Part shown: piece by piece, positions 1 to 64,000 of the stretch | Layout: each line of letters starts with the position of its first letter | Numbering within the stretch: position 1 is the stretch's first letter | Assembly: GCF_010091925.1 (NCBI RefSeq) | Contig: NZ_WVID01000028.1 | Span: 1 to 64,000 of the forward strand | Reading direction: 5' to 3' | Source of the DNA: Nostoc sp. B(2019) | GTDB lineage: Bacteria > Cyanobacteriota > Cyanobacteriia > Cyanobacteriales > Nostocaceae | DNA length: 64,000 nucleotides | Made by a program: the position numbers and the translations under genes | The notes under the pieces: generated by a model | The model's input: only the letters and a program-made list of their open reading frames with translations | Database searches by the model: none | What the model was told of the DNA's origin: nothing

Positions 1-226
1 CATTATCAACTGGAGACAAATATCCTTCATTGGTGACACCAATTTTTCCGGCAACTTTCACGATGTAGCAAGGTTTATCTAATACCATCAATTTATCTTT
101 GATGGCTGATTGCTCAAAAGATATAGATTCTAAAGAACCTTTCCAAGCTTGGTTTTGCCTATAGGAATAAGCAGAAAATCCAAGACTATTAACGTGTTTG
201 TTGAGTACTGTATCTATAGTTTGCAT
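1..226 (-). CDS. PfaD-type enoyl reductase, N-terminal part (cut by window edge)
   Basis: The first 75 codons of a minus-strand gene start at the ATG at 226 and run off the left edge. The translation contains GFSAYSYRQNQAWKGSLES and, later, DKPCYIVKVAGKIGVTNEGY, which is the typical opening of PfaD-family (2-nitropropane-dioxygenase-like, FMN-dependent) enoyl reductases that work in trans with PUFA and secondary-lipid synthases. The catalytic TIM barrel is outside the window. It is the last visible gene of the PKS operon and is separated from it by a 299-bp spacer carrying a MITE-like element. The family call rests on the N-terminus and the context only. Confidence 0.65.
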   Translation of the reverse strand, partial: MQTIDTVLNKHVNSLGFSAYSYRQNQAWKGSLESISFEQSAIKDKLMVLDKPCYIVKVAGKIGVTNEGYLSPVDN

Positions 227-378
227 AATAGCCAGACCTCGAATGATAAGTAGTCACTATGAACTGCTTTAAATTCAAAACAATATGCACCTTTGTCTTT
301 GTAGACTTGCCTATTTTTCAATTTAGGAAAGTGGTAACTAAGAAAATGAAAAACTTTTCATTACCTCTCATCTAAATC

Positions 379-496
379 AGGACTTACGCAAAAGTTGCCA
401 AAAAGCTTAATTTATCGTTCGTGCCGCGTCTGTCTGCGACACGCTGCGCGAACGTAGAGAAGAACACCGAGAATTCATAAAGTGTGCGTAAGTCCT
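379..496. repeat. MITE-like element with 12-bp terminal inverted repeats
   Basis: AGGACTTACGCA at 379-390 is matched by its exact reverse complement TGCGTAAGTCCT at 485-496, giving a 118-bp element with no coding capacity. The interior holds a GC-rich copy of the interspersed CTGCGACACGCTGCGCGAAC-type repeat seen elsewhere in the window. It lies inside the PKS operon, between the KS/AT gene and the pfaD-like gene. One end of the same family (AGGACTTACGCA) recurs at 45132. No target-site duplication was confirmed. Confidence 0.7.
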
Positions 497-499
497 ATA

Positions 500-543
500 A
501 ATTTGCTTAATCAATAAGCTATTACTTATTGATTAAGCAAATT
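500..543. repeat. Perfect 19-bp inverted repeat over the stop codon of the KS/AT gene
   Basis: AATTTGCTTAATCAATAAG at 500-518 is followed by a 6-nt loop and its exact reverse complement at 525-543. The right arm is the last few codons and the TAA stop of the KS/AT gene, so the gene end is duplicated in inverted form just outside the gene. In the minus-strand mRNA it would form a strong hairpin, but it is followed by TATAGG rather than a U-run. A simple intrinsic terminator is therefore uncertain. It may instead be a scar of the adjacent MITE insertion. Confidence 0.75.
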
Positions 544-3500
544 TTGGACAGTAGATAATTGTAATTGGATGATTGCACTCAGTTGCTTGCTAGATTCTTG
601 TCTAGCTTCTAAAAAAGCAGCGTGAGCTTTACTTGTACTGCAATTATTGACAATCAATTTTTGAAACTGAGACTTATTGAAATTGGATAAGGAGCCTGTA
701 TAACTAAAATAGTTAGATACATTAACAGGATCCTGAAGGCTTTGAGTAACTTTTTGTTGGTTGACATTTGATTTTGAAGGTTGTAACTGTTCTTTTGGAT
801 CACAATAGTTGTTGTTGATAATAGTTGGAGTTTGAAGAGAATTAATGATTTCCAACTCTCTAAAAATAGGCGCGTGTTCAGCAGATTTATGCATGATACC
901 AGCTTGATTTTGAAAAAGTTTGCGGTTTTCTTCACTCAAGATTGTGGCAGTAATTGAGTTGCCACCCAAGTTAACAGTTTTGAGAGTTGTTGTACTTTGA
1001 TTAGCAGTTTCTTCTGTGAAACTGTAAAGTGGCGATAAGTCCAATTCAACTTGATGACTGAGGAGTTTTGCTAATGCTTTGACAATAGAAGTATGGTCAT
1101 CCACACCTTTGCGATTTAGGGATACTGTAATGTGTTCTTGATTTGTGAGGATTTGATCAATCCATCGAGAACAAACACTACCAGCGCCGGCTTCTAGAAA
1201 TATTCGCGCACCATCCGCATAGACACGGTTAACTAATCGTGGAAAATCAAGTTGTTCACACTGGGTTTTCGCAATACTGTGAGCGATCGCTTCACTATCG
1301 AGTGTGATAGGTTGATAATCACCTGCGGAATAAAAGACAATATCTGGGATATTTTTAGATGGTAAATTGTTTAATTTTACCAACTCATCGTACTGCGATC
1401 GCATCGGCTCACAATGGATCACATGGTCGAAAGGAGCCGGAAAAGCATTGCAACCTAAAGTTTCAATCACTCGCTGACAAGCTGCTGTTTCACCGGCAAT
1501 TAAAACTTCTTCTGGTGTATTGATTTGGGTTAAGTAGACACGATTCTCAGATTTAATACATTCTCTGACCTGGGATGGAGTGGCCATGAGAACATAGATA
1601 CTCCAAAAATCGTTGTCTTGTGAATCTGGTGTATCTGTCAATCCCCAATACTCACGTACAGCATTTTTTGGGCCAGATAACTTATTTCCAAACAGTGAGG
1701 ATGAGTTTAAGGTGTTACTCCCACCATGAAAATTACTCCAAACTCCTTGAGCAACCATCATGCTAGTTTCACCCAGGCTATAGCCAAACACACATTGTGG
1801 TTTGACTTGGAAATCATCTCGAATAATTGTAGTAATGAGTCGAGAATAAGCTATTTCCGTTTCAAACATTGATAGGGAATCATCTAGCAATTGCTGTTCG
1901 AGAGTTTCCATCTGTCTGGCTGACAATTTCTGCAAACTTCGGGGATAAAGTCGCTGATGAATTTTGGTGGCGCGGTTAGCAAGACTATTAAATAGTGAGT
2001 CATCGAAGACTTTCGGAAATAAACGGAAGAGATTTTGACCAATGCCGATATATGAATTGACTGCGGCTGGATAAACGTAAGCTAATCCTCCAGTTTTACC
2101 TAGTGGTTTAGCTGTGAAATAACTCCCTATGGGTGTTTGCCAGTCTGTGTTTCGCTCAAAAGCGCTATTGACACCCTTACGCGCAGATGCAATTTCTTTA
2201 ACTAATTCTTGCTGATTACGTCCTGCGATCGCTAGGGTATATTTTGTCTGTGAACGCTTTTGAAAGGTAACAAATGTCTGGCTAGCAGTAGTTGATAAAG
2301 CAGAACTGTTTTCGATGTTTTGTTGGAGATCATCCAAAGCTTCTAATAAGCTTGAGCGCTCATCAGCGGCTATGGGAAAAAGATAATAAGGTGTTTGCTG
2401 CAAATATCTGCTGCTGCGCTCTTGTTGATTGGGTTCTTCTGACAAAATTAAATGGGCATAAGTCCCATCACATCCCATACCATTAATTGCTGCGATTCTC
2501 TTGATGCCGTCCTTACCAAACAACCAAGATCTTGAGTCCGTAGCAACATAAAAAGGACTGCCTTGCCAAACTTCTGGTGTTTTAACGCCAGACCAGTTGG
2601 GAGTCGCAGGAATATATCTGTAATATAGACAGAGAGCGGTTTTGATCAGGCTAGCAATTCCTGAAGCTACATAAGTATGACCAATATTGGCTTTGACACT
2701 ACCCAGCGCACAGTACAAATCATTTCCTTGTGGGGGATAAGCTTGGAGCAAACCTGTGATTTCGGCTACATCTTCTTGAGGAATGCCGCTACCGCAAACT
2801 TCTACATAGTTCACCTCTGTGGGGTGAATACCTGCCATCTGGAAAGCTTGATTGCAGACTTCGTTGACAGTTTCCGCATCTGTTGAGATAGAATGGGCTT
2901 GCCCAAAACTAATGGCATCAATGACTGCATAAATGCGATCGCTGGAGGTGTTGGCGGAGACGTTGACGCAGCCACCGCCGGAGCCAACGCCGTTTTGTTG
3001 GGCAGTTTCGTAACGCTTCAGGACGACGGCGCCTGCACCTTCGCCAATCATCCACCCATTCGCTTTCTGGTCATAACTTAAGGTATTAATACCAGTATTA
3101 ACTTTTGCAAATTGGTTTCGCAGCAAGACATTTTCCACGCCTCCTGCCAAATCGACAGCACCAACAACCACAGCATCAACTTCCCCAGTAGTGAGTAGCA
3201 TTTGTGCCACTTCCAAAGCTTTGAAGGCGGAAGTTTCCACAGCAGTTACGGTGAATGCCGGCCCGGTGAAATTCCATAGGGCAGAAATCCGGCTCGCCAT
3301 GATATTGGCGATGTAACTCAGATATTCACCAATATCTACTTGATGATGGATACTATCTTTGACAATAGTTTCTAATTGAGCAACTTTGTCCGCAGGCAAA
3401 TCAATGTTTGCAGCATTCAGTCCATCTTTGATTTGCCAGGACGAATTCCATCTTTGCTGTAGCTGGTGAACAGAAAATTCTGTCTCAGCGGCAATAATAA

Positions 3501-3891
3501 CTGCGACATTTCCCCCTTCTTGAATGTTTGCATCTTTCAAGGCGCGATCGGCAACCTTCAGCAGTAATAATTGTTGTGGGTTGAGTTTTCCTATTTCATT
3601 CGGGGGGATTTTGTAAGCTAAAGTATCAATTTCAAAATCTGTGATATATGCCCCTACGGGTGCTTTTCCATCTGCCAAACCGTACTCTTTGAGTAAGTTT
3701 TCTTGCTGTTCTATGCCATACCATCTTTGAGATGGCAGAGGAATAAAATGCTGTTTGCCATCATAAATACTACGTTCAAAAGCATCTAATCCATTACATT
3801 CGCCGAAAAAGGCATCCATGCCAACGATCGCAATTTTGGCTAGTGGCACAGGTTCAGCTATTTTGCTGATACTTTCTTGTTCAAGAGTCAT
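526..3891 (-). CDS. hglC: HglC-like ketosynthase-like/acyltransferase protein
   Basis: This 1121-aa protein is part of a heterocyst-glycolipid/PUFA-synthase-type complex. Residues about 18-490 are a ketosynthase fold. The catalytic Cys position (TAVETSAFKA, about residue 217) holds Glu, and the first active-site His region reads EVCGSG instead of EAHGTG, although the second His (KANIGH) is kept. This domain therefore looks like a chain-length-factor/decarboxylase-type KS. Residues about 600-930 are an acyltransferase with a GYSLGE nucleophile motif (Ser near 703), as in PfaB/HglC. The last 200 residues are low-complexity and unassigned. Its ATG overlaps the stop of the upstream KS gene by 4 bp (ATGA), which implies translational coupling. 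Confidence 0.8.
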   Translation of the reverse strand: MTLEQESISKIAEPVPLAKIAIVGMDAFFGECNGLDAFERSIYDGKQHFIPLPSQRWYGIEQQENLLKEYGLADGKAPVGAYITDFEIDTLAYKIPPNEIGKLNPQQLLLLKVADRALKDANIQEGGNVAVIIAAETEFSVHQLQQRWNSSWQIKDGLNAANIDLPADKVAQLETIVKDSIHHQVDIGEYLSYIANIMASRISALWNFTGPAFTVTAVETSAFKALEVAQMLLTTGEVDAVVVGAVDLAGGVENVLLRNQFAKVNTGINTLSYDQKANGWMIGEGAGAVVLKRYETAQQNGVGSGGGCVNVSANTSSDRIYAVIDAISFGQAHSISTDAETVNEVCNQAFQMAGIHPTEVNYVEVCGSGIPQEDVAEITGLLQAYPPQGNDLYCALGSVKANIGHTYVASGIASLIKTALCLYYRYIPATPNWSGVKTPEVWQGSPFYVATDSRSWLFGKDGIKRIAAINGMGCDGTYAHLILSEEPNQQERSSRYLQQTPYYLFPIAADERSSLLEALDDLQQNIENSSALSTTASQTFVTFQKRSQTKYTLAIAGRNQQELVKEIASARKGVNSAFERNTDWQTPIGSYFTAKPLGKTGGLAYVYPAAVNSYIGIGQNLFRLFPKVFDDSLFNSLANRATKIHQRLYPRSLQKLSARQMETLEQQLLDDSLSMFETEIAYSRLITTIIRDDFQVKPQCVFGYSLGETSMMVAQGVWSNFHGGSNTLNSSSLFGNKLSGPKNAVREYWGLTDTPDSQDNDFWSIYVLMATPSQVRECIKSENRVYLTQINTPEEVLIAGETAACQRVIETLGCNAFPAPFDHVIHCEPMRSQYDELVKLNNLPSKNIPDIVFYSAGDYQPITLDSEAIAHSIAKTQCEQLDFPRLVNRVYADGARIFLEAGAGSVCSRWIDQILTNQEHITVSLNRKGVDDHTSIVKALAKLLSHQVELDLSPLYSFTEETANQSTTTLKTVNLGGNSITATILSEENRKLFQNQAGIMHKSAEHAPIFRELEIINSLQTPTIINNNYCDPKEQLQPSKSNVNQQKVTQSLQDPVNVSNYFSYTGSLSNFNKSQFQKLIVNNCSTSKAHAAFLEARQESSKQLSAIIQLQLSTVQNLLNQ

Positions 3892-5246
3892 TTTACTATG
3901 TTTCCTTGTTCAAGAATTAAATGGGAATTAGTTCCACCAAAGCCAAAAGCACTTAACGCTACACGTTTAGTTGCCGTATTATTTGGCCATGTTGTGGTAG
4001 TTCTCACAATATTTTTGGCGGAAATTATACTATCCTCAGAACCTAGAGGTTCAGTAACATTAATAGTTGGTGGAATCACGCCATAAGACATACTTAAAAT
4101 CGTCTTAGTCAAGCTCACCATACCCGCAGCAACTAATAAGTGACCAACATTAGCTTTAGTAGAACCAACTAAAGGCGCTGCTTGGTGTTGACCAAAAAAG
4201 GTTTCTATAGAGTTGAATTCGGTGCTATCTCCTAATAAAGTGCCAGTAGCATGACACTCCATATAATCAATTGCCTTTGGACTGAGTTTTGCCTCAGTGT
4301 AAGCTCTCTCAAAAGCTAATATTTGTCCTTTAGAATTAGGGCTGAGCAGATGCTTACCTTTGCCATCATTAGAAAGCCCATTTCCGCAGACAGTTGCTAA
4401 AATTTTATCACCATCTTTGATGGCATCATTATATCGTTTCAGCACGACCATGCCAATCCCTTCGGATGTAATTAGTCCTCTAGATGATTTATCTAAGGGA
4501 CGGCTGAGATCGTTTTCTGGATAACCTTGAATACCAGAAAATAACATCCGTAAAAACAGCGGATCTGAACAGCTAATAGCTCCAGCTAACATCAAATCAG
4601 CTTTGCGTGACCACAGATAATGTGATGCTAATTTAATCGCATAAAATGCTGAAGAACAAGCAGCATCTATACAAAAATGGGTACTAGATAGAGCAAAAGC
4701 TTTGGCAATTAAGGCAGCGGGAAAGCCTGATACCATAGCATTATATGGGGACGCTTTAGCTGCGGTTGGTAGTGCAGGCAGACGAAAATCTTGTTGTAAA
4801 AGTTCTGCGATCGCAGATTGAATCGTTTGCTGATAAATTGGTGCTAATAGTTGATTAGACGATTTGGTTGGTAAGGATAAAGCCCCCAAAATAACGCCAC
4901 ATTTTGAGAGAACAGATTGTCTTGCATAACCACTCTGCTCAATCGCTTGTTTAGCAGCATAAAGCGACCATTTAAATGTATCATCCAAGCTTTCTAAAAA
5001 ACTTGATGGCAAATTATATTCATCAGCATTAAACTTAAAGTCGCGGACGAACCCTCCCTTAAGTGAATATATTCTTTCTGGCTGTCCTTTAAGTGAATCA
5101 TAAAATATACCGGGTTCTAATCCCATTTCCTCAACAGTGACAGATGAGATGGAATCTTTTTCCTCAGTAAGATTCTGCCAAAATTGTTCAGGGTTTGTAG
5201 CATCAGGAAAGAGACACGATAATCCAATAATTGCTATTTTTTCCAC
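3888..5246 (-). CDS. hglD: HglD-like beta-ketoacyl synthase
   Basis: This 452-aa stand-alone ketosynthase has an intact Cys-His-His triad: DAACSSAF (Cys near residue 195), ECHATGT (near 330) and NVGHLLVA (near 369). It also has the C-terminal FGFGGTNSHL signature. It would perform decarboxylative Claisen condensation on ACP-bound chains. The neighbouring protein has a Cys-less KS, so the two may form a KS/CLF-like pair. It starts at GTG 5246 preceded by GAGGAG, lies 43 bp downstream of the KR-DH gene, and overlaps the next gene by 4 bp. Confidence 0.85.
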   Translation of the reverse strand: MEKIAIIGLSCLFPDATNPEQFWQNLTEEKDSISSVTVEEMGLEPGIFYDSLKGQPERIYSLKGGFVRDFKFNADEYNLPSSFLESLDDTFKWSLYAAKQAIEQSGYARQSVLSKCGVILGALSLPTKSSNQLLAPIYQQTIQSAIAELLQQDFRLPALPTAAKASPYNAMVSGFPAALIAKAFALSSTHFCIDAACSSAFYAIKLASHYLWSRKADLMLAGAISCSDPLFLRMLFSGIQGYPENDLSRPLDKSSRGLITSEGIGMVVLKRYNDAIKDGDKILATVCGNGLSNDGKGKHLLSPNSKGQILAFERAYTEAKLSPKAIDYMECHATGTLLGDSTEFNSIETFFGQHQAAPLVGSTKANVGHLLVAAGMVSLTKTILSMSYGVIPPTINVTEPLGSEDSIISAKNIVRTTTTWPNNTATKRVALSAFGFGGTNSHLILEQGNIVK

Positions 5247-5289
5247 TACTTATATTCTCCTCATCTAATAGGCATTAAAAGCTGAGTGC

Positions 5290-7029
5290 TTAAGAGTGAT
5301 TGCGCCTCAGTGATTGCATAGGCCAAATAACTGCTTTGGCTCCTAGAATACGTGAGTATACTTGTCTTTGAAGATTATGGATAATGAAATCGGCAGTTAA
5401 ACTGGTATCTGTTTTTGCCTTGATTTCACAAGAAACGTAAAAAGGTTCATTGCATGGTATGGGTGCAAATTGTTCATATTTGTTTAACTGTCCAGGTAGA
5501 CAAACTTCTTGATGAAAATGGTTTAACCAAATCCATAACGGTTGTGTACTTAAATCAGTTGTATAAGGGTTAACCCAATGAACAGGAAACTGTCCTTGTT
5601 GCTGATCTTTGATTGCTGTCCAAAAGCATTCCACAGTAATCTTTTCAGAACTAATATTTAAAACTTTAGTGATTTGCTGAAAAGCTGGCCCATGAAATAA
5701 GGTTGATTCTCCATTTTGATAAAAAGATTTGCCAGTATTAGTAATAATTTTATCTTCTGTTAAATCTACTGCATCATAAATTGGTGGAGCAGGTATTTTT
5801 CTCAGAAGTTTAATAAAAGCACTAAAGTGATAATGGGTTTTTCCTTCGGGGGTTTTACTTAAAATCGTAGTCTTAAATTCAATTTCTTGAGAATCTATTT
5901 TAGAAAGTTCTTGCAGTTCTAAAATATGTTCGTTAGCCAGGGTATGATTGAAAGTAATACCCTTTAAAACTTTGAACTCTCTACAACTGAAAAATTGATA
6001 GCCTGGGTACATTTCTTCACAGGCATTCATCATCCATGACATTGCACAGGTAGCGGGTAGTACTGGATAACCAGCAATCACATGATCGAGCAAAAAGGGA
6101 TTATCTTCAAGTGTGATCCGTCGCCGAATTTGATAGCTTTTCAGTTCTGAATCTATCGATGCAGGAGGTGGAACAATTGGATTACCTATCACAACTTGTG
6201 TAGTTGCGTGATGAGCAGGATGCAATTCATTAACTAACATTTGTGTGCCGACTTCTACAGGAATAATATCTATCCCCCGTTCAGCAAAAGCCTTTTTGAG
6301 TTCTGGAGTCACCATCCCACTATCCCATCCTCCCCAATTAATCGCCACTACATGAGATTGTGGATAATATTGCTTCATTAAATGGGCTGATTTATTAAGA
6401 ATTTCGTTAGCGATCGCATAATCGGTTTGACCGATATTTCCATAGAAACCTGTTACTGAAGAGAACAAAACTAAATGTTGAATTTGATTAGGTGGAATGC
6501 AAGACAAGAGATTTTCTAAACCTTTAACTTTCGCATTATAAACTTTTTCAAAATCTTGTTCAGTTTTCTTTTCAATCAACTTATCAGCTAAATTTCCCGC
6601 GCCGTGGATGATTCCCGTAATCGCACCTAGGCGTTTCACAGCAGTAGCTAGTTTCTCCTGTAAAGCCGCTATATCTGTAACATCAACGCTAATATATTCT
6701 GCTTGTGCTCCTGTTTGTTGAATTGAAGAGAGGGTTTTTTGAATTTCGCGGCTGGAGGTAATCTGGTTATAGACTTTTTGCACACTCATAGGTGTGGGCT
6801 TTTCTCCTTGGGTAACAAGATTCTCCATAATGCGTTTTTTCAATACAGATTCTTCCAAACAATCCTGAGCAAAATCTGGCTCAGTTTCTAAAACTTCAGA
6901 ACGACCAAGGAGGATAAATTTACATGGTTGGTGCTGTGCCAATTTAATAGTACATTGAGCCGTAATGCCTTTTGCACCGCCACTTACGACAAACACAGAT
7001 GATGGGCTAAGTTGCGCTATTTGTGTCAT
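5290..7029 (-). CDS. Catalytic ketoreductase half plus dehydratase (hotdog) protein
   Basis: This 579-aa two-domain protein starts directly with the NADPH-binding Rossmann fold of a PKS ketoreductase (VSGGAKGITA near residue 18). The catalytic Ser-Tyr-Asn residues are in FSSVTGFYGNIGQTDYAIAN. The structural KR subdomain that normally precedes this is absent here and sits at the C-terminus of the 1805-aa PKS two genes upstream. From about residue 300 it is a dehydratase-type double hotdog with HVIAGYPVLP (HxxxGxxxxP, His near 315) and FHGPAFQ near 446. It would reduce and dehydrate the beta-keto intermediate, and the PfaD-like reductase could finish saturation. Confidence 0.8.
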   Translation of the reverse strand: MTQIAQLSPSSVFVVSGGAKGITAQCTIKLAQHQPCKFILLGRSEVLETEPDFAQDCLEESVLKKRIMENLVTQGEKPTPMSVQKVYNQITSSREIQKTLSSIQQTGAQAEYISVDVTDIAALQEKLATAVKRLGAITGIIHGAGNLADKLIEKKTEQDFEKVYNAKVKGLENLLSCIPPNQIQHLVLFSSVTGFYGNIGQTDYAIANEILNKSAHLMKQYYPQSHVVAINWGGWDSGMVTPELKKAFAERGIDIIPVEVGTQMLVNELHPAHHATTQVVIGNPIVPPPASIDSELKSYQIRRRITLEDNPFLLDHVIAGYPVLPATCAMSWMMNACEEMYPGYQFFSCREFKVLKGITFNHTLANEHILELQELSKIDSQEIEFKTTILSKTPEGKTHYHFSAFIKLLRKIPAPPIYDAVDLTEDKIITNTGKSFYQNGESTLFHGPAFQQITKVLNISSEKITVECFWTAIKDQQQGQFPVHWVNPYTTDLSTQPLWIWLNHFHQEVCLPGQLNKYEQFAPIPCNEPFYVSCEIKAKTDTSLTADFIIHNLQRQVYSRILGAKAVIWPMQSLRRNHS

Positions 7030-7085
7030 AAATACTCATATTTGAGTAGATAGTTTGCTAATAAATAGATAGATGCTTGCAGCAA

Positions 7086-7871
7086 TTATTTGTTCAAGAT
7101 TACATATCTAGACATACTGCCAGCACCATCTACGACCATTGGATGTCCAGTAATAAAGGAAGCTTTATCTGAACACAGAAAAACTGCAATCTCAGCAATT
7201 TCTTCTGGGGTTCCAAAACGCCCTATAGGTACTTGATTAATTGCCACTTCCTTAAAATCAGAATTTTGAGAAACTTGGCTTTCAAACAATGGGGTATTGT
7301 GGATAAAGCCAGGGCATAATGCATTGATACGGATACCCACTTTTGCATATTCTAAAGCAGCTGTTTTAGTTAGTCCAATGACGCCATACTTGCTAACAGT
7401 ATAGGCGGGAAAACGTTGTAATCCACTTCCCAAACCTGCTATTGAAGACATATTAAGAATGACTCCACCGCCTTGTTCTCGCATATAAGGAATCTCGTAT
7501 TTCATGCACAACCAGATGCTCTTAAGATTGATGTTAAGCACTCGATCCCAGTTTTCCTCAGTACAGGCGGCTGTTGAACTACTATGTCCCAAAATACCAG
7601 CATTGTTAAATGCACAATTGAGCGCTCCATAAGTTTCAACAGTTTTTTTGATGAGTTGCTTAACCTCAACCGCCTTGGTAACGTCAGTCTTAATAAAAAT
7701 AGCTTCCCCGTTAGCTATCTCAATCTTGCTGACTGTATCTTCACCACCTGTAACATCTACATCAGCAACGACGACCTTTGCTCCTGCTTTGGCAAATGCT
7801 AGTGCAGAAGCTCTACCAATCCCCGAACTTCCTCCAGTCACTAAAACGACTTTTTCTGTAAATACTGACAC
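7086..7871 (-). CDS. Short-chain dehydrogenase/reductase (classical SDR)
   Basis: This 261-aa classical SDR has the cofactor motif TGGSSGIGRA near residue 13, NNAG near 90, and an active-site Ser with YTVSK (Tyr-x-x-x-Lys) near 157-161. The C-terminus (SFITGHPMVVDGAG) is typical of glucose-1-dehydrogenase/FabG-like enzymes. It lies between the two genes that carry the halves of the split KR, in the same orientation, so it may supply an extra carbonyl reduction of the lipid product. The ATG at 7871 follows GAGG with 8-bp spacing. The substrate cannot be told from sequence. Confidence 0.85.
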   Translation of the reverse strand: MSVFTEKVVLVTGGSSGIGRASALAFAKAGAKVVVADVDVTGGEDTVSKIEIANGEAIFIKTDVTKAVEVKQLIKKTVETYGALNCAFNNAGILGHSSSTAACTEENWDRVLNINLKSIWLCMKYEIPYMREQGGGVILNMSSIAGLGSGLQRFPAYTVSKYGVIGLTKTAALEYAKVGIRINALCPGFIHNTPLFESQVSQNSDFKEVAINQVPIGRFGTPEEIAEIAVFLCSDKASFITGHPMVVDGAGSMSRYVILNK

Positions 7872-8025
7872 TTTAATACCTCGGCTTTACATTTAGTTTT
7901 AAGTGAATGGTTAGTTTCTTTGAATCTATTGCTCTATTTTGGAGAAGTGATGTTATACATTGAAGTTGCAGTGAAGGTTGTTATTAGTTATATGTATTGC
8001 AAATGACTAATAACTAATGACGGTC

Positions 8026-11000
8026 TTAACGTAGCTTGTGATCAGCAATGAGCGTGACTCGTCCCTGTGAACCGTAAGCAACTTCACTAATATAAAGATT
8101 TGGGTCGTGAAGTTCAGAAATGATATGTTGTGTTGATTGCTTGGGATCTAAATTGGGACTTAAGTCGATCGCCCGCGCAAATACCTTTGGCCATTCCCAT
8201 CTCAGGGTTTTGGTTAATCCAAATAAACCAGCGCCGATCGCACCAAAGTTGACTTTGTATTCCAACCCAAAAGCTCCATCAAGATGAGCTACGGTGCAGA
8301 AACAACTACGTCCATAACGCGCCGCTTCATTTAACGATTGTTTGAGATGTTTTGCGATCAAAAACACATGCTTGACGATCGCCTTTTCCTGTTCGAGATA
8401 AGAGATGCTTCCGCTGTCTGCTGTAAATACAGGATGTAGGTGGATAAAGGCCCCAATCGCCCCGCAGTGAGATGCGATCGCCTGCAATTGTTGTTGAAGA
8501 TGTTCTTCACTTAAGTTCTCCAAGGTTACGCGAGTCACACCCTCGGTTAAAGGCGATCGCTCAGGAATCAGCGATTGCGGGAAACTTAAAACCACTACTT
8601 TCCAGCCTTGTTCAATCAGAGAATGAGCCAATTTAGAAGTAGTGAGGGAACCATCATCGGTTATTAAGCTGATGTATCCCTCTGGTAAACTGAAATCCAA
8701 ATAATCTGGTGGCGGTAAGGTTTTGAGTTTGACTGGACAGCGGGGGATATTCTGGATTATTTGAGGTGGCTGCTGCTCAAACTCATGCTCAGACTTTTTT
8801 TTTTCACCACCAACTAACTGTTGGAGATAATCAACAATTTGACCGATGGTGCGTAGTTCTCCCAAATCTTCGACATTTGGCTTGGGTAAATTGGGGTACA
8901 TTTCTTGCATCGCCCCCAAAATTTCCACACGTTTGATGGAGTCAATCCCCAAGTCCGCCTCCATGTCCATGTCTAGCTCTAGCATCTCGACTGGATAGCC
9001 AGTTTTATCACTGGTGATGGTTAACAAGGCTTGACTCAAGTCTGCGTCATTAGTTGCTGCTATTTCTGTTTCTGTGCTGAATGCTACGATTTCGTTGATT
9101 GGGGATTGGGTAGATTCTTCGCTCAGTTCGTTGGCTGGTGAATTTTTGACTTCCAAAGCGAGATTTGACGTGCGGGATTGGAGATACTCTACAACTTGAC
9201 CGATTGTGCGTAATTCTGCCACTTCTTCTACATTACCCTTGGGCAAATCTGGGTACATTTCTTGTAGCGCCCCCAGGATTTCCACACGTTTGATGGAATC
9301 AATCCCTAAATCTGCCTCCATGTCCATGTCCATTTCCAGCATTTCGACTGGGTAGCCTGTCTTATCACTAATGACATTGAGCAGAGTTTGACTCAGAGTG
9401 GCTTGATCTACAGGGGTTACTGTGGCGATCGCAGTGTGGCTATCCTTGAGTGCAATCATCTCCTGGACTGTTGCTTGATGATTTGCACCATCACCATTAG
9501 TTGACACTTGACTCAGGATGGCCTGATCTACAGAGGCTACTGTGGCGATCGCAGTGTGGCTATCCTTGAGTGCAATCATCTCCTGAACTGTTTTTGCTTG
9601 ATGATTTGCACCATCACCATTAGTTGAAAGCTTAGAGTTGCTGCTAAAGCCGTTGCTCGTTACAACCACAACAGATTGATCTTCTTGGAGCAGTGGAGAT
9701 GCAGAGATAACATGGTGGTTAGTGACATTACCAAGAAGCTGCTGCTCGTAGTGTTGTTGGAGCAATTGGAAGAAGTTTTTAGTATATTCCTGCTGATAGT
9801 TTAGATATTCTTCATGAACACGGAGGGTTTCAGCTTGATGATCGTGAAACCGCATAATATTGCGCTCTGAACTGGAGAGTGCAAGTTGCTGGGTTTGCGC
9901 TTTTTGCTCAGTGAATTTACCATTTCCCCACAACGATTGCTGTTGCTGCATTAGTTGGAAAAAGGTTTTGGTATATTCTGTCTGATGCTTCAAAGATTGC
10001 TCGTGAACCTGCAAGACGCTACGTTGATGACGATTGAACTCGATTAGAGTGTACTCTAAGCTGTCTATAGTTCTTTGGGAAGGGTCTGAACTTAGTTGCG
10101 GAGAATTGATATCCAGTTCGGCTGATTGCTCGTTGTTCACAGATTTCGCTCCACCGTTGACTGCTTTGCTCTCCATTGGTTCAAATTGATTAGTTAGCCA
10201 GCGCGTTGGGGAGCCAGCACCGTTATCAGCCAGCGCTACGGAAGGGTTTTCCGACTTAGGCGACTGATTTAGTGTTTCCACCGTAGGATTTGGCGTAGTC
10301 AAGAGGTTTGTTGTTGCTATATCTTCGATCAATATTGCTGGTTTCTTGCCGTTGCTGGCGGTTAATGTCACTTTATGCCCATTTTGCAGCGCTTTTTCAA
10401 AAGACTGCTTCGTTTTTTCAGACACATAGTTAGTGCTATCTAGGCGGACATTCAGCATATTATTTGTCTGAACTTCTGGGATTTCGCTCTCGATTTGATA
10501 GGGGTCGAAGTTGATCAAAGGTAAGCCAGCGACGCGCAATTGCACAACAGCTTCTCGGAGAGTGCGATCGCTATCTTTGGAAGAATTAGCATTTAAAGCC
10601 ACAGCTATGTGAGGGCGATCGCTCAGGATATCTTTTACCAAGCTTGTGAGAATACTTCGCGGCCCGAATTCAATAAAGCAGGAACCGCCTTCAGCATAAA
10701 TATTTTCAATCTCCTGCTTAAACAACACTTGATTCCTCAGATGTTCTTTGAGGACTTTTTGAATAACTTGCGGCTCCCTTGGGTAAGGCTTTCCTGTGAC
10801 ATTGGTATAAACCGGAATTTGTGGCTCTTTGAAAGTAACTTTCTCAATTGCTTTGGCAAAGGGTTTCTGTGCATGAGCCACGAGTGGTGTATGAAAAGCC
10901 GCTGAAACTCCCAGCAAAACGGTAGAGAAGCCTTGAGTTTTCAGGATTTCTTGCACTTTGGCAATTTCAGCTTTTGTTCCTGCCAAAACCACCTGATGAT

Positions 11001-13443
11001 GAGAATTCAAGTTAGCAACGGTAACTTGAGGGAAATTCTTGATTAGTTCTGTAACCTGGTTAACATCCCCTTTCACCGCCAGCATAGCTCCCGCATCAAA
11101 TTGGGGATCTTTGGGTGCAGCCATAGCTTGACCCCTAGCTTTGACCAGGAAGAAGTAATCTTCTTCACTCAGAACGCCCGCAGCCCACAAAGCCGTCAGT
11201 TCTCCAAAGCTATGTCCGGCGACAAAATCTGGCTCAAATCCAGCTTGTTGCAATATCTTGTACAAACCAACGCTAAAAGCTGCGATCGCAGGCTGTGCAT
11301 AAGCTGTCAGTTGTAATCTCTCCAACTGGGTAGCTTTTTGCTCTGAATCAAAGACGGGAGCAGGGAAAACGACTTCTGAAAGGGTGTGCAAACCGTCTTG
11401 GCGCAACAGACTGTCCATTTCAGTATAAATCTGCTGCAAGTCAGGGAAGTTTACCAAGATTTCCCGCCCCATCTCCAAATATTGCGAGCCTTGTCCAGAA
11501 AACAGCGCTACTACCTTACCTTTTGTCGCCATCCCAGTTTTGCGGTAGTAGATTCCTTGAGGATGTTCCCAGGATTCTGCTTGCGGTTTGTTTGTCAGCC
11601 AGTCAATACTTGTTTGCAACAAGTCACAAGCCTGAGCCAGAGAATTAGCAACAAATCCAACTCTGGCATTGGCGACAGGAATTTCTAAAGATTTACACGC
11701 CGAAATCAGTTCTGTATAGTGCTGCTTTCCGGCATCGGATTGCAATTGAAGCTGGACTTCTTGAGCGCGTGACAACAATTGCTCAGGTGTTGGCGCAAAT
11801 AAAAGCACCTGCTGAGAACTGTTGTGTAAACGACGACAAGGAAGATTGCGATCGCTTTTGTATTCTTCTAGGACAACATGATAATTTGTGCCACCAAAAC
11901 CAAAAGAACTTACACCTGCACGTCTTGGTTGGCCATCGGCGTGAATCCAAGGCCTCGTTTCTGTATTTAAATAAAATGGAGAGCTATCAATTTTCAGTTT
12001 CGGGTGCGGTTTGGTGATGTTAATTGTCGGTGGCAATACTTTGTGGTGTAAAGCCAAAGCCGTTTTGATCAGACTCGCTGCACCCGCGGCCGCTTTTGTA
12101 TGTCCTATTTGTGATTTGACAGTTCCAAGAGCAATATATTGTTTCCTAGAATTGTTTTCGCCAAAAACCTCTTTTATAGACAAGAATTCAGTTGGATCTC
12201 CCACCATCGTGCCTGTGCCGTGTGCTTCAACTAAACCGACACTCGTAGGCGAAAATCCAGCATCTTCATAAGCACGACGCAAGGCTTTGACTTGACCTTC
12301 TGAACTCGGCGCATAGATGCTTTTATAGCGACCGTCGCTAGAAGTCCCAATGCCTTTGATGACTGCATAGATTCGGTCATTGTCTCGTTCAGCATCCTCA
12401 AGGCGCTTCAGCACCAACATCCCGACACCTTCACCCATCATCATCCCATCGGATTCGGCATCGAAAGGTTTGACATTCTGGCTTGGGGAAACAGCAGGAG
12501 TTTTGCTGAAACACATATAAGCAAAAATCGAGTTATCGGTGTCAACACCGCCAGTAAGCATCATATCGGCTCGATGCTCGGTTAACTCACTCACAGCCAT
12601 TTTGAGAGCGCTCAATGAACTAGCACAGGCGGCATCTACTACACAGTTAGTCCCCCCTAAATCCAGGCGGTTGGCAATTCGTCCAGCAACTACGTTAGCT
12701 AGCATTCCGGGGAAGGCGTTTTCTTCCCATTGCACATAAGCGCTTTTGATTTTCTCGATAATTTTTTGCGTATCTTCATTGGATAAGCCGCTGCTTTTAA
12801 GGGCTTTTTCCCAAACCGGATACTGCAATCTTGCACCTAATGGAACCGCCAACTGCCTTCCTGTTGCTGCACCCAAAATCACCCCAGTGCGTTGGCGATT
12901 AAACTGTCGAGATTCGCCGTAACCTGCATCTTCAATTGCTGCTTTAGCAACTACCAAACCTAACAACTGTGAAATATCTGTGACTTCCAGGATGTTGGGC
13001 GGAAGCCCAAATTCCAGCGGATTAAAGTCAATTTCGGGGATAAATCCGCCTCGTTTGCAGTAGGTTTTGTCAGGTGTTCTGGGGTTGGGATCGTAATAAT
13101 CTTCTATACTCCAACGCGAAGGAGGCACATCAGTAATACAATCAACCTTTTGAACAATCTTTTCCCAATATTCCTGTAAATTTTTGGATTGCGGAAATAT
13201 CGAAGCCATGCCGATAATCGCAATATGATTTTGTTGCCGTTGTCTAGTGGCTTTGGTGCTTAGGGGTGCATTTTCAACCATAATTTTTTTCACCTGTATG
13301 AGCTTGAGCAGGGACTTCTCACAGTTGTTCACTTCGTCTTGCAACTGTGCTAAAACAGCTTCAACTCTAGAAGCAGCCATGACTTCATCTTCACTATCGT
13401 GCTTGTGAAATTGTAGATATGTTGAGATCAGTTCCTCAATCAA
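8026..13443 (-). CDS. hglE: HglE-like type I polyketide synthase (KS-AT-ACP-ACP-half KR)
   Basis: This 1805-aa megasynthase is the first gene of the operon. A short N-terminal helical docking-like region is followed by a KS (residues about 72-530, with DAACASS, EAHGTGT, GHTKAAAG and FGFGGTNYHV). Next comes an AT (about 650-930, FSGQGSQYLEM and GHSFGE). A long Gln-rich linker carries two related helical repeats (HEQSLKHQTEYTKTFFQL and HEEYLNYQQEYTKNFFQL). Two tandem ACPs each have LGIDSIKR, with phosphopantetheine Ser near 1380 and 1500. The C-terminal 250 residues match the structural half of a PKS ketoreductase and end near EVAYGSQGR. It resembles PfaA/HglE and probably builds a long-chain lipid. 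The needed PPTase is not in the window. Confidence 0.87.
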   Translation of the reverse strand: MIEELISTYLQFHKHDSEDEVMAASRVEAVLAQLQDEVNNCEKSLLKLIQVKKIMVENAPLSTKATRQRQQNHIAIIGMASIFPQSKNLQEYWEKIVQKVDCITDVPPSRWSIEDYYDPNPRTPDKTYCKRGGFIPEIDFNPLEFGLPPNILEVTDISQLLGLVVAKAAIEDAGYGESRQFNRQRTGVILGAATGRQLAVPLGARLQYPVWEKALKSSGLSNEDTQKIIEKIKSAYVQWEENAFPGMLANVVAGRIANRLDLGGTNCVVDAACASSLSALKMAVSELTEHRADMMLTGGVDTDNSIFAYMCFSKTPAVSPSQNVKPFDAESDGMMMGEGVGMLVLKRLEDAERDNDRIYAVIKGIGTSSDGRYKSIYAPSSEGQVKALRRAYEDAGFSPTSVGLVEAHGTGTMVGDPTEFLSIKEVFGENNSRKQYIALGTVKSQIGHTKAAAGAASLIKTALALHHKVLPPTINITKPHPKLKIDSSPFYLNTETRPWIHADGQPRRAGVSSFGFGGTNYHVVLEEYKSDRNLPCRRLHNSSQQVLLFAPTPEQLLSRAQEVQLQLQSDAGKQHYTELISACKSLEIPVANARVGFVANSLAQACDLLQTSIDWLTNKPQAESWEHPQGIYYRKTGMATKGKVVALFSGQGSQYLEMGREILVNFPDLQQIYTEMDSLLRQDGLHTLSEVVFPAPVFDSEQKATQLERLQLTAYAQPAIAAFSVGLYKILQQAGFEPDFVAGHSFGELTALWAAGVLSEEDYFFLVKARGQAMAAPKDPQFDAGAMLAVKGDVNQVTELIKNFPQVTVANLNSHHQVVLAGTKAEIAKVQEILKTQGFSTVLLGVSAAFHTPLVAHAQKPFAKAIEKVTFKEPQIPVYTNVTGKPYPREPQVIQKVLKEHLRNQVLFKQEIENIYAEGGSCFIEFGPRSILTSLVKDILSDRPHIAVALNANSSKDSDRTLREAVVQLRVAGLPLINFDPYQIESEIPEVQTNNMLNVRLDSTNYVSEKTKQSFEKALQNGHKVTLTASNGKKPAILIEDIATTNLLTTPNPTVETLNQSPKSENPSVALADNGAGSPTRWLTNQFEPMESKAVNGGAKSVNNEQSAELDINSPQLSSDPSQRTIDSLEYTLIEFNRHQRSVLQVHEQSLKHQTEYTKTFFQLMQQQQSLWGNGKFTEQKAQTQQLALSSSERNIMRFHDHQAETLRVHEEYLNYQQEYTKNFFQLLQQHYEQQLLGNVTNHHVISASPLLQEDQSVVVVTSNGFSSNSKLSTNGDGANHQAKTVQEMIALKDSHTAIATVASVDQAILSQVSTNGDGANHQATVQEMIALKDSHTAIATVTPVDQATLSQTLLNVISDKTGYPVEMLEMDMDMEADLGIDSIKRVEILGALQEMYPDLPKGNVEEVAELRTIGQVVEYLQSRTSNLALEVKNSPANELSEESTQSPINEIVAFSTETEIAATNDADLSQALLTITSDKTGYPVEMLELDMDMEADLGIDSIKRVEILGAMQEMYPNLPKPNVEDLGELRTIGQIVDYLQQLVGGEKKKSEHEFEQQPPQIIQNIPRCPVKLKTLPPPDYLDFSLPEGYISLITDDGSLTTSKLAHSLIEQGWKVVVLSFPQSLIPERSPLTEGVTRVTLENLSEEHLQQQLQAIASHCGAIGAFIHLHPVFTADSGSISYLEQEKAIVKHVFLIAKHLKQSLNEAARYGRSCFCTVAHLDGAFGLEYKVNFGAIGAGLFGLTKTLRWEWPKVFARAIDLSPNLDPKQSTQHIISELHDPNLYISEVAYGSQGRVTLIADHKLR
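9421..9625 (-). repeat. Tandem duplication (period about 120 bp) in the PKS pre-ACP linker
   Basis: Two near-identical stretches beginning TGTGGCGATCGCAGTGTGGC lie at 9421 and 9541 and each encodes QEMIALKDSHTAIATV preceded by STNGDGANHQA. The copies differ by a few substitutions and a 3-bp indel that keeps the frame. The near-identity points to a recent in-frame duplication of linker just upstream of the first ACP. Confidence 0.85.
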
Positions 13444-13628
13444 TGAGGTAAATTGAAATTAGATTTAGAGGAAATACTTCTGTTGACAAATAAGTTGTGG
13501 ATGGCTTCAAGGCTACAACATAAATTATTGAGCGGCTTGAGCTTGGATAGTTTCATACAAGAAGACTGATCCTACTTCGTGTCATCCTATTAAATTGCCA
13601 CTTGCGCTTATACTAGATTGGTTAGTTG

Positions 13629-13661
13629 TGTATCGCAATTGATATGCAACTTATATGCAAC
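13629..13661 (-). promoter_or_regulatory. Three tandem 11-bp direct repeats upstream of the PKS operon (site 1)
   Basis: Read on the minus strand the units are GTTGCATATAA (13661-13651), GTTGCATATCA (13650-13640) and the weaker ATTGCGATACA (13639-13629), exactly abutting. They lie about 186 bp upstream of the PKS start codon and point in the same direction as the operon. An 11-bp head-to-tail period is one helical turn and is typical of OmpR/PhoB-class response-regulator sites. Related pairs occur at 14170 and 14908. The role as an operator is inferred. Confidence 0.55.
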
Positions 13662-13725
13662 TGAATCTGTCTTGCTAGATAAAATGTTTGTTCATAACTT
13701 TGTCGATGATTTCAGATTAACAGTA

Positions 13726-14109
13726 CTAACTTTTGGTTTGCTCATCTACCGATGATGATTGGGTGGATGAATCATCATCTGTATGACAAACTTCTAGAGA
13801 ATTGCTTTCAAAATTAGGGTCTTCATCTCTTTCCCTTATTATCGCCTGGCGCTGAACAGCAGCTAATAGCTTTCGCTCAAGTTCACTAATACTAATTCCA
13901 AGCTCAGAAGCAGTTTTAGTTTTCCATTCTTCTAGCTCAAAATCATGATAATTGAGCCATTCATGCACTGCAAGGCGGGCCATCTCAGCTTTGCGAAGAG
14001 TCTGGCGGGCTGCATGAAAAATGAGCCGCTGGTTATCAAAGCTTGGCAATGAGAGCATGAATCGCTGTAGTTTCATTTTCTCTGAGGTCTTTGGGGCGAT
14101 CGCTGTCAC
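13726..14109 (-). CDS. Small protein of unknown function
   Basis: This 127-aa protein belongs to no family I recognise. It is mostly charged helix (residues 12-95, for example HAARQTLRKAEMARLAVHEW) with an acidic/Ser-rich C-terminal tail from residue 95. It has no signal peptide or membrane segment. It begins at GTG 14109; an ATG at 14076 is an alternative and neither has a strong Shine-Dalgarno. It sits between the PKS operon and the HTH gene, and a GTTGCAT tandem repeat lies 61 bp upstream. It may therefore be co-regulated with the PKS genes. Confidence 0.6.
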   Translation of the reverse strand: MTAIAPKTSEKMKLQRFMLSLPSFDNQRLIFHAARQTLRKAEMARLAVHEWLNYHDFELEEWKTKTASELGISISELERKLLAAVQRQAIIRERDEDPNFESNSLEVCHTDDDSSTQSSSVDEQTKS

Positions 14110-14169
14110 TCACATAGCTATAAAACTCTTATTTATTAGTATGTCATACAGTAGTAATTAATCACAGAA

Positions 14170-14191
14170 GTTGCATACAAATTGCATCTAT
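14170..14191 (+). promoter_or_regulatory. Tandem 11-bp direct repeat (site 2)
   Basis: GTTGCATACAA (14170-14180) is followed immediately by ATTGCATCTAT (14181-14191). It lies 61 bp upstream of the 127-aa gene, though on the opposite strand relative to that gene. It matches sites 1 and 3 in the core and in the 11-bp period. Confidence 0.5.
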
Positions 14192-14907
14192 CTTAGTTTA
14201 TATCGTTATTATCAACTGTTGAAACTGCTAAGAAAATAATTCAGATCAAAGTACGCTTCTACTGCACATAATTTATGTCAATCATCGGTGAGATACATAA
14301 ATTATATGTATTAGTTACACAAGAATGAAATTTATTATCAAAAAATTTTCATAATTCATAAATTAATTTATGAGGTTCATCAGCTTAGTTTTGTTTAAAT
14401 TGGCATTTTCAAACATTCCCTAGCGAACCTCTATCTAAACTGGAACCTTATTGACTACTAAAAGCGTAAAGTATAACAAACGACAATAAACTCTTGAGAG
14501 CAACTTTCGTAGCATATTAGACAAGTTTTATCTGCTCATGAACTGTGTATAAGAAAGTATTAGGCAATAAAATGTCTTGTATTTACATCTATCCTAAAGT
14601 TGATTTACTTTAAACTGACGTATATAGCAATTAATTAATTATTTTTTTGGTAAAATTGTTATTTATAAAGAATAAGATTTTGCAGCAATGTAAAGTTAAT
14701 CACTGGTAACTATATCTAAAGAATGACAAATAATATGAGCCAACAAGTATGTATCAGATTCCTTGTAAGCCACATCAATCATTTTGAGATGCTGGTTAAA
14801 ATCGCGGACAAAATACGGTTAATAACAACAGTATAAAGTGATGAGTTGTCACCACTAACTTAGCGAATTTATATCGAAGATAATGTTAGTTATTTAGCCT
14901 CAAATCT

Positions 14908-14929
14908 GTTGCATATGGGTTGCAATTGA
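14908..14929 (+). promoter_or_regulatory. Tandem 11-bp direct repeat (site 3)
   Basis: GTTGCATATGG (14908-14918) abuts GTTGCAATTGA (14919-14929), 233 bp upstream of the HTH-protein gene and in its orientation. It has the same core and period as sites 1 and 2, so the HTH gene could be in the same regulon or could autoregulate. Confidence 0.5.
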
Positions 14930-15161
14930 GTATCAAGCAGTTTATCGTATGTGATTAAATCAAGTAACTCCATACTGTTCGATTAGCACAATGGAGAGAT
15001 GCAAAGGTTAGGAGAATAAAAATATTAAATTCACCTGATTACTTCATCACTCTCTACATTCTTAAGCGCACAGTATTGCGATCCGATCTAATGTGATAAA
15101 CCGTTTTGTATAAAGCGTTCTGCATGATTTGATTTACACGAAACTATAAGGGCTTGCTGGC

Positions 15162-15485
15162 ATGAGACTATCTGAGCTAGATCCACTCATACCGCTAACT
15201 GAGTTAAGAGATGAACTCCTTAAGTTGCCAAAAGGCTACTCGTTTTATGAAGAAGAACTGGTAGACTTTTTATCCCGACGAAGATGGCCTGAGAGCAATC
15301 GCCGCATTGACAGGACAACTTTCTGGCGGTGGAGAAACGACAATGGAATTGAGCATCAAAAAGTATTCAGCAGATTGGATATCTTGAAACTCTGCCAAAT
15401 TTGCGATCACTACCGCATAGATGGAACTCGCAACGAATACTTAGCGATCATGAAAAAGAGCAAAGAGGTAGTATTAAACAAGTAA
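15162..15485 (+). CDS. Small predicted helix-turn-helix DNA-binding protein
   Basis: This 107-aa basic protein has a central stretch (RIDRTTFWRWRNDNGI, residues about 47-62) followed by FSRLDILKLCQICDHYRI. That arrangement resembles the recognition helix and following helix of MerR/excisionase-like winged HTH proteins. This is pattern recognition, not a confirmed family match. It begins at ATG 15162. It lies between the secondary-lipid PKS operon and the devBCA operon, with a GTTGCAT tandem repeat upstream, so it is the best local candidate for a regulator of the cluster. It has no receiver or sensor domain. Confidence 0.55.
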   Translation: MRLSELDPLIPLTELRDELLKLPKGYSFYEEELVDFLSRRRWPESNRRIDRTTFWRWRNDNGIEHQKVFSRLDILKLCQICDHYRIDGTRNEYLAIMKKSKEVVLNK

Positions 15486-15967
15486 AGATACATCTGCTTA
15501 GATGCATAAAGTACCAAATGGCTCTACTAAAAGCTGATTTTGCTAACGGATTGATGGATACTTTTTCAATAGTTCCATCTTCCTAGCTTTTTGTTTGCCA
15601 ACAATTTAGACCCGACGTTATCAGGCAATGCTATAAAGTGTACTTTATCTTCTATCTTGCTTGAAAATCTACTTTCATCCTGCGTTGTCAAGGCAGTTTG
15701 TGGGCATCTCTCGCATAAAGTGAGAGATCCCCCATTATCAGTGTCGTTCAAGTTGCTCTAAATCATTCAAACAACGCAGTCAGTAATTCAAAACTCCCAC
15801 TTCAAAATACAAAAATCTAATGGTGAGCAGTATTCTGGCTGCTTGCTGCATGTAAATTAAATGCACGAGTGGCGTAGATGCAAAAAGAAGTCTAATCGCT
15901 GGGAATCGGCGATTAGAACTTCAAAAGCAGCTTGTTGTTAGACATCGCTAACTTGGAAGACATGATT
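15486..15967. other. Leader region of the devBCA operon
   Basis: No convincing gene is visible. The region contains a single degenerate GCTGCATGTAA unit (15845-15855) resembling the 11-bp repeats. It also contains the hairpin at 15888-15921 just upstream of devB. I did not find an exact NtcA site (GTA-N8-TAC). Confidence 0.4.
15888..15921 (+). repeat. Stable hairpin immediately upstream of devB
   Basis: TCTAATCGC at 15891-15899 pairs exactly with GCGATTAGA at 15909-15917 around a 9-nt loop. Pairing can extend by AAG/CTT with one bulge. There is no following U-run, so it is not an ordinary terminator. It could be a leader structure or an operator palindrome 50 bp before the devB start. Confidence 0.6.
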
Positions 15968-17161
15968 ATGGTACACAAACAAAAGCAATCATTTATAAAA
16001 CCAGCAGGTTGGCCATCGATAATTTTGGCAGCTGCGCTGGCTGTAGCAACTGGTGCAGTTTTTATTTACAGCTTTTCACGATTTCAAAACTCTATATTGA
16101 ACCCTCCAGCACCGACCCCAAGCAGTCTTCCTACTATGGCTGCTGTTGCTGCTTTAGGACGTTTAGAACCGCAAGGGGAAGTTATTCGTCTTTCGGCCCC
16201 TGATTCCCAAGCGGGTGTTCGAGTTGCAAAACTCCTGGTAAATAAAGGAGACAGAGTGCGTCGAGGGCAAATAGTTGCAATTCTTGATAGTTACGATACT
16301 CGGCTTGCAGCCTTAGAAAAAGCCCGAAAACAAGTCCTAGTTGCTCAAGCTAGTTTTAATCAAGTAAAAGCGGGAGCAAAAGCTGGAGATATCTCTGCAC
16401 AACAAGCAACAATTGCTCGTTTAGAAGCTGAGTTAAATGGTGAAACTTCTGCACAACAAGCAACCATCGCTCGCATAGAGGCAGAGTTACGTAATGCTGA
16501 GAGCGAAAATCAGCGATATCAGCAGTTATATAAAGAAGGTGCAATTTCATCTTCCGACTCAGACGCTAGGCGTTTGCGAGTCGAGACTGTTCAACAGCAA
16601 CTCAACGAAGCTAAAGCTTCCCTCAATCGCACTATTGAAACTATTCAAAAGCAGTTAAGCGAAGCTAAAGCCAAGCTCAAGAGTATTGCTGAAATCCGTC
16701 CTACAGATATACAAGCAGCACAAGCTGATGTAGACAGTGCGATCGCCTCAGTGAAACAGGCTCAAGCAGACTGGGATTTAAGTGTTGTGCGATCGCCTAT
16801 AGCAGGACAAATCCTGAAAATTAATACTTGGCCCGGAGAAATTATTGGCAATACGGGAATAGCTAACTTAGGCCGCACACAGCAGATGTATGTAGTCGCA
16901 GAAGTCTATGAAACTGATATCCAAAAAGTGCGTTTAGGTCAGTCTGCTACCATTACTAGCGATGCTTTTTCAGGAAAACTACGAGGAACAGTCACAGATA
17001 TCGGTTTGCAAGTTGGTAAACAAAATATCTTCAGTAACAATCTACAATCAGACACAGATAATAAAGTTGTTGACGTAAAAATTCGCATCGATAACCTAGC
17101 AGATAACGAACAAGTTGCTGCTCTTACTGAATTACAAGTGCAGGTACTTATTGATATATAA
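15968..17161 (+). CDS. devB: DevB-type periplasmic adaptor (membrane fusion protein)
   Basis: This 397-aa HlyD/DevB-family protein bridges a DevCA inner-membrane ATPase and a TolC-like outer-membrane channel for glycolipid export. It has an N-terminal signal-anchor (IILAAALAVATGAVFIYSF, residues about 17-35) and a biotinyl-lipoyl half-motif. A long coiled-coil follows with a near-duplicated segment (SAQQATIARLEAELN then SAQQATIARIEAELR), then SPIAGQILKINTWPGE and a beta-barrel. I chose ATG 15968 because GGAAGA lies 7 bp upstream; earlier TTG and ATG codons at 15932 and 15962 are alternatives. It is the first gene of devB-devC-devA. Confidence 0.85.
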   Translation: MVHKQKQSFIKPAGWPSIILAAALAVATGAVFIYSFSRFQNSILNPPAPTPSSLPTMAAVAALGRLEPQGEVIRLSAPDSQAGVRVAKLLVNKGDRVRRGQIVAILDSYDTRLAALEKARKQVLVAQASFNQVKAGAKAGDISAQQATIARLEAELNGETSAQQATIARIEAELRNAESENQRYQQLYKEGAISSSDSDARRLRVETVQQQLNEAKASLNRTIETIQKQLSEAKAKLKSIAEIRPTDIQAAQADVDSAIASVKQAQADWDLSVVRSPIAGQILKINTWPGEIIGNTGIANLGRTQQMYVVAEVYETDIQKVRLGQSATITSDAFSGKLRGTVTDIGLQVGKQNIFSNNLQSDTDNKVVDVKIRIDNLADNEQVAALTELQVQVLIDI

Positions 17162-17325
17162 ACTTTTGGAATAACTTTATGGTGTGGGAAAAAGGTAAGG
17201 GGTAAACTTCAGCCTTTCCCTTTCCCTTTTAACCGAAATGCGGGTAATGGCATTGCACTACACTCAACATGACAATTCAAGTATTTTGACCAACAGTCTA
17301 ATCTGCATCACTTGAGGTTTACAAG

Positions 17326-18498
17326 ATGATTCTCAATATACCTCTAGCTTGGCTACAACTATCACAGCAAAAAGCTCGCTTTCTTGTAGCTTTAGCTGGT
17401 ATCGCTTTTGTGGCAGTTTTGATGTTTATGCAAATTGGTTTCCAAGATGCCCTTTATGCCAGTGCTACAAAGCTGCATACAAATCTTCAAGGAGATTTAT
17501 TTATCATCAGCGCCCAATATAAATCTTTGACATCCAGTCAAAGCTTTCCGCGTTGGCGTTTGTATCAGGCATTAGGCGTTGATGGCGTAGAATCAGTTAG
17601 CCCTTTGTATATGCAATTTGCTAAGCTAAAAAATCCAACTAATGGGCTAAAATTTCCACTATATGTGATTGGATTTGATCCAGTAAAATCAGTTTTTAAA
17701 TCTCCAGATGTTAAGCAGAATTATAAGCTATTACAAAACCCTAGGATAGTTTTATTTGACCGCGCTTCTAGACCGGAGTTTGGAGCGATCGCTCAAGATT
17801 TTGAGCAGGGTAAAAATGTGAATATTGAAATATTCAGCTATGCTGCATTAGTTGGTTATAAAGTTAAAATTGGTGGCTTGTTTAGCCTAGGGCCTTCCTT
17901 TGGAGTTGATGGCAATTTGATTGTTAGTTCCTCAGCTTTCCTCCGAATATTCCAAGATCGTTCGGTACAAAATATAGATATAGGATTAATTCAACTCAAG
18001 CCTGATGCTGACCCCAAAAAAGTTTTAGCAACTTTATCAGCTAGCTTACCTGAAGATGTTATAGTTGTTACTCGCAAGGATTTTATTACATTTGAAAAAA
18101 ACTATTGGACTCTCAGAACACCTATTGGATTTGTATTTAATCTGATGGTAACAATGGGGTTTGTTGTTGGTGTAATAGTTGTCTATCAAATCCTTTACAG
18201 TAATATTTCTACTCACTTAGCTGAATATGCAACCTTAAAAGCAATGGGCTTTAAAAACAAATATCTGCTGAGTGTAGTTTTTCAACAAGCTTTAATCTTA
18301 GCATCTCTAGGTTATGTTCCAGGTTTTGCTATATCCATAGCTCTGTATGATGTGGCAAAAAATGCAACTAAATTGCCAGTCAGCATGAGTTTAGACAAAG
18401 CAGCTATAGTATTGATTTCTGCAATTACAATGTGCTTAACTTCTGGATTTTTATCTACAAACAAACTCCGAAAGGTAGACCCAGCAGATATTTTCTAA
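17326..18498 (+). CDS. devC: DevC-type ABC exporter permease
   Basis: This 390-aa FtsX/MacB-like permease has an N-terminal membrane segment (FLVALAGIAFVAVLMFMQIGF, in part), a large periplasmic domain to about residue 265, and three C-terminal membrane segments (near 270-295, 320-345 and 360-380). That is the four-helix topology of DevC. It would form the inner-membrane part of a DevBCA exporter. ATG 17326 follows GAGG with good spacing. It lies 164 bp after devB and 24 bp before devA, in one apparent operon. Confidence 0.87.
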   Translation: MILNIPLAWLQLSQQKARFLVALAGIAFVAVLMFMQIGFQDALYASATKLHTNLQGDLFIISAQYKSLTSSQSFPRWRLYQALGVDGVESVSPLYMQFAKLKNPTNGLKFPLYVIGFDPVKSVFKSPDVKQNYKLLQNPRIVLFDRASRPEFGAIAQDFEQGKNVNIEIFSYAALVGYKVKIGGLFSLGPSFGVDGNLIVSSSAFLRIFQDRSVQNIDIGLIQLKPDADPKKVLATLSASLPEDVIVVTRKDFITFEKNYWTLRTPIGFVFNLMVTMGFVVGVIVVYQILYSNISTHLAEYATLKAMGFKNKYLLSVVFQQALILASLGYVPGFAISIALYDVAKNATKLPVSMSLDKAAIVLISAITMCLTSGFLSTNKLRKVDPADIF

Positions 18499-18522
18499 CT
18501 CAATGTTTATCTTCATAGAATA

Positions 18523-19212
18523 ATGAAACAAAAATTTATTGTTGACATCAAAAACCTTAATCAATACTTTGGCAGAAAAACATTGCGAAGTCAGATACTA
18601 TTTGATATTAATTTGAGGATCAAATATGGAGAAATTGTAATTATGACTGGGCCATCAGGCTCAGGAAAAACAACTTTACTAACTTTAATTGGTGGGTTAC
18701 GTTCTGTCCAAGAGGGAAGTCTAGAATTTCTAGGTCAGGAGCTTTATGGATCCAGTGATGAGCAATTAGTAAAAGTACGTCGCCATATCGGCTATATTTT
18801 TCAAGCTCACAACTTGCTAGATTTCTTAACAGCCCGACAGAATGTTCAAATGTCTCTTGAATTACACAAAATTATCCCCGAATCGGAAGCTTGCAGTAAG
18901 TCAGAAGCGATGCTTAATGCCGTTAAATTAGGCAATCGAATTAATTACTACCCACATGATCTCTCAGGAGGACAAAAGCAACGAGTAGCTATTGCTCGTG
19001 CTTTAGTAAGTCATCCTAAATTAGTATTAGCTGATGAACCTACTGCTGCTTTAGATAGCAAGTCAGGTCGAGATGTTGTTAACTTAATGCAGCAATTAGC
19101 TAAAGAACAGAATTGCGCCATTTTAATGGTTACTCACGACAACCGAATTTTAGATGTTGCCGATCGCATAATTCACATGGAAGATGGCCAGCTGATTAAA
19201 GAAGTTTTGTAA
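18523..19212 (+). CDS. devA: DevA-type ABC exporter ATPase
   Basis: This 229-aa ATP-binding subunit has Walker A GPSGSGKTT near residue 43, the Q-loop in IGYIFQAHNLL, the signature LSGGQKQR near 147, Walker B VLADEP near 166 and the switch His in MVTHDN. It belongs to the LolD/MacB/DevA group. With the upstream devB and devC it completes a tripartite glycolipid/lipid exporter ATPase. This paralogue sits next to a secondary-lipid PKS, so export of that product is the obvious inference. Confidence 0.9.
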   Translation: MKQKFIVDIKNLNQYFGRKTLRSQILFDINLRIKYGEIVIMTGPSGSGKTTLLTLIGGLRSVQEGSLEFLGQELYGSSDEQLVKVRRHIGYIFQAHNLLDFLTARQNVQMSLELHKIIPESEACSKSEAMLNAVKLGNRINYYPHDLSGGQKQRVAIARALVSHPKLVLADEPTAALDSKSGRDVVNLMQQLAKEQNCAILMVTHDNRILDVADRIIHMEDGQLIKEVL

Positions 19213-19727
19213 TGCCTAAATAGGATGAGACTAAAGGTCTTTACATTCTATAGGATTACTATTTGATTTTTGAACGAAATTAGGTATCGTAGGGTGTATT
19301 AGAACGGAGTTCGTAACGCACCATTATCGAAGTTTTGGTGCGTTACGCTGTCGCTAACACAACGCCAGTTTGCTCAAGTCGGGAAACCCGCCCACGCAAC
19401 TGGCTCCCCTACGTATCTTTTCAGGCTAACCTTCGCTTTGCAATGTACTGGCTCCTCCTAACTTCTGATTCGTTCTTCTTCAATAAAAATATTCCTTAAG
19501 TCTAAGGTAGAACACATCTGGAGTATGAGGCTATATCTTCGCAGGTAATAGAAAATATAAAAGTACGTTTTAATAAAGTTATAGGAATGATACTTTTTAG
19601 TAAGTAAAACTTTACGCTATTAAAGTCATTTAGAAATATTAGATAAAAATCTAGTTTAATTAAGCGATCGCTCATCTTTATCAAAGTCATCTACTAAGTA
19701 ATTCAAAATTCGTAATTATTGTCCAAT
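19213..19727. other. Intergenic region with palindromic repeat
   Basis: CGTAACGCACC at 19312-19322 is the exact inverse of GGTGCGTTACG at 19337-19347, preceded by TAGGGTGTATTAG. This is a MITE-like palindrome related to the ones at 52392-52465 and near 60402. Just downstream is a GC-rich GGGAAACCCGCCC-type repeat. The remainder is AT-rich and I see no gene in it. Confidence 0.55.
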
Positions 19728-19934
19728 ATGGTGAAAGATTTTGTTTTCTGCCTGCAAGAAGCAGCTTTATCCCTGATATTTAAAAAGTCTTGGATACCTA
19801 AAGAACCTTCAGAATGTTACGTGAATCCTCCCTGTGGATGTACCAATCCAGGGAAAAGCCTCAAGTGTGAAGATTGTCCTTATCTTGAGGCTTGTTTATC
19901 TAATTGCAGGCTTGAAGCAGCTTATAGAAAGTAA
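19728..19934 (+). CDS. Small cysteine-rich protein
   Basis: This 68-aa protein has an N-terminal helix (MVKDFVFCLQEAALSLIFK) and then six clustered cysteines in the pattern C-x5-CGC-x8-C-x2-C-x5-C-x3-C (residues about 31-60, NPPCGCTNPGKSLKCEDC). The spacing looks like a metal-binding site. ATG 19728 is preferred over TTG 19719. I do not recognise the family, and the neighbours (devA, nagB) do not suggest a function. Confidence 0.55.
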   Translation: MVKDFVFCLQEAALSLIFKKSWIPKEPSECYVNPPCGCTNPGKSLKCEDCPYLEACLSNCRLEAAYRK

Positions 19935-20001
19935 TTTTCAAGCATCCCTGTGAGTTTCTTCTTCAAGTGATTGGGAGGAAACAACAGTTATTCCTAGTAT
20001 T

Positions 20002-20775
20002 TTAAGACAACAAGCTGGCAGAGTTGACATCCAAAAATAACGTTGCTTGGGGTTGCTGACGTAAAATAGAAGCTGGATAGTCTGTACTTATAGACCTCTG
20101 CAATATCTCCTTTACCATACGTGCTTTACGTTTTTCTGGCGCTAGACAAAGAATTTTTTTTGCTGAACAAATCATCGGGATTGTTAGAGTAAAAGCGTAC
20201 TGCGGCACAGTTTCTAGATTTGGAAAATGACCTGTGCTTACCTGTTGCTGACGATTCACAGTATCCAGTTTCACTAGCTTTACACTATAAGGATCTTGAA
20301 AATTCGCTACAGATGGATCGTTAAAAGCCAAATGCCCATTTTCACCAATACCGAGACAGCATAAGTCAATTGGTTGTGCTTGCAGTAGCTTAGTGTAGCG
20401 ATCGCATTCTGCCACAGGTTGTAATGTATCACCCTCTATATAGTGAAATTTCTTCGGATTAACCTGCTTCTCCACACGTTCTTGCATATATCGCCGAAAA
20501 CTTGCAGTATGCTCAGCAGTAATTCCTAAATATTCATCTAGATGAAACAAGGTAATCCGTGACCAATCTACACCATCCAACGCAGTCAAAGCATCAAGAA
20601 ATTTGAGTTGGGAGTTACCTGTTGCTAACAATACTGCGGCTGTATCCTGTTGCGTGAGAACGTCCTGTAAATACTTTTGGGCAATTTCGGCAACGTTCTG
20701 CGCCATCTCGACTTCAGAGTTGTAAATCTGCACTAGTAGATCATCGACGCGAAAAAAGTTTGTAGCGGTTAGCAT
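20002..20775 (-). CDS. nagB: Glucosamine-6-phosphate deaminase
   Basis: This 257-aa cytoplasmic NagB/SugIsomerase-family enzyme converts glucosamine-6-phosphate to fructose-6-phosphate and ammonia. Visible signatures are the phosphate-binding VLLATGNSQLKFLDAL (near residue 44), the catalytic FHLDEYLGI and the CCLGIGENGHLAFNDP region. Length fits the family. It is monocistronic, and the intergenic region upstream carries TAATTCG repeats and tRNA-Ala. Confidence 0.88.
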   Translation of the reverse strand: MLTATNFFRVDDLLVQIYNSEVEMAQNVAEIAQKYLQDVLTQQDTAAVLLATGNSQLKFLDALTALDGVDWSRITLFHLDEYLGITAEHTASFRRYMQERVEKQVNPKKFHYIEGDTLQPVAECDRYTKLLQAQPIDLCCLGIGENGHLAFNDPSVANFQDPYSVKLVKLDTVNRQQQVSTGHFPNLETVPQYAFTLTIPMICSAKKILCLAPEKRKARMVKEILQRSISTDYPASILRQQPQATLFLDVNSASLLS

Positions 20776-21156
20776 GTGCTTATACAGAAGGTTGTCAACG
20801 TAATTCGTAATTCGTAATTCGTAATGGGCTACGCTAACTTAATTCGTAATTACTACTTTTACAAGGAAGTAAATTGAGGGTCGGTACTTGTCCGCTCATC
20901 AACTCACTATTTACTAGAGGTTTTAGGATTTAGCAGTCTCAGTTAACATATAACAGTTTAAAACAATCGCTCGTGGTTTGGCAGGTTTGTTTAATTCCTA
21001 TGTTTGACTGCTTACACAATCATCTATCCCCCGCGTCCGCCAGAGATTTTAATCTCAGGCTAATAGATAAAGTCTCTAAAGACGACTGGTAAGGGGTTTG
21101 AGTCCACTTAAGTAGAGTTTTGCTATTAGCCGAGAAATTTATTTCCTGGCGGAGAA
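20776..21156. other. Intergenic region with TAATTCG tandem repeats
   Basis: Three to four copies of the 7-mer TAATTCG occur near 20801-20825 and one more near 20841. Nostoc genomes carry such short tandem repeats. Related copies lie near 19705, 25687 and 32982. A short ORF on the minus strand (21020-21214) overlaps the tRNA and is not credible. Confidence 0.5.
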
Positions 21157-21229
21157 TGGAGGTTAGCGGACTCGAACCGCTGACATCCTGCTTGCAAAGC
21201 AGGCGCTCTACCAACTGAGCTAAACCCCC
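21157..21229 (-). tRNA. tRNA-Ala (anticodon TGC)
   Basis: Read on the minus strand from 21229, a 73-nt cloverleaf starts with acceptor GGGGGTT and ends AACCTCC plus discriminator A. The D-arm is GCTCAGTTGGTAGAGC, the anticodon stem-loop is CCTGC-TTTGCAA-GCAGG with TGC, and the T-loop is GTTCGAGTC. The G3:U70 acceptor wobble, the alanine identity element, is present. CCA is not encoded. Confidence 0.95.
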
Positions 21230-21300
21230 ATAAAATTAAAAAGGCAGACAATTTTGTTTGCCCTCGTTATTTTAACTTAAATTGTTCTTTTGTCAAAGAA

Positions 21301-22236
21301 ATGAAGTCAGAAACCACCCAAGTTGTTGCAGCACTGTATAAATTTGTCAAATTACCAGATTTTGCCGAAAAAAGAGATTCTTTGTTGTCTTACTGTCAAG
21401 CGCAAGGTGTTAAGGGGACAATTTTGCTAGCAGCAGAAGGCATTAACGGTACAATTGCTGGTTCACGTCAGGCGGTTGACTCTGTTATCTCCTTTTTGCG
21501 TTCTGACTTCCGTTTTGCAGACCTAGAATACAAAGAGTCTTATGCTGATACCCCGCCGTTTGAGCGGATGAAGGTGCGGTTGAAGCCAGAAATTGTCACT
21601 CTGGGATTGCCTGAAATTGACCCAAATCAACAAGTTGGTACTTATGTCAATCCCCAAGAATGGAATGATTTAATTTCCGATCCAGAAGTGACCGTCATTG
21701 ACACCCGCAATGATTATGAAGTGAATATTGGCAGTTTCCAAGGGGCGCAAAATCCGCAGACTGACTCATTTCGAGAATTCCCGGAATATGTTCGCCACCA
21801 CCTCGACCCAACTCAACACAAAAAGGTTGCTCTATTTTGTACTGGCGGCATTCGCTGCGAAAAAGCCTCATCCTTTATGCTTGCCCAAGGATTTACAGAA
21901 GTCTATCATCTCAAAGGCGGTATTCTCAAGTATTTGGAAGAAGTCCCAGCAGCAGAAAGTTTGTGGCAAGGGGAATGTTTTGTTTTTGATGAGCGGGTAG
22001 CCGTTAGTCATGGGTTAGAGGAAGGGAGTTATGAGTTGTGTCTCAGTTGTGGGCGTCCAATTTCTGAAGAAGATAAGATGTCTCCTAAGTATGAAGAGGG
22101 CATTTCCTGTGCTTATTGTTTTGATAGCTTAACTGAGGAGAAAAGAGCGCGTCAGCAAGAAAAATGGCGACAGATGCAGTTAGCTAATCAGAGGACTGAG
22201 GAAGCTTCCAAGCCAGAGTCAACCCATCCCCAATAG
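21301..22236 (+). CDS. trhO: tRNA uridine(34) hydroxylase (rhodanese family)
   Basis: This 311-aa TrhO/YceA-type protein makes 5-hydroxyuridine at tRNA position 34 by an oxygen-dependent route. An N-terminal acylphosphatase-like domain ([17 protein letters not shown]) is followed by a rhodanese domain with the active-site loop [10 protein letters not shown] (Cys near residue 180) and [14 protein letters not shown]-terminal cysteine-rich part (CLSCGRP and CAYC) completes it. Its last 53 bp overlap the end of the convergent methyltransferase gene. Confidence 0.88.
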
Positions 22237-22861
22237 GTATCAAGCTGAGATAAACTCGCATATCTTGATGCAGCTTTTGATTAAAAGCGCGTATTTTTTT
22301 GGTTCGATTGTCCTGCACTTGAGGATCTGCAACCCTTCCTGACCAAAGAACATTATCGATCGCAATCAGTCCACCCGGACGCAGTAGTTGTAGCGATCGC
22401 TCATAATAACCTTCATAATTGCTCTTATCCGCATCGATGAAGGCAAAATCAAAAGTTTCCGCTTCTTTGGCTACTAATAACCGATCTAAAGTCTCCATTG
22501 CTGGGGCGATGTACAGATGAATTTTATCCGCCACCCCTGCTTGCTGCCAATAGCGCCGCGCGATCGCTGTAAACTCCTCACTCACATCACAGGCTACCAC
22601 TTTCCCCTCTGGTGGTAACGCTAATGCCACCACCAGGGAACTATAACCTGTAAATACCCCCACTTCCAGAGTTTTTTTGGCTCCCAATAACTGCACTAGC
22701 AATGCTAAAAACTGTCCTTGTTCAGGAGCAATCTGCATCCTCCCAATTGGATATTGGGCTGTTTCTTGTCTCAGTTGAGTTAAGATTTCCGGTTCCCGCA
22801 GAGAGACTGATAGTAAATAGTCATACAAGTTTTGTTCGAGTCCTAGTGTTTGAGTTGTCAT
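22184..22861 (-). CDS. Class I SAM-dependent O-methyltransferase (caffeoyl-CoA type)
   Basis: This 225-aa Methyltransf_3-family enzyme has the SAM-binding motif [16 protein letters not shown] (near residue 64), VACDVSEEF, the metal-binding [12 protein letters not shown] and [10 protein letters not shown]. Such enzymes methylate catechol-like hydroxyls in a divalent-metal-dependent way; the substrate is unknown. I chose ATG 22861 ([10 protein letters not shown]) because upstream residues back to 22954 are not family-like. The 3' end overlaps trhO tail to tail. Confidence 0.85.
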
Positions 22862-23076
22862 GGGATTGGGGACTGAGGGATGAGTGTTTGAGACTCGCCA
22901 ACGAGGATAAATCCAGTATGGAGGTAGTATTACAGCACGCGATCGCTCAGACAATATATGTGTAGAGATGTTGCAGACAAACTCTTACCTTGAGTTACTT
23001 GCCTAATCCCTTTTAATATTAAAAAATATTGTGTGAAAAATTTATTACTATTGCTTATATTCAGGGGGGAGTATCA

Positions 23077-24012
23077 ATGAGCCGTCCAATAATTCTTGGT
23101 ATTGTCGGTGATAGCGCCGCTGGAAAAACAACACTCACTAAAGGAATCGCTCAGGTACTCGGCCCTGAAAACGTCACACTCATCTGCACAGATGATTACC
23201 ACCGTTATGATCGCCAACAACGTGCAGAAATTGGGATCACAGCTCTCCACCCCGACTGCAACCATCTAGATATTATGCAGCAGCACTTATCGCTGCTACG
23301 CACAGGACAGGCAATCCTCAAGCCAGTTTACAGCCACAAAACGGGCACCTTTGAGCCGCCGCAGTACATCAAGCCTAATAAATTCGTGATTATTGAGGGA
23401 TTACTCGGTTATTCTACCCGTGCCGCCCGCGACGCTTATGATGTTAAAGTTTATCTTGCGCCTCCTGAAGAACTACGCGCCAAGTGGAAGGTCAAACGGG
23501 ATACACAAAAGCGGGGTTATACCGCTGAGCAAGTTCTGGCGGAACTAGAAAAGCGCGAACCAGACTCAGAGCAATTTATCCGTCCACAGCGGCAGTGGTC
23601 TGATATAGTAATTAGTTTCTACCCGCCTACAGAAGAAGAAGATGAAACCAATGGACACCTGAATGTCCGCCTGGTACTGCGTCCAACAATTCCCCACCCA
23701 GATTTTACCCAGATTGTCCAATCCTACGATGTTAATTCCCTGTCCGCGATCCGCCTTGGGCTAGACCGGGATATGACCAAGCCTGTAGATGTCTTGGAAG
23801 TTGACGGTCATGCAACCTTGGAGCAGGTGAATAAGCTAGAGCACATCATTTGTGCCGATATGCCGCATTTACGAAATATATGCGATCGCGAAAGCAACCC
23901 AGAACTGGGCAAAATTGCTGGTACAACTGGGGAAACACTCCAAAGTTACCCTCTGGCTCTGACTCAGTTGATCATTACCTACCACATGCTCAAAGCAACG
24001 CAAGCCTACTAG
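23077..24012 (+). CDS. Phosphoribulokinase-family protein (paralogue)
   Basis: This 311-aa PRK/uridine-kinase P-loop protein has Walker A GDSAAGKTT near residue 10, CTDDYHRYDRQQR, GITALHPDCNHLDIM and EGLLGY, aligning with phosphoribulokinase throughout. It differs from the standard cyanobacterial Calvin-cycle PRK. The P-loop is AAGKTT rather than GCGKST, and the second regulatory Cys of the usual GCGKST loop is absent. It may therefore be redox-insensitive or have a different substrate. ATG 23077 follows a strong AGGGGGGAG Shine-Dalgarno. It is monocistronic. Confidence 0.8.
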   Translation: MSRPIILGIVGDSAAGKTTLTKGIAQVLGPENVTLICTDDYHRYDRQQRAEIGITALHPDCNHLDIMQQHLSLLRTGQAILKPVYSHKTGTFEPPQYIKPNKFVIIEGLLGYSTRAARDAYDVKVYLAPPEELRAKWKVKRDTQKRGYTAEQVLAELEKREPDSEQFIRPQRQWSDIVISFYPPTEEEDETNGHLNVRLVLRPTIPHPDFTQIVQSYDVNSLSAIRLGLDRDMTKPVDVLEVDGHATLEQVNKLEHIICADMPHLRNICDRESNPELGKIAGTTGETLQSYPLALTQLIITYHMLKATQAY

Positions 24013-24068
24013 TAAGAAGCAAAGATGAAGAACCGTTTAGTATAGCGTGGTTTTGGGCTGCTGCTTAT

Positions 24069-24102
24069 GCGATCGCGTAGCGGCTCCCGTAGGGAGCATC
24101 GC
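24069..24102. repeat. Interspersed palindromic repeat
   Basis: GCGAT at the left and ATCGC at the right enclose GCTCCC-GTA-GGGAGC, forming a 34-bp hairpin. The GCGTAGCG core links it to the interspersed elements at about 430, 34519, 51116 and 52561. The rest of the 24013-24359 spacer shows nothing else recognisable. Confidence 0.6.
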
Positions 24103-24359
24103 ACTGCTCAAATTTCAGATGCATCAACGCGCCCTTCAATCGGCTCATATTCATCCTCTAGCAACTAAAATTGAGCCTTTTCGTAAGTTGTAACTAGTGA
24201 ATATGACTTGTAACTGTGTTATTCCTCTGACAGCAAGATGTGCAGAAAAGAAAAAATTTACCAAGATTAAAGATTTTCGTAAATAAAGATGATTATGAGA
24301 GTAAACAAGGGATAACTAAAGATAGTTTCACTTAGGGTGACTATTCTCTTAGTTCTTCT

Positions 24360-25091
24360 ATGACTTATTGCCTCAGAATTGCCGATATACCCACAAATGA
24401 ACGTCCGCGTGAGCGGCTAATGACCCATGGCCCCAAAATTTTAGCTACAGCAGAATTAATTGCAATTCTTTTAGGTACTGGTCAAGGGCCAGGAAAACTG
24501 TCAGCAGTGGGTTTGGGGCAATATATCTTGACCGAATTAGGCAAACACCAACGTGATCCCTTAGCAGTTCTCCGAGAAGTTACCCCCGCCGAGTTGATGC
24601 AAATACCTGGTATTGGCCCAGCCAAGGCGACAACTATCCTAGCGGCTATTGAATTGGGCAAACGCGCCTTTCAATCCCGTCCCTTAGACCGAACAGCAAT
24701 TGATAGCCCAGTTGTGGCTGCTGCTGCTCTGAGTCAAGATTTAATGTGGCAAACACAAGAACGTTTTGCAGTGCTGCTATTAGATATCAAAAATCGCTTG
24801 CTAGGCACACAAGTGATTACTATTGGCACAGCCACCGAAACCCTAGTCTCTCCCCGCGAAATTTTTCGGGAAGTCATTCGTCAAGGAGCAACGCGGGCAA
24901 TAGTTGCCCACAACCACCCTTCTGGTAACATTGAACCCAGCCAGCAAGATATAGAATTGACGCGCCAACTGTTAGCAGGAGCGCAGTTTTTAGACATTCC
25001 GCTGCTAGATCACCTCATTTTGGGCAATGGCAATCACCAAAGCTTGCGGGAAACAACAACCTTATGGAATGAGTATCCTCAAGGAGATTAA
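24360..25091 (+). CDS. radC: RadC-family JAB domain protein
   Basis: This 243-aa protein has the family's architecture. An N-terminal helix-hairpin-helix ([20 protein letters not shown], near residue 80-100) is followed by a JAB1/MPN-type metalloprotein domain with [15 protein letters not shown] near residue 181 (His-x-His and Asp zinc ligands). The historic DNA-repair role is disputed and the biochemical function is not settled. It begins at ATG 24360 and is monocistronic, followed by tRNA-Val. Confidence 0.9.
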
Positions 25092-25197
25092 TAGAATTTT
25101 GGATTTTATGGCAAGTTGTCTCGTAAAACCAAGAATCCCCGTCAATTTATTGCGGGGAGTGTCAATCTACGTTAGCTATGATAAGATGATAAATCTT

Positions 25198-25269
25198 GGG
25201 CGATTAGCACAGGGGTAGCGCACATCCTTCACACGGATGGGGTCACTGGTTCAAATCCAGTATCGCCCA
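25198..25269 (+). tRNA. tRNA-Val (anticodon CAC)
   Basis: This is a 72-nt cloverleaf. Acceptor GGGCGAT pairs with ATCGCCC, the D-arm is GCACAGGGGTAGCGC, and the anticodon stem CATCC/GGATG encloses TTCACAC with anticodon CAC. The T-arm is ACTGG-TTCAAAT-CCAGT and the discriminator is A. CCA is not encoded. Confidence 0.94.
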
Positions 25270-25846
25270 TTATAAAAACATACTCCAGCACTTGGAACCA
25301 CATAAATTACTCCGTGTGCAATTGGCTCCTGACTCTTGGTCAATACTTTCTCTTATAAGCACTTCTTATCTCCTTTGCGGTCTGGGAAAAGGTGAATCAG
25401 TGCGGTGAGTCCAGTCTTGTACCGCTACGGGACAGCAAGGGTTTCCCAACCTAGGGAACTGGCGTTAGCGTTAGCGTGGCTGGAATATTTCTGATGTAAT
25501 AGCAGACTATACAGGTATGACTGCACACGGTTCTGTGGGTATGGTGTTAGCCAGTTTAGGAGGACAATATTCACTACAATATTCACCAGCATAGATAGAT
25601 AAAACTACGCTAAAACCGACGTGGCGATCGCTCTCTCCAATTGAAATAGCTTGATACACTGCACAAGATGCTAACATCACTACACAGAATTCGTAATTAA
25701 GAAAGTTAAATTTAATCTAGGTTTCCAGGCTTGCATCTGTAGCCTGGTTTTGCAGAATTGGTATAACTAGTAAAAACTAAGTACTTTTATAATCCTGTTA
25801 TCCTCATAACTACCCACGCAGAGAGCAACCCAAAAAAGCGATCGCT
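25270..25846. other. Intergenic region upstream of recQ
   Basis: No full gene is present. A short open stretch at 25517-25594 (MTAHGSVGMVLASLGGQY) looks protein-like but has no usable context and may be a gene remnant. A GGGTTTCCCAACCTAGG repeat lies near 25439 and a TAATTCG-type copy near 25687. A HIP1 site sits just before recQ. Confidence 0.4.
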
Positions 25847-28000
25847 ATGCTTCAGTATCCCAATCTCGAACAAGCGCTAAAATATCACTTCGGTTACGAC
25901 CAATTCCGCCCCGGACAGCGGCAAATTATCGAAGATGCGTTGCAAAACCGGGATTTACTGATTGTAATGCCAACCGGTGGAGGAAAATCTCTGTGTTTTC
26001 AGTTACCTGCATTGCTGAAAAAAGGTTTAACGGTGGTGGTATCGCCGCTGATTGCCTTAATGCAAGACCAAGTGGAAGCACTGCGAAATAATAACATTTC
26101 CGCCACATTTTTGAACAGCAGTCTTAACCCGTATAAAGTGCGATCGCGTGAAGAAGCCATCTTAAACGGTAAAGTCAAATTATTATACGTCGCCCCAGAA
26201 CGTCTTTTGAGTGAAAGATTTCTCCCATTTCTAGATTTAGTCAAGGAAAAAATTGGGATTGCAGCTTTTGCAATTGATGAAGCGCACTGCGTCTCTGAGT
26301 GGGGACACGACTTTCGCCCAGAATACCGCCAGATGAAATCTCTGCGGAAACGCTACCCCAATATCCCGACTCTCGCCCTCACAGCCACAGCAACAGATCG
26401 CGTCCGTACTGATATCATCCAACAATTAGGGCTAAAGCAACCCAGTATCCACATTGCCAGCTTTAACCGCCAAAACCTTTACTACGAAGTTCGTTCTAAA
26501 ACTAAGTCTGCTTACGCTGAACTATTAGAACTTGTCCGAGAAAACGAAGGTTCAGCAATTATTTATTGCTTAACGCGCAAAAAAGTTGATGAACTCACTT
26601 TTAAACTGCAAAATGATCAGATTTCTGCTTTGTCTTATCATGCTGGATTAGGTGATGAAGAACGCAGCAACAATCAAACTCGATTTATTCGGGATGATGT
26701 GCGTGTTATGGTGGCAACAATTGCCTTTGGGATGGGGATTAATAAACCAGATGTGCGGTTAGTAATTCACTTTGATTTACCGCGTAATTTGGAAAGTTAT
26801 TATCAAGAATCAGGTAGGGCTGGAAGAGATAGCGAACCTTCACGTTGCACACTTTTTTTTAGTTTTAGTGATATTAAAACTATTGAATGGAGTATTAATC
26901 AAAAAACTGACCCTCAAGAACAGTTAATTTCTAAGCAACAACTACGTCAAGTAATTGACTATGCTGAAGGTACTGTTTGCCGACGCACAATTCAGTTAGG
27001 TTATTTTGGAGAACGTTTTCCAGGAAATTGTGGTAACTGTGATAATTGTCGTTATCCCAAACCATTGCAAGACTGGACAATTGAAGCCATGAAGTTTTTA
27101 TCTTGTGTGGCGCGTTGTAAAGAAAGATTTGGAATGCTGCACATCATTGATGTGTTGCGGGGAGGGAAAAACCAGAAAATTACCCAAAACGAACATGATA
27201 AACTTTCTACTTATGGTATTGGCAAAGATAAAACTGTAGACGAGTGGCGAATGTTGGCGCGATCGCTTTTACATCAAGGCTTACTAGAACAAACTAGCGA
27301 TGGTTATTCAGTTTTGAAACTGAACGCCCTAAGTTGGGAAGTAATGCGGCGACAGCGTACGGTTTCTCTAGCCGTTCCCATAGCACAAAAGATTACTTGG
27401 GAAGAGGGGAGTGAAAAAGCCGCAGAGGCAGAAATATTATTGCAGAGATTGCGATCGCTCCGCAAACAACTTGCTGATGAACAATCTGTACCACCTTACG
27501 TGATCTTTCATGATTCAACCCTGAAATTAATGACGCAGGTACAACCTAAAACTATAACCGAGTTCAGTAAACTTTCTGGTGTAGGTAGTCACAAACTAGC
27601 CCAGTATGGCGAAAAGTTCCTCGCAGAAATTAAAGCCTACCGCCAAGAACAAGGTTCGCAAGAACAAGTTAAATCTACACCTTTTTTAGGCTCACCTTCT
27701 GACACAGAGTTATTTACCTTACAGTTATATCAACAAGGTTTGAATGTTGCTGAAATTTCCCAAAAACGCAATATCCGCGCTACAACTATTATTCGTCATC
27801 TAGCAGATTTAATTGAAAAAGATCAACCTGTAGATTTAAATCAGTTAGTACCTCTCGAACGTCAGAAACACATTTGGCAAGTTTTAGAAGCGGTAGGTGA
27901 TATTTCTCTTACCCCAATTCGAGATCAGCTTGGCGAAAGCTACAGTTATGATGAAATTCGTTTAGTGCGGGGAAAGTGGCGACGTGAAAATCGCAAGTGA
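25847..28000 (+). CDS. recQ: ATP-dependent DNA helicase RecQ
   Basis: This 717-aa 3'-5' DNA helicase acts in recombinational repair. It has motif 0 FGYDQFRPGQRQII, Walker A MPTGGGKS near residue 44, DEAH (IDEAHCVSEWGHDFRP), and motif VI SGRAGRD. The zinc site is CRRTIQLGYFGERFPGNC plus CDNC, followed by a winged helix, an HRDC domain (about 535-610) and a C-terminal HTH_40-like segment (LYQQGLNVAEISQKR). The domain set is complete and the length is normal for the long RecQ type. Confidence 0.93.
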   Translation: MLQYPNLEQALKYHFGYDQFRPGQRQIIEDALQNRDLLIVMPTGGGKSLCFQLPALLKKGLTVVVSPLIALMQDQVEALRNNNISATFLNSSLNPYKVRSREEAILNGKVKLLYVAPERLLSERFLPFLDLVKEKIGIAAFAIDEAHCVSEWGHDFRPEYRQMKSLRKRYPNIPTLALTATATDRVRTDIIQQLGLKQPSIHIASFNRQNLYYEVRSKTKSAYAELLELVRENEGSAIIYCLTRKKVDELTFKLQNDQISALSYHAGLGDEERSNNQTRFIRDDVRVMVATIAFGMGINKPDVRLVIHFDLPRNLESYYQESGRAGRDSEPSRCTLFFSFSDIKTIEWSINQKTDPQEQLISKQQLRQVIDYAEGTVCRRTIQLGYFGERFPGNCGNCDNCRYPKPLQDWTIEAMKFLSCVARCKERFGMLHIIDVLRGGKNQKITQNEHDKLSTYGIGKDKTVDEWRMLARSLLHQGLLEQTSDGYSVLKLNALSWEVMRRQRTVSLAVPIAQKITWEEGSEKAAEAEILLQRLRSLRKQLADEQSVPPYVIFHDSTLKLMTQVQPKTITEFSKLSGVGSHKLAQYGEKFLAEIKAYRQEQGSQEQVKSTPFLGSPSDTELFTLQLYQQGLNVAEISQKRNIRATTIIRHLADLIEKDQPVDLNQLVPLERQKHIWQVLEAVGDISLTPIRDQLGESYSYDEIRLVRGKWRRENRK

Positions 28001-28149
28001 TCATTTACTTATTACCAGTAAGTTCTAACAGAGCAGAGCGGCTCTACGAGGACATGAATATTACTGGTGTTATGGGTCTAATTGAAGCTCAAAAGACTAC
28101 ACTGAAAGCTTTAGAGGTGATTGAAATTAAATCTTTTGGCAGAGAGTAA
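27997..28149 (+). pseudogene. Short 50-codon ORF overlapping the recQ stop, probably a gene fragment
   Basis: A GTG at 27997 overlaps the recQ TGA (GTGA) and opens a 50-codon frame containing NRAERLYEDMNITGVMGLIE and ALEVIEIKSFGRE. The middle looks like real protein sequence, but there is no ribosome site and the length is below that of any domain I know. It could be a remnant of a larger gene or a small coupled gene. Confidence 0.25.
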
Positions 28150-28203
28150 TGCATACTATTCACTCAATTCTGGCAAAATGTGGACAAACACCCTCCATTC
28201 TGA

Positions 28204-29631
28204 CTACTTTCTCTTAATTTCTAACTCCTTGTTGGTAAAAAATTGAGCGATTAAATAGACAAGGATACCCGCAGCCATTCCCGGAAGCACTTCGTAAACA
28301 ATATAAGACAACTTGAATACTAAACTCCAAGAAATAGCTGCTGCAATGCCAACGCTCATCATTAACAGTGCTACAGATGTCTTTACAGGCAATTGCCAGA
28401 CACGTAATATTAATAATGGCCCTAAACCCGAAGCCAAAGCTGACCAAGAGAATGTAACTAACAGGAATACATTACTATCACCTGCTAAGGCAATACTTAA
28501 AACTATCATTGCCACAGTCAGAGTTCCTAGCTTTGCCAGTTTGTAAGAGTTAGCAAACTGAGGAAAAATATCTTGCGTGATCGCTGCTGAACAACAGAGA
28601 ATTTGAGAATCTGCGGTAGACATCGTAGCAGCAAACACTCCTGCTAGCATCAGTCCTACAAAGACAGCAGGTAAAAACTCTTGTGCTAAGTAGGGTAAAG
28701 CCAACTCTGGATCGCCCCCAGTCATCAATTCTGGTAAAACTACTCGCGCTGTCAAGCCAATACCAATAGCAGAAAAAGAATTAACCAGACCACAAATGGT
28801 TTTGATATTGAGAGCATGATTTACATTTTCAGCCGAGTCAATCGCCATTGCTCGTGTCAATATGTGAGGTTGACCGACTACACCAAACCCAGCAACTATC
28901 CAACCAAATAAAAAGGGCAAAAATCCCAGAGGGAGATTTGTGGGACTCAAACTAACGAGTTGTGTATCAATAGCTGCCAGTTTTGTCCAAATTTCTCCTA
29001 ATCCCCCAGAGTTGACAACTGCAACAGTTAACAGTAAAAGTAATGAACCAATCATGATGATCCCTTGTACTGCATCTGTCCAGATTTCGGCACGGACACC
29101 TCCAGAAAAACAGTAAATGACAACCATGATCGCCCCAAGTACAATTCCCCAGTAGTAATCCCAACCGAACACTACATTAAGTGCTTTGCTGCCGGCGATA
29201 AGTTGTGATGCAGCATAAGAACCAAGAAAAGCAATAATAATGATCGCTGAGACAATAGAAATCCAGCGATCGCCTGAAGTATTTTGACCCAAAAAGGCGG
29301 AGACTGTATCAGACGAGGTTTCCTCAGAAATTTGTCTTAACCGCTTGAAAAAAAACCACCAAGCAATGTAGTCTCCAACTGCCCAGCCAATAACTAACCA
29401 AATAGCAGAGATTCCAATCTTGTAGGCAAAACCAACTTGACCTAAAAATAATAAGCCACTCTGACCTGTTGACATTGCTGATAGTGCTGTTAACCAGGGG
29501 TGTACCCCTCGACTCGCTAGTAAGTAATCAGCAGTTGTGTTTTGCTTGTGGCTTGCAGAGTAAATTCCTACAAAGATAATTAAGGCAAGAAAACCGATGA
29601 AAGTAACTGCTATTAATAGTTGATTAGTCAT
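28204..29631 (-). CDS. Sodium:solute symporter (SSF family, PutP-like)
   Basis: This 475-aa integral membrane protein has about 13 hydrophobic segments and the SSF core pattern. It starts with a membrane helix and DYLLASRGVHPWLTALS, continues with STGQSGLLFLGQVGF, and contains GFGVVGQPHILTRAMA and AATMSTADSQILCCSAAITQ. The latter two are the conserved region around the family sodium site. It probably imports proline, pantothenate or a similar solute with Na+. The substrate cannot be fixed. It is monocistronic and lies downstream of a palindrome at 29715. Confidence 0.85.
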   Translation of the reverse strand: MTNQLLIAVTFIGFLALIIFVGIYSASHKQNTTADYLLASRGVHPWLTALSAMSTGQSGLLFLGQVGFAYKIGISAIWLVIGWAVGDYIAWWFFFKRLRQISEETSSDTVSAFLGQNTSGDRWISIVSAIIIIAFLGSYAASQLIAGSKALNVVFGWDYYWGIVLGAIMVVIYCFSGGVRAEIWTDAVQGIIMIGSLLLLLTVAVVNSGGLGEIWTKLAAIDTQLVSLSPTNLPLGFLPFLFGWIVAGFGVVGQPHILTRAMAIDSAENVNHALNIKTICGLVNSFSAIGIGLTARVVLPELMTGGDPELALPYLAQEFLPAVFVGLMLAGVFAATMSTADSQILCCSAAITQDIFPQFANSYKLAKLGTLTVAMIVLSIALAGDSNVFLLVTFSWSALASGLGPLLILRVWQLPVKTSVALLMMSVGIAAAISWSLVFKLSYIVYEVLPGMAAGILVYLIAQFFTNKELEIKRK

Positions 29632-29714
29632 AGAGAATTAGGGGAATCTTGTTAAAGAATTCCTGGTATTCTTAATTACCGCCTAATTCTACCAACTTAC
29701 GTCTACCTACTCTA

Positions 29715-29745
29715 GATACCCGACTTCTTAGAGAAGTCGGGTATC
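29715..29745. terminator. 14-bp stem hairpin between catalase and symporter genes
   Basis: GATACCCGACTTCT at 29715-29728 pairs perfectly with AGAAGTCGGGTATC at 29732-29745 around TAG. It sits 15 bp downstream of the catalase stop codon and is a likely terminator, though U-runs are short on both strands. The preceding TTACGTCTACCTACT is shared with the hairpin at 52636. Confidence 0.6.
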
Positions 29746-29759
29746 TTGTTATTCGTTAA

Positions 29760-30677
29760 TTAGCTGGTGATAGTCTTACGCTCAATCACAGATGGTGTGC
29801 CTGATCCGTTGTCTTGTGTTTGTACGTCTTTCGGCGTACCATGCAGCCTGGGGTCGGGCTGGGGTGGGTTTGGTTCTGGCCCTACTGGTTGGGGCTTTGC
29901 AACATATTGGAATTCACCTTTGCCGTCCATTGAGGGGCCTTTTGCCCAACGACCTTCAGCGCTTTCAGTACCTTCGGAGTGATTCCAGAACTGATAAGCA
30001 AACTCGTTTTTCCCATATTCGTAAGCAACCTTGGGAACAACTGTGTCTTCAAACCCTTCACTTTTGAGATCTTCAATTGCCGCTAGCCACTGATTTTGAT
30101 GCATGGTGTCGCGGGCAATCATGAAACTGAGGTGGTCTTTAACTCCTGGATCGTCTGTCATTTCATACAACCGTACAGCCTGCATCAGGCCTTGAGATTC
30201 GGCATGGAGATTAGACCGAAAGTCTGCCAATAGATTACCACTGGCGACAATGAAACGACCGTTCCACGGGAAACCAACGCTATCGGCTGGCATGGCACCT
30301 CCACCAGAGACAATGGCATGTTGAGGATTCATCGCCGCTGCCATAATCACATCTCGTGGGTTTGTACCACCCATAACTGCACCCACAACCGCATCTTTTG
30401 CACCATCCTCTTGATATTTGATCGGTGCTTTATCCAACAGATGAGCAATCATTGTGGCAAGCATTTCGACGTGACCGATTTCTTCAGTACCAATGTCAAG
30501 CAACATATCGCGGTACTTGGCAGGGCCTCGACAGTTCCAGCCCTGAAATAGGTACTGCATCATCACGGTCATTTCACCAAAGCTGCCACCGATGAGTTCT
30601 TGCATTTTCTTTGCATAGACTGGATCTGGCTTTTCCGGCGGCGTAAAATACTGTAGTCTTTTATTGTGATAAAACAT
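29760..30677 (-). CDS. Manganese (non-haem) catalase
   Basis: This 305-aa ferritin-like di-manganese catalase disproportionates hydrogen peroxide. Metal ligands are visible in GSFGEMTVMMQY (Glu near residue 35), GTEEIGHVEML (Glu/His near 65-69), HAESQG and RDTMHQNQW. The C-terminal tail after the four-helix bundle is proline-rich (GPEPNPPQPDPRLHG). It heads a minus-strand stress region and is transcribed alone. A terminator hairpin lies just downstream. In Anabaena, proteins of this family protect against salt and desiccation stress. Confidence 0.93.
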   Translation of the reverse strand: MFYHNKRLQYFTPPEKPDPVYAKKMQELIGGSFGEMTVMMQYLFQGWNCRGPAKYRDMLLDIGTEEIGHVEMLATMIAHLLDKAPIKYQEDGAKDAVVGAVMGGTNPRDVIMAAAMNPQHAIVSGGGAMPADSVGFPWNGRFIVASGNLLADFRSNLHAESQGLMQAVRLYEMTDDPGVKDHLSFMIARDTMHQNQWLAAIEDLKSEGFEDTVVPKVAYEYGKNEFAYQFWNHSEGTESAEGRWAKGPSMDGKGEFQYVAKPQPVGPEPNPPQPDPRLHGTPKDVQTQDNGSGTPSVIERKTITS

Positions 30678-31141
30678 TTGGATTCCTCATTAATGGCAGA
30701 TAGTGCTAACACAACATCAAACTGTTGCCAAACTTTTATCTGATATTTGTGTCGCCTCTATCTATCTAGGAAACTCACCAAATGTTTTATCTTCATCAGC
30801 CTCTAGTCAGATAAAAAACATACTTTTAAATAAGTATTTTGACGGAGGTTTATTAATCTCTATTTCTTTCTAGGAATGGATTTTAGAAGGGTTTGCTTTG
30901 CTTTAATAGAAGTATAACCAGGCTTTGTCTGGTAACGGGTTAAAAGTAACTATTGCGATCGCTTCCCATTTTGGGCGATTCTCTTGAGTATATTACAGCA
31001 AATGGTTAATTGCTTGTAGGGTGGGCATTACAATGCCCACCCCACTGTAAACTTGCTTCGCCGTAAGGTACGGAGAACTCAAAGAGTAGCCGCCATGCGT
31101 CTATGAATCTAACTTGGCGGCTGAAGTCAGATAACTACAAA
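30678..31141. other. Catalase upstream region with a palindrome
   Basis: GTGGGCATT at 31021-31029 pairs with AATGCCCAC at 31032-31040, flanked by GTAGG and CCCAC. This is a member of the GTAGGGTGGGC repeat family also present at 38253. It could act as a terminator between the cupin and catalase genes. The rest is AT-rich promoter sequence without a recognisable motif. Confidence 0.45.
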
Positions 31142-31483
31142 TCAGTTTTCATCGCGCCCGTGGACTTGAGCAGGTGGACTGGTTGCCTCAACTGCGGTGA
31201 ATGGTTCTAAAATTTTGTAGGTGTGGGTCGAACCTTTTGGTACTATCCAGGAACTCCCAGGTTCTAATAAAATCGTTTGCCCTTCAATGTGCAACTCTGC
31301 ACGACCATTAATTACATAACCGACAGTTTCATATTCTCGCGCGGTTGGTTCTTTGGCTTCGCTTGGTTGCTCGTCTTCCCAAAGACGCATAGCAAGAGAT
31401 TTACCAGAAGCAAGATACTTCTGACCAAGTTTACCTTTAGGGGAATGGCTAGAGTCTACTTTGATAACGGTTGTATCAGACAT
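31142..31483 (-). CDS. Small cupin-domain protein
   Basis: This 113-aa single-domain cupin has YETVGYVINGRAELHIEGQ and LEPGSSWIVPKGSTHTYKI, covering both cupin motifs. The usual first-motif His pair is not obvious (YETVGYV), while His is kept in the second motif, so metal binding may be altered. It is in the stress region between catalase and alcohol dehydrogenase, same strand but with separate spacers. Function unknown. Confidence 0.75.
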   Translation of the reverse strand: MSDTTVIKVDSSHSPKGKLGQKYLASGKSLAMRLWEDEQPSEAKEPTAREYETVGYVINGRAELHIEGQTILLEPGSSWIVPKGSTHTYKILEPFTAVEATSPPAQVHGRDEN

Positions 31484-31729
31484 AATTTTCTACCTTTTTG
31501 ACTTAGGGATGAGTGATTAAGCTAATTGGCAAACAAGATTGCATGGTGGTAGAAGAGGTAGGAGACAGGGGTAGCAGGGGAGTGGAGTTCTAAGGTTGAT
31601 TCACAAAGCTCAAAGACTCGTTAACGGAGTTCTGATTAATAAATATCAGACAGAGCCTCATAACAGGCATTCCTTAGCTCTGCTAAGGAACGAGGAAAAA
31701 AGGAACAAAGTTAAAGAACTCAACACTAT

Positions 31730-32899
31730 TTAAGGTTTGAGTACAACTTTGATGCAGTTATCTTTCTTGTGCTTAAAAATTTCGTAGCCGTGGGGCGCTT
31801 GTTCTAGAGGTAAGGTATGAGTGATGATGAAAGTTGGATCTATTTCACCGTTTTGGATGTGTTCTAGCAAGGGTCGTAAATACTTGTGGACGTGAGTTTG
31901 TCCCATTTTCATGGTTAGTCCCTTGTTCATCGCAGCACCCATTGGCACTTTGTCTACAAAACCACCGTATACACCTGGAATTGATACGTGACCACCTTTC
32001 CTACAAGATACAATTACTTGTCGTAATGCTGTGGGGCGGTCTGTTTCTAGACGTACTGCTTGCTTTACCTGGTCGTACAATGCCATAAAATCTGTGCCGT
32101 GTGCCTCCATTCCCACTGCATCAATGCACGCATCAGGGCCACGACCGCCGGTCATTTCTTTTAGTGCTTCGCCAACATCAACTTCTTCGTAGTTGAGGAC
32201 TTCGGCTTTGCCGTATTCTTTAGCCATTTGCAGACGTTCGGGAACACGGTCAAAAGCGATGACACGTTCTGCACCTAGGAGATATGCACTTTTGATGGCG
32301 AATTGTCCGACTGGGCCGCAGCCCCAAACCGCGACAGTATCACCGGGTTGGATGTTGCAGTTCTCGGCTGCCATGTAGCCAGTTGGGAAAATATCGGTTA
32401 AAAATAGTACCTGCTCATCCGTTAAACCATCAGGGATTTTGAACAAGCCTACATCAGCAAAGGGCACTCGTGCATACTCTGCTTGACCACCAGCGTAACC
32501 GCCGAATAGGTGAGAGTAGCCAAATAGACCAGATGGGGAATGACCCATTTGCTTTTCTACCATCCAAGCATTGGGGTTTGAGTTATCGCACAGTGACCAT
32601 AAATCCCGATTGCAGAAAAAGCAATTGCCACAGGATATTGTAAAGGGAACAACGACGCGATCGCCTACGTTCACATTTTTGACTGCACTCCCAAGTTCGA
32701 CAACTTCCCCCATGAATTCATGGCCAAGAATATCGCCCTTCTCCATCGTGGGGATATAGCCGTTATAAATATGCAAATCCGAGCCACAAATTGCCGTGGA
32801 AGTAATTTTGACAATTGCGTCACGCGGGTTGATGATTTTTGGATCTGGAACTGTTTCAACCCGTACATCGTTCGATCCATGCCAGCAAACTGCTTTCAT
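31730..32899 (-). CDS. Zinc-dependent alcohol dehydrogenase (formaldehyde-dehydrogenase-like)
   Basis: This 389-aa MDR-family enzyme has catalytic-zinc residues in ICGSDLHIY (Cys near 38) and [10 protein letters not shown] (His/Glu near 60). The structural-zinc cysteines are in [15 protein letters not shown], and the NAD-binding loop is [11 protein letters not shown] near residue 190. The long C-terminal half with [11 protein letters not shown] resembles glutathione-independent formaldehyde dehydrogenase/threonine-dehydrogenase-like proteins. It likely detoxifies aldehydes; the substrate is inferred. It is part of the stress island. Confidence 0.88.
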
Positions 32900-32932
32900 G
32901 ATTATTAGTCCTTAGTTATGATAATTTGCTCT

Positions 32933-33010
32933 GGGGCTACGCTCCGCTGTGCTCTAAGCGTAGCTATGCCGTAGGCTTTACGTAATTCGTAATTCGTAAT
33001 TTACGAATTA
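32933..33010. repeat. Compound repeat block (GCGTAGC palindrome plus TAATTCG repeats)
   Basis: GGCTACGCTCCGC near 32935 and GCGTAGCTATGCCGTAGGC near 32959 form imperfect inverted copies. They are followed by two TAATTCG units and an inverted TTACGAATTA. It separates the alcohol dehydrogenase gene from the next upstream gene. Confidence 0.45.
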
Positions 33011-33132
33011 TTAATTATTTAAAAATTGGTCAATAATTATGAAGGAGGGGGGAGTCAAGAATAGTCAAGAGTTAATGCTCAATCTTGAATATTCAACAGA
33101 CTCCCCTGTTACTCCATCTTTAGTAAGTGGGA

Positions 33133-33519
33133 TTATTTAACTTGATAATATCCCTCATTATTTCCAGTTATTGGCTTAACAGTATCTTCTACTTTCTCTT
33201 TAGTTGACTGCAAAAAGTTTTTGGTGCTTCGAGGCAGTGGCTCATCAAGATTAAGCTTTTCTCGGATATTATCAACAGCGCTTTTTGCATTTTCTCCAGT
33301 TCTGTCAGCCGCCCGATTTGCTTTGTTGGTAAGGTCGTTTACATCACTGTCAGGTACTCCTTTATAATAAGTACCCTCTGGAGTTGTCATAGTGTTAGCA
33401 GCGTATGCTTGTAGTGTAGTACTATAGCCAAAAGCTTGAATCGCAAAAAATGAAATTACTACAAGAAAAACTGTCAGAATTTGACGTAAGTTTTTTAGAA
33501 AAGAAGTTGCTTGGTTCAT
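33133..33519 (-). CDS. Membrane-anchored or secreted small protein
   Basis: This 128-aa protein has an N-terminal hydrophobic segment (ILTVFLVVISFFAIQAFGY, residues about 14-32). A possible signal-peptide end at LQAYAA is followed by a hydrophilic, amphipathic helical region (NKANRAADRTGENAKSAVDN) resembling low-complexity stress/LEA-like helices. I chose ATG 33519 because GGAGAG lies 6 bp upstream; ATG 33540 is the alternative. It resembles small cyanobacterial stress-associated proteins. Function unknown. Confidence 0.65.
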   Translation of the reverse strand: MNQATSFLKNLRQILTVFLVVISFFAIQAFGYSTTLQAYAANTMTTPEGTYYKGVPDSDVNDLTNKANRAADRTGENAKSAVDNIREKLNLDEPLPRSTKNFLQSTKEKVEDTVKPITGNNEGYYQVK

Positions 33520-33693
33520 TAAAGCTCTCCAATTTATCATCTGTACCCTGGTAATTAGCTAGTAGTAAATGCTCACAACTAACCTCTTAGCCATTTCGTG
33601 TCAACACAACTTTGATGCGGCTGTTTTTCTATGTTGAAAAATCTAAATTTGTCATTCGCTTTATATAAATGACAAAGGACGAAGGACAAATAA

Positions 33694-34407
33694 CTATTTA
33701 TGTCCAGTGGGTTGTCCTTCAGTAGTAGCGATTTCGCCTGCTTCCATTAGCATTTTGAAGCGGCGTAATTCATCACCAATTTGCTGTTCTGGTTCTTCAC
33801 CAAAAAGTTTAGCGACAACAGATGCTAACGCTCCGCCGGGTGGGTTATACTCCAAAACAACCTTGACTTCCGTGCCGCGATCGCCTGTTGCTTTTTTGAA
33901 GCGAACAAAACCAGAATTATCGACATCTGCACCTTCTACAGAAGCCCAAGAAATAAATTCATTTTCCCGGTCTTCTAAAATGTCTGCATCCCATTCCACG
34001 CTGTTACCCAAGGGTGCGTTAGCAATCCAGTGTGAACGTTTTTCGTTGTAAACTTTCACAGATTTGAGATGCTTCATAAATGTGGGCAGATTCTCAAAGT
34101 TGTGCCAAAAACGGTACAGTTCATCTGCTGGTTTATTGATTGTTACTGTCTTTTCAACTTTGATAGGTTGGTTTACTCCTATTGCTTCTTGCGCCTGCTG
34201 GATTGTGCTTTGTTTTGTTGCACCTTGATAAATCAAACCGCCACCAGCTAAAGCTGTCAGCGCTCCGCGCAAAGAGCCTTGTCTTAAACCCATTAGCACC
34301 AGCGCACCGCCGCCTATAAGAGATGCCCAGCGCTCAGTTTCACTAGCTTCACTTTGACTAATATTCGGTTTATCCCCGGATGTCGAAGTCACTTTTTTAT
34401 CTCCCAA
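33694..34407 (-). CDS. SRPBCC (polyketide cyclase/dehydrase-like) membrane protein
   Basis: This 237-aa protein has two parts. Residues about 25-70 are a Gly-rich hydrophobic hairpin (GGGALVLMGLRQGSLRGALT, then ALAGGGLIYQG) like DUF2892. Residues 80-225 form a START/SRPBCC fold, with VTINKPADELYRFWHNFENL and later VEWDADILEDRENEFISW. SRPBCC domains bind hydrophobic ligands; no catalytic residues can be assigned. It is typical of cyanobacterial stress loci that also carry DUF2267 and manganese catalase. Confidence 0.8.
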   Translation of the reverse strand: MGDKKVTSTSGDKPNISQSEASETERWASLIGGGALVLMGLRQGSLRGALTALAGGGLIYQGATKQSTIQQAQEAIGVNQPIKVEKTVTINKPADELYRFWHNFENLPTFMKHLKSVKVYNEKRSHWIANAPLGNSVEWDADILEDRENEFISWASVEGADVDNSGFVRFKKATGDRGTEVKVVLEYNPPGGALASVVAKLFGEEPEQQIGDELRRFKMLMEAGEIATTEGQPTGHK

Positions 34408-34780
34408 TGAGTTATTTTATGTTTCTGCGCTTTTGCCTCTCATGCAAGCGGCAGAGACGCTGTGTATGCATAATGTGGGAATGATGATTTATTTCACGCA
34501 GAGGCGCAGCGAAAAGTTCTGTTCGCGTAGCGTCTCCGCAAGGAGAAGGAGGGTTTCCCAATCTAGGAAACTTTTCAAGACAGAGGCGCAGAGATGATGA
34601 GGAGTTATAAACTAAGCTTACTCAAGTGCAGACGCACTATGGCCCTTAAATGCAATCAATCTGCAATCTGGCTTTTAACGCAAGTATTGGTGTACTTATG
34701 TAAGCTCTGGGACTAAAGTTGAGTTTAAATCTCAATACATCAATTTCATCTCTGGTTGTGCAACGCCTCTTCCTGAATTC
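34408..34780. other. Intergenic region with interspersed repeats
   Basis: A GAGGCGCAG direct repeat flanks the element GTTCGCGTAGCGTCTCCGC near 34521, followed by GGGTTTCCCAATCTAGG. The latter is the same type as near 25439. No gene is visible. This is accessory repeat sequence between two stress genes. Confidence 0.5.
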
Positions 34781-35875
34781 TTACATTGATACAGCAGCAC
34801 CCGTAGTTGGCCGGGGAGGATTAGTCTGAGCACCTATCCGCGCCTGATACAGCTTTATCAATTGCTGTTCGTATTTCCTCAAATCGTTGTAAATTTGTTT
34901 GAAAATAGCAGTTGCTATTGGGTCAGTGTATGTTGCACACAAGTTGCCAATATCACCAATACCAGTTTGTACGTCTCCTAAAGCGGAACGTAACTGATAT
35001 ATGTCATCACTACCTGTTAAGGCAGTTTTTACCTTGGCGTATTGATTGGCGATATTTGCGGTTAAAGATGGTTTTTCGCCTAGTTTGTGAAGATAAGTTT
35101 CCAGCTTTTCAGTGTGACGCTGTTTATTAGTAATCATCTCTTGAAAGAGCGATCGCACTTCTGCATCAGATTCTTTTTCGGCGTATTTTTCCAAAGCTTC
35201 TAACGAATAACGCTCACCAGCAAGAGCAGTATTCAAACCTCTGGCGATATCACCTTTAGTTGAGCCACCCCAAGCATCAGCTAGTTTCCACCATTCGGCG
35301 CTTGTGTCTTGTTCATCTGGCAATGCAGCGTCTTTGCCACCATAACCCAAGCGGCTCAAAATAGCTGTGGTGAAAATTGGCAAGTCTCCGGGTTCACGTG
35401 AGGTAATCAAATTACCGTCTACTACTAGCGGCTCGTCTATGTAGTTTGCACCTGCATTAACGATATCTTTGCGGATAGCGCTAAAACCAGTGGCTTGCTT
35501 ACCTTTGAGTAAATCGCCTTCAATCAAAAGTTGTGGCCCGTGGCAAACCGCAGCTACCAATTTTCCTTGCTGCATCGCCTCTTGTACAAAGCGGACTGTG
35601 TTGGGATTCCGCCGCATTTTGTCGGGAGCCATACCACCAGGAATGATTACTGCATCGAATTCTGCTGCGATCGCTTCTGTTGTTGTGCCATCGGGCTGCA
35701 TGTTAAGTTTACCGCGTTTACCTTTATATTTTTCATTCATGCGCCCACCGAGTACAACAACTTCTATCCCCGCTTGTTTCAGCCCATTATAAGGAACTGT
35801 AAATTCAGAATCTTCTACTTCGTTTTCAATGAGGATAGCAACTTTTTGCTTACTAGAATGATTTTGCTGAGTCAT
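34781..35875 (-). CDS. DJ-1/PfpI domain fused to a ferritin-like four-helix domain
   Basis: This 364-aa fusion has residues about 10-185 as a DJ-1/PfpI class I glutamine-amidotransferase-like domain with the nucleophile elbow AAVCHGPQLL (Cys near 110). DAVIIPGGMAPDKMRR precedes it. A linker (SAEWWKLADAWGGSTKG) leads to residues about 215-350, a helical ferritin/YciF-like domain with GERYSLEALEKYAEKESD and NKQRHTEKLETYLHKLGE (acidic/His ligands). It probably protects against oxidative or carbonyl damage. ATG 35875 has an upstream AGG; an earlier start at 35905 exists. It sits in the stress region near manganese catalase. Confidence 0.8.
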   Translation of the reverse strand: MTQQNHSSKQKVAILIENEVEDSEFTVPYNGLKQAGIEVVVLGGRMNEKYKGKRGKLNMQPDGTTTEAIAAEFDAVIIPGGMAPDKMRRNPNTVRFVQEAMQQGKLVAAVCHGPQLLIEGDLLKGKQATGFSAIRKDIVNAGANYIDEPLVVDGNLITSREPGDLPIFTTAILSRLGYGGKDAALPDEQDTSAEWWKLADAWGGSTKGDIARGLNTALAGERYSLEALEKYAEKESDAEVRSLFQEMITNKQRHTEKLETYLHKLGEKPSLTANIANQYAKVKTALTGSDDIYQLRSALGDVQTGIGDIGNLCATYTDPIATAIFKQIYNDLRKYEQQLIKLYQARIGAQTNPPRPTTGAAVSM

Positions 35876-36004
35876 TGGTATTACCTGTTTATTCCTGGGT
35901 TTCAACTAGCTAAAATATTCAACAACTAGGTCAATTAAGCAGCCAGTATGTTTTCTTTGGCTTGCAGTACTTGAAGTTGGAAATTTTAAGTTATTTATTG
36001 TTTC

Positions 36005-36403
36005 TTATGCAGATGCTTCGCTTGTTGGTGTAGCAAACAATTCTTCGTAATCGTGAGAAAAATTAGCGTGAAATGCGGCAAATATTTCCGGTTTGACAGC
36101 ATTTTGCAATACAGCAAACACAGCGCGGACATGAATCGCAGCGGTAGTCGGTTCTATATTTTCTTTTTGGCTCGCACGGGCAATAAATTCTTGCAAATTA
36201 AATGATTTATTTGATTCTTCCTCTTTACCTTGTAAATACTTACCTAATTCTTGGGGCAATTGGGTAGCTAAGTCTTGTGCTTGATCAATAGCAATACGCT
36301 CTTTAACAGTTTCCAGTGTGGCACGGGTAGAACGTTCTGCTTCTTCTCGAGAATCTGATTGAGCAAGACTTTGTACGTGTGTAATAAACTCGTTGTATTC
36401 CAC
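36005..36403 (-). CDS. DUF2267 protein
   Basis: This 132-aa protein is a likely DUF2267 member: EYNEFITHVQSLAQSDSREE at the N-terminus, AERSTRATLETVKERI, then ATQLPQELGKYLQG. The biochemical function of the family is unknown; it is repeatedly found in stress clusters. It starts at GTG 36403 behind a strong GGAGGT Shine-Dalgarno. It shares orientation with the DJ-1 fusion gene 130 bp away. Confidence 0.8.
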   Translation of the reverse strand: MEYNEFITHVQSLAQSDSREEAERSTRATLETVKERIAIDQAQDLATQLPQELGKYLQGKEEESNKSFNLQEFIARASQKENIEPTTAAIHVRAVFAVLQNAVKPEIFAAFHANFSHDYEELFATPTSEASA

Positions 36404-36758
36404 TTTCTACCTCCGCTTCTCAAAATTAATCTTTGTTATTTAGCATTCAGGTAGTTAAAACCATGAGTAAAAATAAACCTAGCTAGATTTAAATATTGAT
36501 TGCTGGATACAAAAAGTCATGAGCTAGAAATTGGTGGTTGGGCATTATACTAACTTCTAACTCACAACTAAAAACTTCAACTACAAGTACAACTTACCTT
36601 GGCTTGTGAATTCATGGTTACAATCTTAAGGCTGTAACTGCTTGCTTAGCTTCGTACTAAGGGGATAGATTATTTTATTTCTAAAGCTATACATCTTCAG
36701 TAGGACAACCTGGCGTCAGGAAAACGTTATTGTGAGAATGCAGAAAAAGGCTAGTATC
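36404..36758. other. Intergenic region between divergent stress genes
   Basis: This stretch separates the minus-strand DUF2267 gene from the plus-strand DUF6335-like gene and must hold both promoters. I see no recognisable operator, RNA or repeat in it. Confidence 0.35.
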
Positions 36759-37157
36759 ATGGCAGAAAAAAATCATAATGACGAAAATCAAACCAATGAT
36801 TTGCCGCAGGAAATTACTGAATCCTACGGTACTGGTGTGAAAGACTTGCCGGGGTACAATATTGGTGGGCGATCGCTACGAGACGAAAGACGCGAGTATA
36901 CAGAAACCAGTCCTGAACTCACCGGTGGCGATATTGACGCTTATTGGGAAGACGCGGATGCAGTAGGGGATGAAGCTGTTGGTGGTACTGCTCCCACTCC
37001 CGATCAAAATGTAACTGAGGAGCTAGGAGCAGCAGTCGGTCTAGAAATGGATGATGCTGCGTTTCTCCGTACCAACGAGATTTTAGAAGAACGGGACGAT
37101 TCTCGCTGGGAATTAGATCCAATGTCTTCCGAAGATTACAAAAATCGGCGGGAGTAA
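36759..37157 (+). CDS. DUF6335-like acidic protein
   Basis: This 132-aa very acidic, hydrophilic protein carries LPQEITESYGTGVKDLPGYN, then GRSLRDERREYTE, SPELTGGDIDAYWEDADAVG and the C-terminal RWELDPMSSEDY. These are the conserved blocks I associate with the cyanobacterial DUF6335 family. Function unknown; the composition suggests a soluble stress protein. I chose ATG 36759 (MAEKN) because AAGG lies 8 bp upstream; GTG 36732 and ATG 36738 are in frame. Confidence 0.7.
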   Translation: MAEKNHNDENQTNDLPQEITESYGTGVKDLPGYNIGGRSLRDERREYTETSPELTGGDIDAYWEDADAVGDEAVGGTAPTPDQNVTEELGAAVGLEMDDAAFLRTNEILEERDDSRWELDPMSSEDYKNRRE

Positions 37158-37226
37158 AAGAGTATAAGCGCCTACGGGTACTTGTATTAGTATTAAGTTG
37201 CAAAAAAATAGAATTCGAGTTTTGAT

Positions 37227-37259
37227 TCGGAGTTTCGAGTTTTCATCTCGGAACTCCGA
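37227..37259 (+). terminator. Weak hairpin downstream of the DUF6335-like gene
   Basis: TCGGAGTT at 37227-37234 pairs with AACTCCGA at 37252-37259 around a 17-nt loop, followed by TTTATAAATTT. It lies 70 bp after the stop. The loop is long and the U-run imperfect. Confidence 0.35.
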
Positions 37260-37524
37260 TTTATAAATTTAGTAACCTGAAATTATAGCTGAACAATAAA
37301 GCTCATCATTTTACCCTACATAGTATATTTTTGCTTTCAGCTTTGGCTATTTTTCCAACTACAAATATTTTTAATGTAGAACTACACTCCTCTCGATTGA
37401 TATTCTAATTTTAATTGTTCCTCTTTTTGATTTAGATACATCTCTATCTTCAGTGAGGTAAAACGTCAAATACACATTTGATATTGTTATTGCTAATAGA
37501 TATTAAGTGCAATCGGAGTTGATA

Positions 37525-38016
37525 ATGACATACACCCAAACTGGCGATCCAACTATTCGCGAACATGTTCAAGCTTGGCAAAGATTGGATGTTGATCAAC
37601 AACTCGCGTTGTTTTGGTTCATTTACAAAGAAATGGGTAGCTCAATTACACCAGCTGCTCCTGGTGCTAGCACTGCTTCCCCAGAAATTGCCGAAGGCCT
37701 ATTTAATCAAGTTAAGGAATTATCTCACGAAGAACAGTTGCAAGTTCAACGTGACTTAATTAATAAAGCAGATACCCAACTTTCTCGTCAATACGGCTCT
37801 TTGGGTGATACCACCAAGCTGCTATTCTGGTATCGATTATCTCAAGGGATGGATAATGGTACTATTATTCCTGTTCCTTCTGATTATGAACTTCCTTCAG
37901 AAGCTAAAGCAGTATTTAACAAAATTCAAGTCATACCCTTTGAGCAGCAGATTACTCTTTTCCGTGATTATGTTGCGCCAATGGGTGCTGAACCTAAAGC
38001 TGGTGCTGAAATTTAG
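37525..38016 (+). CDS. Helical carotenoid protein (OCP N-terminal-domain homologue)
   Basis: This 163-aa stand-alone homologue of the orange carotenoid protein N-terminal domain matches in HVQAWQRLDVDQQLALFWFI, LFNQVKELSHEEQLQVQRDL, LFWYRLSQGMDNG and PFEQQITLFRDYV. Its length is that of the all-helical carotenoid-binding HCPs. It lacks the C-terminal NTF2-like domain and should bind a keto-carotenoid. Depending on clade, HCPs quench singlet oxygen or phycobilisomes. ATG 37525 has GGAG six bases upstream; GTG 37507 is an alternative. No CTD homologue is in the window. Confidence 0.88.
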   Translation: MTYTQTGDPTIREHVQAWQRLDVDQQLALFWFIYKEMGSSITPAAPGASTASPEIAEGLFNQVKELSHEEQLQVQRDLINKADTQLSRQYGSLGDTTKLLFWYRLSQGMDNGTIIPVPSDYELPSEAKAVFNKIQVIPFEQQITLFRDYVAPMGAEPKAGAEI

Positions 38017-38765
38017 AAATTAAATTTTGAACTGTTTTACTGTGCTTGAGTCTGTCTTTGTACCTTTTGGATAATGGCTGTTAACTCTAAACTGCCGGAT
38101 CAAACATAACTATAATGAATTGGGAACTGGTTATAAATTACCAATTCCCAATTTTCAATTGAAAATTATAGTTTTATCTGCTATTTGGTATAATTCAAAA
38201 AATCAAAACCTATCTATAAATATAGAACTCCTATTTGATTTTTGAAATACACGTAGGGTGGGCAAAATCCACCATATCCAGGTTTTGGTAAGCAAAGCCC
38301 GCCCTACATTACTTAAAATTTTTCACATAGCATTTATGATTCCTATAAATACAGAGTAAGAAATAAAAATCTTACTCTGTGATTATCAATATCTATCGTT
38401 AGTACCGTTGCACCCTAGATTCGTTACGCTCTTTGTTTATATTCAATACGATAAGTTTAACTATAGTTTATTTCATCTGTCTTACGACTGGTTTAAATAT
38501 CTTGCATTTGCTTTAATATTCTATCTTTTTATAGTATTTTTTAAGACATAATTCTCTGATTTTTAATAAAAAATAATCGCCAAAGTTAAACTTTTTACGT
38601 TACAAATATCATTACTTTTTTCTCACACATAACACCAAATTACAACTACTGTTATAAAACTGTCATTGAGCGGTAGTCATAAATATGCAATCATAGTTAA
38701 TTGAGGAATAACCTGATTACGTGGTAAATATCGCTAGACAACATTAAAGTAATCTTCCTCACCTT
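38017..38765. other. 749-bp intergenic region after the HCP gene
   Basis: Besides the hairpin at 38118-38153, this region holds a palindromic element. GTAGGGTGGGC at 38253-38263 and GCCCGCCCTAC at 38297-38307 are near-perfect inverse copies of the same family as 31016. The remaining 400 bp before the phosphorylase gene is AT-rich and no gene is seen. Confidence 0.5.
38118..38153 (+). terminator. Hairpin downstream of the HCP gene
   Basis: AATTGGGAACTGGT at 38118-38131 pairs with ACCAATTCCCAATT at 38140-38153 with one G-U wobble, followed by TTCAATTG. It lies 100 bp after the HCP stop and is a plausible terminator. Confidence 0.45.
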
Positions 38766-39539
38766 ATGACTAATAAAAGCTTATATCACATTGGCTTTGG
38801 ACAAGATGATTTGGGTTCATCTGCTCCCAGTATTGCTTTATTATCTGGCGATCCTGAACGTGCGTGTTTAATTGCTCAAACTTATTTGCAGGATGTGCGC
38901 TTATTGTCGGAGAATCGGGGACTCAATAGTTATGTGGGAAACTTATCAAATGGTCGTAGTATTTTATCTGCTACCAGTGGTATGGGTGCGCCTTCGCTAA
39001 GTATTGTGGTCAATGAATTGGTACAAGTTGGAATCCGACAAATTATTCGTATTGGAACTTGCGGCTCAATTCAACCTTATATAGCTGTAGGTAGCATTGT
39101 AATTAGTAGTGCGGCATTGTGTCGCCAAGGTGCAGCAAATGACATTGCACCTGTGGAATATCCAGCCGCCGCTGAGCCGTTTCTCACAGTTTCCTTAATT
39201 AAAGCAGCACGAGAATTAGAGATTGAGCATTATGTAGGAATTACGGCATCGGTGGACACTTTTTATGAAGGACAAGAACGTAGTAACTCAGCCAATCCAA
39301 ATTTGATGCGATCGCTGCATGGCATTACAGAAGAATATCGGCGTTTGAATGTTTTGAATTACGAAATGGAATGCGGTACGCTATTTAAAATGGCGGGTGT
39401 GTATAATTTTGCCGCTGCTGCTGTCTGCGGTGTAGTTGCTCAGCGTACCTTTGCTGAAAATGTGATTTTGCCAAAGAAAGATATTGCCGTAAATAATGCG
39501 ATCGCTACTGCTATCCGTGCAGTAGCAAACCTGGGGTGA
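38766..39539 (+). CDS. Nucleoside phosphorylase (uridine phosphorylase type)
   Basis: This 257-aa PNP/UDP-family I enzyme cleaves a nucleoside with phosphate. Visible motifs are LLSGDPERACLIA near residue 25, SATSGMGAPSLSIVVNELV near 75, RIGTCGSIQP and, near 200, NYEMECGTLFKMAGV. The last two are the phosphate-binding and ribose-binding family signatures and are closest to Udp. It is monocistronic. Confidence 0.85.
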   Translation: MTNKSLYHIGFGQDDLGSSAPSIALLSGDPERACLIAQTYLQDVRLLSENRGLNSYVGNLSNGRSILSATSGMGAPSLSIVVNELVQVGIRQIIRIGTCGSIQPYIAVGSIVISSAALCRQGAANDIAPVEYPAAAEPFLTVSLIKAARELEIEHYVGITASVDTFYEGQERSNSANPNLMRSLHGITEEYRRLNVLNYEMECGTLFKMAGVYNFAAAAVCGVVAQRTFAENVILPKKDIAVNNAIATAIRAVANLG

Positions 39540-39821
39540 GCTAACAAATTTCTAGCTACATCTTTAAATTTCCATTATCTAACTTCTTAGTATGTCATGT
39601 TTTGATGTAGTCTAAGTAGTTTTATCATGTCTTTACTTAAACTTTAATTTAATATTAGTGTTTATATGTACTATATATTTAGTAAGATGCAATTTCGTTT
39701 TATATAAACACCAAAAATCAGTAAAATAAATGAGCATTTTTGAATAACAATTTGCTTAACAAGCCAAATAAAATACATTATTTATCAACATTTATAGTAA
39801 ACTTCGGAGAATCCAAATAAT

Positions 39822-40394
39822 ATGAAAAATGCTTTGAAGTGTTGGCTGAAAACCATTAACATAACTTTAATAGCTGTAATGCCGACTTTGATATTCTTAC
39901 CATTACCCCAACGGGCAATAGCCGAAGATCCAGGAGCATGTTTCATGATCACAACCTCTGGCAAAACGGTAGGATTGGCAAACCTTTGTGGTGGTATAAC
40001 AATAACGCCACCCTCAAGCAACGACAATAAAGTTTTTCGGATTCCGATTAAACGCCGTCTTGGTGGAACTCCCATAATTGATGTCACTTTCAATGACAAA
40101 CAATCCTTTGAGATGATTGTAGATACAGGTGCGACTGGTACTCTCATTACTCAAGGTATGGCGAGTACGCTTAAACTCGAATCTACAGGTTTAATGCAAG
40201 CTCAAATTGCTGATGGTAGCCAAGTACAATTCTCAACTAGCAAGGTAAAATCTATTGCAGTTGGTGGAGTTATAGCTAATAATATTCGAGTTGCGATCGC
40301 CCCAAAAGCAGGCATTGGGTTACTAGGTCACGATTTCTTTGGCAAATACGATATCAAAATTTTAGAGAAAGAGGTGGAATTTCATCACCGTTAA
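39822..40394 (+). CDS. Secreted retropepsin-like aspartic protease
   Basis: This 190-aa protein has an N-terminal signal peptide (ITLIAVMPTLIFLPLP, ending around AIA). From residue 70 it has a clan AA single-lobe aspartic protease domain with VDTGATGTLITQG (catalytic Asp near residue 106) and ends GIGLLGHDFFGKYDIKI. It would act as a homodimer, as retroviral proteases do. Members are common in cyanobacteria but their substrates are unknown. It lies 48 bp upstream of another secreted protein in the same direction. Confidence 0.78.
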   Translation: MKNALKCWLKTINITLIAVMPTLIFLPLPQRAIAEDPGACFMITTSGKTVGLANLCGGITITPPSSNDNKVFRIPIKRRLGGTPIIDVTFNDKQSFEMIVDTGATGTLITQGMASTLKLESTGLMQAQIADGSQVQFSTSKVKSIAVGGVIANNIRVAIAPKAGIGLLGHDFFGKYDIKILEKEVEFHHR

Positions 40395-40442
40395 AGATGT
40401 ATGTAGTATGCTACATCTGGTATCAAAAATAAGTCCAGAGTT

Positions 40443-40925
40443 ATGAGGAAATACCCCATACTATTCCTACTTGGCGGAGTGATTGTCAGTTTCAGCCTGT
40501 CGCCACTGTTAGCTCAAGCACAACGGCAGGTTTCCAATGCTCAAGTTGCGGCGATGGTAGAGGCGCTGCGACGAGCTGCACCGCAAACAGGCTCCTCAAA
40601 CGATGGACTTTACAGTGATTGGCAAGTTAAACCAGAAACCCTCAAAGGCTGGTCTAAATCTTGTCTTAAACGAGAACTAACACCAACACAGTTTGAAAAT
40701 AGCCCCGCGATCGCCCGCCAAGTTGTGTCCTGCATTACGCGCCGTGAGTTAAACCAGCAGTTCCGCGCCACTAGTAATGTTGAAACTGCGGCTGTGCGTG
40801 GCGTAGCCTGTTGGTGGATGACTGGTAGTTACACAGGCTGTAATAGCGGTTTCACTGCTAATTATGTCCAAAAAGTTGTCGGCTTTTACCAACAGCAGCG
40901 TTCAAAACCGTTAACACCAAATTAA
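40443..40925 (+). CDS. Secreted protein of unknown function
   Basis: This 160-aa protein has a signal peptide (ILFLLGGVIVSFSLSPLLAQ, cleaved near AQA, residue 27). The mature part contains five Cys residues, several in SCLKRELTPTQF, VVSCITRREL and VACWWMTGSYTGCNSGF. The Cys pairs suggest disulfides in the periplasm. I do not recognise the family. It probably shares a transcript with the retropepsin-like gene upstream. Confidence 0.7.
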   Translation: MRKYPILFLLGGVIVSFSLSPLLAQAQRQVSNAQVAAMVEALRRAAPQTGSSNDGLYSDWQVKPETLKGWSKSCLKRELTPTQFENSPAIARQVVSCITRRELNQQFRATSNVETAAVRGVACWWMTGSYTGCNSGFTANYVQKVVGFYQQQRSKPLTPN

Positions 40926-40974
40926 TCGCCGCGATATTCACCACTAGACTTGTCTTGAAATTTTTGCAAATTAA

Positions 40975-41041
40975 ACCACAGATAAACACAGATGAACACC
41001 GATGAATTATCTGTGTTTATCGGTGTTCATCTGTGGTTCCT
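40975..41041. repeat. Palindromic ACAGATRAACACCGAT repeat between convergent genes
   Basis: AACCACAGATAAACACAGAT on the left and ATCGGTGTTCATCTGTGGTT on the right form a long imperfect inverted repeat with internal short direct units. It lies between the convergent ends at 40925 and 41075 and could act as a bidirectional terminator. The type is common in Nostoc genomes. Confidence 0.6.
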
Positions 41042-41074
41042 TTTTCATTCGCATCTTTGCAATAAGTTTACTGT

Positions 41075-42172
41075 TTAACTACTAAGAAAGCCTTCCAAAC
41101 CAGGTACATCTACCCAGCTTGCTGTCGCATGAGATTCATGAGCTAAATCCATCAATAACTGAGAATAAACTCCTTCTCGCAGCGATGGGGTAATTTCTTC
41201 CTTACGGTCAATTGCTTGCACCCATTGTTCTACTACGCGCATAAATGCCGAAATGCGCCCATCAGCATAATTTTTGGGAAATATTAACCGATTTGGTATT
41301 TCGATTTCGGTGAGAGGTTTACCCAACTCAGAACCCCAAACCCGAAAGCCATGTATATAATCTTTTTGATTTTCACTACCCACAATTAAAGTACCGCGAT
41401 CGCCATACACTTCTACCCAATGTGTCCTTGGTGCATGAACAACCGCACTGATGGAAACTTGACAAGGTGTCCCATTTGCTAATTCCAGCGCCAGCATACA
41501 GGTGTCATCCGTATTCACTGGCTTTAATTCGCCGCTAGTAGGGTCAACTCGTGCGGGAATAGCAGTACTCAAATGGGCGCTTAATCTGCGTACTGGGCCA
41601 AATAGCCAGTGAATGTAATCGAAGGTATGGGAACCCAAAGATCCCAATGCACCGCCGCCTTTTTCTTTGTCAGAATACCAATTCCAAGGGCGTGAAGTGT
41701 CAGCCCGCGAGGAACCTAGCCAATCAATTCTAATCAGGCGCACTTCACCTACATAGCCTTCTGACAACAATTCAGCAAATAATTGCCATCCTGGTACAAA
41801 GCGAAATTCAAAATCTACGGTTGCAATGACGCCTCTTTCTTTAGCTAATTGATATAGTTCTTTGGCCTCAGTTGCATTTAAGGTTACAGGTTTTTCTAGT
41901 AATAAATGTTTCTCAGCTTGTAATACTGTTTTTGCCATTTCGTAGTGTAAAAATGGCGGTGTGGAGATGCTGACTGCTTGCACCTCTGGCAATGCAACAA
42001 TGTTTGCAATTGTGTCGCAGGCGTGGGGGATATTATGAGAGTCTGCGATCGCTTTAGCTTTATTTAGATCTCGGTGATAAACTGCCACTACCTCAGTTTG
42101 AGGATGTGCTTTGAATGCAGGAATATGGACTTTTTGACCAAATCCAGTCCCAGCGATCGCAACCCCAATCAT
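41075..42172 (-). CDS. Gfo/Idh/MocA family NAD(P)-dependent oxidoreductase
   Basis: This 365-aa enzyme has an N-terminal Rossmann fold (GVAIAGTGFGQKVHIPAF, near residue 3) and the family motif LLEKPVTLNATEAKEL (Lys near residue 95, EKP). The C-terminal domain contains GGGALGSLGSHTFDYIHWLF with the conserved His. It probably oxidises or reduces a sugar or cyclitol; the substrate is not deducible. It is monocistronic. Confidence 0.85.
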   Translation of the reverse strand: MIGVAIAGTGFGQKVHIPAFKAHPQTEVVAVYHRDLNKAKAIADSHNIPHACDTIANIVALPEVQAVSISTPPFLHYEMAKTVLQAEKHLLLEKPVTLNATEAKELYQLAKERGVIATVDFEFRFVPGWQLFAELLSEGYVGEVRLIRIDWLGSSRADTSRPWNWYSDKEKGGGALGSLGSHTFDYIHWLFGPVRRLSAHLSTAIPARVDPTSGELKPVNTDDTCMLALELANGTPCQVSISAVVHAPRTHWVEVYGDRGTLIVGSENQKDYIHGFRVWGSELGKPLTEIEIPNRLIFPKNYADGRISAFMRVVEQWVQAIDRKEEITPSLREGVYSQLLMDLAHESHATASWVDVPGLEGFLSS

Positions 42173-42265
42173 ATAATCTTTACTCCCATAATTACGTAAT
42201 TTTTATTGCTCATACCAAGCATATATTCCTTTTGGCGACGAGTGCCCAAGTCACAGCAGCGACCG

Positions 42266-44188
42266 TTATTGAATTAAAATTATTGCCTCTTGAACCTTAG
42301 TAGAAAGAACTTTTTGCAGCCCTTGCTCAATTTGACTAATTAGTTTGTCAAAAGCTTCTTGATTCGCTGCTAGTTGTTGTTGCAGAACCTTTTCCAACTC
42401 CGGCTTTAATTGGGCACACATATCATTAACTTTCTTGTCGCTCAAAAAACTAAAACGAATCCAGCTAGGGATATCCAAATTTGTCTTGATTGCTTCTTGG
42501 ACACTCTGGCGATTTAGCTCCATTCCTGCTGCCATGACTGAAGCCCCGTACACCAATGCAATAGGCCAAACCAAGTGTCCAGTTAGTATCAGAGTGATAA
42601 TACTAGCGAGAGTACCCCCACCAATTACTACATTGATGATAAATGCCACTGTGTCGGCAAGGATAGCATTTCCAATTTTTAATTCTGGGTTGACAAAAGC
42701 CGGCTCGATGCTATCTTCAAACCTTAAACTGCTTCTGGGGATCTGAAACTTTCGGCATATTGGGTCGGTTTCTGCGGCTAAGTCGGGTTGAATATGATTG
42801 TTAAACCAACTGATGCACTGATTGTTAATTATCTGCTGAGCGCGATCGCCTTTGAGCCACTGCTCTGCTCGACTTTTCATAGATGTTTCCAAATCGGCTA
42901 AAGTCCGTATTTGGTTTTTTTGCCAATCTTTTACTCCTGGTCTAACTGCGTTTTCTAGCAAACCATCTGCTAGTGGCTTAATCAACAAATCAATTAACTT
43001 TGGGATATGTCTCTCAATCAGTTTTTTGAGTTTTTGTGAGTCCAATAGTTTATTAACTTCTTGTTTGAAGGCAGTAGCACGCAGATCCCATCTTCCTACT
43101 CGCGCTAATCCCAGCGCAATACATCGCTCAGGTTCCGGATCTGGACGCAGGAGCGTTTCTGGTTCGGGAAAGATTTCTTGACAAATTTGGTGTGTAAACT
43201 TCATTCGAGATGCACCGCCAGTCATTAGTACAAGTTGCGGCACAATTCCAAGTTTTTCCAGCTTTTCTTTAGCCTCACTTACAGAGTCACGAAATGATTG
43301 AATCCAACTATGAAGCCTTAGTTCAGGCAAAGGTTGGTTTAAAATCTCCTCCATCATCGATTTGTTGACTTGGGGAATAAAATAAATCTGTTCGTTGATA
43401 GACTCGAAGCCACGCGCAAAGGATTGAGGATCGCTGTATAGCTGTTCATTAGAAAAGTAATCTTCTTTAGTTTTGCGACAAGCAAGTTCACAACGAGCTT
43501 GGTGATGTGGATATTCATTAAATACTTTTTTTAGTAAGTCTGATTGCTCATGCTTGGCGAGAGTCCGCTCAAAAATAGCTTTGTCGATTAGGGATGCGCC
43601 TAAAGTGTTACTTCCAAAATCCATCGGAATTTCTTGTAAGCTCTTAACCAGGGTAAAATCTGTGGTCGAAGAACCAATATCGACAATTAGCACCGATGAA
43701 AGAAGTTTTTCATACTCCAGCTTACCTGCTTCTTTGGCTTGCATGAAAGCAGCCCGCGATTCAGGTACAACATTTAATTTGGCAATACCAGCTTCTCGAA
43801 GTAGCTTTTGGTATTCCTCTCGTTCACTAACCGACCATCCTGAAGGGCAACCAATATAAAAGTAAGTAGTTTCCCCAGCTTCAATTTGTCTACTTTCTTT
43901 TAAAAGGCGGTAGTAGGTAGCTAGAAAAGTGCTAATTGTTTCTCGATACTTGGAATCGTTGTTTGGTTTTTGCTTGAAAGAGATTGTCAGTTGGGTAACG
44001 CCAGCTTGAATTAACGCTTGCTCTCCGACAAGATAACCAAGTTTTGGATGCCAACCAAGAGCTGTAATTTGGTTCTTCTTGTTATTAATCTCAAGCATTT
44101 CCGGGGGTTCGATGCTCTCCACTATAGCTTTAGCTACAGCCGTTTCACCGTGTCCCAAGTCAAAACCAATTGTTTCTAAAATTTCCAT
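42266..44188 (-). CDS. Hsp70/ParM-like actin-fold ATPase with C-terminal membrane segments
   Basis: This 640-aa protein has an N-terminal actin-like ATPase: phosphate-1 loop IGFDLGHGETAVA (residue 6), phosphate-2 loop VLIVDIGSSTTDF near residue 170 and adenosine motif VLMTGGASRM near 325. Residues 380-500 are helical. Hydrophobic segments follow near 530-580 (VAFIINVVIGGGTLASIITL and HLVWPIALVYGASVMAAG), then a coiled-coil tail. The domain order is unlike DnaK: there is no substrate-binding beta domain. I prefer the ATG at 44188, 13 bp after the partner gene stops; 44233 is in frame. Confidence 0.75.
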   Translation of the reverse strand: MEILETIGFDLGHGETAVAKAIVESIEPPEMLEINNKKNQITALGWHPKLGYLVGEQALIQAGVTQLTISFKQKPNNDSKYRETISTFLATYYRLLKESRQIEAGETTYFYIGCPSGWSVSEREEYQKLLREAGIAKLNVVPESRAAFMQAKEAGKLEYEKLLSSVLIVDIGSSTTDFTLVKSLQEIPMDFGSNTLGASLIDKAIFERTLAKHEQSDLLKKVFNEYPHHQARCELACRKTKEDYFSNEQLYSDPQSFARGFESINEQIYFIPQVNKSMMEEILNQPLPELRLHSWIQSFRDSVSEAKEKLEKLGIVPQLVLMTGGASRMKFTHQICQEIFPEPETLLRPDPEPERCIALGLARVGRWDLRATAFKQEVNKLLDSQKLKKLIERHIPKLIDLLIKPLADGLLENAVRPGVKDWQKNQIRTLADLETSMKSRAEQWLKGDRAQQIINNQCISWFNNHIQPDLAAETDPICRKFQIPRSSLRFEDSIEPAFVNPELKIGNAILADTVAFIINVVIGGGTLASIITLILTGHLVWPIALVYGASVMAAGMELNRQSVQEAIKTNLDIPSWIRFSFLSDKKVNDMCAQLKPELEKVLQQQLAANQEAFDKLISQIEQGLQKVLSTKVQEAIILIQ

Positions 44189-44201
44189 ACTCTTATGTCT
44201 G

Positions 44202-45098
44202 TTATTCTCTAGCCTCGGAATATGCTGGCTCAATTACCCGGCCGCGTCTTAGCAAGCGATCGCCTTTCAACAAAGCAGGAGTTATAGTTACGTAATCTTT
44301 GGTGGATGGGTCAATACTTGGCTCAAAGTCAAAATAATTGCGATCGCTATGAGGGTCGTTTGGTCGGTAAATTTGAGCGTTAATTCCCTGGGTCATTAAA
44401 ATCTGTGGCAGCATTTTCGCTAGTGCGATCGCCATTTGGGGTTTTTCAAGAAATGATGCGCCCATGAGCTTTTGCAGAAAATTCAATAATTCTGGCAATT
44501 CTTCGATGCCGCGATCGTCTTGATGTTTGTTTGCTTCTTCAAATCTAGCGACTGCTAAGTCAATTGTGTTGAGAGCATCAGCAAGGTTGTCTAAAAGGAC
44601 TTGGCTATTGACTCGTAGGACAGGTTGAGATGGTTCCAATTGCTCAAAAGACGTTGAATTATCTTTATCGAGTTGAAGCACAACTTCCAGCCCTAAAAGC
44701 ACAGAAGCTAGTAGGATAGCCATCCATGCACCTGGGGTAGTTTCAGTTAAGTGGAACAACCAACCCAAAATGCCTATGTAAATAAGTGCCTTGAGCAGTT
44801 TCAGAATTAACCTGTTGGCGGGAAATTTTGCCGCTAAATTAGTAATTTGCTGTGGCTCTATTGGGGCGGCTTGAACTAAGTTAGCCGCAGCAAGAGTAGC
44901 GATGGACTGGCGCAGCGTATCCAGAAAAAAGGAAGCTAGACGTACTTGAGCTACATTTAGCTCGCTAATGTAAATTCTTTCGAGATTATCGAGTCGATTC
45001 TGAACCAGCTTGATTACCTGCTCGATGCTGGTTGTGTTTTCAATATCTGCCCGGAGTTGGTTGCGTTCTTCGTTAAAAAGTGAACTTATTGTTTTCAT
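44202..45098 (-). CDS. Membrane protein partner of the actin-like ATPase
   Basis: This 298-aa protein starts with a helical region (SLFNEERNQLRADIENTTSI). It has two adjacent hydrophobic segments around residues 105-140 (ALIYIGILGWLFHLTETTPG, then AWMAILLASVLLGLEVV) and a soluble C-terminal half. I recognise no named family. Only 13 bp separates it from the Hsp70-like gene, so they form a two-gene unit. The start ATG 45098 is chosen over an in-frame TTG at 45110. It may recruit the ATPase to a membrane. Confidence 0.65.
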   Translation of the reverse strand: MKTISSLFNEERNQLRADIENTTSIEQVIKLVQNRLDNLERIYISELNVAQVRLASFFLDTLRQSIATLAAANLVQAAPIEPQQITNLAAKFPANRLILKLLKALIYIGILGWLFHLTETTPGAWMAILLASVLLGLEVVLQLDKDNSTSFEQLEPSQPVLRVNSQVLLDNLADALNTIDLAVARFEEANKHQDDRGIEELPELLNFLQKLMGASFLEKPQMAIALAKMLPQILMTQGINAQIYRPNDPHSDRNYFDFEPSIDPSTKDYVTITPALLKGDRLLRRGRVIEPAYSEARE

Positions 45099-45110
45099 TA
45101 CGTTGACCAA

Positions 45111-45638
45111 GACTTTAACGTTACTAATATGAGGACTTACGCATCAGTCCTGTAATAGCAAAAGGTCTACTGCTGCGCTTTAATTCCGTTCAGTAGCGCC
45201 TTGTCAGAATAGGCAACAGACTGAGCGCCGTCACTTGGAGTGCAGACGACCCAGTAAATACCTGGCTGGATAAAGTAGAGCTAAGGTCTAGGGGAAAAGC
45301 ATGTATCCCTTTCTCTAACTCTATCAGTTGTGTTGCATAGAAGCGCAAACCGCCATATATGAATAGCGTTTTCGCCTAAGCAGCTTAATAATTCCCAAAA
45401 AGTTAGACTTGAGCAATTAGGAAATTTAAAAACCTGCCAAAATGGCAACCAGCTTTTGATTAACCTGGTTAAATTGTAGAAGATAAACGACTTCAAGGTG
45501 TTGTTATCAGGGTCTACCACGTAATCAAATTTTTCTCGCTAAACACTATCTACTAGGTTATTTACAAAAAGAGCAAAGGTATCTATAACAAGAATTTGCA
45601 GACTATTTATCTCAGCAAATAAATATTAATAATTAAGG
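45111..45638. other. Intergenic region upstream of the ATPase pair
   Basis: AGGACTTACGCA at 45132 matches the end of the MITE at 379, and AGTCCT follows at 45146, so it is a truncated or rearranged copy. An open frame on the minus strand at 45281-45520 has no convincing start or protein-like composition. Nothing else is recognised. Confidence 0.4.
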
Positions 45639-45808
45639 TTGACATTTGCTGCAACAGGAAGATTAACTGTGCATGGGTGTTGTTTTTGAAGTACGCGTTA
45701 GCCCCCTAAATAACGGGCAACATCTGTACACAATCCTGTTCACTCCAGCGGCAAATGGTAGAGTGGGAGTTTGAAAGCTGACTGATATGCTTCCTCCCAC
45801 TCTTTTTT
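45639..45808 (+). ncRNA. Candidate stand-alone small RNA
   Basis: TTGACA at 45639-45644 could be a -35 box, with only a weak -10 (near ATTAAC at 45662). About 130 nt downstream is a strong intrinsic terminator. In between, GTT-A-GCCC and GGGCAAC form a hairpin around CCTAAATAAC. No ORF fits and no plus-strand gene lies within 4.6 kb upstream, so the terminator needs another source. The RNA is inferred. Confidence 0.4.
45760..45808 (+). terminator. Rho-independent terminator (plus strand)
   Basis: AGAGTGGGAG at 45760-45769 pairs perfectly with CTCCCACTCT at 45794-45803 around a 24-nt loop, followed by TTTTT. The U-run is only on the plus strand. It cannot serve the minus-strand AraC gene. Confidence 0.7.
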
Positions 45809-45875
45809 ATGGCGAATGATCGCGTTTTGCTTTGAAAATTATAGGCACAACTTTAAAAGCGCGAAATAGCGATTC

Positions 45876-46895
45876 TTAACTAACAGTTAGTCGGTAAGCT
45901 CGTGGTGTTTGTCCTGTCCATCGTTTAAAGGCACGGTGAAAAGCACTAGGTTCAGAGAATCCTAGCAGAAATGCGACATCGTGAATTGGAGTATTCGGAT
46001 TTTTTAAATGTCGCAGGGATAGCTGTTTGCGAGTTTCATCTAGTAGCTGCTGATAGGAAGTGCCCTCAGCTTGTAACTCTCGCTGCAACTGGCGGACGCT
46101 GATTGCTAAACTGCGGGCGATCGCTTCTATAGAGGGAAGTTCGCCTTTGAGTTTTTGGGCGATCGCCTCTATAACTTTCTTGGTGTAATCATCCTCTCGA
46201 TTCATCGCATCAAGCATTGCTTCTGCATGTTGCTCAAAAAACGAGAGTAAATTAGAATTTGCCGAGAGTACCGACCAATTCAAGCAATTGGCATCGAAGA
46301 TAATTCGATTTTTCGGCATTGAAAAGTACACGTTTGTCTGAAAAATGCGTTCATGTTCAGAGATAGCAGCAGGACGCGGGTGTTGAAACCAGACAGCTAG
46401 AGGACAAAGCGGTTTTCCTGTCGACATCTGAGTTGCCGTTAACAATGATGCAAAGGTGCTTTCAATCGCCTGCCGGGGTTCTTTGAGCAGGTAGTTTTTT
46501 AAGTGGTCTACAATGTCACAGTTGCAAAATACTAGACCCTCGGATACAGAGAAGTGAATGTAAGCTCCTTGACTAAACAGATGGGTGTAACGAGAGAGTT
46601 TTTCTAGTACTTGCTCGAATGTTTGGCAATTAACCAGCACATAACCAACAATACCGAAAGTCGCCAAATTGAAAGCTTCACCCAGATGTAACCCCAGATT
46701 TTCATCGCCTGTTCGCTTGAGAGCTTCCCACCACACCGCGCTATGAAGCGTTCCTGTAATCCGCTGATCGGGCATCTTCAGCAAAGCAGGTTCAATCCCA
46801 ACAGCAGCACATAGACTATCAGAATCGACTCCATACCTTGCTGCATATTGAACAATGCCTCGCGTGATGTAGACAGAGAAGGTGGCTTCTTTCAT
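45876..46895 (-). CDS. AraC-family transcriptional regulator
   Basis: This 339-aa regulator has an N-terminal Arabinose_bd (OruR/ArgR-type) ligand domain, with DENLGLHLGEAFNLATFGIV near residue 65. It has a C-terminal AraC double HTH from about 245 (SIEAIARSLAISVRQLQREL, then VAFLLGFSEPSAFHRAFKRW and TGQTPRAYR). It lies 167 bp from the divergent cupin gene at 47062, which is its obvious first target. The inducer is unknown. Confidence 0.88.
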   Translation of the reverse strand: MKEATFSVYITRGIVQYAARYGVDSDSLCAAVGIEPALLKMPDQRITGTLHSAVWWEALKRTGDENLGLHLGEAFNLATFGIVGYVLVNCQTFEQVLEKLSRYTHLFSQGAYIHFSVSEGLVFCNCDIVDHLKNYLLKEPRQAIESTFASLLTATQMSTGKPLCPLAVWFQHPRPAAISEHERIFQTNVYFSMPKNRIIFDANCLNWSVLSANSNLLSFFEQHAEAMLDAMNREDDYTKKVIEAIAQKLKGELPSIEAIARSLAISVRQLQRELQAEGTSYQQLLDETRKQLSLRHLKNPNTPIHDVAFLLGFSEPSAFHRAFKRWTGQTPRAYRLTVS

Positions 46896-47061
46896 GATTT
46901 GGTCAGGATTCTAGAAAGGCGCTTTGGGTCAATTTTTTGGCAGGGCATGTCAACTCAGGATTTTGCACAAAGTTTACCGTTGAAGTGTAGTAAAACAACT
47001 GCATCAAACGATGACCAAAGTTCAGATGCATTTAAGTTGTTAACAAAAGGAGTTTTTTGCA

Positions 47062-47676
47062 ATGGAATTAACAAATTCACAGATTCACTCTACCACTCCA
47101 ACCGTAATTGCTGCCCAGCAACCAGAATTAATTGTAAATCCGGTTACAGGCGATCGCATGACCATCCTGCAATCAAGTCATGATGGTGGAAGGTATGCGA
47201 AGATTCGTTTTGATTTACCACCCGGAGCTAAAGGTAGTCCGTTGCACTACCACACCAACATGAGTGAAACATTTACCGTGCTCAAGGGTTGCTTAGAAAT
47301 GGAAGTTGGTCGCAAGGGAAATCAACGGACATTACAGGCGGGAGAAAGTTTACATATTCCGGCGCTCATGCACCACAGTTTTCGCAATGCCTCTAATGAT
47401 TGGGTAGCGTTTACGAGCGAAAACCAACCTGCGGGACAATTTGAGCAGTTTATTAGAGGAATGTTTGGTCTAGCAATTGATGGTAAAGTCAATCATGAGG
47501 GTATGCCAACTAATCTGCTCTACTTTGCGCTATTGCTAAAGAAAGCAGACACAATCCTCGTTGGCCCGCCGCTCATAGTACAAAAGCTATTGGTTAACAT
47601 CTTGGTTTGGATTGCTCATCAGTTAGGAGCAGAGCAAGCACTCCTCAAGTACTGGGACAATAGCAATGAAAAATAA
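47062..47676 (+). CDS. Cupin-domain protein divergent from AraC
   Basis: This 204-aa protein has a cupin-2 fold at residues about 45-125: GSPLHYHTNMSETFTVLKGC and AGESLHIPALMHHSFRN, with His and Glu metal ligands. The C-terminal 75 residues include a hydrophobic stretch (LLVNILVWIAHQLGAEQAL). It is divergent from the AraC gene (167-bp shared upstream region) and 118 bp upstream of the DUF4336 gene. Function unknown. Confidence 0.75.
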   Translation: MELTNSQIHSTTPTVIAAQQPELIVNPVTGDRMTILQSSHDGGRYAKIRFDLPPGAKGSPLHYHTNMSETFTVLKGCLEMEVGRKGNQRTLQAGESLHIPALMHHSFRNASNDWVAFTSENQPAGQFEQFIRGMFGLAIDGKVNHEGMPTNLLYFALLLKKADTILVGPPLIVQKLLVNILVWIAHQLGAEQALLKYWDNSNEK

Positions 47677-47794
47677 ACTTCTTACAGAAGTCGGGAAAGG
47701 GTTAAACGCATAGAATTTTCCTATTCCTATTCCCCTTAATTAAAATATGAACGCTCAAGCACATCAGTCGGGGGTACAGACCGAGGAGCAATAA

Positions 47795-49000
47795 ATGCAT
47801 CCAAGTAATAATCCAAAAGATTGGTCATGGAAGTTCTGGCCTGTTGTACCACTTTACCCATATAGCAGGCGTCGGACACTATGTAAGGAAATAGTTAAAG
47901 ACACTATTTGGACATTCGATCAGCTTCATGGCATTATCTACACAATCGTGCCGATTCGGATGACCCTCGTCAAGCTAGAAACAGATGGTCTTCTTGTCTA
48001 TGCACCGATTGCTCCAACCACCGAGTGTGTACGCTTGGTTAATGAGTTGGTGGCAAAGCACGGTGAAGTTAAGTATATTATTCTGTCTACCAGTTCTGGT
48101 TTGGAACACAAAGTTTTCGTTGGCCCCTTTGCCAGACGCTTTCCACAAGCACAAGTTTTCGTCGCTCCGCATCAGTGGAGCTTCCCGCTAAACCTGCCAT
48201 TGCATTGGCTTGGCTTTCCTCAAGAACGTACCCAAGTACTTCCAGAGAATAAAAGCCTTGCTCCCTTTATTGATGAGTTCGACTATGAAGTGCTGGACAT
48301 CAACTTGGGACGGGGAGCTTTTACAGAAGTTGCTCTTTTGCATAAGCGATCGCACACTCTATTAGTGACTGATTCTGTATTGTCTGTACCAGAAGATCCA
48401 CCTGAGATCATCCAATTAGACCCTTACCCTTTATTATTTCACGCCAGAGATAATGCCTTGGACATGATTGAGGACAGTGAAGCAAACCGTCGCAAAGGAT
48501 GGCAACGTATTTCACTGTTTGCAATTTACTTTCGTCCCAGTGCCTTAGAGATCACTAAACTGGGGCAGATGTTCAGTGATGCATTCAAAGCACCACAGCG
48601 ATCGCCAAAAGCATACTTCGGGTTATTCCCGTTTCGATGGCAAGACAACTGGAAGCAGTCGTTTGATGCTCTCCGAGGAGAGGGGCGTCCATTTGTAGCA
48701 CCGATTTTGCAAATCCTCATTCTTCCGCAAGCACCAAGACAAGTACTCAATTGGGCTGACAAGGTTGCTAACTGGGATTTTCACCAGATTATTCCCTGTC
48801 ATTTTGACTCGTTAATTCAGGCGAGTCCGCGTCAATTCCGACAGGCATTCACTTTCCTCGAAAAGCAACCCTCCGTAAGTGAAGACCTTTCTGCAAAACC
48901 AAATCAGTCCTTGTTGGAGAAAGACTTTAAATTCATCAGAGAACTCGAAGCCGGTCTAGTTAGGCGCGGCATTGCAACCCCAGTCAAGGAGAAGGTTTAA
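47795..49000 (+). CDS. DUF4336 protein (metallo-beta-lactamase-like)
   Basis: This 401-aa protein is characteristic of DUF4336: WKFWPVVPLYPYSRRRTLCK at the N-terminus, DGLLVYAPIAPTTECVRLVN, then KYIILSTSSGLEHKVFVGPF. It carries LLVTDSVLSVPEDPP and IIPCHFDSLIQ near the end, as in MBL-fold proteins, though the standard HxHxDH metal motif is not obvious. Catalytic activity is uncertain. It starts at ATG 47795 after GAGGAG. It follows the cupin gene in the same direction and may be under the same AraC regulator. Confidence 0.8.
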   Translation: MHPSNNPKDWSWKFWPVVPLYPYSRRRTLCKEIVKDTIWTFDQLHGIIYTIVPIRMTLVKLETDGLLVYAPIAPTTECVRLVNELVAKHGEVKYIILSTSSGLEHKVFVGPFARRFPQAQVFVAPHQWSFPLNLPLHWLGFPQERTQVLPENKSLAPFIDEFDYEVLDINLGRGAFTEVALLHKRSHTLLVTDSVLSVPEDPPEIIQLDPYPLLFHARDNALDMIEDSEANRRKGWQRISLFAIYFRPSALEITKLGQMFSDAFKAPQRSPKAYFGLFPFRWQDNWKQSFDALRGEGRPFVAPILQILILPQAPRQVLNWADKVANWDFHQIIPCHFDSLIQASPRQFRQAFTFLEKQPSVSEDLSAKPNQSLLEKDFKFIRELEAGLVRRGIATPVKEKV

Positions 49001-49060
49001 CGCTCCTCCACTTAAAGGATGAAAGACTCTAAATAACTTTGTCAATAAAAATATACATTA

Positions 49061-49315
49061 CTAGAAATTATCCAATCTGACATCCTTCCAAATATCAGAA
49101 ACCTGCCATCCTGAATTTCCAACAGATTGAACAACAGGATTATCAATTAATGGAATATAGTTAGCTGTTCTACTCTCTGAATACAGTTCTGGTTTTTCTT
49201 CAAGCGTAGGCTCTTGAGTATTGACGATATCGGCTTGAAGATTTTCTTCTTCGGTTTCCTCCATTATCTTTATTTTATCGAGGAGGAGCTTTTCAGACTT
49301 TTTGATCAGTTTCAT
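49061..49315 (-). CDS. Small acidic protein, unknown
   Basis: This 84-residue frame has a lysine-rich start (KLIKKSEKLLLDKIKIM), an acidic middle (EETEEENLQADIVNTQEP) and a C-terminus with NPVVQSVGNSGWQVSDIWKD. It has no signal peptide or membrane segment. The layout (acidic leader, uncharged tail) is loosely reminiscent of peptide precursors, but no modification enzyme is nearby. It lacks a clear Shine-Dalgarno. It may be spurious. Confidence 0.35.
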   Translation of the reverse strand: MKLIKKSEKLLLDKIKIMEETEEENLQADIVNTQEPTLEEKPELYSESRTANYIPLIDNPVVQSVGNSGWQVSDIWKDVRLDNF

Positions 49316-49620
49316 CTTATTTGTTTAAAATTCTAAAAATTGGACATTAAAAAAATAGCATCTGAAATATTGATTTCTCTAAAAATCAATATCATTGTTT
49401 ATGCATTCTTGGTAGGCTCCGTAAAAAGCTTTTCTGAAGTCTCCTTTTGAGTAAATTTACGCAGGATATACTAGGATACAGCAAATTTACCAAAATCCCA
49501 AATCTGTATTGAAAAGTTTCCTACTGCGGGTTTCCCCCGTAGAAAACGTTTCACTGTCTTGAAAAGTTTTGCGCTCCTGTTACCCGGACGCGCAAACTTT
49601 TCGCTTATGGGCGTGGTTTT
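49316..49620. other. Intergenic region with repeat hairpin
   Basis: AAAAGTTTTGCGC near 49561 and GCGCAAACTTTT near 49589 form an inverted repeat. Just before it is a second GGGTTTCCCCC-type repeat. It lies just downstream of the dienelactone hydrolase gene and could act as its terminator. No gene seen. Confidence 0.45.
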
Positions 49621-50454
49621 TTATGAGACGCCATACTGCTTAAACCATGCCTGGAGACGTTGCCAACCATCCCTAGCTTCTGTTTCGCGGTAGGAGGGGC
49701 GATAATCGGCAAAAAAAGCGTGGGGTGCATCGGGATAGACAATGATTTCGGACTTGCTGCTACTAGATTTAAGGCGATCGCGCATCTGCTGTACTGTATC
49801 CAAAGGAATGCCCGTATCTTTACCGCCGTACAGTCCTAGAACAGGGACTTTCAGCGTAGATGCAATATCGACGGGATGCTTGGGCGTCAGTTCAGTCTTA
49901 TCACCCACCAATCGCCCGTACCACGCCACGCCTGCCTTAACCTTGGGATTGTGTGCTGCGTACAGCCAGGTAATACGGCCACCCCAACAGAAACCCGTAA
50001 TCCCTAACTTATCAGCGTTACCTTTGGCTGACTTCACGCCCCAGCCTACTGTAGAATCGATATCGGATAATACCTGGGCATCTGGCACTTTGGCTACCAC
50101 CTGGCGAATTTCATCAATGCTGCTTAACTTTAAAACATCGCCCTGACGTACGAACAATTCTGGAGCGATCGCCACATACCCCAACTTGGCAAAGCGACGG
50201 CAGATATCCTGAATGTGCTCGTGTACGCCAAAGATTTCTTGGATCACTAAAACAATCGGGAAATCTATACCCTTTGCAGGCATTGCTCTATAAGCAGGAA
50301 TTTCGCCATCTTTAACAGGAATTTTTACCGCACCAGCTACCAACCCCTTAACATCGGTGGTAATGACTTGGGCAGAAATAGGTTGTACTGCAAGGGCAAA
50401 ACCCGTCGCCAGGGTGGCAGTTGCGATAAATTTACGGCGTGTTATTTCTTTCAT
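49621..50454 (-). CDS. Tat-exported dienelactone hydrolase family protein
   Basis: This 277-aa alpha/beta hydrolase has a twin-arginine signal ([18 protein letters not shown], near residue 6; cleavage about residue 28 after SAQ). Mature-domain signatures are [20 protein letters not shown], the nucleophile elbow GFCWGG (Cys), the Asp region [11 protein letters not shown] and the C-terminal His in YPDAPHAFF. That is the Cys-Asp-His triad of dienelactone hydrolases. It is probably periplasmic; the substrate is unknown. It is monocistronic. Confidence 0.87.
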
Positions 50455-51387
50455 TATTTTTACTGAAAGCTATCCGGTATCGATCTTAGTCTTTCAGGAA
50501 AACATACTTTAATTTCTCGCAAGGGAAAGATTGCTTTAAATGGCTTGCTTAGGAAGATGAGCGATCGCTCATATCAACGCACCAGCACATACTCTGTAGT
50601 ACAGACTTAACCTAAATACGCCTACGCTTGTTTTTGGTCTTGCCTAAAAATGTTTTCGCCTGTTATTGCCTTTCAGTTTGTATCTAGGTAAACGATACTT
50701 GCCTGGTTTTCACCCAGAGATATAGATTGTAGCTTACTAGACTGAACGAACAAAGTTTCAAGGATATGATGAAAAAAAAGCTCAACTAGCAACGCTACTG
50801 ACGAGTCAGCCTGAAGATCTAGCATAGTTAATTTAGGATGCAGTAGGGCAAAATAAAATTTTTTATCTGAATATATACTTCTTTTGTCAGACAGTAATAA
50901 ATTCAATTGGTGAAATCCCCTTGTAGTAGTATTTTTGCAAAATTGTTATTTTTAAAGTTGACATCAGAGGTTAAAACTTCAAACTCTTTAATAGCAAGAC
51001 TTCCAAAAAGTGTCACTACGATAGTGATGTACATAAACCCAAGGCAGGTTAGTTAAGGCTTGATCTCCACAAAGAGAAACTATGCCTTTTTTGAGAATTA
51101 TAGTTAGAGGAATCTCCGTTCGCATAGCGTTCCCTATCCTTACCGAAAAGCCAGCTACGCACAGTATCGATCACAGAAAAAGGTAAGTAGACGAATCAAC
51201 TTACTAACTGAACTATATTGGTTTTTAACCCTAATTATCAGAAGTTCGTTTGCAGTTAGATAACAAGACAAACAATTTATATCTACAGCTAAAGGTAGAG
51301 GTTCGCTTTATTATCTCTACTTAAAATTAAGTTAGCGACAAATACCATATTGTGCTATTAAGTTAATTTCTAAACAATGAGTTAATT
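50455..51387. other. 933-bp intergenic region
   Basis: The only open frame of note is on the minus strand at 50673-50906 (77 residues) with no ribosome site or family-like sequence. I do not call it. GTTCGCATAGCGTTCCC near 51119 is a degenerate copy of the GTTCGCGTAGCGTCTC repeat. The rest is AT-rich. Confidence 0.4.
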
Positions 51388-52350
51388 ATGTCTAATCTAG
51401 TTAAAAATAATTCTGAACATAGCACAAATCAAGACAAAACTCTATCAATAGAAGTTGAAATTGCTCTGATTATAGACAAACTAAAAAACTGCGTTTGGCT
51501 ATTTGGTATACCATCTTGGCTTTTTGGAATAACTGATAGAAGTATAGCTGCATTCTCTGATGGTTATTTATCTCCTATAGAAGTTTTTCAGTTATTTACA
51601 GCCTCTTTCTTTTTTCTAAGTTGGCTATATCTGAAACCTGGAGAGAGCTTTAATAGCAATGATTTAGAACCCAGTCAATATCAAGAATATCTATACTGGA
51701 CTCAAGTTGACAAGTTTAAGTTAAAAAACCGACACATGATTAGTCAGGAGTATATTTTACCTTTTCCTTATATCTGTCAAATATACCATTTGCTGAATCT
51801 AAAGCATTTGGAAAAGGTTCACGGATTTAGCTTGAATAACTTAAAAATCCTGAGCATTAGCTACTTTCAACCAACAAATATTGGTGGAATAATCAAATTT
51901 AAAACACTTTTGGATTCTCCTGTCAATCCTCTACGGATTTGGCGACAGCCAATTGTTGAAGTAGATTTGATTTTACATACTCCCTATACTGTTGAATTGA
52001 ATATTCCTGTCTACGATAACAAAAGAATAGTTGTCATATTTCATGCTTTCCCTTTAAATGACGCAGAACATCAATTCTTTATAGATATTTACAGCGATTT
52101 AGAGTGGCCAAAACCTTTGCTGCAAATAGTTTTGCATTTTGCCTCTTGTTTGACACTATTTGAAGATTTGCCGTATTTACGTGCTTTAGCCGATAGAAAT
52201 ATAGAGCGTTCATTCAACTTAAATAGGGCTTCCAATCACGAAACTATGTTGCTGTTTAAAAGATTCGTTGAACTGTATGGTTCGAGTGGGGAAACAACTA
52301 AATTAATTGAGGGAGGAAATGATACTAATACCGTTTCACTTGAAGGTTGA
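51388..52350 (+). CDS. Protein of unknown function with one or two membrane segments
   Basis: This 320-aa protein has an early hydrophobic stretch near residues 35-55 (LKNCVWLFGIPSWLFGI) and another near 68-85 (VFQLFTASFFFLSWLYL). A soluble C-terminal part includes WRQPIVEVDLILHTPYTVEL and VVIFHAFPLN. I do not recognise the family. It is AT-rich, stands alone and is convergent with the ABC ATPase gene. Confidence 0.6.
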   Translation: MSNLVKNNSEHSTNQDKTLSIEVEIALIIDKLKNCVWLFGIPSWLFGITDRSIAAFSDGYLSPIEVFQLFTASFFFLSWLYLKPGESFNSNDLEPSQYQEYLYWTQVDKFKLKNRHMISQEYILPFPYICQIYHLLNLKHLEKVHGFSLNNLKILSISYFQPTNIGGIIKFKTLLDSPVNPLRIWRQPIVEVDLILHTPYTVELNIPVYDNKRIVVIFHAFPLNDAEHQFFIDIYSDLEWPKPLLQIVLHFASCLTLFEDLPYLRALADRNIERSFNLNRASNHETMLLFKRFVELYGSSGETTKLIEGGNDTNTVSLEG

Positions 52351-52391
52351 TACATTTAGAGGTCATTTATTCAAGTAAAAATCAAATGACT

Positions 52392-52465
52392 GTAGGGTGT
52401 GTTAGGTGCATATTTGGAGATCATTTGTCATGAAAAATATCATACGAGCGCCTAACGCACTCTAC
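52392..52465. repeat. Palindromic GTAGGGTGTGTTAGG element
   Basis: GTAGGGTGTGTTAGGTGC at 52392-52409 is mirrored by GCGCCTAACGCACTCTAC at 52448-52465. It is the same MITE-like family as 19312-19347. The interior is AT-rich and non-coding. Confidence 0.65.
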
Positions 52466-52635
52466 TTATATATTTTCTTTATAAGTAGAAGGGCTTAATT
52501 AAATCAGAGCTAGTAGTAAGGGATTTATCCTTTGAAAACCTTATATAGAGCGATAAATCGCTCTCTGCGAGACGCTACGCGAACACTACGAACAAAAGCT
52601 TTATCTTATATTTAATTACGTCTACCTACTTAAAT

Positions 52636-52660
52636 ACTCTCTTAGCTTAGCTAAGAGAGT
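52636..52660. terminator. 11-bp hairpin between convergent genes
   Basis: ACTCTCTTAGC and GCTAAGAGAGT form a perfect stem with loop TTA. It lies between the end of the 320-aa gene (52350) and the end of the ABC gene (52705). The preceding TTACGTCTACCTACT is identical to that before the hairpin at 29715. Confidence 0.6.
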
Positions 52661-52704
52661 GGATTGTATCAGGATTTAGTGAAATGATATCAGTACTGAC
52701 TTTG

Positions 52705-54375
52705 TTAGGCGCGTGCAAGTAAGGGAGCAGCTGCTAGTAAGGTTTTGGTATAGGGGTGTTGAGGATTAGCAAAAATCTGTTTTGTAGGGCCTAGTTCCAC
52801 AATTTTACCACTATTCATGACGGCAATCCGATCGCACAAAAATCTCGCTAACCAAAGATCATGAGTGATAAACAAATAAGTAAGCTCAAACTCTTCTTTT
52901 AATTCCAACATCAAATCCAGCACTTGCGACTGCACGCTAGCGTCTAACATACTCACAGGTTCATCGCAAATGAGCAGTTTAGGATGAGTAATCAAAGCAC
53001 GAGCGATCGCTACTCGTTGCTGCTGTCCACCAGATAAATCAGCTGCATAACGTTGATAATACACTTCTGGCGGTGTTAATCCCACTTTCTGAAGCATCGA
53101 TAAAACTTGTGCTTTTGCTTGAGCAGCATCAGCAAGATTGTGGATAAATAAAGGATCGGCGATACTTTCTCCCACTGTCATAGCTGGATTAAGACAAGCG
53201 TGGGGGTCTTGAAAAATCATTTGTATTTGTCGCCGGGAGGAGCGAATTGCTTGGCGCGACAAAGTAGTTAAATCCTGTCCCAAAAACTCAACTTTACCAC
53301 TAGTAGGGCGAATTAGCTGCAAGATTGTTCGTGACAGCGTACTCTTACCACAACCTGACTCCCCAACTAAACCGAGAATTTCCCCTGGATAGAGATCCAA
53401 GTTAATATCATCCACTGCTTTAATTGTCTGCGCTTGTGCCTTAAATAGGCGTTCGATAAAGTTAGGTTCTATGGTGTAATATTGCTTGAGTTCTGTAATG
53501 TGTAAAATTGGAGATTGCTGATTAATAATCGGTAATAGCTTTTCTTCCTGATTCGCAATTACCAATTCTCCGTGATCATCCACTGCTTGAATATGCAAAG
53601 CTGCTTGTAAGAGCGATCGCGTGTATTCGTGTTGAGGTTGCCTAAATACAGATGCCGTCGCCCCCATTTCGACCATTTTACCGTTATACATCACGCCAAT
53701 GCGATCGCAATACTCCGCCACCATTGCCAAATCGTGGGAAATCAGCAGCAATCCCATATTTTCTTGAGCGCATAGTCGAGTTAATTCTTGCAATATCTGC
53801 GCGGAGACGGTGACATCTAGACTAGTTGTTGGTTCATCGGCAACAATTAACTTGGGGTTAAGCAAAAGAGCAAGAGCGATCGCTACTCTTTGTCGCATTC
53901 CACCGCTAAACTCATGAGGATACTGATTCCAGCGACTAGCAGGAATCTTCACCTTTTCCAATGTCGCAAGTGCTTTTTCTTTGGCTTCCCGTGTCGATAA
54001 CTCTGGTGAGTGCGCCTGTAGTGTTTCGATGCAATGCTTACCAATAGTCATCAAAGGATCAAGACGCGTCATCGGATCTTGAAAAATCAGCGCCACCGCT
54101 TCCCCCCGAAATTTTCGTAACTGGGCTGGCGTTAAATCAAACACCGATTGTCCCTCAAATGTCACTTGTCCTTCAACGCGACTGGAGGATGGTAGTAGGC
54201 GCATTACTGCCCGTCCTATAGTAGACTTACCACAACCAGACTCTCCCACCAGTCCCATTCTTTCGCCTGGTTGCAGAGTGAAAGATACATCATCAACAGC
54301 CCAGCTTGATTCTTCTCCACTCCGCTGAGGATAGGCAACTCGCAGATTTTCAATACAAAATAAGGCTTTACTCAT
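52705..54375 (-). CDS. Dipeptide/oligopeptide-type ABC ATPase with two nucleotide-binding domains
   Basis: This 556-aa protein is made of two fused NBDs like E. coli YejF. NBD1 (residues 1-265) has GESGCGKST, FSGGMRQRVAIALAL and VADEPTTSLD. NBD2 (about 295-550) has GESGCGKST, LSGGQQQRVAIARAL and ICDEPVSMLD. Both carry the oligopeptide-family insert after the ATPase core. It would power a peptide, nickel or glutathione importer; permeases and binding protein are not adjacent. It is monocistronic. Confidence 0.9.
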   Translation of the reverse strand: MSKALFCIENLRVAYPQRSGEESSWAVDDVSFTLQPGERMGLVGESGCGKSTIGRAVMRLLPSSSRVEGQVTFEGQSVFDLTPAQLRKFRGEAVALIFQDPMTRLDPLMTIGKHCIETLQAHSPELSTREAKEKALATLEKVKIPASRWNQYPHEFSGGMRQRVAIALALLLNPKLIVADEPTTSLDVTVSAQILQELTRLCAQENMGLLLISHDLAMVAEYCDRIGVMYNGKMVEMGATASVFRQPQHEYTRSLLQAALHIQAVDDHGELVIANQEEKLLPIINQQSPILHITELKQYYTIEPNFIERLFKAQAQTIKAVDDINLDLYPGEILGLVGESGCGKSTLSRTILQLIRPTSGKVEFLGQDLTTLSRQAIRSSRRQIQMIFQDPHACLNPAMTVGESIADPLFIHNLADAAQAKAQVLSMLQKVGLTPPEVYYQRYAADLSGGQQQRVAIARALITHPKLLICDEPVSMLDASVQSQVLDLMLELKEEFELTYLFITHDLWLARFLCDRIAVMNSGKIVELGPTKQIFANPQHPYTKTLLAAAPLLARA

Positions 54376-54490
54376 ACTTAGTTGTCAGCCCTAAGCTGCC
54401 AGTTTTAATAATTTCAAATTTTAGCTAGTCTATCAGATTAGCAATCATTTGCTATTTCAGATGACCAAGTATAGCCACGTGTGAGCTTAC

Positions 54491-54814
54491 TTACAGGTAA
54501 CTGTTGGGATCTTCAATGAACAATCCCTCACTTGAGGCTGCTACACTCAACTCTTTATCTGCGGACACGAGGGTTACAGGAGGCAAACTATTAGTTGTGC
54601 AGATTGTGTTTACAGCACGACCAGCTGCTAGTTGAACAGCATCATAACCTCGTAACCCATAGGATTTCAATGCTTGCTCTGAACCCATTTAATTATGAAT
54701 TATGAACTATGAATTATTAATTATTTGGTCAAATAATCCTAATACCCATAACGAGCCAGTTTCACTGACATAACACTTCACTAATGCACTGCTATCTATA
54801 AAGTAGACTGCCAT
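54491..54814 (-). pseudogene. PIN-domain toxin pseudogene with internal deletion
   Basis: The ATG at 54814 directly abuts the stop of the antitoxin gene. It encodes MAVYFIDSSALVKCYVSETG, the classic PIN-domain start with the first Asp. After 35 codons a TAG (54709-54707) and then TAA (54691-54689) occur inside an AT-rich repeat made of TTCATAATT-like units. The frame then resumes, in the same phase, with GSEQALKSYGLRGYDAVQLA and VSADKELSVAA, which is the PIN C-terminus. About half of the domain, including middle acidic residues, is replaced by the repeat. The toxin is inactive. Confidence 0.85.
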
Positions 54815-55078
54815 CTAGCGGCGTTCCTCAACAATTGTTTCAGAGATGGGCTTTCCCCGTACCTGAACAAGTTTATGCTGAGTTGTCTGCACATAAGAAG
54901 GATGCTTGATTTGTCTCACCAAGCCAGAATTTAACAAGGCTTGATAAAATGTTGTCTGATTAGCAGTTTCTTGCTTGACAGCAAGATGTTTGTCAATAGC
55001 CTGATTGAGTTGCTGTAGCTCCTCTAATTCAAGCTCCTTAAGTTGATTAAGTATTTTCTGAAGAATTGCCTGTGCCAT
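54815..55078 (-). CDS. Antitoxin-like protein upstream of the PIN remnant
   Basis: This 87-aa mostly helical protein has an N-terminal ILNQLKELELEELQQLNQAI, typical of small cyanobacterial antitoxins next to PIN toxins, and a C-terminal basic part. Its TAG stop is immediately followed by the ATG of the toxin remnant, the usual antitoxin-toxin order. The toxin is broken, so it is now an orphan antitoxin. The exact antitoxin family is not certain. Confidence 0.65.
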   Translation of the reverse strand: MAQAILQKILNQLKELELEELQQLNQAIDKHLAVKQETANQTTFYQALLNSGLVRQIKHPSYVQTTQHKLVQVRGKPISETIVEERR

Positions 55079-55329
55079 AAGTTGCCATTTTCTTAAATAC
55101 TCAGCCTATTCATCATTTTATGGCTGTTACCTGTGCTCCTCAAAGTTACACCCTTTAACTCAACAGAAAATAACTTACAATCAGACAATCGATCTTTATC
55201 TCAGGTATGAATTAAATACTCATACATTCTAAACCTGTCAAACTTGAAAGATTTAGTTCTAAGTGCTGAGTCCTGAGCAGAAAATTTTCCCTCAGTACTT
55301 ATTACTCAGCACTATTTTAATGAGTTTTT

Positions 55330-57009
55330 CTATCGTGTTCGCTTAAATTTCAGTAACCCCATTGAAGCAACTGCTACTAAGCCCAGAATAGCTCCAGGTT
55401 CAGGAACAGATTTGACATCATCAGGAACGTTAATTGAAAAGAGCGTTGTTGTTCCACTCACCTCATTAGCTGTAACCAGTAACGGCTGGCCATTGGGGCT
55501 ATCTGCGGCGGAGATCAAAAGCAGACCTTCCGGGCCTAAATCTTTGATTGCTGGGTTAGTTGTCCCATCTAGCAAAGTTGGTTCAGCCGTAAAGTCACGG
55601 TTGTTTACGTAGTCGATAAAGACAGGGTTTTGCGGATCGGTAATATCGTATGCCATTACGCCACCGATGCGCTCCAGTCCGATGAAAGCATAAAAGCGAT
55701 CGCCAATTTTGGCAATCTTCACATCCTCTGGTTCCGGCCCTTTGTCATCGCTGCGGGCATCGAAGCCGTTTTCATCGTTGCTAGAGTTGAAGAAATCGGG
55801 TAAGCGCTGGGCAGTGATTTGCTCAAAGTCGTCGCCACTATCGTAGACTGGCTTGAGTGAGCTGGTAGCCTCATCCCACTCCCAAATCGTGAAGGAGCGA
55901 GCTCCAAATGCATAGATTTGCTCAAATAGACCATCGCCATTCAAGTCGCCTAGAGTATTGGTTACTGTCAAGCGGCCCAGATTCTCAGGGCGTTTTAGCT
56001 CATCGGCATTGGCGAACACATCGGGGTTGAGTTGATAGCGAGCATTACCTAATCGTAACTCTTCGCTAAAACCGTCATAATCGCGGGCATCCCCTTCGTT
56101 GGCTGTGACAATGTAAGTTTTACCATTAACTGTATAAGAGGTAATCCCATCTGGTTGGTACATACCTAGAACGGGTCTGTTGGTAATATTAATAGCATCA
56201 TCGCGATCGCTAGTATCAATTTCATTTCCTGGCAGGCTATGATTCTTAAAGCCCAAAGGAATAATGTCGGTAAACGTATTATTAATTAAATCAAGCGTTG
56301 CGATCGCATTGTTTTCCTGCAACGCCACCCAAGCCTTAGTAGAATCTTGAGAAACGGTGATGTATTCTGGCTCTACATCTTGTGCCACAGTGGCATTAGG
56401 GCCAAAAATCCGTACCCCGTTACCCCGTAACTGATCAATCTGGCTGTTGAACTGGTTAAAACCAGCATTGACTACACTAAAGTCCGCTAAATTGATGATG
56501 CTAACTGAGCCTTCGGGATCAATAGTATAATCATCACTTGGCTGACCCTCATTTGCTACCAATACACGAGTGCCATCTGGTGTAAAGGTCAGCATATCAG
56601 GCAGGACTCCAACATTGACGGAGTTAACTAAATCACCATTAGCGTTAAAAAATACAGCCTTGCCCAAATCTAACGGATCAACTGCTTCAACTGCTGCTGC
56701 AAGCAGGCCATTTTTAAAAGCGACGCTGTTAGCCCCATTGCCGAAGGGTGCGATATCGATGTTAAATAGCAACGATGGCTGAGTCGGATCGCTAATGCCT
56801 ATCACATCAATAGTCTTGTTTCCCCCATTAACAACAAACAGCCGTTGAGTAACTGGGTCATAAGTCGGGATTTCAGCGCCCCCACCATCGAAAAGACCCG
56901 TGCTATAAGTGCCGATAGGTTTGAGCAGCATTGCCTCTGCTGGAGCCGCCAGGACTCCTAACACAAGGGCGGATGGAGCTATGAAGCCGATAAGCTTTTG
57001 GATGGTCAT
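55330..57009 (-). CDS. PEP-CTERM-anchored choice-of-anchor I (beta-propeller-like) secreted protein
   Basis: This 559-aa exported protein has a signal peptide (IGFIAPSALVLGVLAAPAEA). A long repetitive beta-propeller-like region carries NGGNKTIDVIGISDPTQPSL, TFTPDGTRVLVANEGQPSDD and TSYTVNGKTYIVTANEGDAR, as in the choice-of-anchor I family (often with phytase/alkaline-phosphatase-like neighbours). A C-terminal PEP-CTERM sorting tail (VPEPGAILGLVAVASMGLL, then KFKRTR) closes it. A four-unit PHO box lies 91 bp upstream, so I infer induction by phosphate starvation and a role in phosphorus scavenging. The enzymatic activity is unproven. Confidence 0.82.
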   Translation of the reverse strand: MTIQKLIGFIAPSALVLGVLAAPAEAMLLKPIGTYSTGLFDGGGAEIPTYDPVTQRLFVVNGGNKTIDVIGISDPTQPSLLFNIDIAPFGNGANSVAFKNGLLAAAVEAVDPLDLGKAVFFNANGDLVNSVNVGVLPDMLTFTPDGTRVLVANEGQPSDDYTIDPEGSVSIINLADFSVVNAGFNQFNSQIDQLRGNGVRIFGPNATVAQDVEPEYITVSQDSTKAWVALQENNAIATLDLINNTFTDIIPLGFKNHSLPGNEIDTSDRDDAINITNRPVLGMYQPDGITSYTVNGKTYIVTANEGDARDYDGFSEELRLGNARYQLNPDVFANADELKRPENLGRLTVTNTLGDLNGDGLFEQIYAFGARSFTIWEWDEATSSLKPVYDSGDDFEQITAQRLPDFFNSSNDENGFDARSDDKGPEPEDVKIAKIGDRFYAFIGLERIGGVMAYDITDPQNPVFIDYVNNRDFTAEPTLLDGTTNPAIKDLGPEGLLLISAADSPNGQPLLVTANEVSGTTTLFSINVPDDVKSVPEPGAILGLVAVASMGLLKFKRTR

Positions 57010-57099
57010 GATCTCAATAAATAATTAAACTGTCGGAAGTCATCACGCAGGATTAGGATGAACCAACATCTACAGGTACATCCGCAAGCTATCGGTTAT

Positions 57100-57140
57100 A
57101 GGTTAAGTAAGTTAGGAGTTTAGGTTAAGTAAAGGTAAAG
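57100..57140 (-). promoter_or_regulatory. PHO box (four 8-bp repeats with 3-bp spacers)
   Basis: On the minus strand the units are CTTTACCT (57140-57133), CTTAACCT (57129-57122), CTCCTAAC (57118-57111) and CTTAACCT (57107-57100), with AT-only 3-bp spacers. This fits the cyanobacterial PHO box of PyTTAAPyPy(T/A) repeats bound by PhoB/SphR-type regulators. The site ends 91 bp before the start codon of the PEP-CTERM gene. The rest of the 57010-57442 spacer shows nothing else recognisable. Confidence 0.8.
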
Positions 57141-57442
57141 AGGTAGTATTTTCACGTATTCTTCACTTAGGAAAGATTACACTTTATCTCAAATTTGTAC
57201 TCTAAATACACTAATAAGTCAGTGGAAGCGTACATATAAGCCGTAGTCAGATATGTTAGGACAGTGTTGATTTCTCAGAGCAATGAAGCAACTGGTATTA
57301 CTCATTGCTCAGCACTTTGCTGTACAGACAAGCGAAAGATCAACTAGGGGAGTATCAACATTTAAACTTGTCGCCAAAATAACTTTCCACTATAGGTCGT
57401 AAATGGGATGATAGAGTAACCAGAGAAAAAGGTGAACAATTG

Positions 57443-57796
57443 TTATTTGTCTCCCTCCGCTTCTTGTTGCATAATGGCATCGCAGTATTGGATCAGAGTT
57501 GTCAGGCGATCGCCAATAGTCTGAAGTCTCGCTTGTGCAGTAGATGCTTGTCGCGCTCCTTGGAAAAACATCACATCTATTTCCAACAGGCGCAGTTGCT
57601 TGCTGATTTCCGTTCGATAAGACTGCACCCGCGAATCTTCATCAGTCAAAGGTACAATTTCCTGCCCAAACAACTGCTGTACCGAAGTCAAACGCTGCCT
57701 CAGTGCGGGTGCATCTAGTCCAGTTGTGGTAACATCAGCACGTAACTGCTCTAGTAATGTTGCTAGTGCCTGATATTTTTCAAGATTTAAAGACAT
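57443..57796 (-). CDS. patD: PatD-like heterocyst frequency protein
   Basis: This 117-aa all-helical protein matches the size and pattern I associate with cyanobacterial PatD (LEKYQALATLLEQLRADVTT, LTSVQQLFGQEI, then LLEIDVMFFQGARQASTAQ). PatD optimises heterocyst frequency and has been linked to FtsZ and NtcA regulation in Anabaena. The gene is divergent from relA/spoT. Without an alignment this is a recognition call; a generic small helical protein is the alternative. Confidence 0.55.
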   Translation of the reverse strand: MSLNLEKYQALATLLEQLRADVTTTGLDAPALRQRLTSVQQLFGQEIVPLTDEDSRVQSYRTEISKQLRLLEIDVMFFQGARQASTAQARLQTIGDRLTTLIQYCDAIMQQEAEGDK

Positions 57797-57874
57797 CCAG
57801 TGCTAGTTAAGATAGTATTAATGTCAAGTAATTTTTCTTCTACAATAAACTTTTCTGAGCTACTATCAGCATCA

Positions 57875-57902
57875 AAAGCCTCAAATCGTTATTTGAGGCT
57901 TT
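57875..57902. terminator. 12-bp terminator-like hairpin between divergent genes
   Basis: AAAGCCTCAAAT at 57875-57886 pairs perfectly with ATTTGAGGCTTT at 57891-57902 around CGTT. It is followed by a short U-rich TATTTGCC on the plus strand. It lies between the divergent patD-like and spoT genes, where no gene ends. It may be a leader attenuator for spoT or the end of a small RNA. Confidence 0.55.
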
Positions 57903-58091
57903 ATTTGCCATCAACGGATTTTCAAGTTTATGATCCTTTAAACTCGCGCCGGATGGTTGCTATTAGCAATTGAAGAATCATCCTTACACTACTTTTTTCA
58001 CCCGTCTCTGGGCAACAGCATCTTCTAAGTGCGATGCTGCCAGTTTTATATATCACTCGCTTATCTACCGATCACCTTTAGTCCCAATTGT

Positions 58092-60362
58092 ATGAGCAGC
58101 ATAGCGATAAATTCCTCAATTGATCTTACCCTTCCAGACTGGTTACAGAAATGCTTGAAGGGAGCATCAACAAGTAGCAGCGAAGCAGAAGATGAACGAA
58201 GGCATAGTGATACGGTTTTGATTGCTAGCGCGTTTGAATTTGCTTATCAACTTCATCAAGGTCAATACCGCAAATCTGGAGAGCCATACATTGCTCATCC
58301 CGTTGCTGTAGCTGGAACACTGCGTGACTTGGGGGGCAGTCCTGCTATGATAGCAGCTGGTTTTCTCCATGATGTAGTTGAAGATACAGATGTCACAATT
58401 GAAGAAATAGATGAACGCTTTGGGCCAGAAGTAAGGCAATTGGTCGAAGGTGTCACTAAACTTTCTAAAATCAATTTTAAAAGCAAAACCGAAAGCCAAG
58501 CTGAAAACTTCCGACGGATGTTTTTGGCAATGGCGCAAGATATTAGAGTAATTGTGGTGAAATTGGCAGATCGTTTGCATAATATGCGAACTTTACAATA
58601 TATGCCAGAGGCTAGCCGCCGCCGTAGTGCTCAGGAAACGCGAGATATCTTTGCACCTCTAGCTAATCGCTTGGGTATTTGGCGGATTAAATGGGAACTG
58701 GAAGATTTAGCTTTTAAATACCTGGAACCGGATGCTTTTCGCGAAATTCAGCAGCATGTTTCTGAAAAACGGACAGCGCGGGAAGAGAAATTAGCTAAAG
58801 CTACGGATATTTTGCGGGAGCGTTTGCAGCAAGCGGGAATTCGCTGCCAGGATATCAGTGGGCGTCCTAAGCACTTGTATGGTATTTACCAAAAAATGCA
58901 GCGGCAGCAAAAAGAATTTCACGAAATTTATGATTTGGCAGCGCTGCGGATTATTGTTCAAACCAATGAGGAATGCTATCGTGCTTTGGCTGTAGTTCAC
59001 GATGCCTTTCGCCCAATTCCTGGTAGATTTAAGGACTACATTGGACTGCCTAAACCTAACCGTTACCAGTCGTTGCATACTGGGGTAATTGGTTTGACTG
59101 GTCGTCCTTTGGAAGTACAAATTCGGACGATAGAAATGCATCATATCGCCGAGTACGGGATTGCTGCTCATTGGAAGTACAAAGAAACAGGCGGTTCTAG
59201 CAATAGCCATTTAACGGCGGCAGATGAGAAGTTTACTTGGTTGAGACAGCTTTTAGAATGGCAAAGCGATCTCAAGGATGCACAAGAATATCTTGATAGT
59301 GTCAAGGACAATCTATTTGAAGATGATGTCTATGTCTTCACCCCTAAGGGGGATGTTGTTCCCTTAAGCCCTGGATCTACCAGTGTAGATTTTGCTTATC
59401 GGATTCATACAGAAGTAGGGAATCACTGTACAGGGGTGCGGGTAAATGGGCGAATGGTGCCGCTGTCAACACGGCTGCATAATGGCGATATCGTGGAGAT
59501 TATGACCCAAAAGACCGGTCATCCGAGTTTGGATTGGTTGAACTTTGTCAGAACTTCAGCAGCGAAGTATCGGATTAAACAATGGTATAAGCGATCGCGC
59601 CGAGAAGAGAATGTCGCCCGTGGGCGGGAATTGTTAGAAAAAGAACTTGGTAAAACTGGTTTTGATAGCCTGCTGAAGTCAGAAGCGATGCAGAGTGTTG
59701 CAGAAAAGTGTAACTATCACAGTGTGGAAGATTTACTTGCAGGTTTAGGTTACGGTGAAGTCACACTAAACCTAGTGCTAAATCGTTGGCGCGAAGTAGT
59801 CAAGGCACAACAACCAGTTACCATTGCACCCCCATTTATCCCCAAAGAGCCAACCACAGCAAAAGCTTTGCGGGATGCGCCTGCAACTACCTCCCGCTCC
59901 ACTGATTCACCAATTGTCGGGGTAGAGGGTTTAGTTTATCATCTAGCTGGGTGTTGTACCCCAATTCCTGGCGAACCAATTATCGGTGTAGTCACACGAG
60001 GTAGAGGAATTTCGATTCATCGCCAAGGGTGTCATAATCTGGAAAATGTCGAGTGTGAGCGGTTAGTACCAGTCAGGTGGAATTCAGCCGTCGAAAATAG
60101 CGGTCGTCCGCACACTTACCCAGTGGATATTCAAATTGAAGCACTCGATCGCGTAGGGGTATTAAAGGATATTTTGTCCCGGTTGAGTGACCAAGGGATT
60201 AATGTACGTCATGCTCAGGTAAAAACCGCTATTGGTCAACCAGCGTTAATGGATTTGGGGATCGATATACGCGATCGCTCTCAATTAGAGCAAGTATTTA
60301 CCCAAATCAAGAAAATGAGCGACATTCTGAATATACGTCGAGTCGGTCAAATTGACGAGTAA
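58092..60362 (+). CDS. spoT: RelA/SpoT bifunctional (p)ppGpp synthetase/hydrolase
   Basis: This 756-aa protein has a (p)ppGpp hydrolase HD domain (residues about 45-190, with AGFLHDVVEDT and KLADRLHNMRTL) and a synthetase domain (about 225-340, RFKDYIGLPKPNRYQSLHTG). A TGS domain (VYVFTPKGDVVPLSPGSTSV), helical and zinc-finger-like parts (LAGCCTPIPGEPIIG) and a C-terminal ACT domain follow. Both catalytic halves look intact. I chose ATG 58092 (MSSIAINSS); an in-frame ATG at 58029 adds 21 non-conserved residues. It controls the stringent response to nutrient limitation. Confidence 0.92.
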   Translation: MSSIAINSSIDLTLPDWLQKCLKGASTSSSEAEDERRHSDTVLIASAFEFAYQLHQGQYRKSGEPYIAHPVAVAGTLRDLGGSPAMIAAGFLHDVVEDTDVTIEEIDERFGPEVRQLVEGVTKLSKINFKSKTESQAENFRRMFLAMAQDIRVIVVKLADRLHNMRTLQYMPEASRRRSAQETRDIFAPLANRLGIWRIKWELEDLAFKYLEPDAFREIQQHVSEKRTAREEKLAKATDILRERLQQAGIRCQDISGRPKHLYGIYQKMQRQQKEFHEIYDLAALRIIVQTNEECYRALAVVHDAFRPIPGRFKDYIGLPKPNRYQSLHTGVIGLTGRPLEVQIRTIEMHHIAEYGIAAHWKYKETGGSSNSHLTAADEKFTWLRQLLEWQSDLKDAQEYLDSVKDNLFEDDVYVFTPKGDVVPLSPGSTSVDFAYRIHTEVGNHCTGVRVNGRMVPLSTRLHNGDIVEIMTQKTGHPSLDWLNFVRTSAAKYRIKQWYKRSRREENVARGRELLEKELGKTGFDSLLKSEAMQSVAEKCNYHSVEDLLAGLGYGEVTLNLVLNRWREVVKAQQPVTIAPPFIPKEPTTAKALRDAPATTSRSTDSPIVGVEGLVYHLAGCCTPIPGEPIIGVVTRGRGISIHRQGCHNLENVECERLVPVRWNSAVENSGRPHTYPVDIQIEALDRVGVLKDILSRLSDQGINVRHAQVKTAIGQPALMDLGIDIRDRSQLEQVFTQIKKMSDILNIRRVGQIDE

Positions 60363-60500
60363 TAGGGATAGAAAAACGTAGTTTGCCTGTATTGATTGGT
60401 AGGTGCGTTAACGCAGTGTAACGCACTAATTTAAACACATCGCCTGCCGGCAGTCCAAGGATTATCTTAAATTTAAATATAGAGGTTTGATATTTTTTGG

Positions 60501-60830
60501 ATGGCGATCGTGACTACAGAAGAATTTCAGCGATTGATCGAAAAACAGCCCTCATATCTCAATACACTGCCAGAAGCTCTGCGAGCAATGTGGTATGACA
60601 AGAAAGGTGATTGGGAGCAGGCACACGAAATAATCCAAAATGCTAGCGATGCTGACAGTGCTTGGGTTCATGCCTATCTACATCGAAAAGAGGGTGATTT
60701 GAGTAATGCCCATTTCTGGTATCGACGCAGTGGTCAGCCTGAGTTTCTCGGAGAGCTAGACCAGGAATGGGAACAAATAGTTTCTTTGTTGCTGAAAAAG
60801 GTCAACGGAAAATGGACACGGCACAATTGA
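60501..60830 (+). CDS. Small conserved hypothetical with TPR-like helices
   Basis: This 109-aa soluble protein contains YDKKGDWEQAHEIIQNASDA and YLHRKEGDLSNAHFWYRRSG, two helix pairs resembling a tetratricopeptide-type fold. No catalytic motif is visible. It overlaps the following pentapeptide gene by 19 bp, so the pair is probably co-translated. I know homologues only as uncharacterised proteins. Confidence 0.7.
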   Translation: MAIVTTEEFQRLIEKQPSYLNTLPEALRAMWYDKKGDWEQAHEIIQNASDADSAWVHAYLHRKEGDLSNAHFWYRRSGQPEFLGELDQEWEQIVSLLLKKVNGKWTRHN

Positions 60831-61180
60831 AGCGGCGTTATGCCGCAGGGGAAAGATATTTTCCAGCAGTTATTTTAAGTGGAGTCAAGCTGATTGGAGC
60901 TTATCTACCGGGAATCAACTTATGGGGAGCAGATTTGAGCGGAGCTAACCTAGCTAAAGCCAAACTTTGGGGAGCAGATTTGAGTAGAGCTAACTTAGCT
61001 AAAGCAAATTTAACCAGAGCTAATTTGAGCGGTGTCAAACTAAATGAAGCAAATCTTCGGGGAGCCAAACTTAATTATGCCAAGTTGTATGGAGCAGATC
61101 TTACTGGAGCTTGCTATGACGAAAGTACCAGGTTTTCTAGAGGTTTTGACCCCGTAAGTAGAAATATGCGGAAGTTTTGA
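60812..61180 (+). CDS. Pentapeptide-repeat protein
   Basis: This 122-aa protein begins MDTAQLKRRYAAGERYF. From residue about 25 to 105 it is made of A(D/N)LxxA pentapeptides (GADLSGANLAKAKLWGADLS and similar), a right-handed quadrilateral beta-helix. It has no other domain. Start ATG 60812 is preferred over 60767. It overlaps the previous gene by 19 bp. The role is unknown; such proteins are abundant in Nostoc. Confidence 0.88.
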   Translation: MDTAQLKRRYAAGERYFPAVILSGVKLIGAYLPGINLWGADLSGANLAKAKLWGADLSRANLAKANLTRANLSGVKLNEANLRGAKLNYAKLYGADLTGACYDESTRFSRGFDPVSRNMRKF

Positions 61181-61338
61181 TACTGTCAGATTCTTGACTT
61201 CTTATCCCTAATAAGCAACTTTCAGTAACGCTACTAGCCTTTTAGCGTCAAGACCTATTGACATATCGTAACAATATTGTTATGTTTAATTACATTAAAA
61301 CAAAGTGTGTAACTAAATTGCCCGTATATAATATCGCC

Positions 61339-61456
61339 GCAATATTTTTAGTTTTCCGTGGGCGGTTAACTAATACTTTTTGAATTAAGTATTTGTATCT
61401 TTAATTGTCATTCTGACTTCTCTCTCCTACCTCGGTTAGTTTCGCCGAGGTTTTTT
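61339..61456 (+). ncRNA. Candidate small RNA between pentapeptide and antiporter genes
   Basis: Transcription from the TATAAT at 61327-61332 would start near 61339 and end at the terminator at 61456, giving an RNA of about 118 nt. No ORF fits. The pyrimidine-rich TCTCTCCTACC just before the terminator stem could be an accessible pairing region. It could equally be the terminated 3' UTR of the pentapeptide operon. Confidence 0.35.
61429..61456 (+). terminator. Rho-independent terminator
   Basis: ACCTCGG at 61429-61435 pairs with CCGAGGT at 61445-61451, followed by TTTTTT. It is the clearest canonical intrinsic terminator in the window, 250 bp downstream of the pentapeptide gene and 116 bp upstream of the antiporter. 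Confidence 0.85.
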
Positions 61457-61571
61457 ATTTTAGATTCCTAGAGAGAAAATTTTGCAATCTCTACATCAAC
61501 ATCCTATTCCTCAGACATATAAAACTTTGTATGCTGAGTTCAATGGGTCTTAATAGTTCTGTTAAAAACTG

Positions 61572-63908
61572 GTGCAAGAAGATTTTAGGCTAATTGTTGA
61601 TTTAGTTTTAGTTCTCGCCGTTGCAGCTTGTGGCGGACTGTTAGCGGCGCTGTTACGACAACCAGTGTTACTGGGGTATCTCATCGGCGGGATGATTGTA
61701 GGGCCAGCCGGACTGGGACTGATTAAAGAAGTTATTCAAGTTGAAACTCTGGCACAGTTCGGCGTCGCCTTTTTGTTATTTGCTTTGGGAGTGGAATTTT
61801 CTTTTGCAGAACTCAAGAAGGTAAAAGCGATCGCTCTTGGAGGCGGAGGACTCCAGATTGCGCTGACGATTTTGATCACAGTTTTGGTATGTGGGGTAAC
61901 AGGAGCCTGGGGAACTTTACCTGCTAAAGGTGTGTTTTTAGGCTCAATTCTGTCTTTATCTTCCACAGCAGTTGTCCTTAAGTGCTTGATGGAACGTAAC
62001 GAAACAGAAATGCCCCACGGTCAAGTGATGTTGGGGATTCTGGTCGTACAGGACTTGGCATTAGGGCTGATGCTAGCAGTGTTACCAGCCCTCAACCAAC
62101 CAGCAGAAACTATTGGCATCGCCGTGTTAACAGCACTGCTGCGAATTGGTTTATTTGCAGCCGGCGCAGTAGCGGCGGGAATTTGGCTGATTCCCCCTTT
62201 GTTGCGAATGCTAGCCCGCACCGAAAGCCGAGAGCTTTTTTTATTAGGCGTAGTTGCCTTGTGTTTGGGCATTGCACTATTAACAGAGTATTTGGGACTA
62301 TCTATCGAGATGGGGGCGTTTGTCGCCGGTTTAATGATTTCCGAGGTGGAGTATGCTGACCAAACCCTAACTTATGTAGAGCCGCTGCGAGATATTTTTG
62401 CCAGTTTATTTTTTGCCGCCATTGGGATGTTAATTGACCCAGTGTTTTTGTGGAACAACCTAGAATTGATTCTGGGACTGGTAGCACTAGTTTTTGTGGG
62501 TAAGTTTTTGATTATCACGCCCCTAGTGAAGTTGTTCCGCTATCCGTTGAAAACAGCCTTAATTGTCGGGTTAGGATTGGCTCAAATTGGGGAATTTTCC
62601 TTTGTTCTTGCTAGTGAAGGGCAAGCGTTGGGCTTGGTATCCCGACAGATATATTTACTAATTTTGGGAACCACAGCAGTCACACTTGTACTTACGCCTT
62701 TTGTACTGCGGTTAGTACCATTTTTATTTAACTTTGCCGAATCAATGCCTTGGCTGAAACCGTATTTAGAAGAAGATCAGCCACGCGATGTGTCGGAAGA
62801 ATTACCCTTAAAAGACCATGTAGTAGTTTGTGGCTATGGGCGAGTCGGCAGGAATTTAGTCAAATTATTGCAGCAACACAATTTACCTGTAGTTGTAATT
62901 GACCAATCAGAAAGTAGAATTCAGCAGTTGCGTGATGCTGGAGTGTCTTATGTATATGGTAATTGCGTCAGTTTACACGTTCTGGAAACCGCTGGAGTCA
63001 ACCATGCTAAAGGAATGGCGATCGCGCTTCCTGACCCCATGAGTACCCGTCTTTGCCTAAAACGCTCTTTGGAGTTGTGTCCAGAACTAGATTTGGTTGT
63101 CCGCGCCACCCAAGATAAAAATATTGAAGTGCTTTACCAATTGGGAGCCAGGGAAGTTGTGCAACCAGAGTTTGAAGCCAGCTTAGAAATGGCAACCCAT
63201 CTATTAACTGGCTTAGGCTTGTCACTAGATGTCTTACAACGGGAAATGCAGCAAATCCGCAACGATCATTATTTACAATTGCGTCCAGAGCGTTCTGCAT
63301 CAGAAGTTTCCTACCATTTACAGCAAGCAACTCGTGACTTAAATCGGCGCTGGTATCCCCTACCATCTGATTCGCCCTTGGTTGGTATGAGTATAGAAGA
63401 AGCGGATATGCGCTACCTCACAGGAGCGAGTTTAATGGCAATTCGCCGCGCTAACGACGATGAGATAGATTATCCCAATAATCAAACTAGATTAGAAGAA
63501 GGCGATCGCCTCCTGGTAGTTGGCGCAGACGAAGAATTAGCGGCTTTGGCAGAATTAGCTAAAGGACAAGTGGCTGTTCCCGGTGAAAATAGTGCTTGCC
63601 AGTGGATAACAATTAATGGTGATTCTCCAGTTTTAGGTAAAACCCTTGCAGATTTGGATATCCAACAGTCATCTGGGGCACAAGTGCAAGCAATCCGGCG
63701 AGATGGTAAGTTTATCCGCTCTCCTGATGGCAGTATAGATTTACGCTTGGGTGATCAAGTACTATTGTGCGGTAGTTTGCCCAGTCTAAATCAACTACAA
63801 AAGTTGTTTGTCCCAAGCAGTGCAGTGTCGCTATCTATCCCAGTTGTGAAAGCTAGTGAGGCAGAAGCGCTCAAAGAGTTTCTACCTCTAGATAATTGGC
63901 GGGAATAG
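61572..63908 (+). CDS. CPA2-type cation/proton antiporter with TrkA domains (KefB-like)
   Basis: This 778-aa inner-membrane protein has a CPA2 sodium/proton exchanger domain of about 12 helices in residues 1-395 (RQPVLLGYLIGGMIVGPAGL near 32, LSSTAVVLKCLME, and GLAQIGEFSFVLA). A TrkA-N NAD-binding domain follows (VVCGYGRVGRNLVKLLQQHN near 420), then two TrkA-C-like domains near 590-680 and 690-755. It likely exports K+ or Na+ in exchange for H+ under ligand control. It starts with GTG 61572. It is preceded by a terminator. Confidence 0.88.
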   Translation: MQEDFRLIVDLVLVLAVAACGGLLAALLRQPVLLGYLIGGMIVGPAGLGLIKEVIQVETLAQFGVAFLLFALGVEFSFAELKKVKAIALGGGGLQIALTILITVLVCGVTGAWGTLPAKGVFLGSILSLSSTAVVLKCLMERNETEMPHGQVMLGILVVQDLALGLMLAVLPALNQPAETIGIAVLTALLRIGLFAAGAVAAGIWLIPPLLRMLARTESRELFLLGVVALCLGIALLTEYLGLSIEMGAFVAGLMISEVEYADQTLTYVEPLRDIFASLFFAAIGMLIDPVFLWNNLELILGLVALVFVGKFLIITPLVKLFRYPLKTALIVGLGLAQIGEFSFVLASEGQALGLVSRQIYLLILGTTAVTLVLTPFVLRLVPFLFNFAESMPWLKPYLEEDQPRDVSEELPLKDHVVVCGYGRVGRNLVKLLQQHNLPVVVIDQSESRIQQLRDAGVSYVYGNCVSLHVLETAGVNHAKGMAIALPDPMSTRLCLKRSLELCPELDLVVRATQDKNIEVLYQLGAREVVQPEFEASLEMATHLLTGLGLSLDVLQREMQQIRNDHYLQLRPERSASEVSYHLQQATRDLNRRWYPLPSDSPLVGMSIEEADMRYLTGASLMAIRRANDDEIDYPNNQTRLEEGDRLLVVGADEELAALAELAKGQVAVPGENSACQWITINGDSPVLGKTLADLDIQQSSGAQVQAIRRDGKFIRSPDGSIDLRLGDQVLLCGSLPSLNQLQKLFVPSSAVSLSIPVVKASEAEALKEFLPLDNWRE

Positions 63909-63948
63909 TCAAGGGTCAAGGGTTATAATTTAACTTTTGACTTTTGAC
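63908..63948 (+). terminator. 18-bp hairpin with G-U pairs at the antiporter stop
   Basis: GTCAAGGGTCAAGGGTTA at 63908-63925 can pair with TAACTTTTGACTTTTGAC at 63931-63948 using four G-U pairs, so it is stable only in plus-strand RNA. It starts at the last base of the antiporter stop codon. This repeat type is common in Nostoc. Confidence 0.5.
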
Positions 63949-64000
63949 TAACTCTTAGGCTTAATGTAGGCGATCGCTTGCTTCCAAACAGTGGTTGGCT
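63948..64000 (-). CDS. C-terminal end of a minus-strand gene cut by the window edge
   Basis: A frame enters from the right edge and ends at TAG (63950-63948) with PTTVWKQAIAYIKPKS. Convergent orientation with the antiporter and an intervening hairpin support it, but only 16 residues are visible. No function can be assigned. Confidence 0.3.
   Translation of the reverse strand, partial: PTTVWKQAIAYIKPKS

Follow-up and report, generated by a model that had tools for sequence, protein, structure and literature searches.

Tandem 11-bp GTTGCA repeats at promoters of a PKS island in Nostoc sp. B(2019) and a 107-aa HTH-like protein as their candidate regulator

Nostoc sp. B(2019) carries, in the 64,000-nucleotide stretch of DNA analysed here (the window), three sets of tandem repeats with a GTTGCA(T) core and an 11-bp head-to-tail period, and these are well supported as genuine cis-regulatory direct repeats for a PKS operon, a small gene described preliminarily as encoding 127 aa (the 127-aa gene) and the gene of a 107-aa HTH-like protein (the HTH gene). 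The repeats resemble promoter elements built of 11-bp units (GTTGCATATGA-GTTGCAATTGA-GTATC...), stand in the same relation to the same genes in relatives, and recur with a common geometry at further promoters in genomes that mostly possess the HTH gene. Autoregulation, co-location and co-occurrence together form the pattern expected of a regulator with its operator; this pattern is a correlation, and it makes the 107-aa protein our candidate binder of the repeats, at somewhat better than even odds (a probability of about 0.57). From the types of genes that follow such promoters, the whole is read as an envelope-glycolipid regulon. All three repeats reported in the preliminary description were recovered with the position and spacing given there (Table 1).

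Table 1. Features of the repeat-bearing region of the window
Feature	Position	Strand	Remarks
PKS-operon promoter repeats	13629..13661	-	GTTGCATATAA-GTTGCATATCA-ATTGCGATACA, three 11-bp units; same slot kept in relatives
Probable PKS -10 box, TAGTAT	13610..13615	-	assigned by eye from sequence and alignment; 24 bp after start of last (ATTGC) unit
Repeat of the 127-aa gene	14170..14191 (exact match 14170-14186)	+	GTTGCATACAA-ATTGCATCTAT; slot kept in relatives
HTH-gene promoter repeats	14908..14934 (exact match 14908-14924)	+	GTTGCATATGG-GTTGCAATTGA-GTATC
Probable HTH -10 box, TATCGT	14943..14948	+	assigned by eye
Alternative HTH extended -10, TGATTAAAT	14952-14960	+	assigned by eye
First PKS gene of operon	8026..13443	-	KS-AT-ACP-ACP domains, PfaA-like
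Remaining PKS operon in window	526..7871	-	SDR, KR-DH, KS, KS-type 1121-aa protein
107-aa HTH-like protein, proposed regulator	15162..15485	+	no Pfam or NCBIfam family at E<=0.001
Small helical protein (127-aa gene)	13726..14109 from GTG; 13726..14076 from ATG	-	
devB-devC-devA-type exporter genes	15932..19212	+	3' of HTH gene; no own repeat

The pattern GTTGCATN4RTTGCA has exactly three exact matches in the 7,426,239-base genome, all of them inside 1.3 kb of the window, against expectations from the window base composition of 0.52 per genome and 0.0045 per 64 kb, and its reversed control has none genome-wide. The pattern is thus not frequent at random positions; no tandem copies had been noticed elsewhere by eye, and in this exact form the rest of the genome has none. 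With one mismatch, 52 matches (18 + 34) are obtained compared with 5 in the reversed control, and 19 of the 52 belong to one dispersed repeat family that is unrelated to the window locus. Weak profile matches in the window, at 4998 (score 6.2, within the KS gene), 13624 and 37197, are taken as chance or overlap.

The proposal that the repeats precede the PKS operon, the 127-aa gene and the HTH gene stands as regards their cis-regulatory role, with corrections to the start and orientation of the second. The PKS repeat consists of an exact pair at 13645-13661 and a third, weaker unit that reaches 13629. The 127-aa gene more probably starts at a conserved ATG at 14076, giving 116 aa, than at the GTG at 14109, and its repeat is oriented opposite to the gene, whereas those of the PKS and HTH genes share the orientation of their genes. 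A degenerate single unit had been placed before devB (15845) and is not supported: the profile scan of the window lists nothing there, on which ground a separate devB operator was rejected, and in the relatives' loci the RTTGCA-N5-RTTGCA scan found the stretch from the HTH gene to devB free of exact sites. Control of devBCA would, we assume, come about through read-through from the HTH promoter. A known non-coding RNA between the small genes was also considered and rejected, the single match being sub-threshold and to a eukaryotic snoRNA family.

Relatives were collected by scanning the 107-aa protein against contigs of one genome per species (84,980 species), which found 87, and the best 80 loci of the 87 (1.49 Mb) were kept; they span Nostocales and Microseira-type cyanobacteria. 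RTTGCA-N5-RTTGCA occurs 118 times in these 80 loci and its reversed control not once. As many as 112 of the 118 matches lie at most 2 kb upstream of the HTH gene (158,574 bp), leaving 6 in the other 1,330,416 bp, and 69 of the 80 loci contribute one or more of the 112; the repeats are thus kept at the orthologous clusters. All six outlying matches fall in two loci with a rearranged island (L164 and L165), in both of which the PKS repeat travels with the PKS gene. In L165, where the PKS gene is encoded on the plus strand beyond the 3' end of the HTH gene, its three-unit repeat (456+, 467+) accompanies it in unchanged relative orientation; the relocated gene of the small protein again has its repeat upstream in opposite orientation; and an HTH-type repeat precedes the HTH gene by 906 bp and has its orientation. 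The assignable repeats of L165 therefore keep both gene and orientation, indicating a one-to-one pairing of the three repeats with the three genes. Two sites are left over from the assignment to the regulon, one in L165 (-3175) and one in L164 (4949).

The site is also retained at HTH genes that have no adjoining PKS gene (L141, L144, L152, L158, L162, L167 and others) and upstream of diverged second copies of the 107-aa gene (L161, L162, L166 and L167), and no such repeat was found upstream of a remote 107-aa homologue in genome G205 (L292). In those four loci the diverged second gene type adjoins a fatty-acid desaturase gene and a TetR-like gene (families annotated in L161). Among HTH loci with no adjoining PKS, a histidine-kinase gene, ethylene-receptor-like as annotated in L141, recurs in L141, L144, L146, L152, L153, L157 and L159.

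The number of units varies among promoters. Most HTH promoters have two GTTGC units, aligned as GTTGCATATGG GTTGCAATTGA GTATCAATCAG TTTATCGT; those of the Microseira type (L168-L170) have three, aligned as GTTGCATGTAA GTTGCATATGA GTTGCAATTGA GTAGCAACCAG TTTACTAT; the PKS promoter of the window reads GTTGCATATAA GTTGCATATCA ATTGCGATACA CAACTAACCAA TCTAGTAT; and the PKS promoter of L136 has four GTTGC-type units. In the aligned examples the final GTTGC-type unit begins 24-25 bp before a TAnnnT -10 box, the boxes being assigned by eye, which would place TTGCAA or a variant of it at -35 with a spacer of 17-18 bp.

Promoters of the same build occur at a distance from the HTH gene (at least about 20 kb away, or on other contigs) in the form of 39 distinct sequences with the consensus GTTGCATATGAGTTGCAATTGAGTATCTCA-N6-TAATAT. 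All of the 38 that were checked for location are intergenic, as judged by ORF length only. A profile trained on these 39 distant promoters, none of which comes from the HTH gene, and used with a threshold at the 99.9th percentile of a null of 1,500 windows, detects, in 76 of 81 loci, a site no more than 400 bp before the HTH gene. Eight of the 76 sites are marginal, just over the threshold and under the null maximum, and belong to Dolichospermum-type loci, the HTH promoters of which are degenerate; the remaining five of the 81 loci have a copy of the site further upstream or a degenerate one. The HTH gene's own promoter is the most conserved site.

Of 192 genomes of the family, 103 carry the 107-aa gene, and a 243-genome sample of the order adds five genomes from other families (three close and two remote matches). 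A strict extended promoter is found in 24 of the 192 family genomes, namely in 23/103 with the HTH gene and 1/89 without it (Fisher p 3e-6), with 3 matches in the reversed control. Three of the 28 strict sites (in G154, G102 and G002) lie within ORFs and are chance-like, and after their removal 21 genomes with the HTH gene and none without it retain a site. The remaining sites include, in one case (G007:C198), the site that precedes the HTH gene itself, and several others belong to the same island as the HTH gene, at a distance of 20-30 kb from it. Relatedness is a confounder of this co-occurrence, but in a comparison made within one genus, on the 28 genomes of g7, the extended promoter accompanies the 107-aa gene in 7 of 11 cases and is found in none of 17 genomes that do not have the gene. 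A 25-bp pattern with at most one mismatch occurs in 68/103 family genomes with the HTH gene vs 11/89 without it; the former count contains the HTH gene's own site, so that the strict extended-promoter count is the cleaner test. In the order sample, exact matches to the 25-bp pattern are confined to the home genome and three genomes of other families that have close copies of the 107-aa gene, and with one mismatch 9/20 genomes with the gene vs 5/223 without it have a match (2 matches in the reversed control). These one-mismatch matches in genomes without the gene count against the 107-aa protein as the binder, as do the degenerate HTH promoters of Dolichospermum-type loci, the 80 of the 103 genomes with its gene that have no strict extended promoter, and the GTTGCAT-like repeats that follow a tRNA gene in genomes that do not have it (L225, L296).

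An AF2 model of the 107-aa protein (pLDDT 88.2) predicts helices at residues 12-20, 30-41, 51-60, 71-85 and 90-106 and short strands at 28-29 and 68-69, an order that, to our reading, resembles a MerR-type winged HTH. A Foldseek search with the model returned nothing at E<=0.001 in PDB or BFVD, a MerR chain (5d90_C) ranking 25th at E 4.5, and assignment of the protein to a family by its fold was rejected in the absence of a significant structural match in these two databases; a profile search of PDB gave one weak match, to a phage protein (E 0.0036). The label "HTH" is a reasonable guess. A DRTTFWRWR stretch is nearly invariant among 30 sequences of the protein. The protein of the 127-aa gene, which has no Pfam or NCBIfam family at E<=0.001, was also considered as the binder; its AF2 model consists of two long helices and a low-confidence tail (pLDDT 77), and it was rejected since tblastn does not detect it in loci of the Dolichospermum and Sphaerospermopsis types, and exact repeats persist in most of these. 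In the family sample its gene is confined to genomes with the 107-aa gene (48/48).

We propose that the repeats serve as operators in sigma-70-type promoters of a single regulon, and that a small DNA-binding protein, for which the 107-aa protein is the likeliest candidate, would bind in several copies, head to tail, on the 11-bp units (unit consensus GTTGCATATGA GTTGCAATTGA GTATCTCA). Since the last GTTGC unit would lie at the -35 position, 17-18 bp before TAnnnT, the bound protein would probably substitute for a poor -35 element and activate transcription. Besides its own gene, the targets would be the 127-aa gene, the PKS operon, another operon of that lipid island with SDR and glycosyltransferase genes and, in some species, other envelope-glycoconjugate genes elsewhere in the genome. 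Activation is the favoured sign of regulation, held with less assurance than the identity of the binder, and a simple activator geometry does not explain the site of the 127-aa gene, which is a misfit in its opposite orientation. The mode of binding proposed for the 107-aa protein would be analogous to that of BldC of Streptomyces, a small MerR-like winged-HTH protein that, according to the available part of PMC5859096, occupies a variable number of head-to-tail direct repeats at developmental promoters, copy number varying in both systems; a related oligomeric winged HTH appears in the accessible portion of PMC11963761. The differences, as far as the same part of the BldC source goes, are that BldC has 68 aa and a 9-bp AATTxxxxC repeat, and that the searches of PDB and BFVD gave no significant match of the 107-aa protein to it in sequence or structure. 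A bolder version, in which the family of ~107-aa proteins would be the master regulator of a surface-glycolipid or envelope regulon, forming BldC-like oligomers on 11-bp GTTGCA repeats in place of the -35 element and partnered by the small helical protein, is offered tentatively.

In favour of a chance origin of the tandem repeats, or of a neutral repeat family devoid of regulatory role, matches to GTTGCATN4RTTGCA with at most two mismatches are no commoner in the window than expected (7 observed vs 5.2 expected, hence no enrichment); dispersed repeat families with a GTTGCA core also exist. However, the exact occurrence is unique to the window in the genome, the position is conserved across the 80 loci from Nostocales to Microseira, the repeats move with their genes, and distant loci have the same promoter geometry, results that contradict a chance origin and leave it hardly any probability. 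Among regulatory readings, repression has to be weighed against activation whichever protein is the binder. Small regulators are often autorepressors, and a protein bound to the repeats, which overlap the probable -35 position, might block RNA polymerase there, in which case the HTH gene would be negatively autoregulated. Activation nevertheless fits better with the overlapped TTGCAA, which is a poor -35, and with units that extend upstream rather than over the start site, and we consider a repressor operator possible, at clearly less than even odds.

OmpR/PhoB-class response regulators are common in cyanobacteria, and one encoded elsewhere might bind the repeats, the 107-aa gene then being merely one of its targets. 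It is to this class that the preliminary description had assigned the repeats, from their 11-bp period only, and the trait itself, tandem direct repeats with a period of ~11 bp near the probable -35, is present. Moreover, of the 19 loci with no adjoining PKS, 7 have a histidine-kinase gene (ETR1_N, PAS, HisKA_2, as annotated in L141) ~2-4 kb upstream of the HTH gene, a recurrence that keeps the two-component idea open. The layout is also that of the pho box of PhoB/SphR, which the available text of PMC1906773 describes as 8-bp repeats with a 3-bp linker, likewise giving head-to-tail direct repeats of 11-bp period upstream of a sigma-70 -10 box. The two differ in the phase to the -10 box and in the core, since the pho box has CTTAACCT/CTGTACTA, and the CTTAACCT-type core is absent from our repeats, which have GTTGCA; they differ, too, in that our repeats are linked to the gene of a 107-aa protein that has no recognised receiver domain, and to envelope rather than phosphate genes. 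The HLR1 box of RpaB, in the consulted part of PMC9241938, likewise places short direct repeats at promoters of cyanobacteria, and its core is similarly shaped, the box being two (G/T)TTACA(T/A)(T/A) (KTTACAWW) repeats 2 nt apart; it is set apart by its period of 10 (8+2) and TTACA core from the 11-bp period and TTGCA found here. Scans of 20 window proteins, all encoded left of 36 kb, and of 8 neighbours of the HTH gene in other loci revealed no response-regulator gene. The extended promoters, furthermore, hardly occur outside genomes that carry the 107-aa gene, and the HTH promoter, the most conserved site, is kept where no PKS adjoins. Co-occurrence and autoregulation thus favour the 107-aa protein; the OmpR/PhoB assignment is not supported, and a binder of that class, the main rival, seems to us doubtful. 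Another regulator that is co-inherited with the 107-aa gene would be compatible with the co-occurrence data; a TetR-like gene (annotated in L161) lies near the HTH gene in 4 of the 19 loci with no adjoining PKS.

An SDR family recurs 3' of the distant promoters, with 12 homologues at such sites or close to them, and these promoters also precede genes for GT2 and GT4 glycosyltransferases, ABC exporters, methyltransferases, FkbM, NDP-sugar epimerases and WavE, as well as a C39-ABC exporter, a PPIase, a GNAT protein and some family-less proteins. In L181 a polysaccharide-export protein is encoded behind a related repeat of another type. Glycosyltransferases, methyltransferases, SDR proteins and exporters behind the same promoter suggest that the product may be a decorated envelope glycolipid. 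A search of the home genome for a 27-bp pattern with at most three mismatches gave 7 matches, including the HTH and PKS sites as well as matches with three mismatches on contigs C11 and C54. A fourth home-genome site, C33:53628-53654, has one mismatch, is intergenic and has an SDR gene ~425 bp downstream, with FMO and GT2 genes next in line. The relative G105 has the equivalent SDR operon ~28 kb from its HTH gene, past the PKS operon and a gene for a PapA-like acyltransferase, from which it follows that C33 and the window contig (C30) are probably one lipid island divided by the assembly. The promoter signature may thus help to locate parts of a pathway that are scattered or split by assembly. 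Among the matches listed, sites away from the HTH gene are intergenic in 41/57 cases in genomes with the HTH gene, a figure inflated by a multi-copy element, vs 9/31 in genomes that do not have it, the latter being the sites fetched of 37.

The window contains PfaA-like KS, AT and KR-DH genes together with a DevBC-type exporter, and the PKS operon probably extends beyond the contig start, its continuation being seen in G105, where the island proceeds with genes for a TubC_N-domain protein, the PapA-like acyltransferase, a methyltransferase, GT2, an ABC exporter and SDR proteins. By gene types, rather than gene by gene against PCC 7120, the window island can be likened to the hgl-like islands of heterocytous cyanobacteria, which the portion available of PMC11804610 (PNAS 2025) presents as a second, smaller heterocyst-glycolipid-type PKS and exporter set of unknown product, with homologues of hgdCB and hglEAFGCA in five ORFs; that portion describes no regulator or promoter element. 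The island of G105 differs by the addition of the genes for a PapA-like acyltransferase, a glycosyltransferase, a methyltransferase and SDR proteins. A literature search by phrase, judged from titles and the openings of abstracts, found no description of the GTTGCA repeat motif. A direct-repeat operator with an autoregulated regulator is of a known kind; the GTTGCA regulon and its candidate regulator appear undescribed in the literature searched, and the promoter signature and the candidate regulator make the regulon testable.

Several other repeat elements were encountered in the course of these searches. Two home-genome sites (C57:15088 and C66:3820; GTTGCATACATGATGCAAATGAGTAT...) have copies in genus mates and no ORF of at least 90 aa within 2 kb downstream in the direction of the site, and were therefore left out of the regulon as a repeat element. 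Units of the type GATGCATTAACATTGCA, mostly with 21-bp spacing, constitute a separate repeat family at C13:264592-264692, C18:19-182, C42:4693-4772 and C56:9-67. A GTTGCATAGAAGTTGCATAACAGnA-type element is situated 83-84 nt after a tRNA gene in L225, L296, L297, L298 and L299, the loci covered by the RNA scan, and is also carried by L295; as a tRNA-adjacent element it occurs in genomes with and without the 107-aa gene, and it may be either a distinct conserved element or the site of a second regulator. A multi-copy intergenic element, GTTGCATGAAAGTTGCATATAACTTTAC..., for which six loci scanned gave no Rfam match, is present in two genomes of genus g18 (G065 and G093; L173, L174, L175, L177, L179, L202, L203 and L207), and an element similar to it occurs in genus g9 (L185, L186 and L188).
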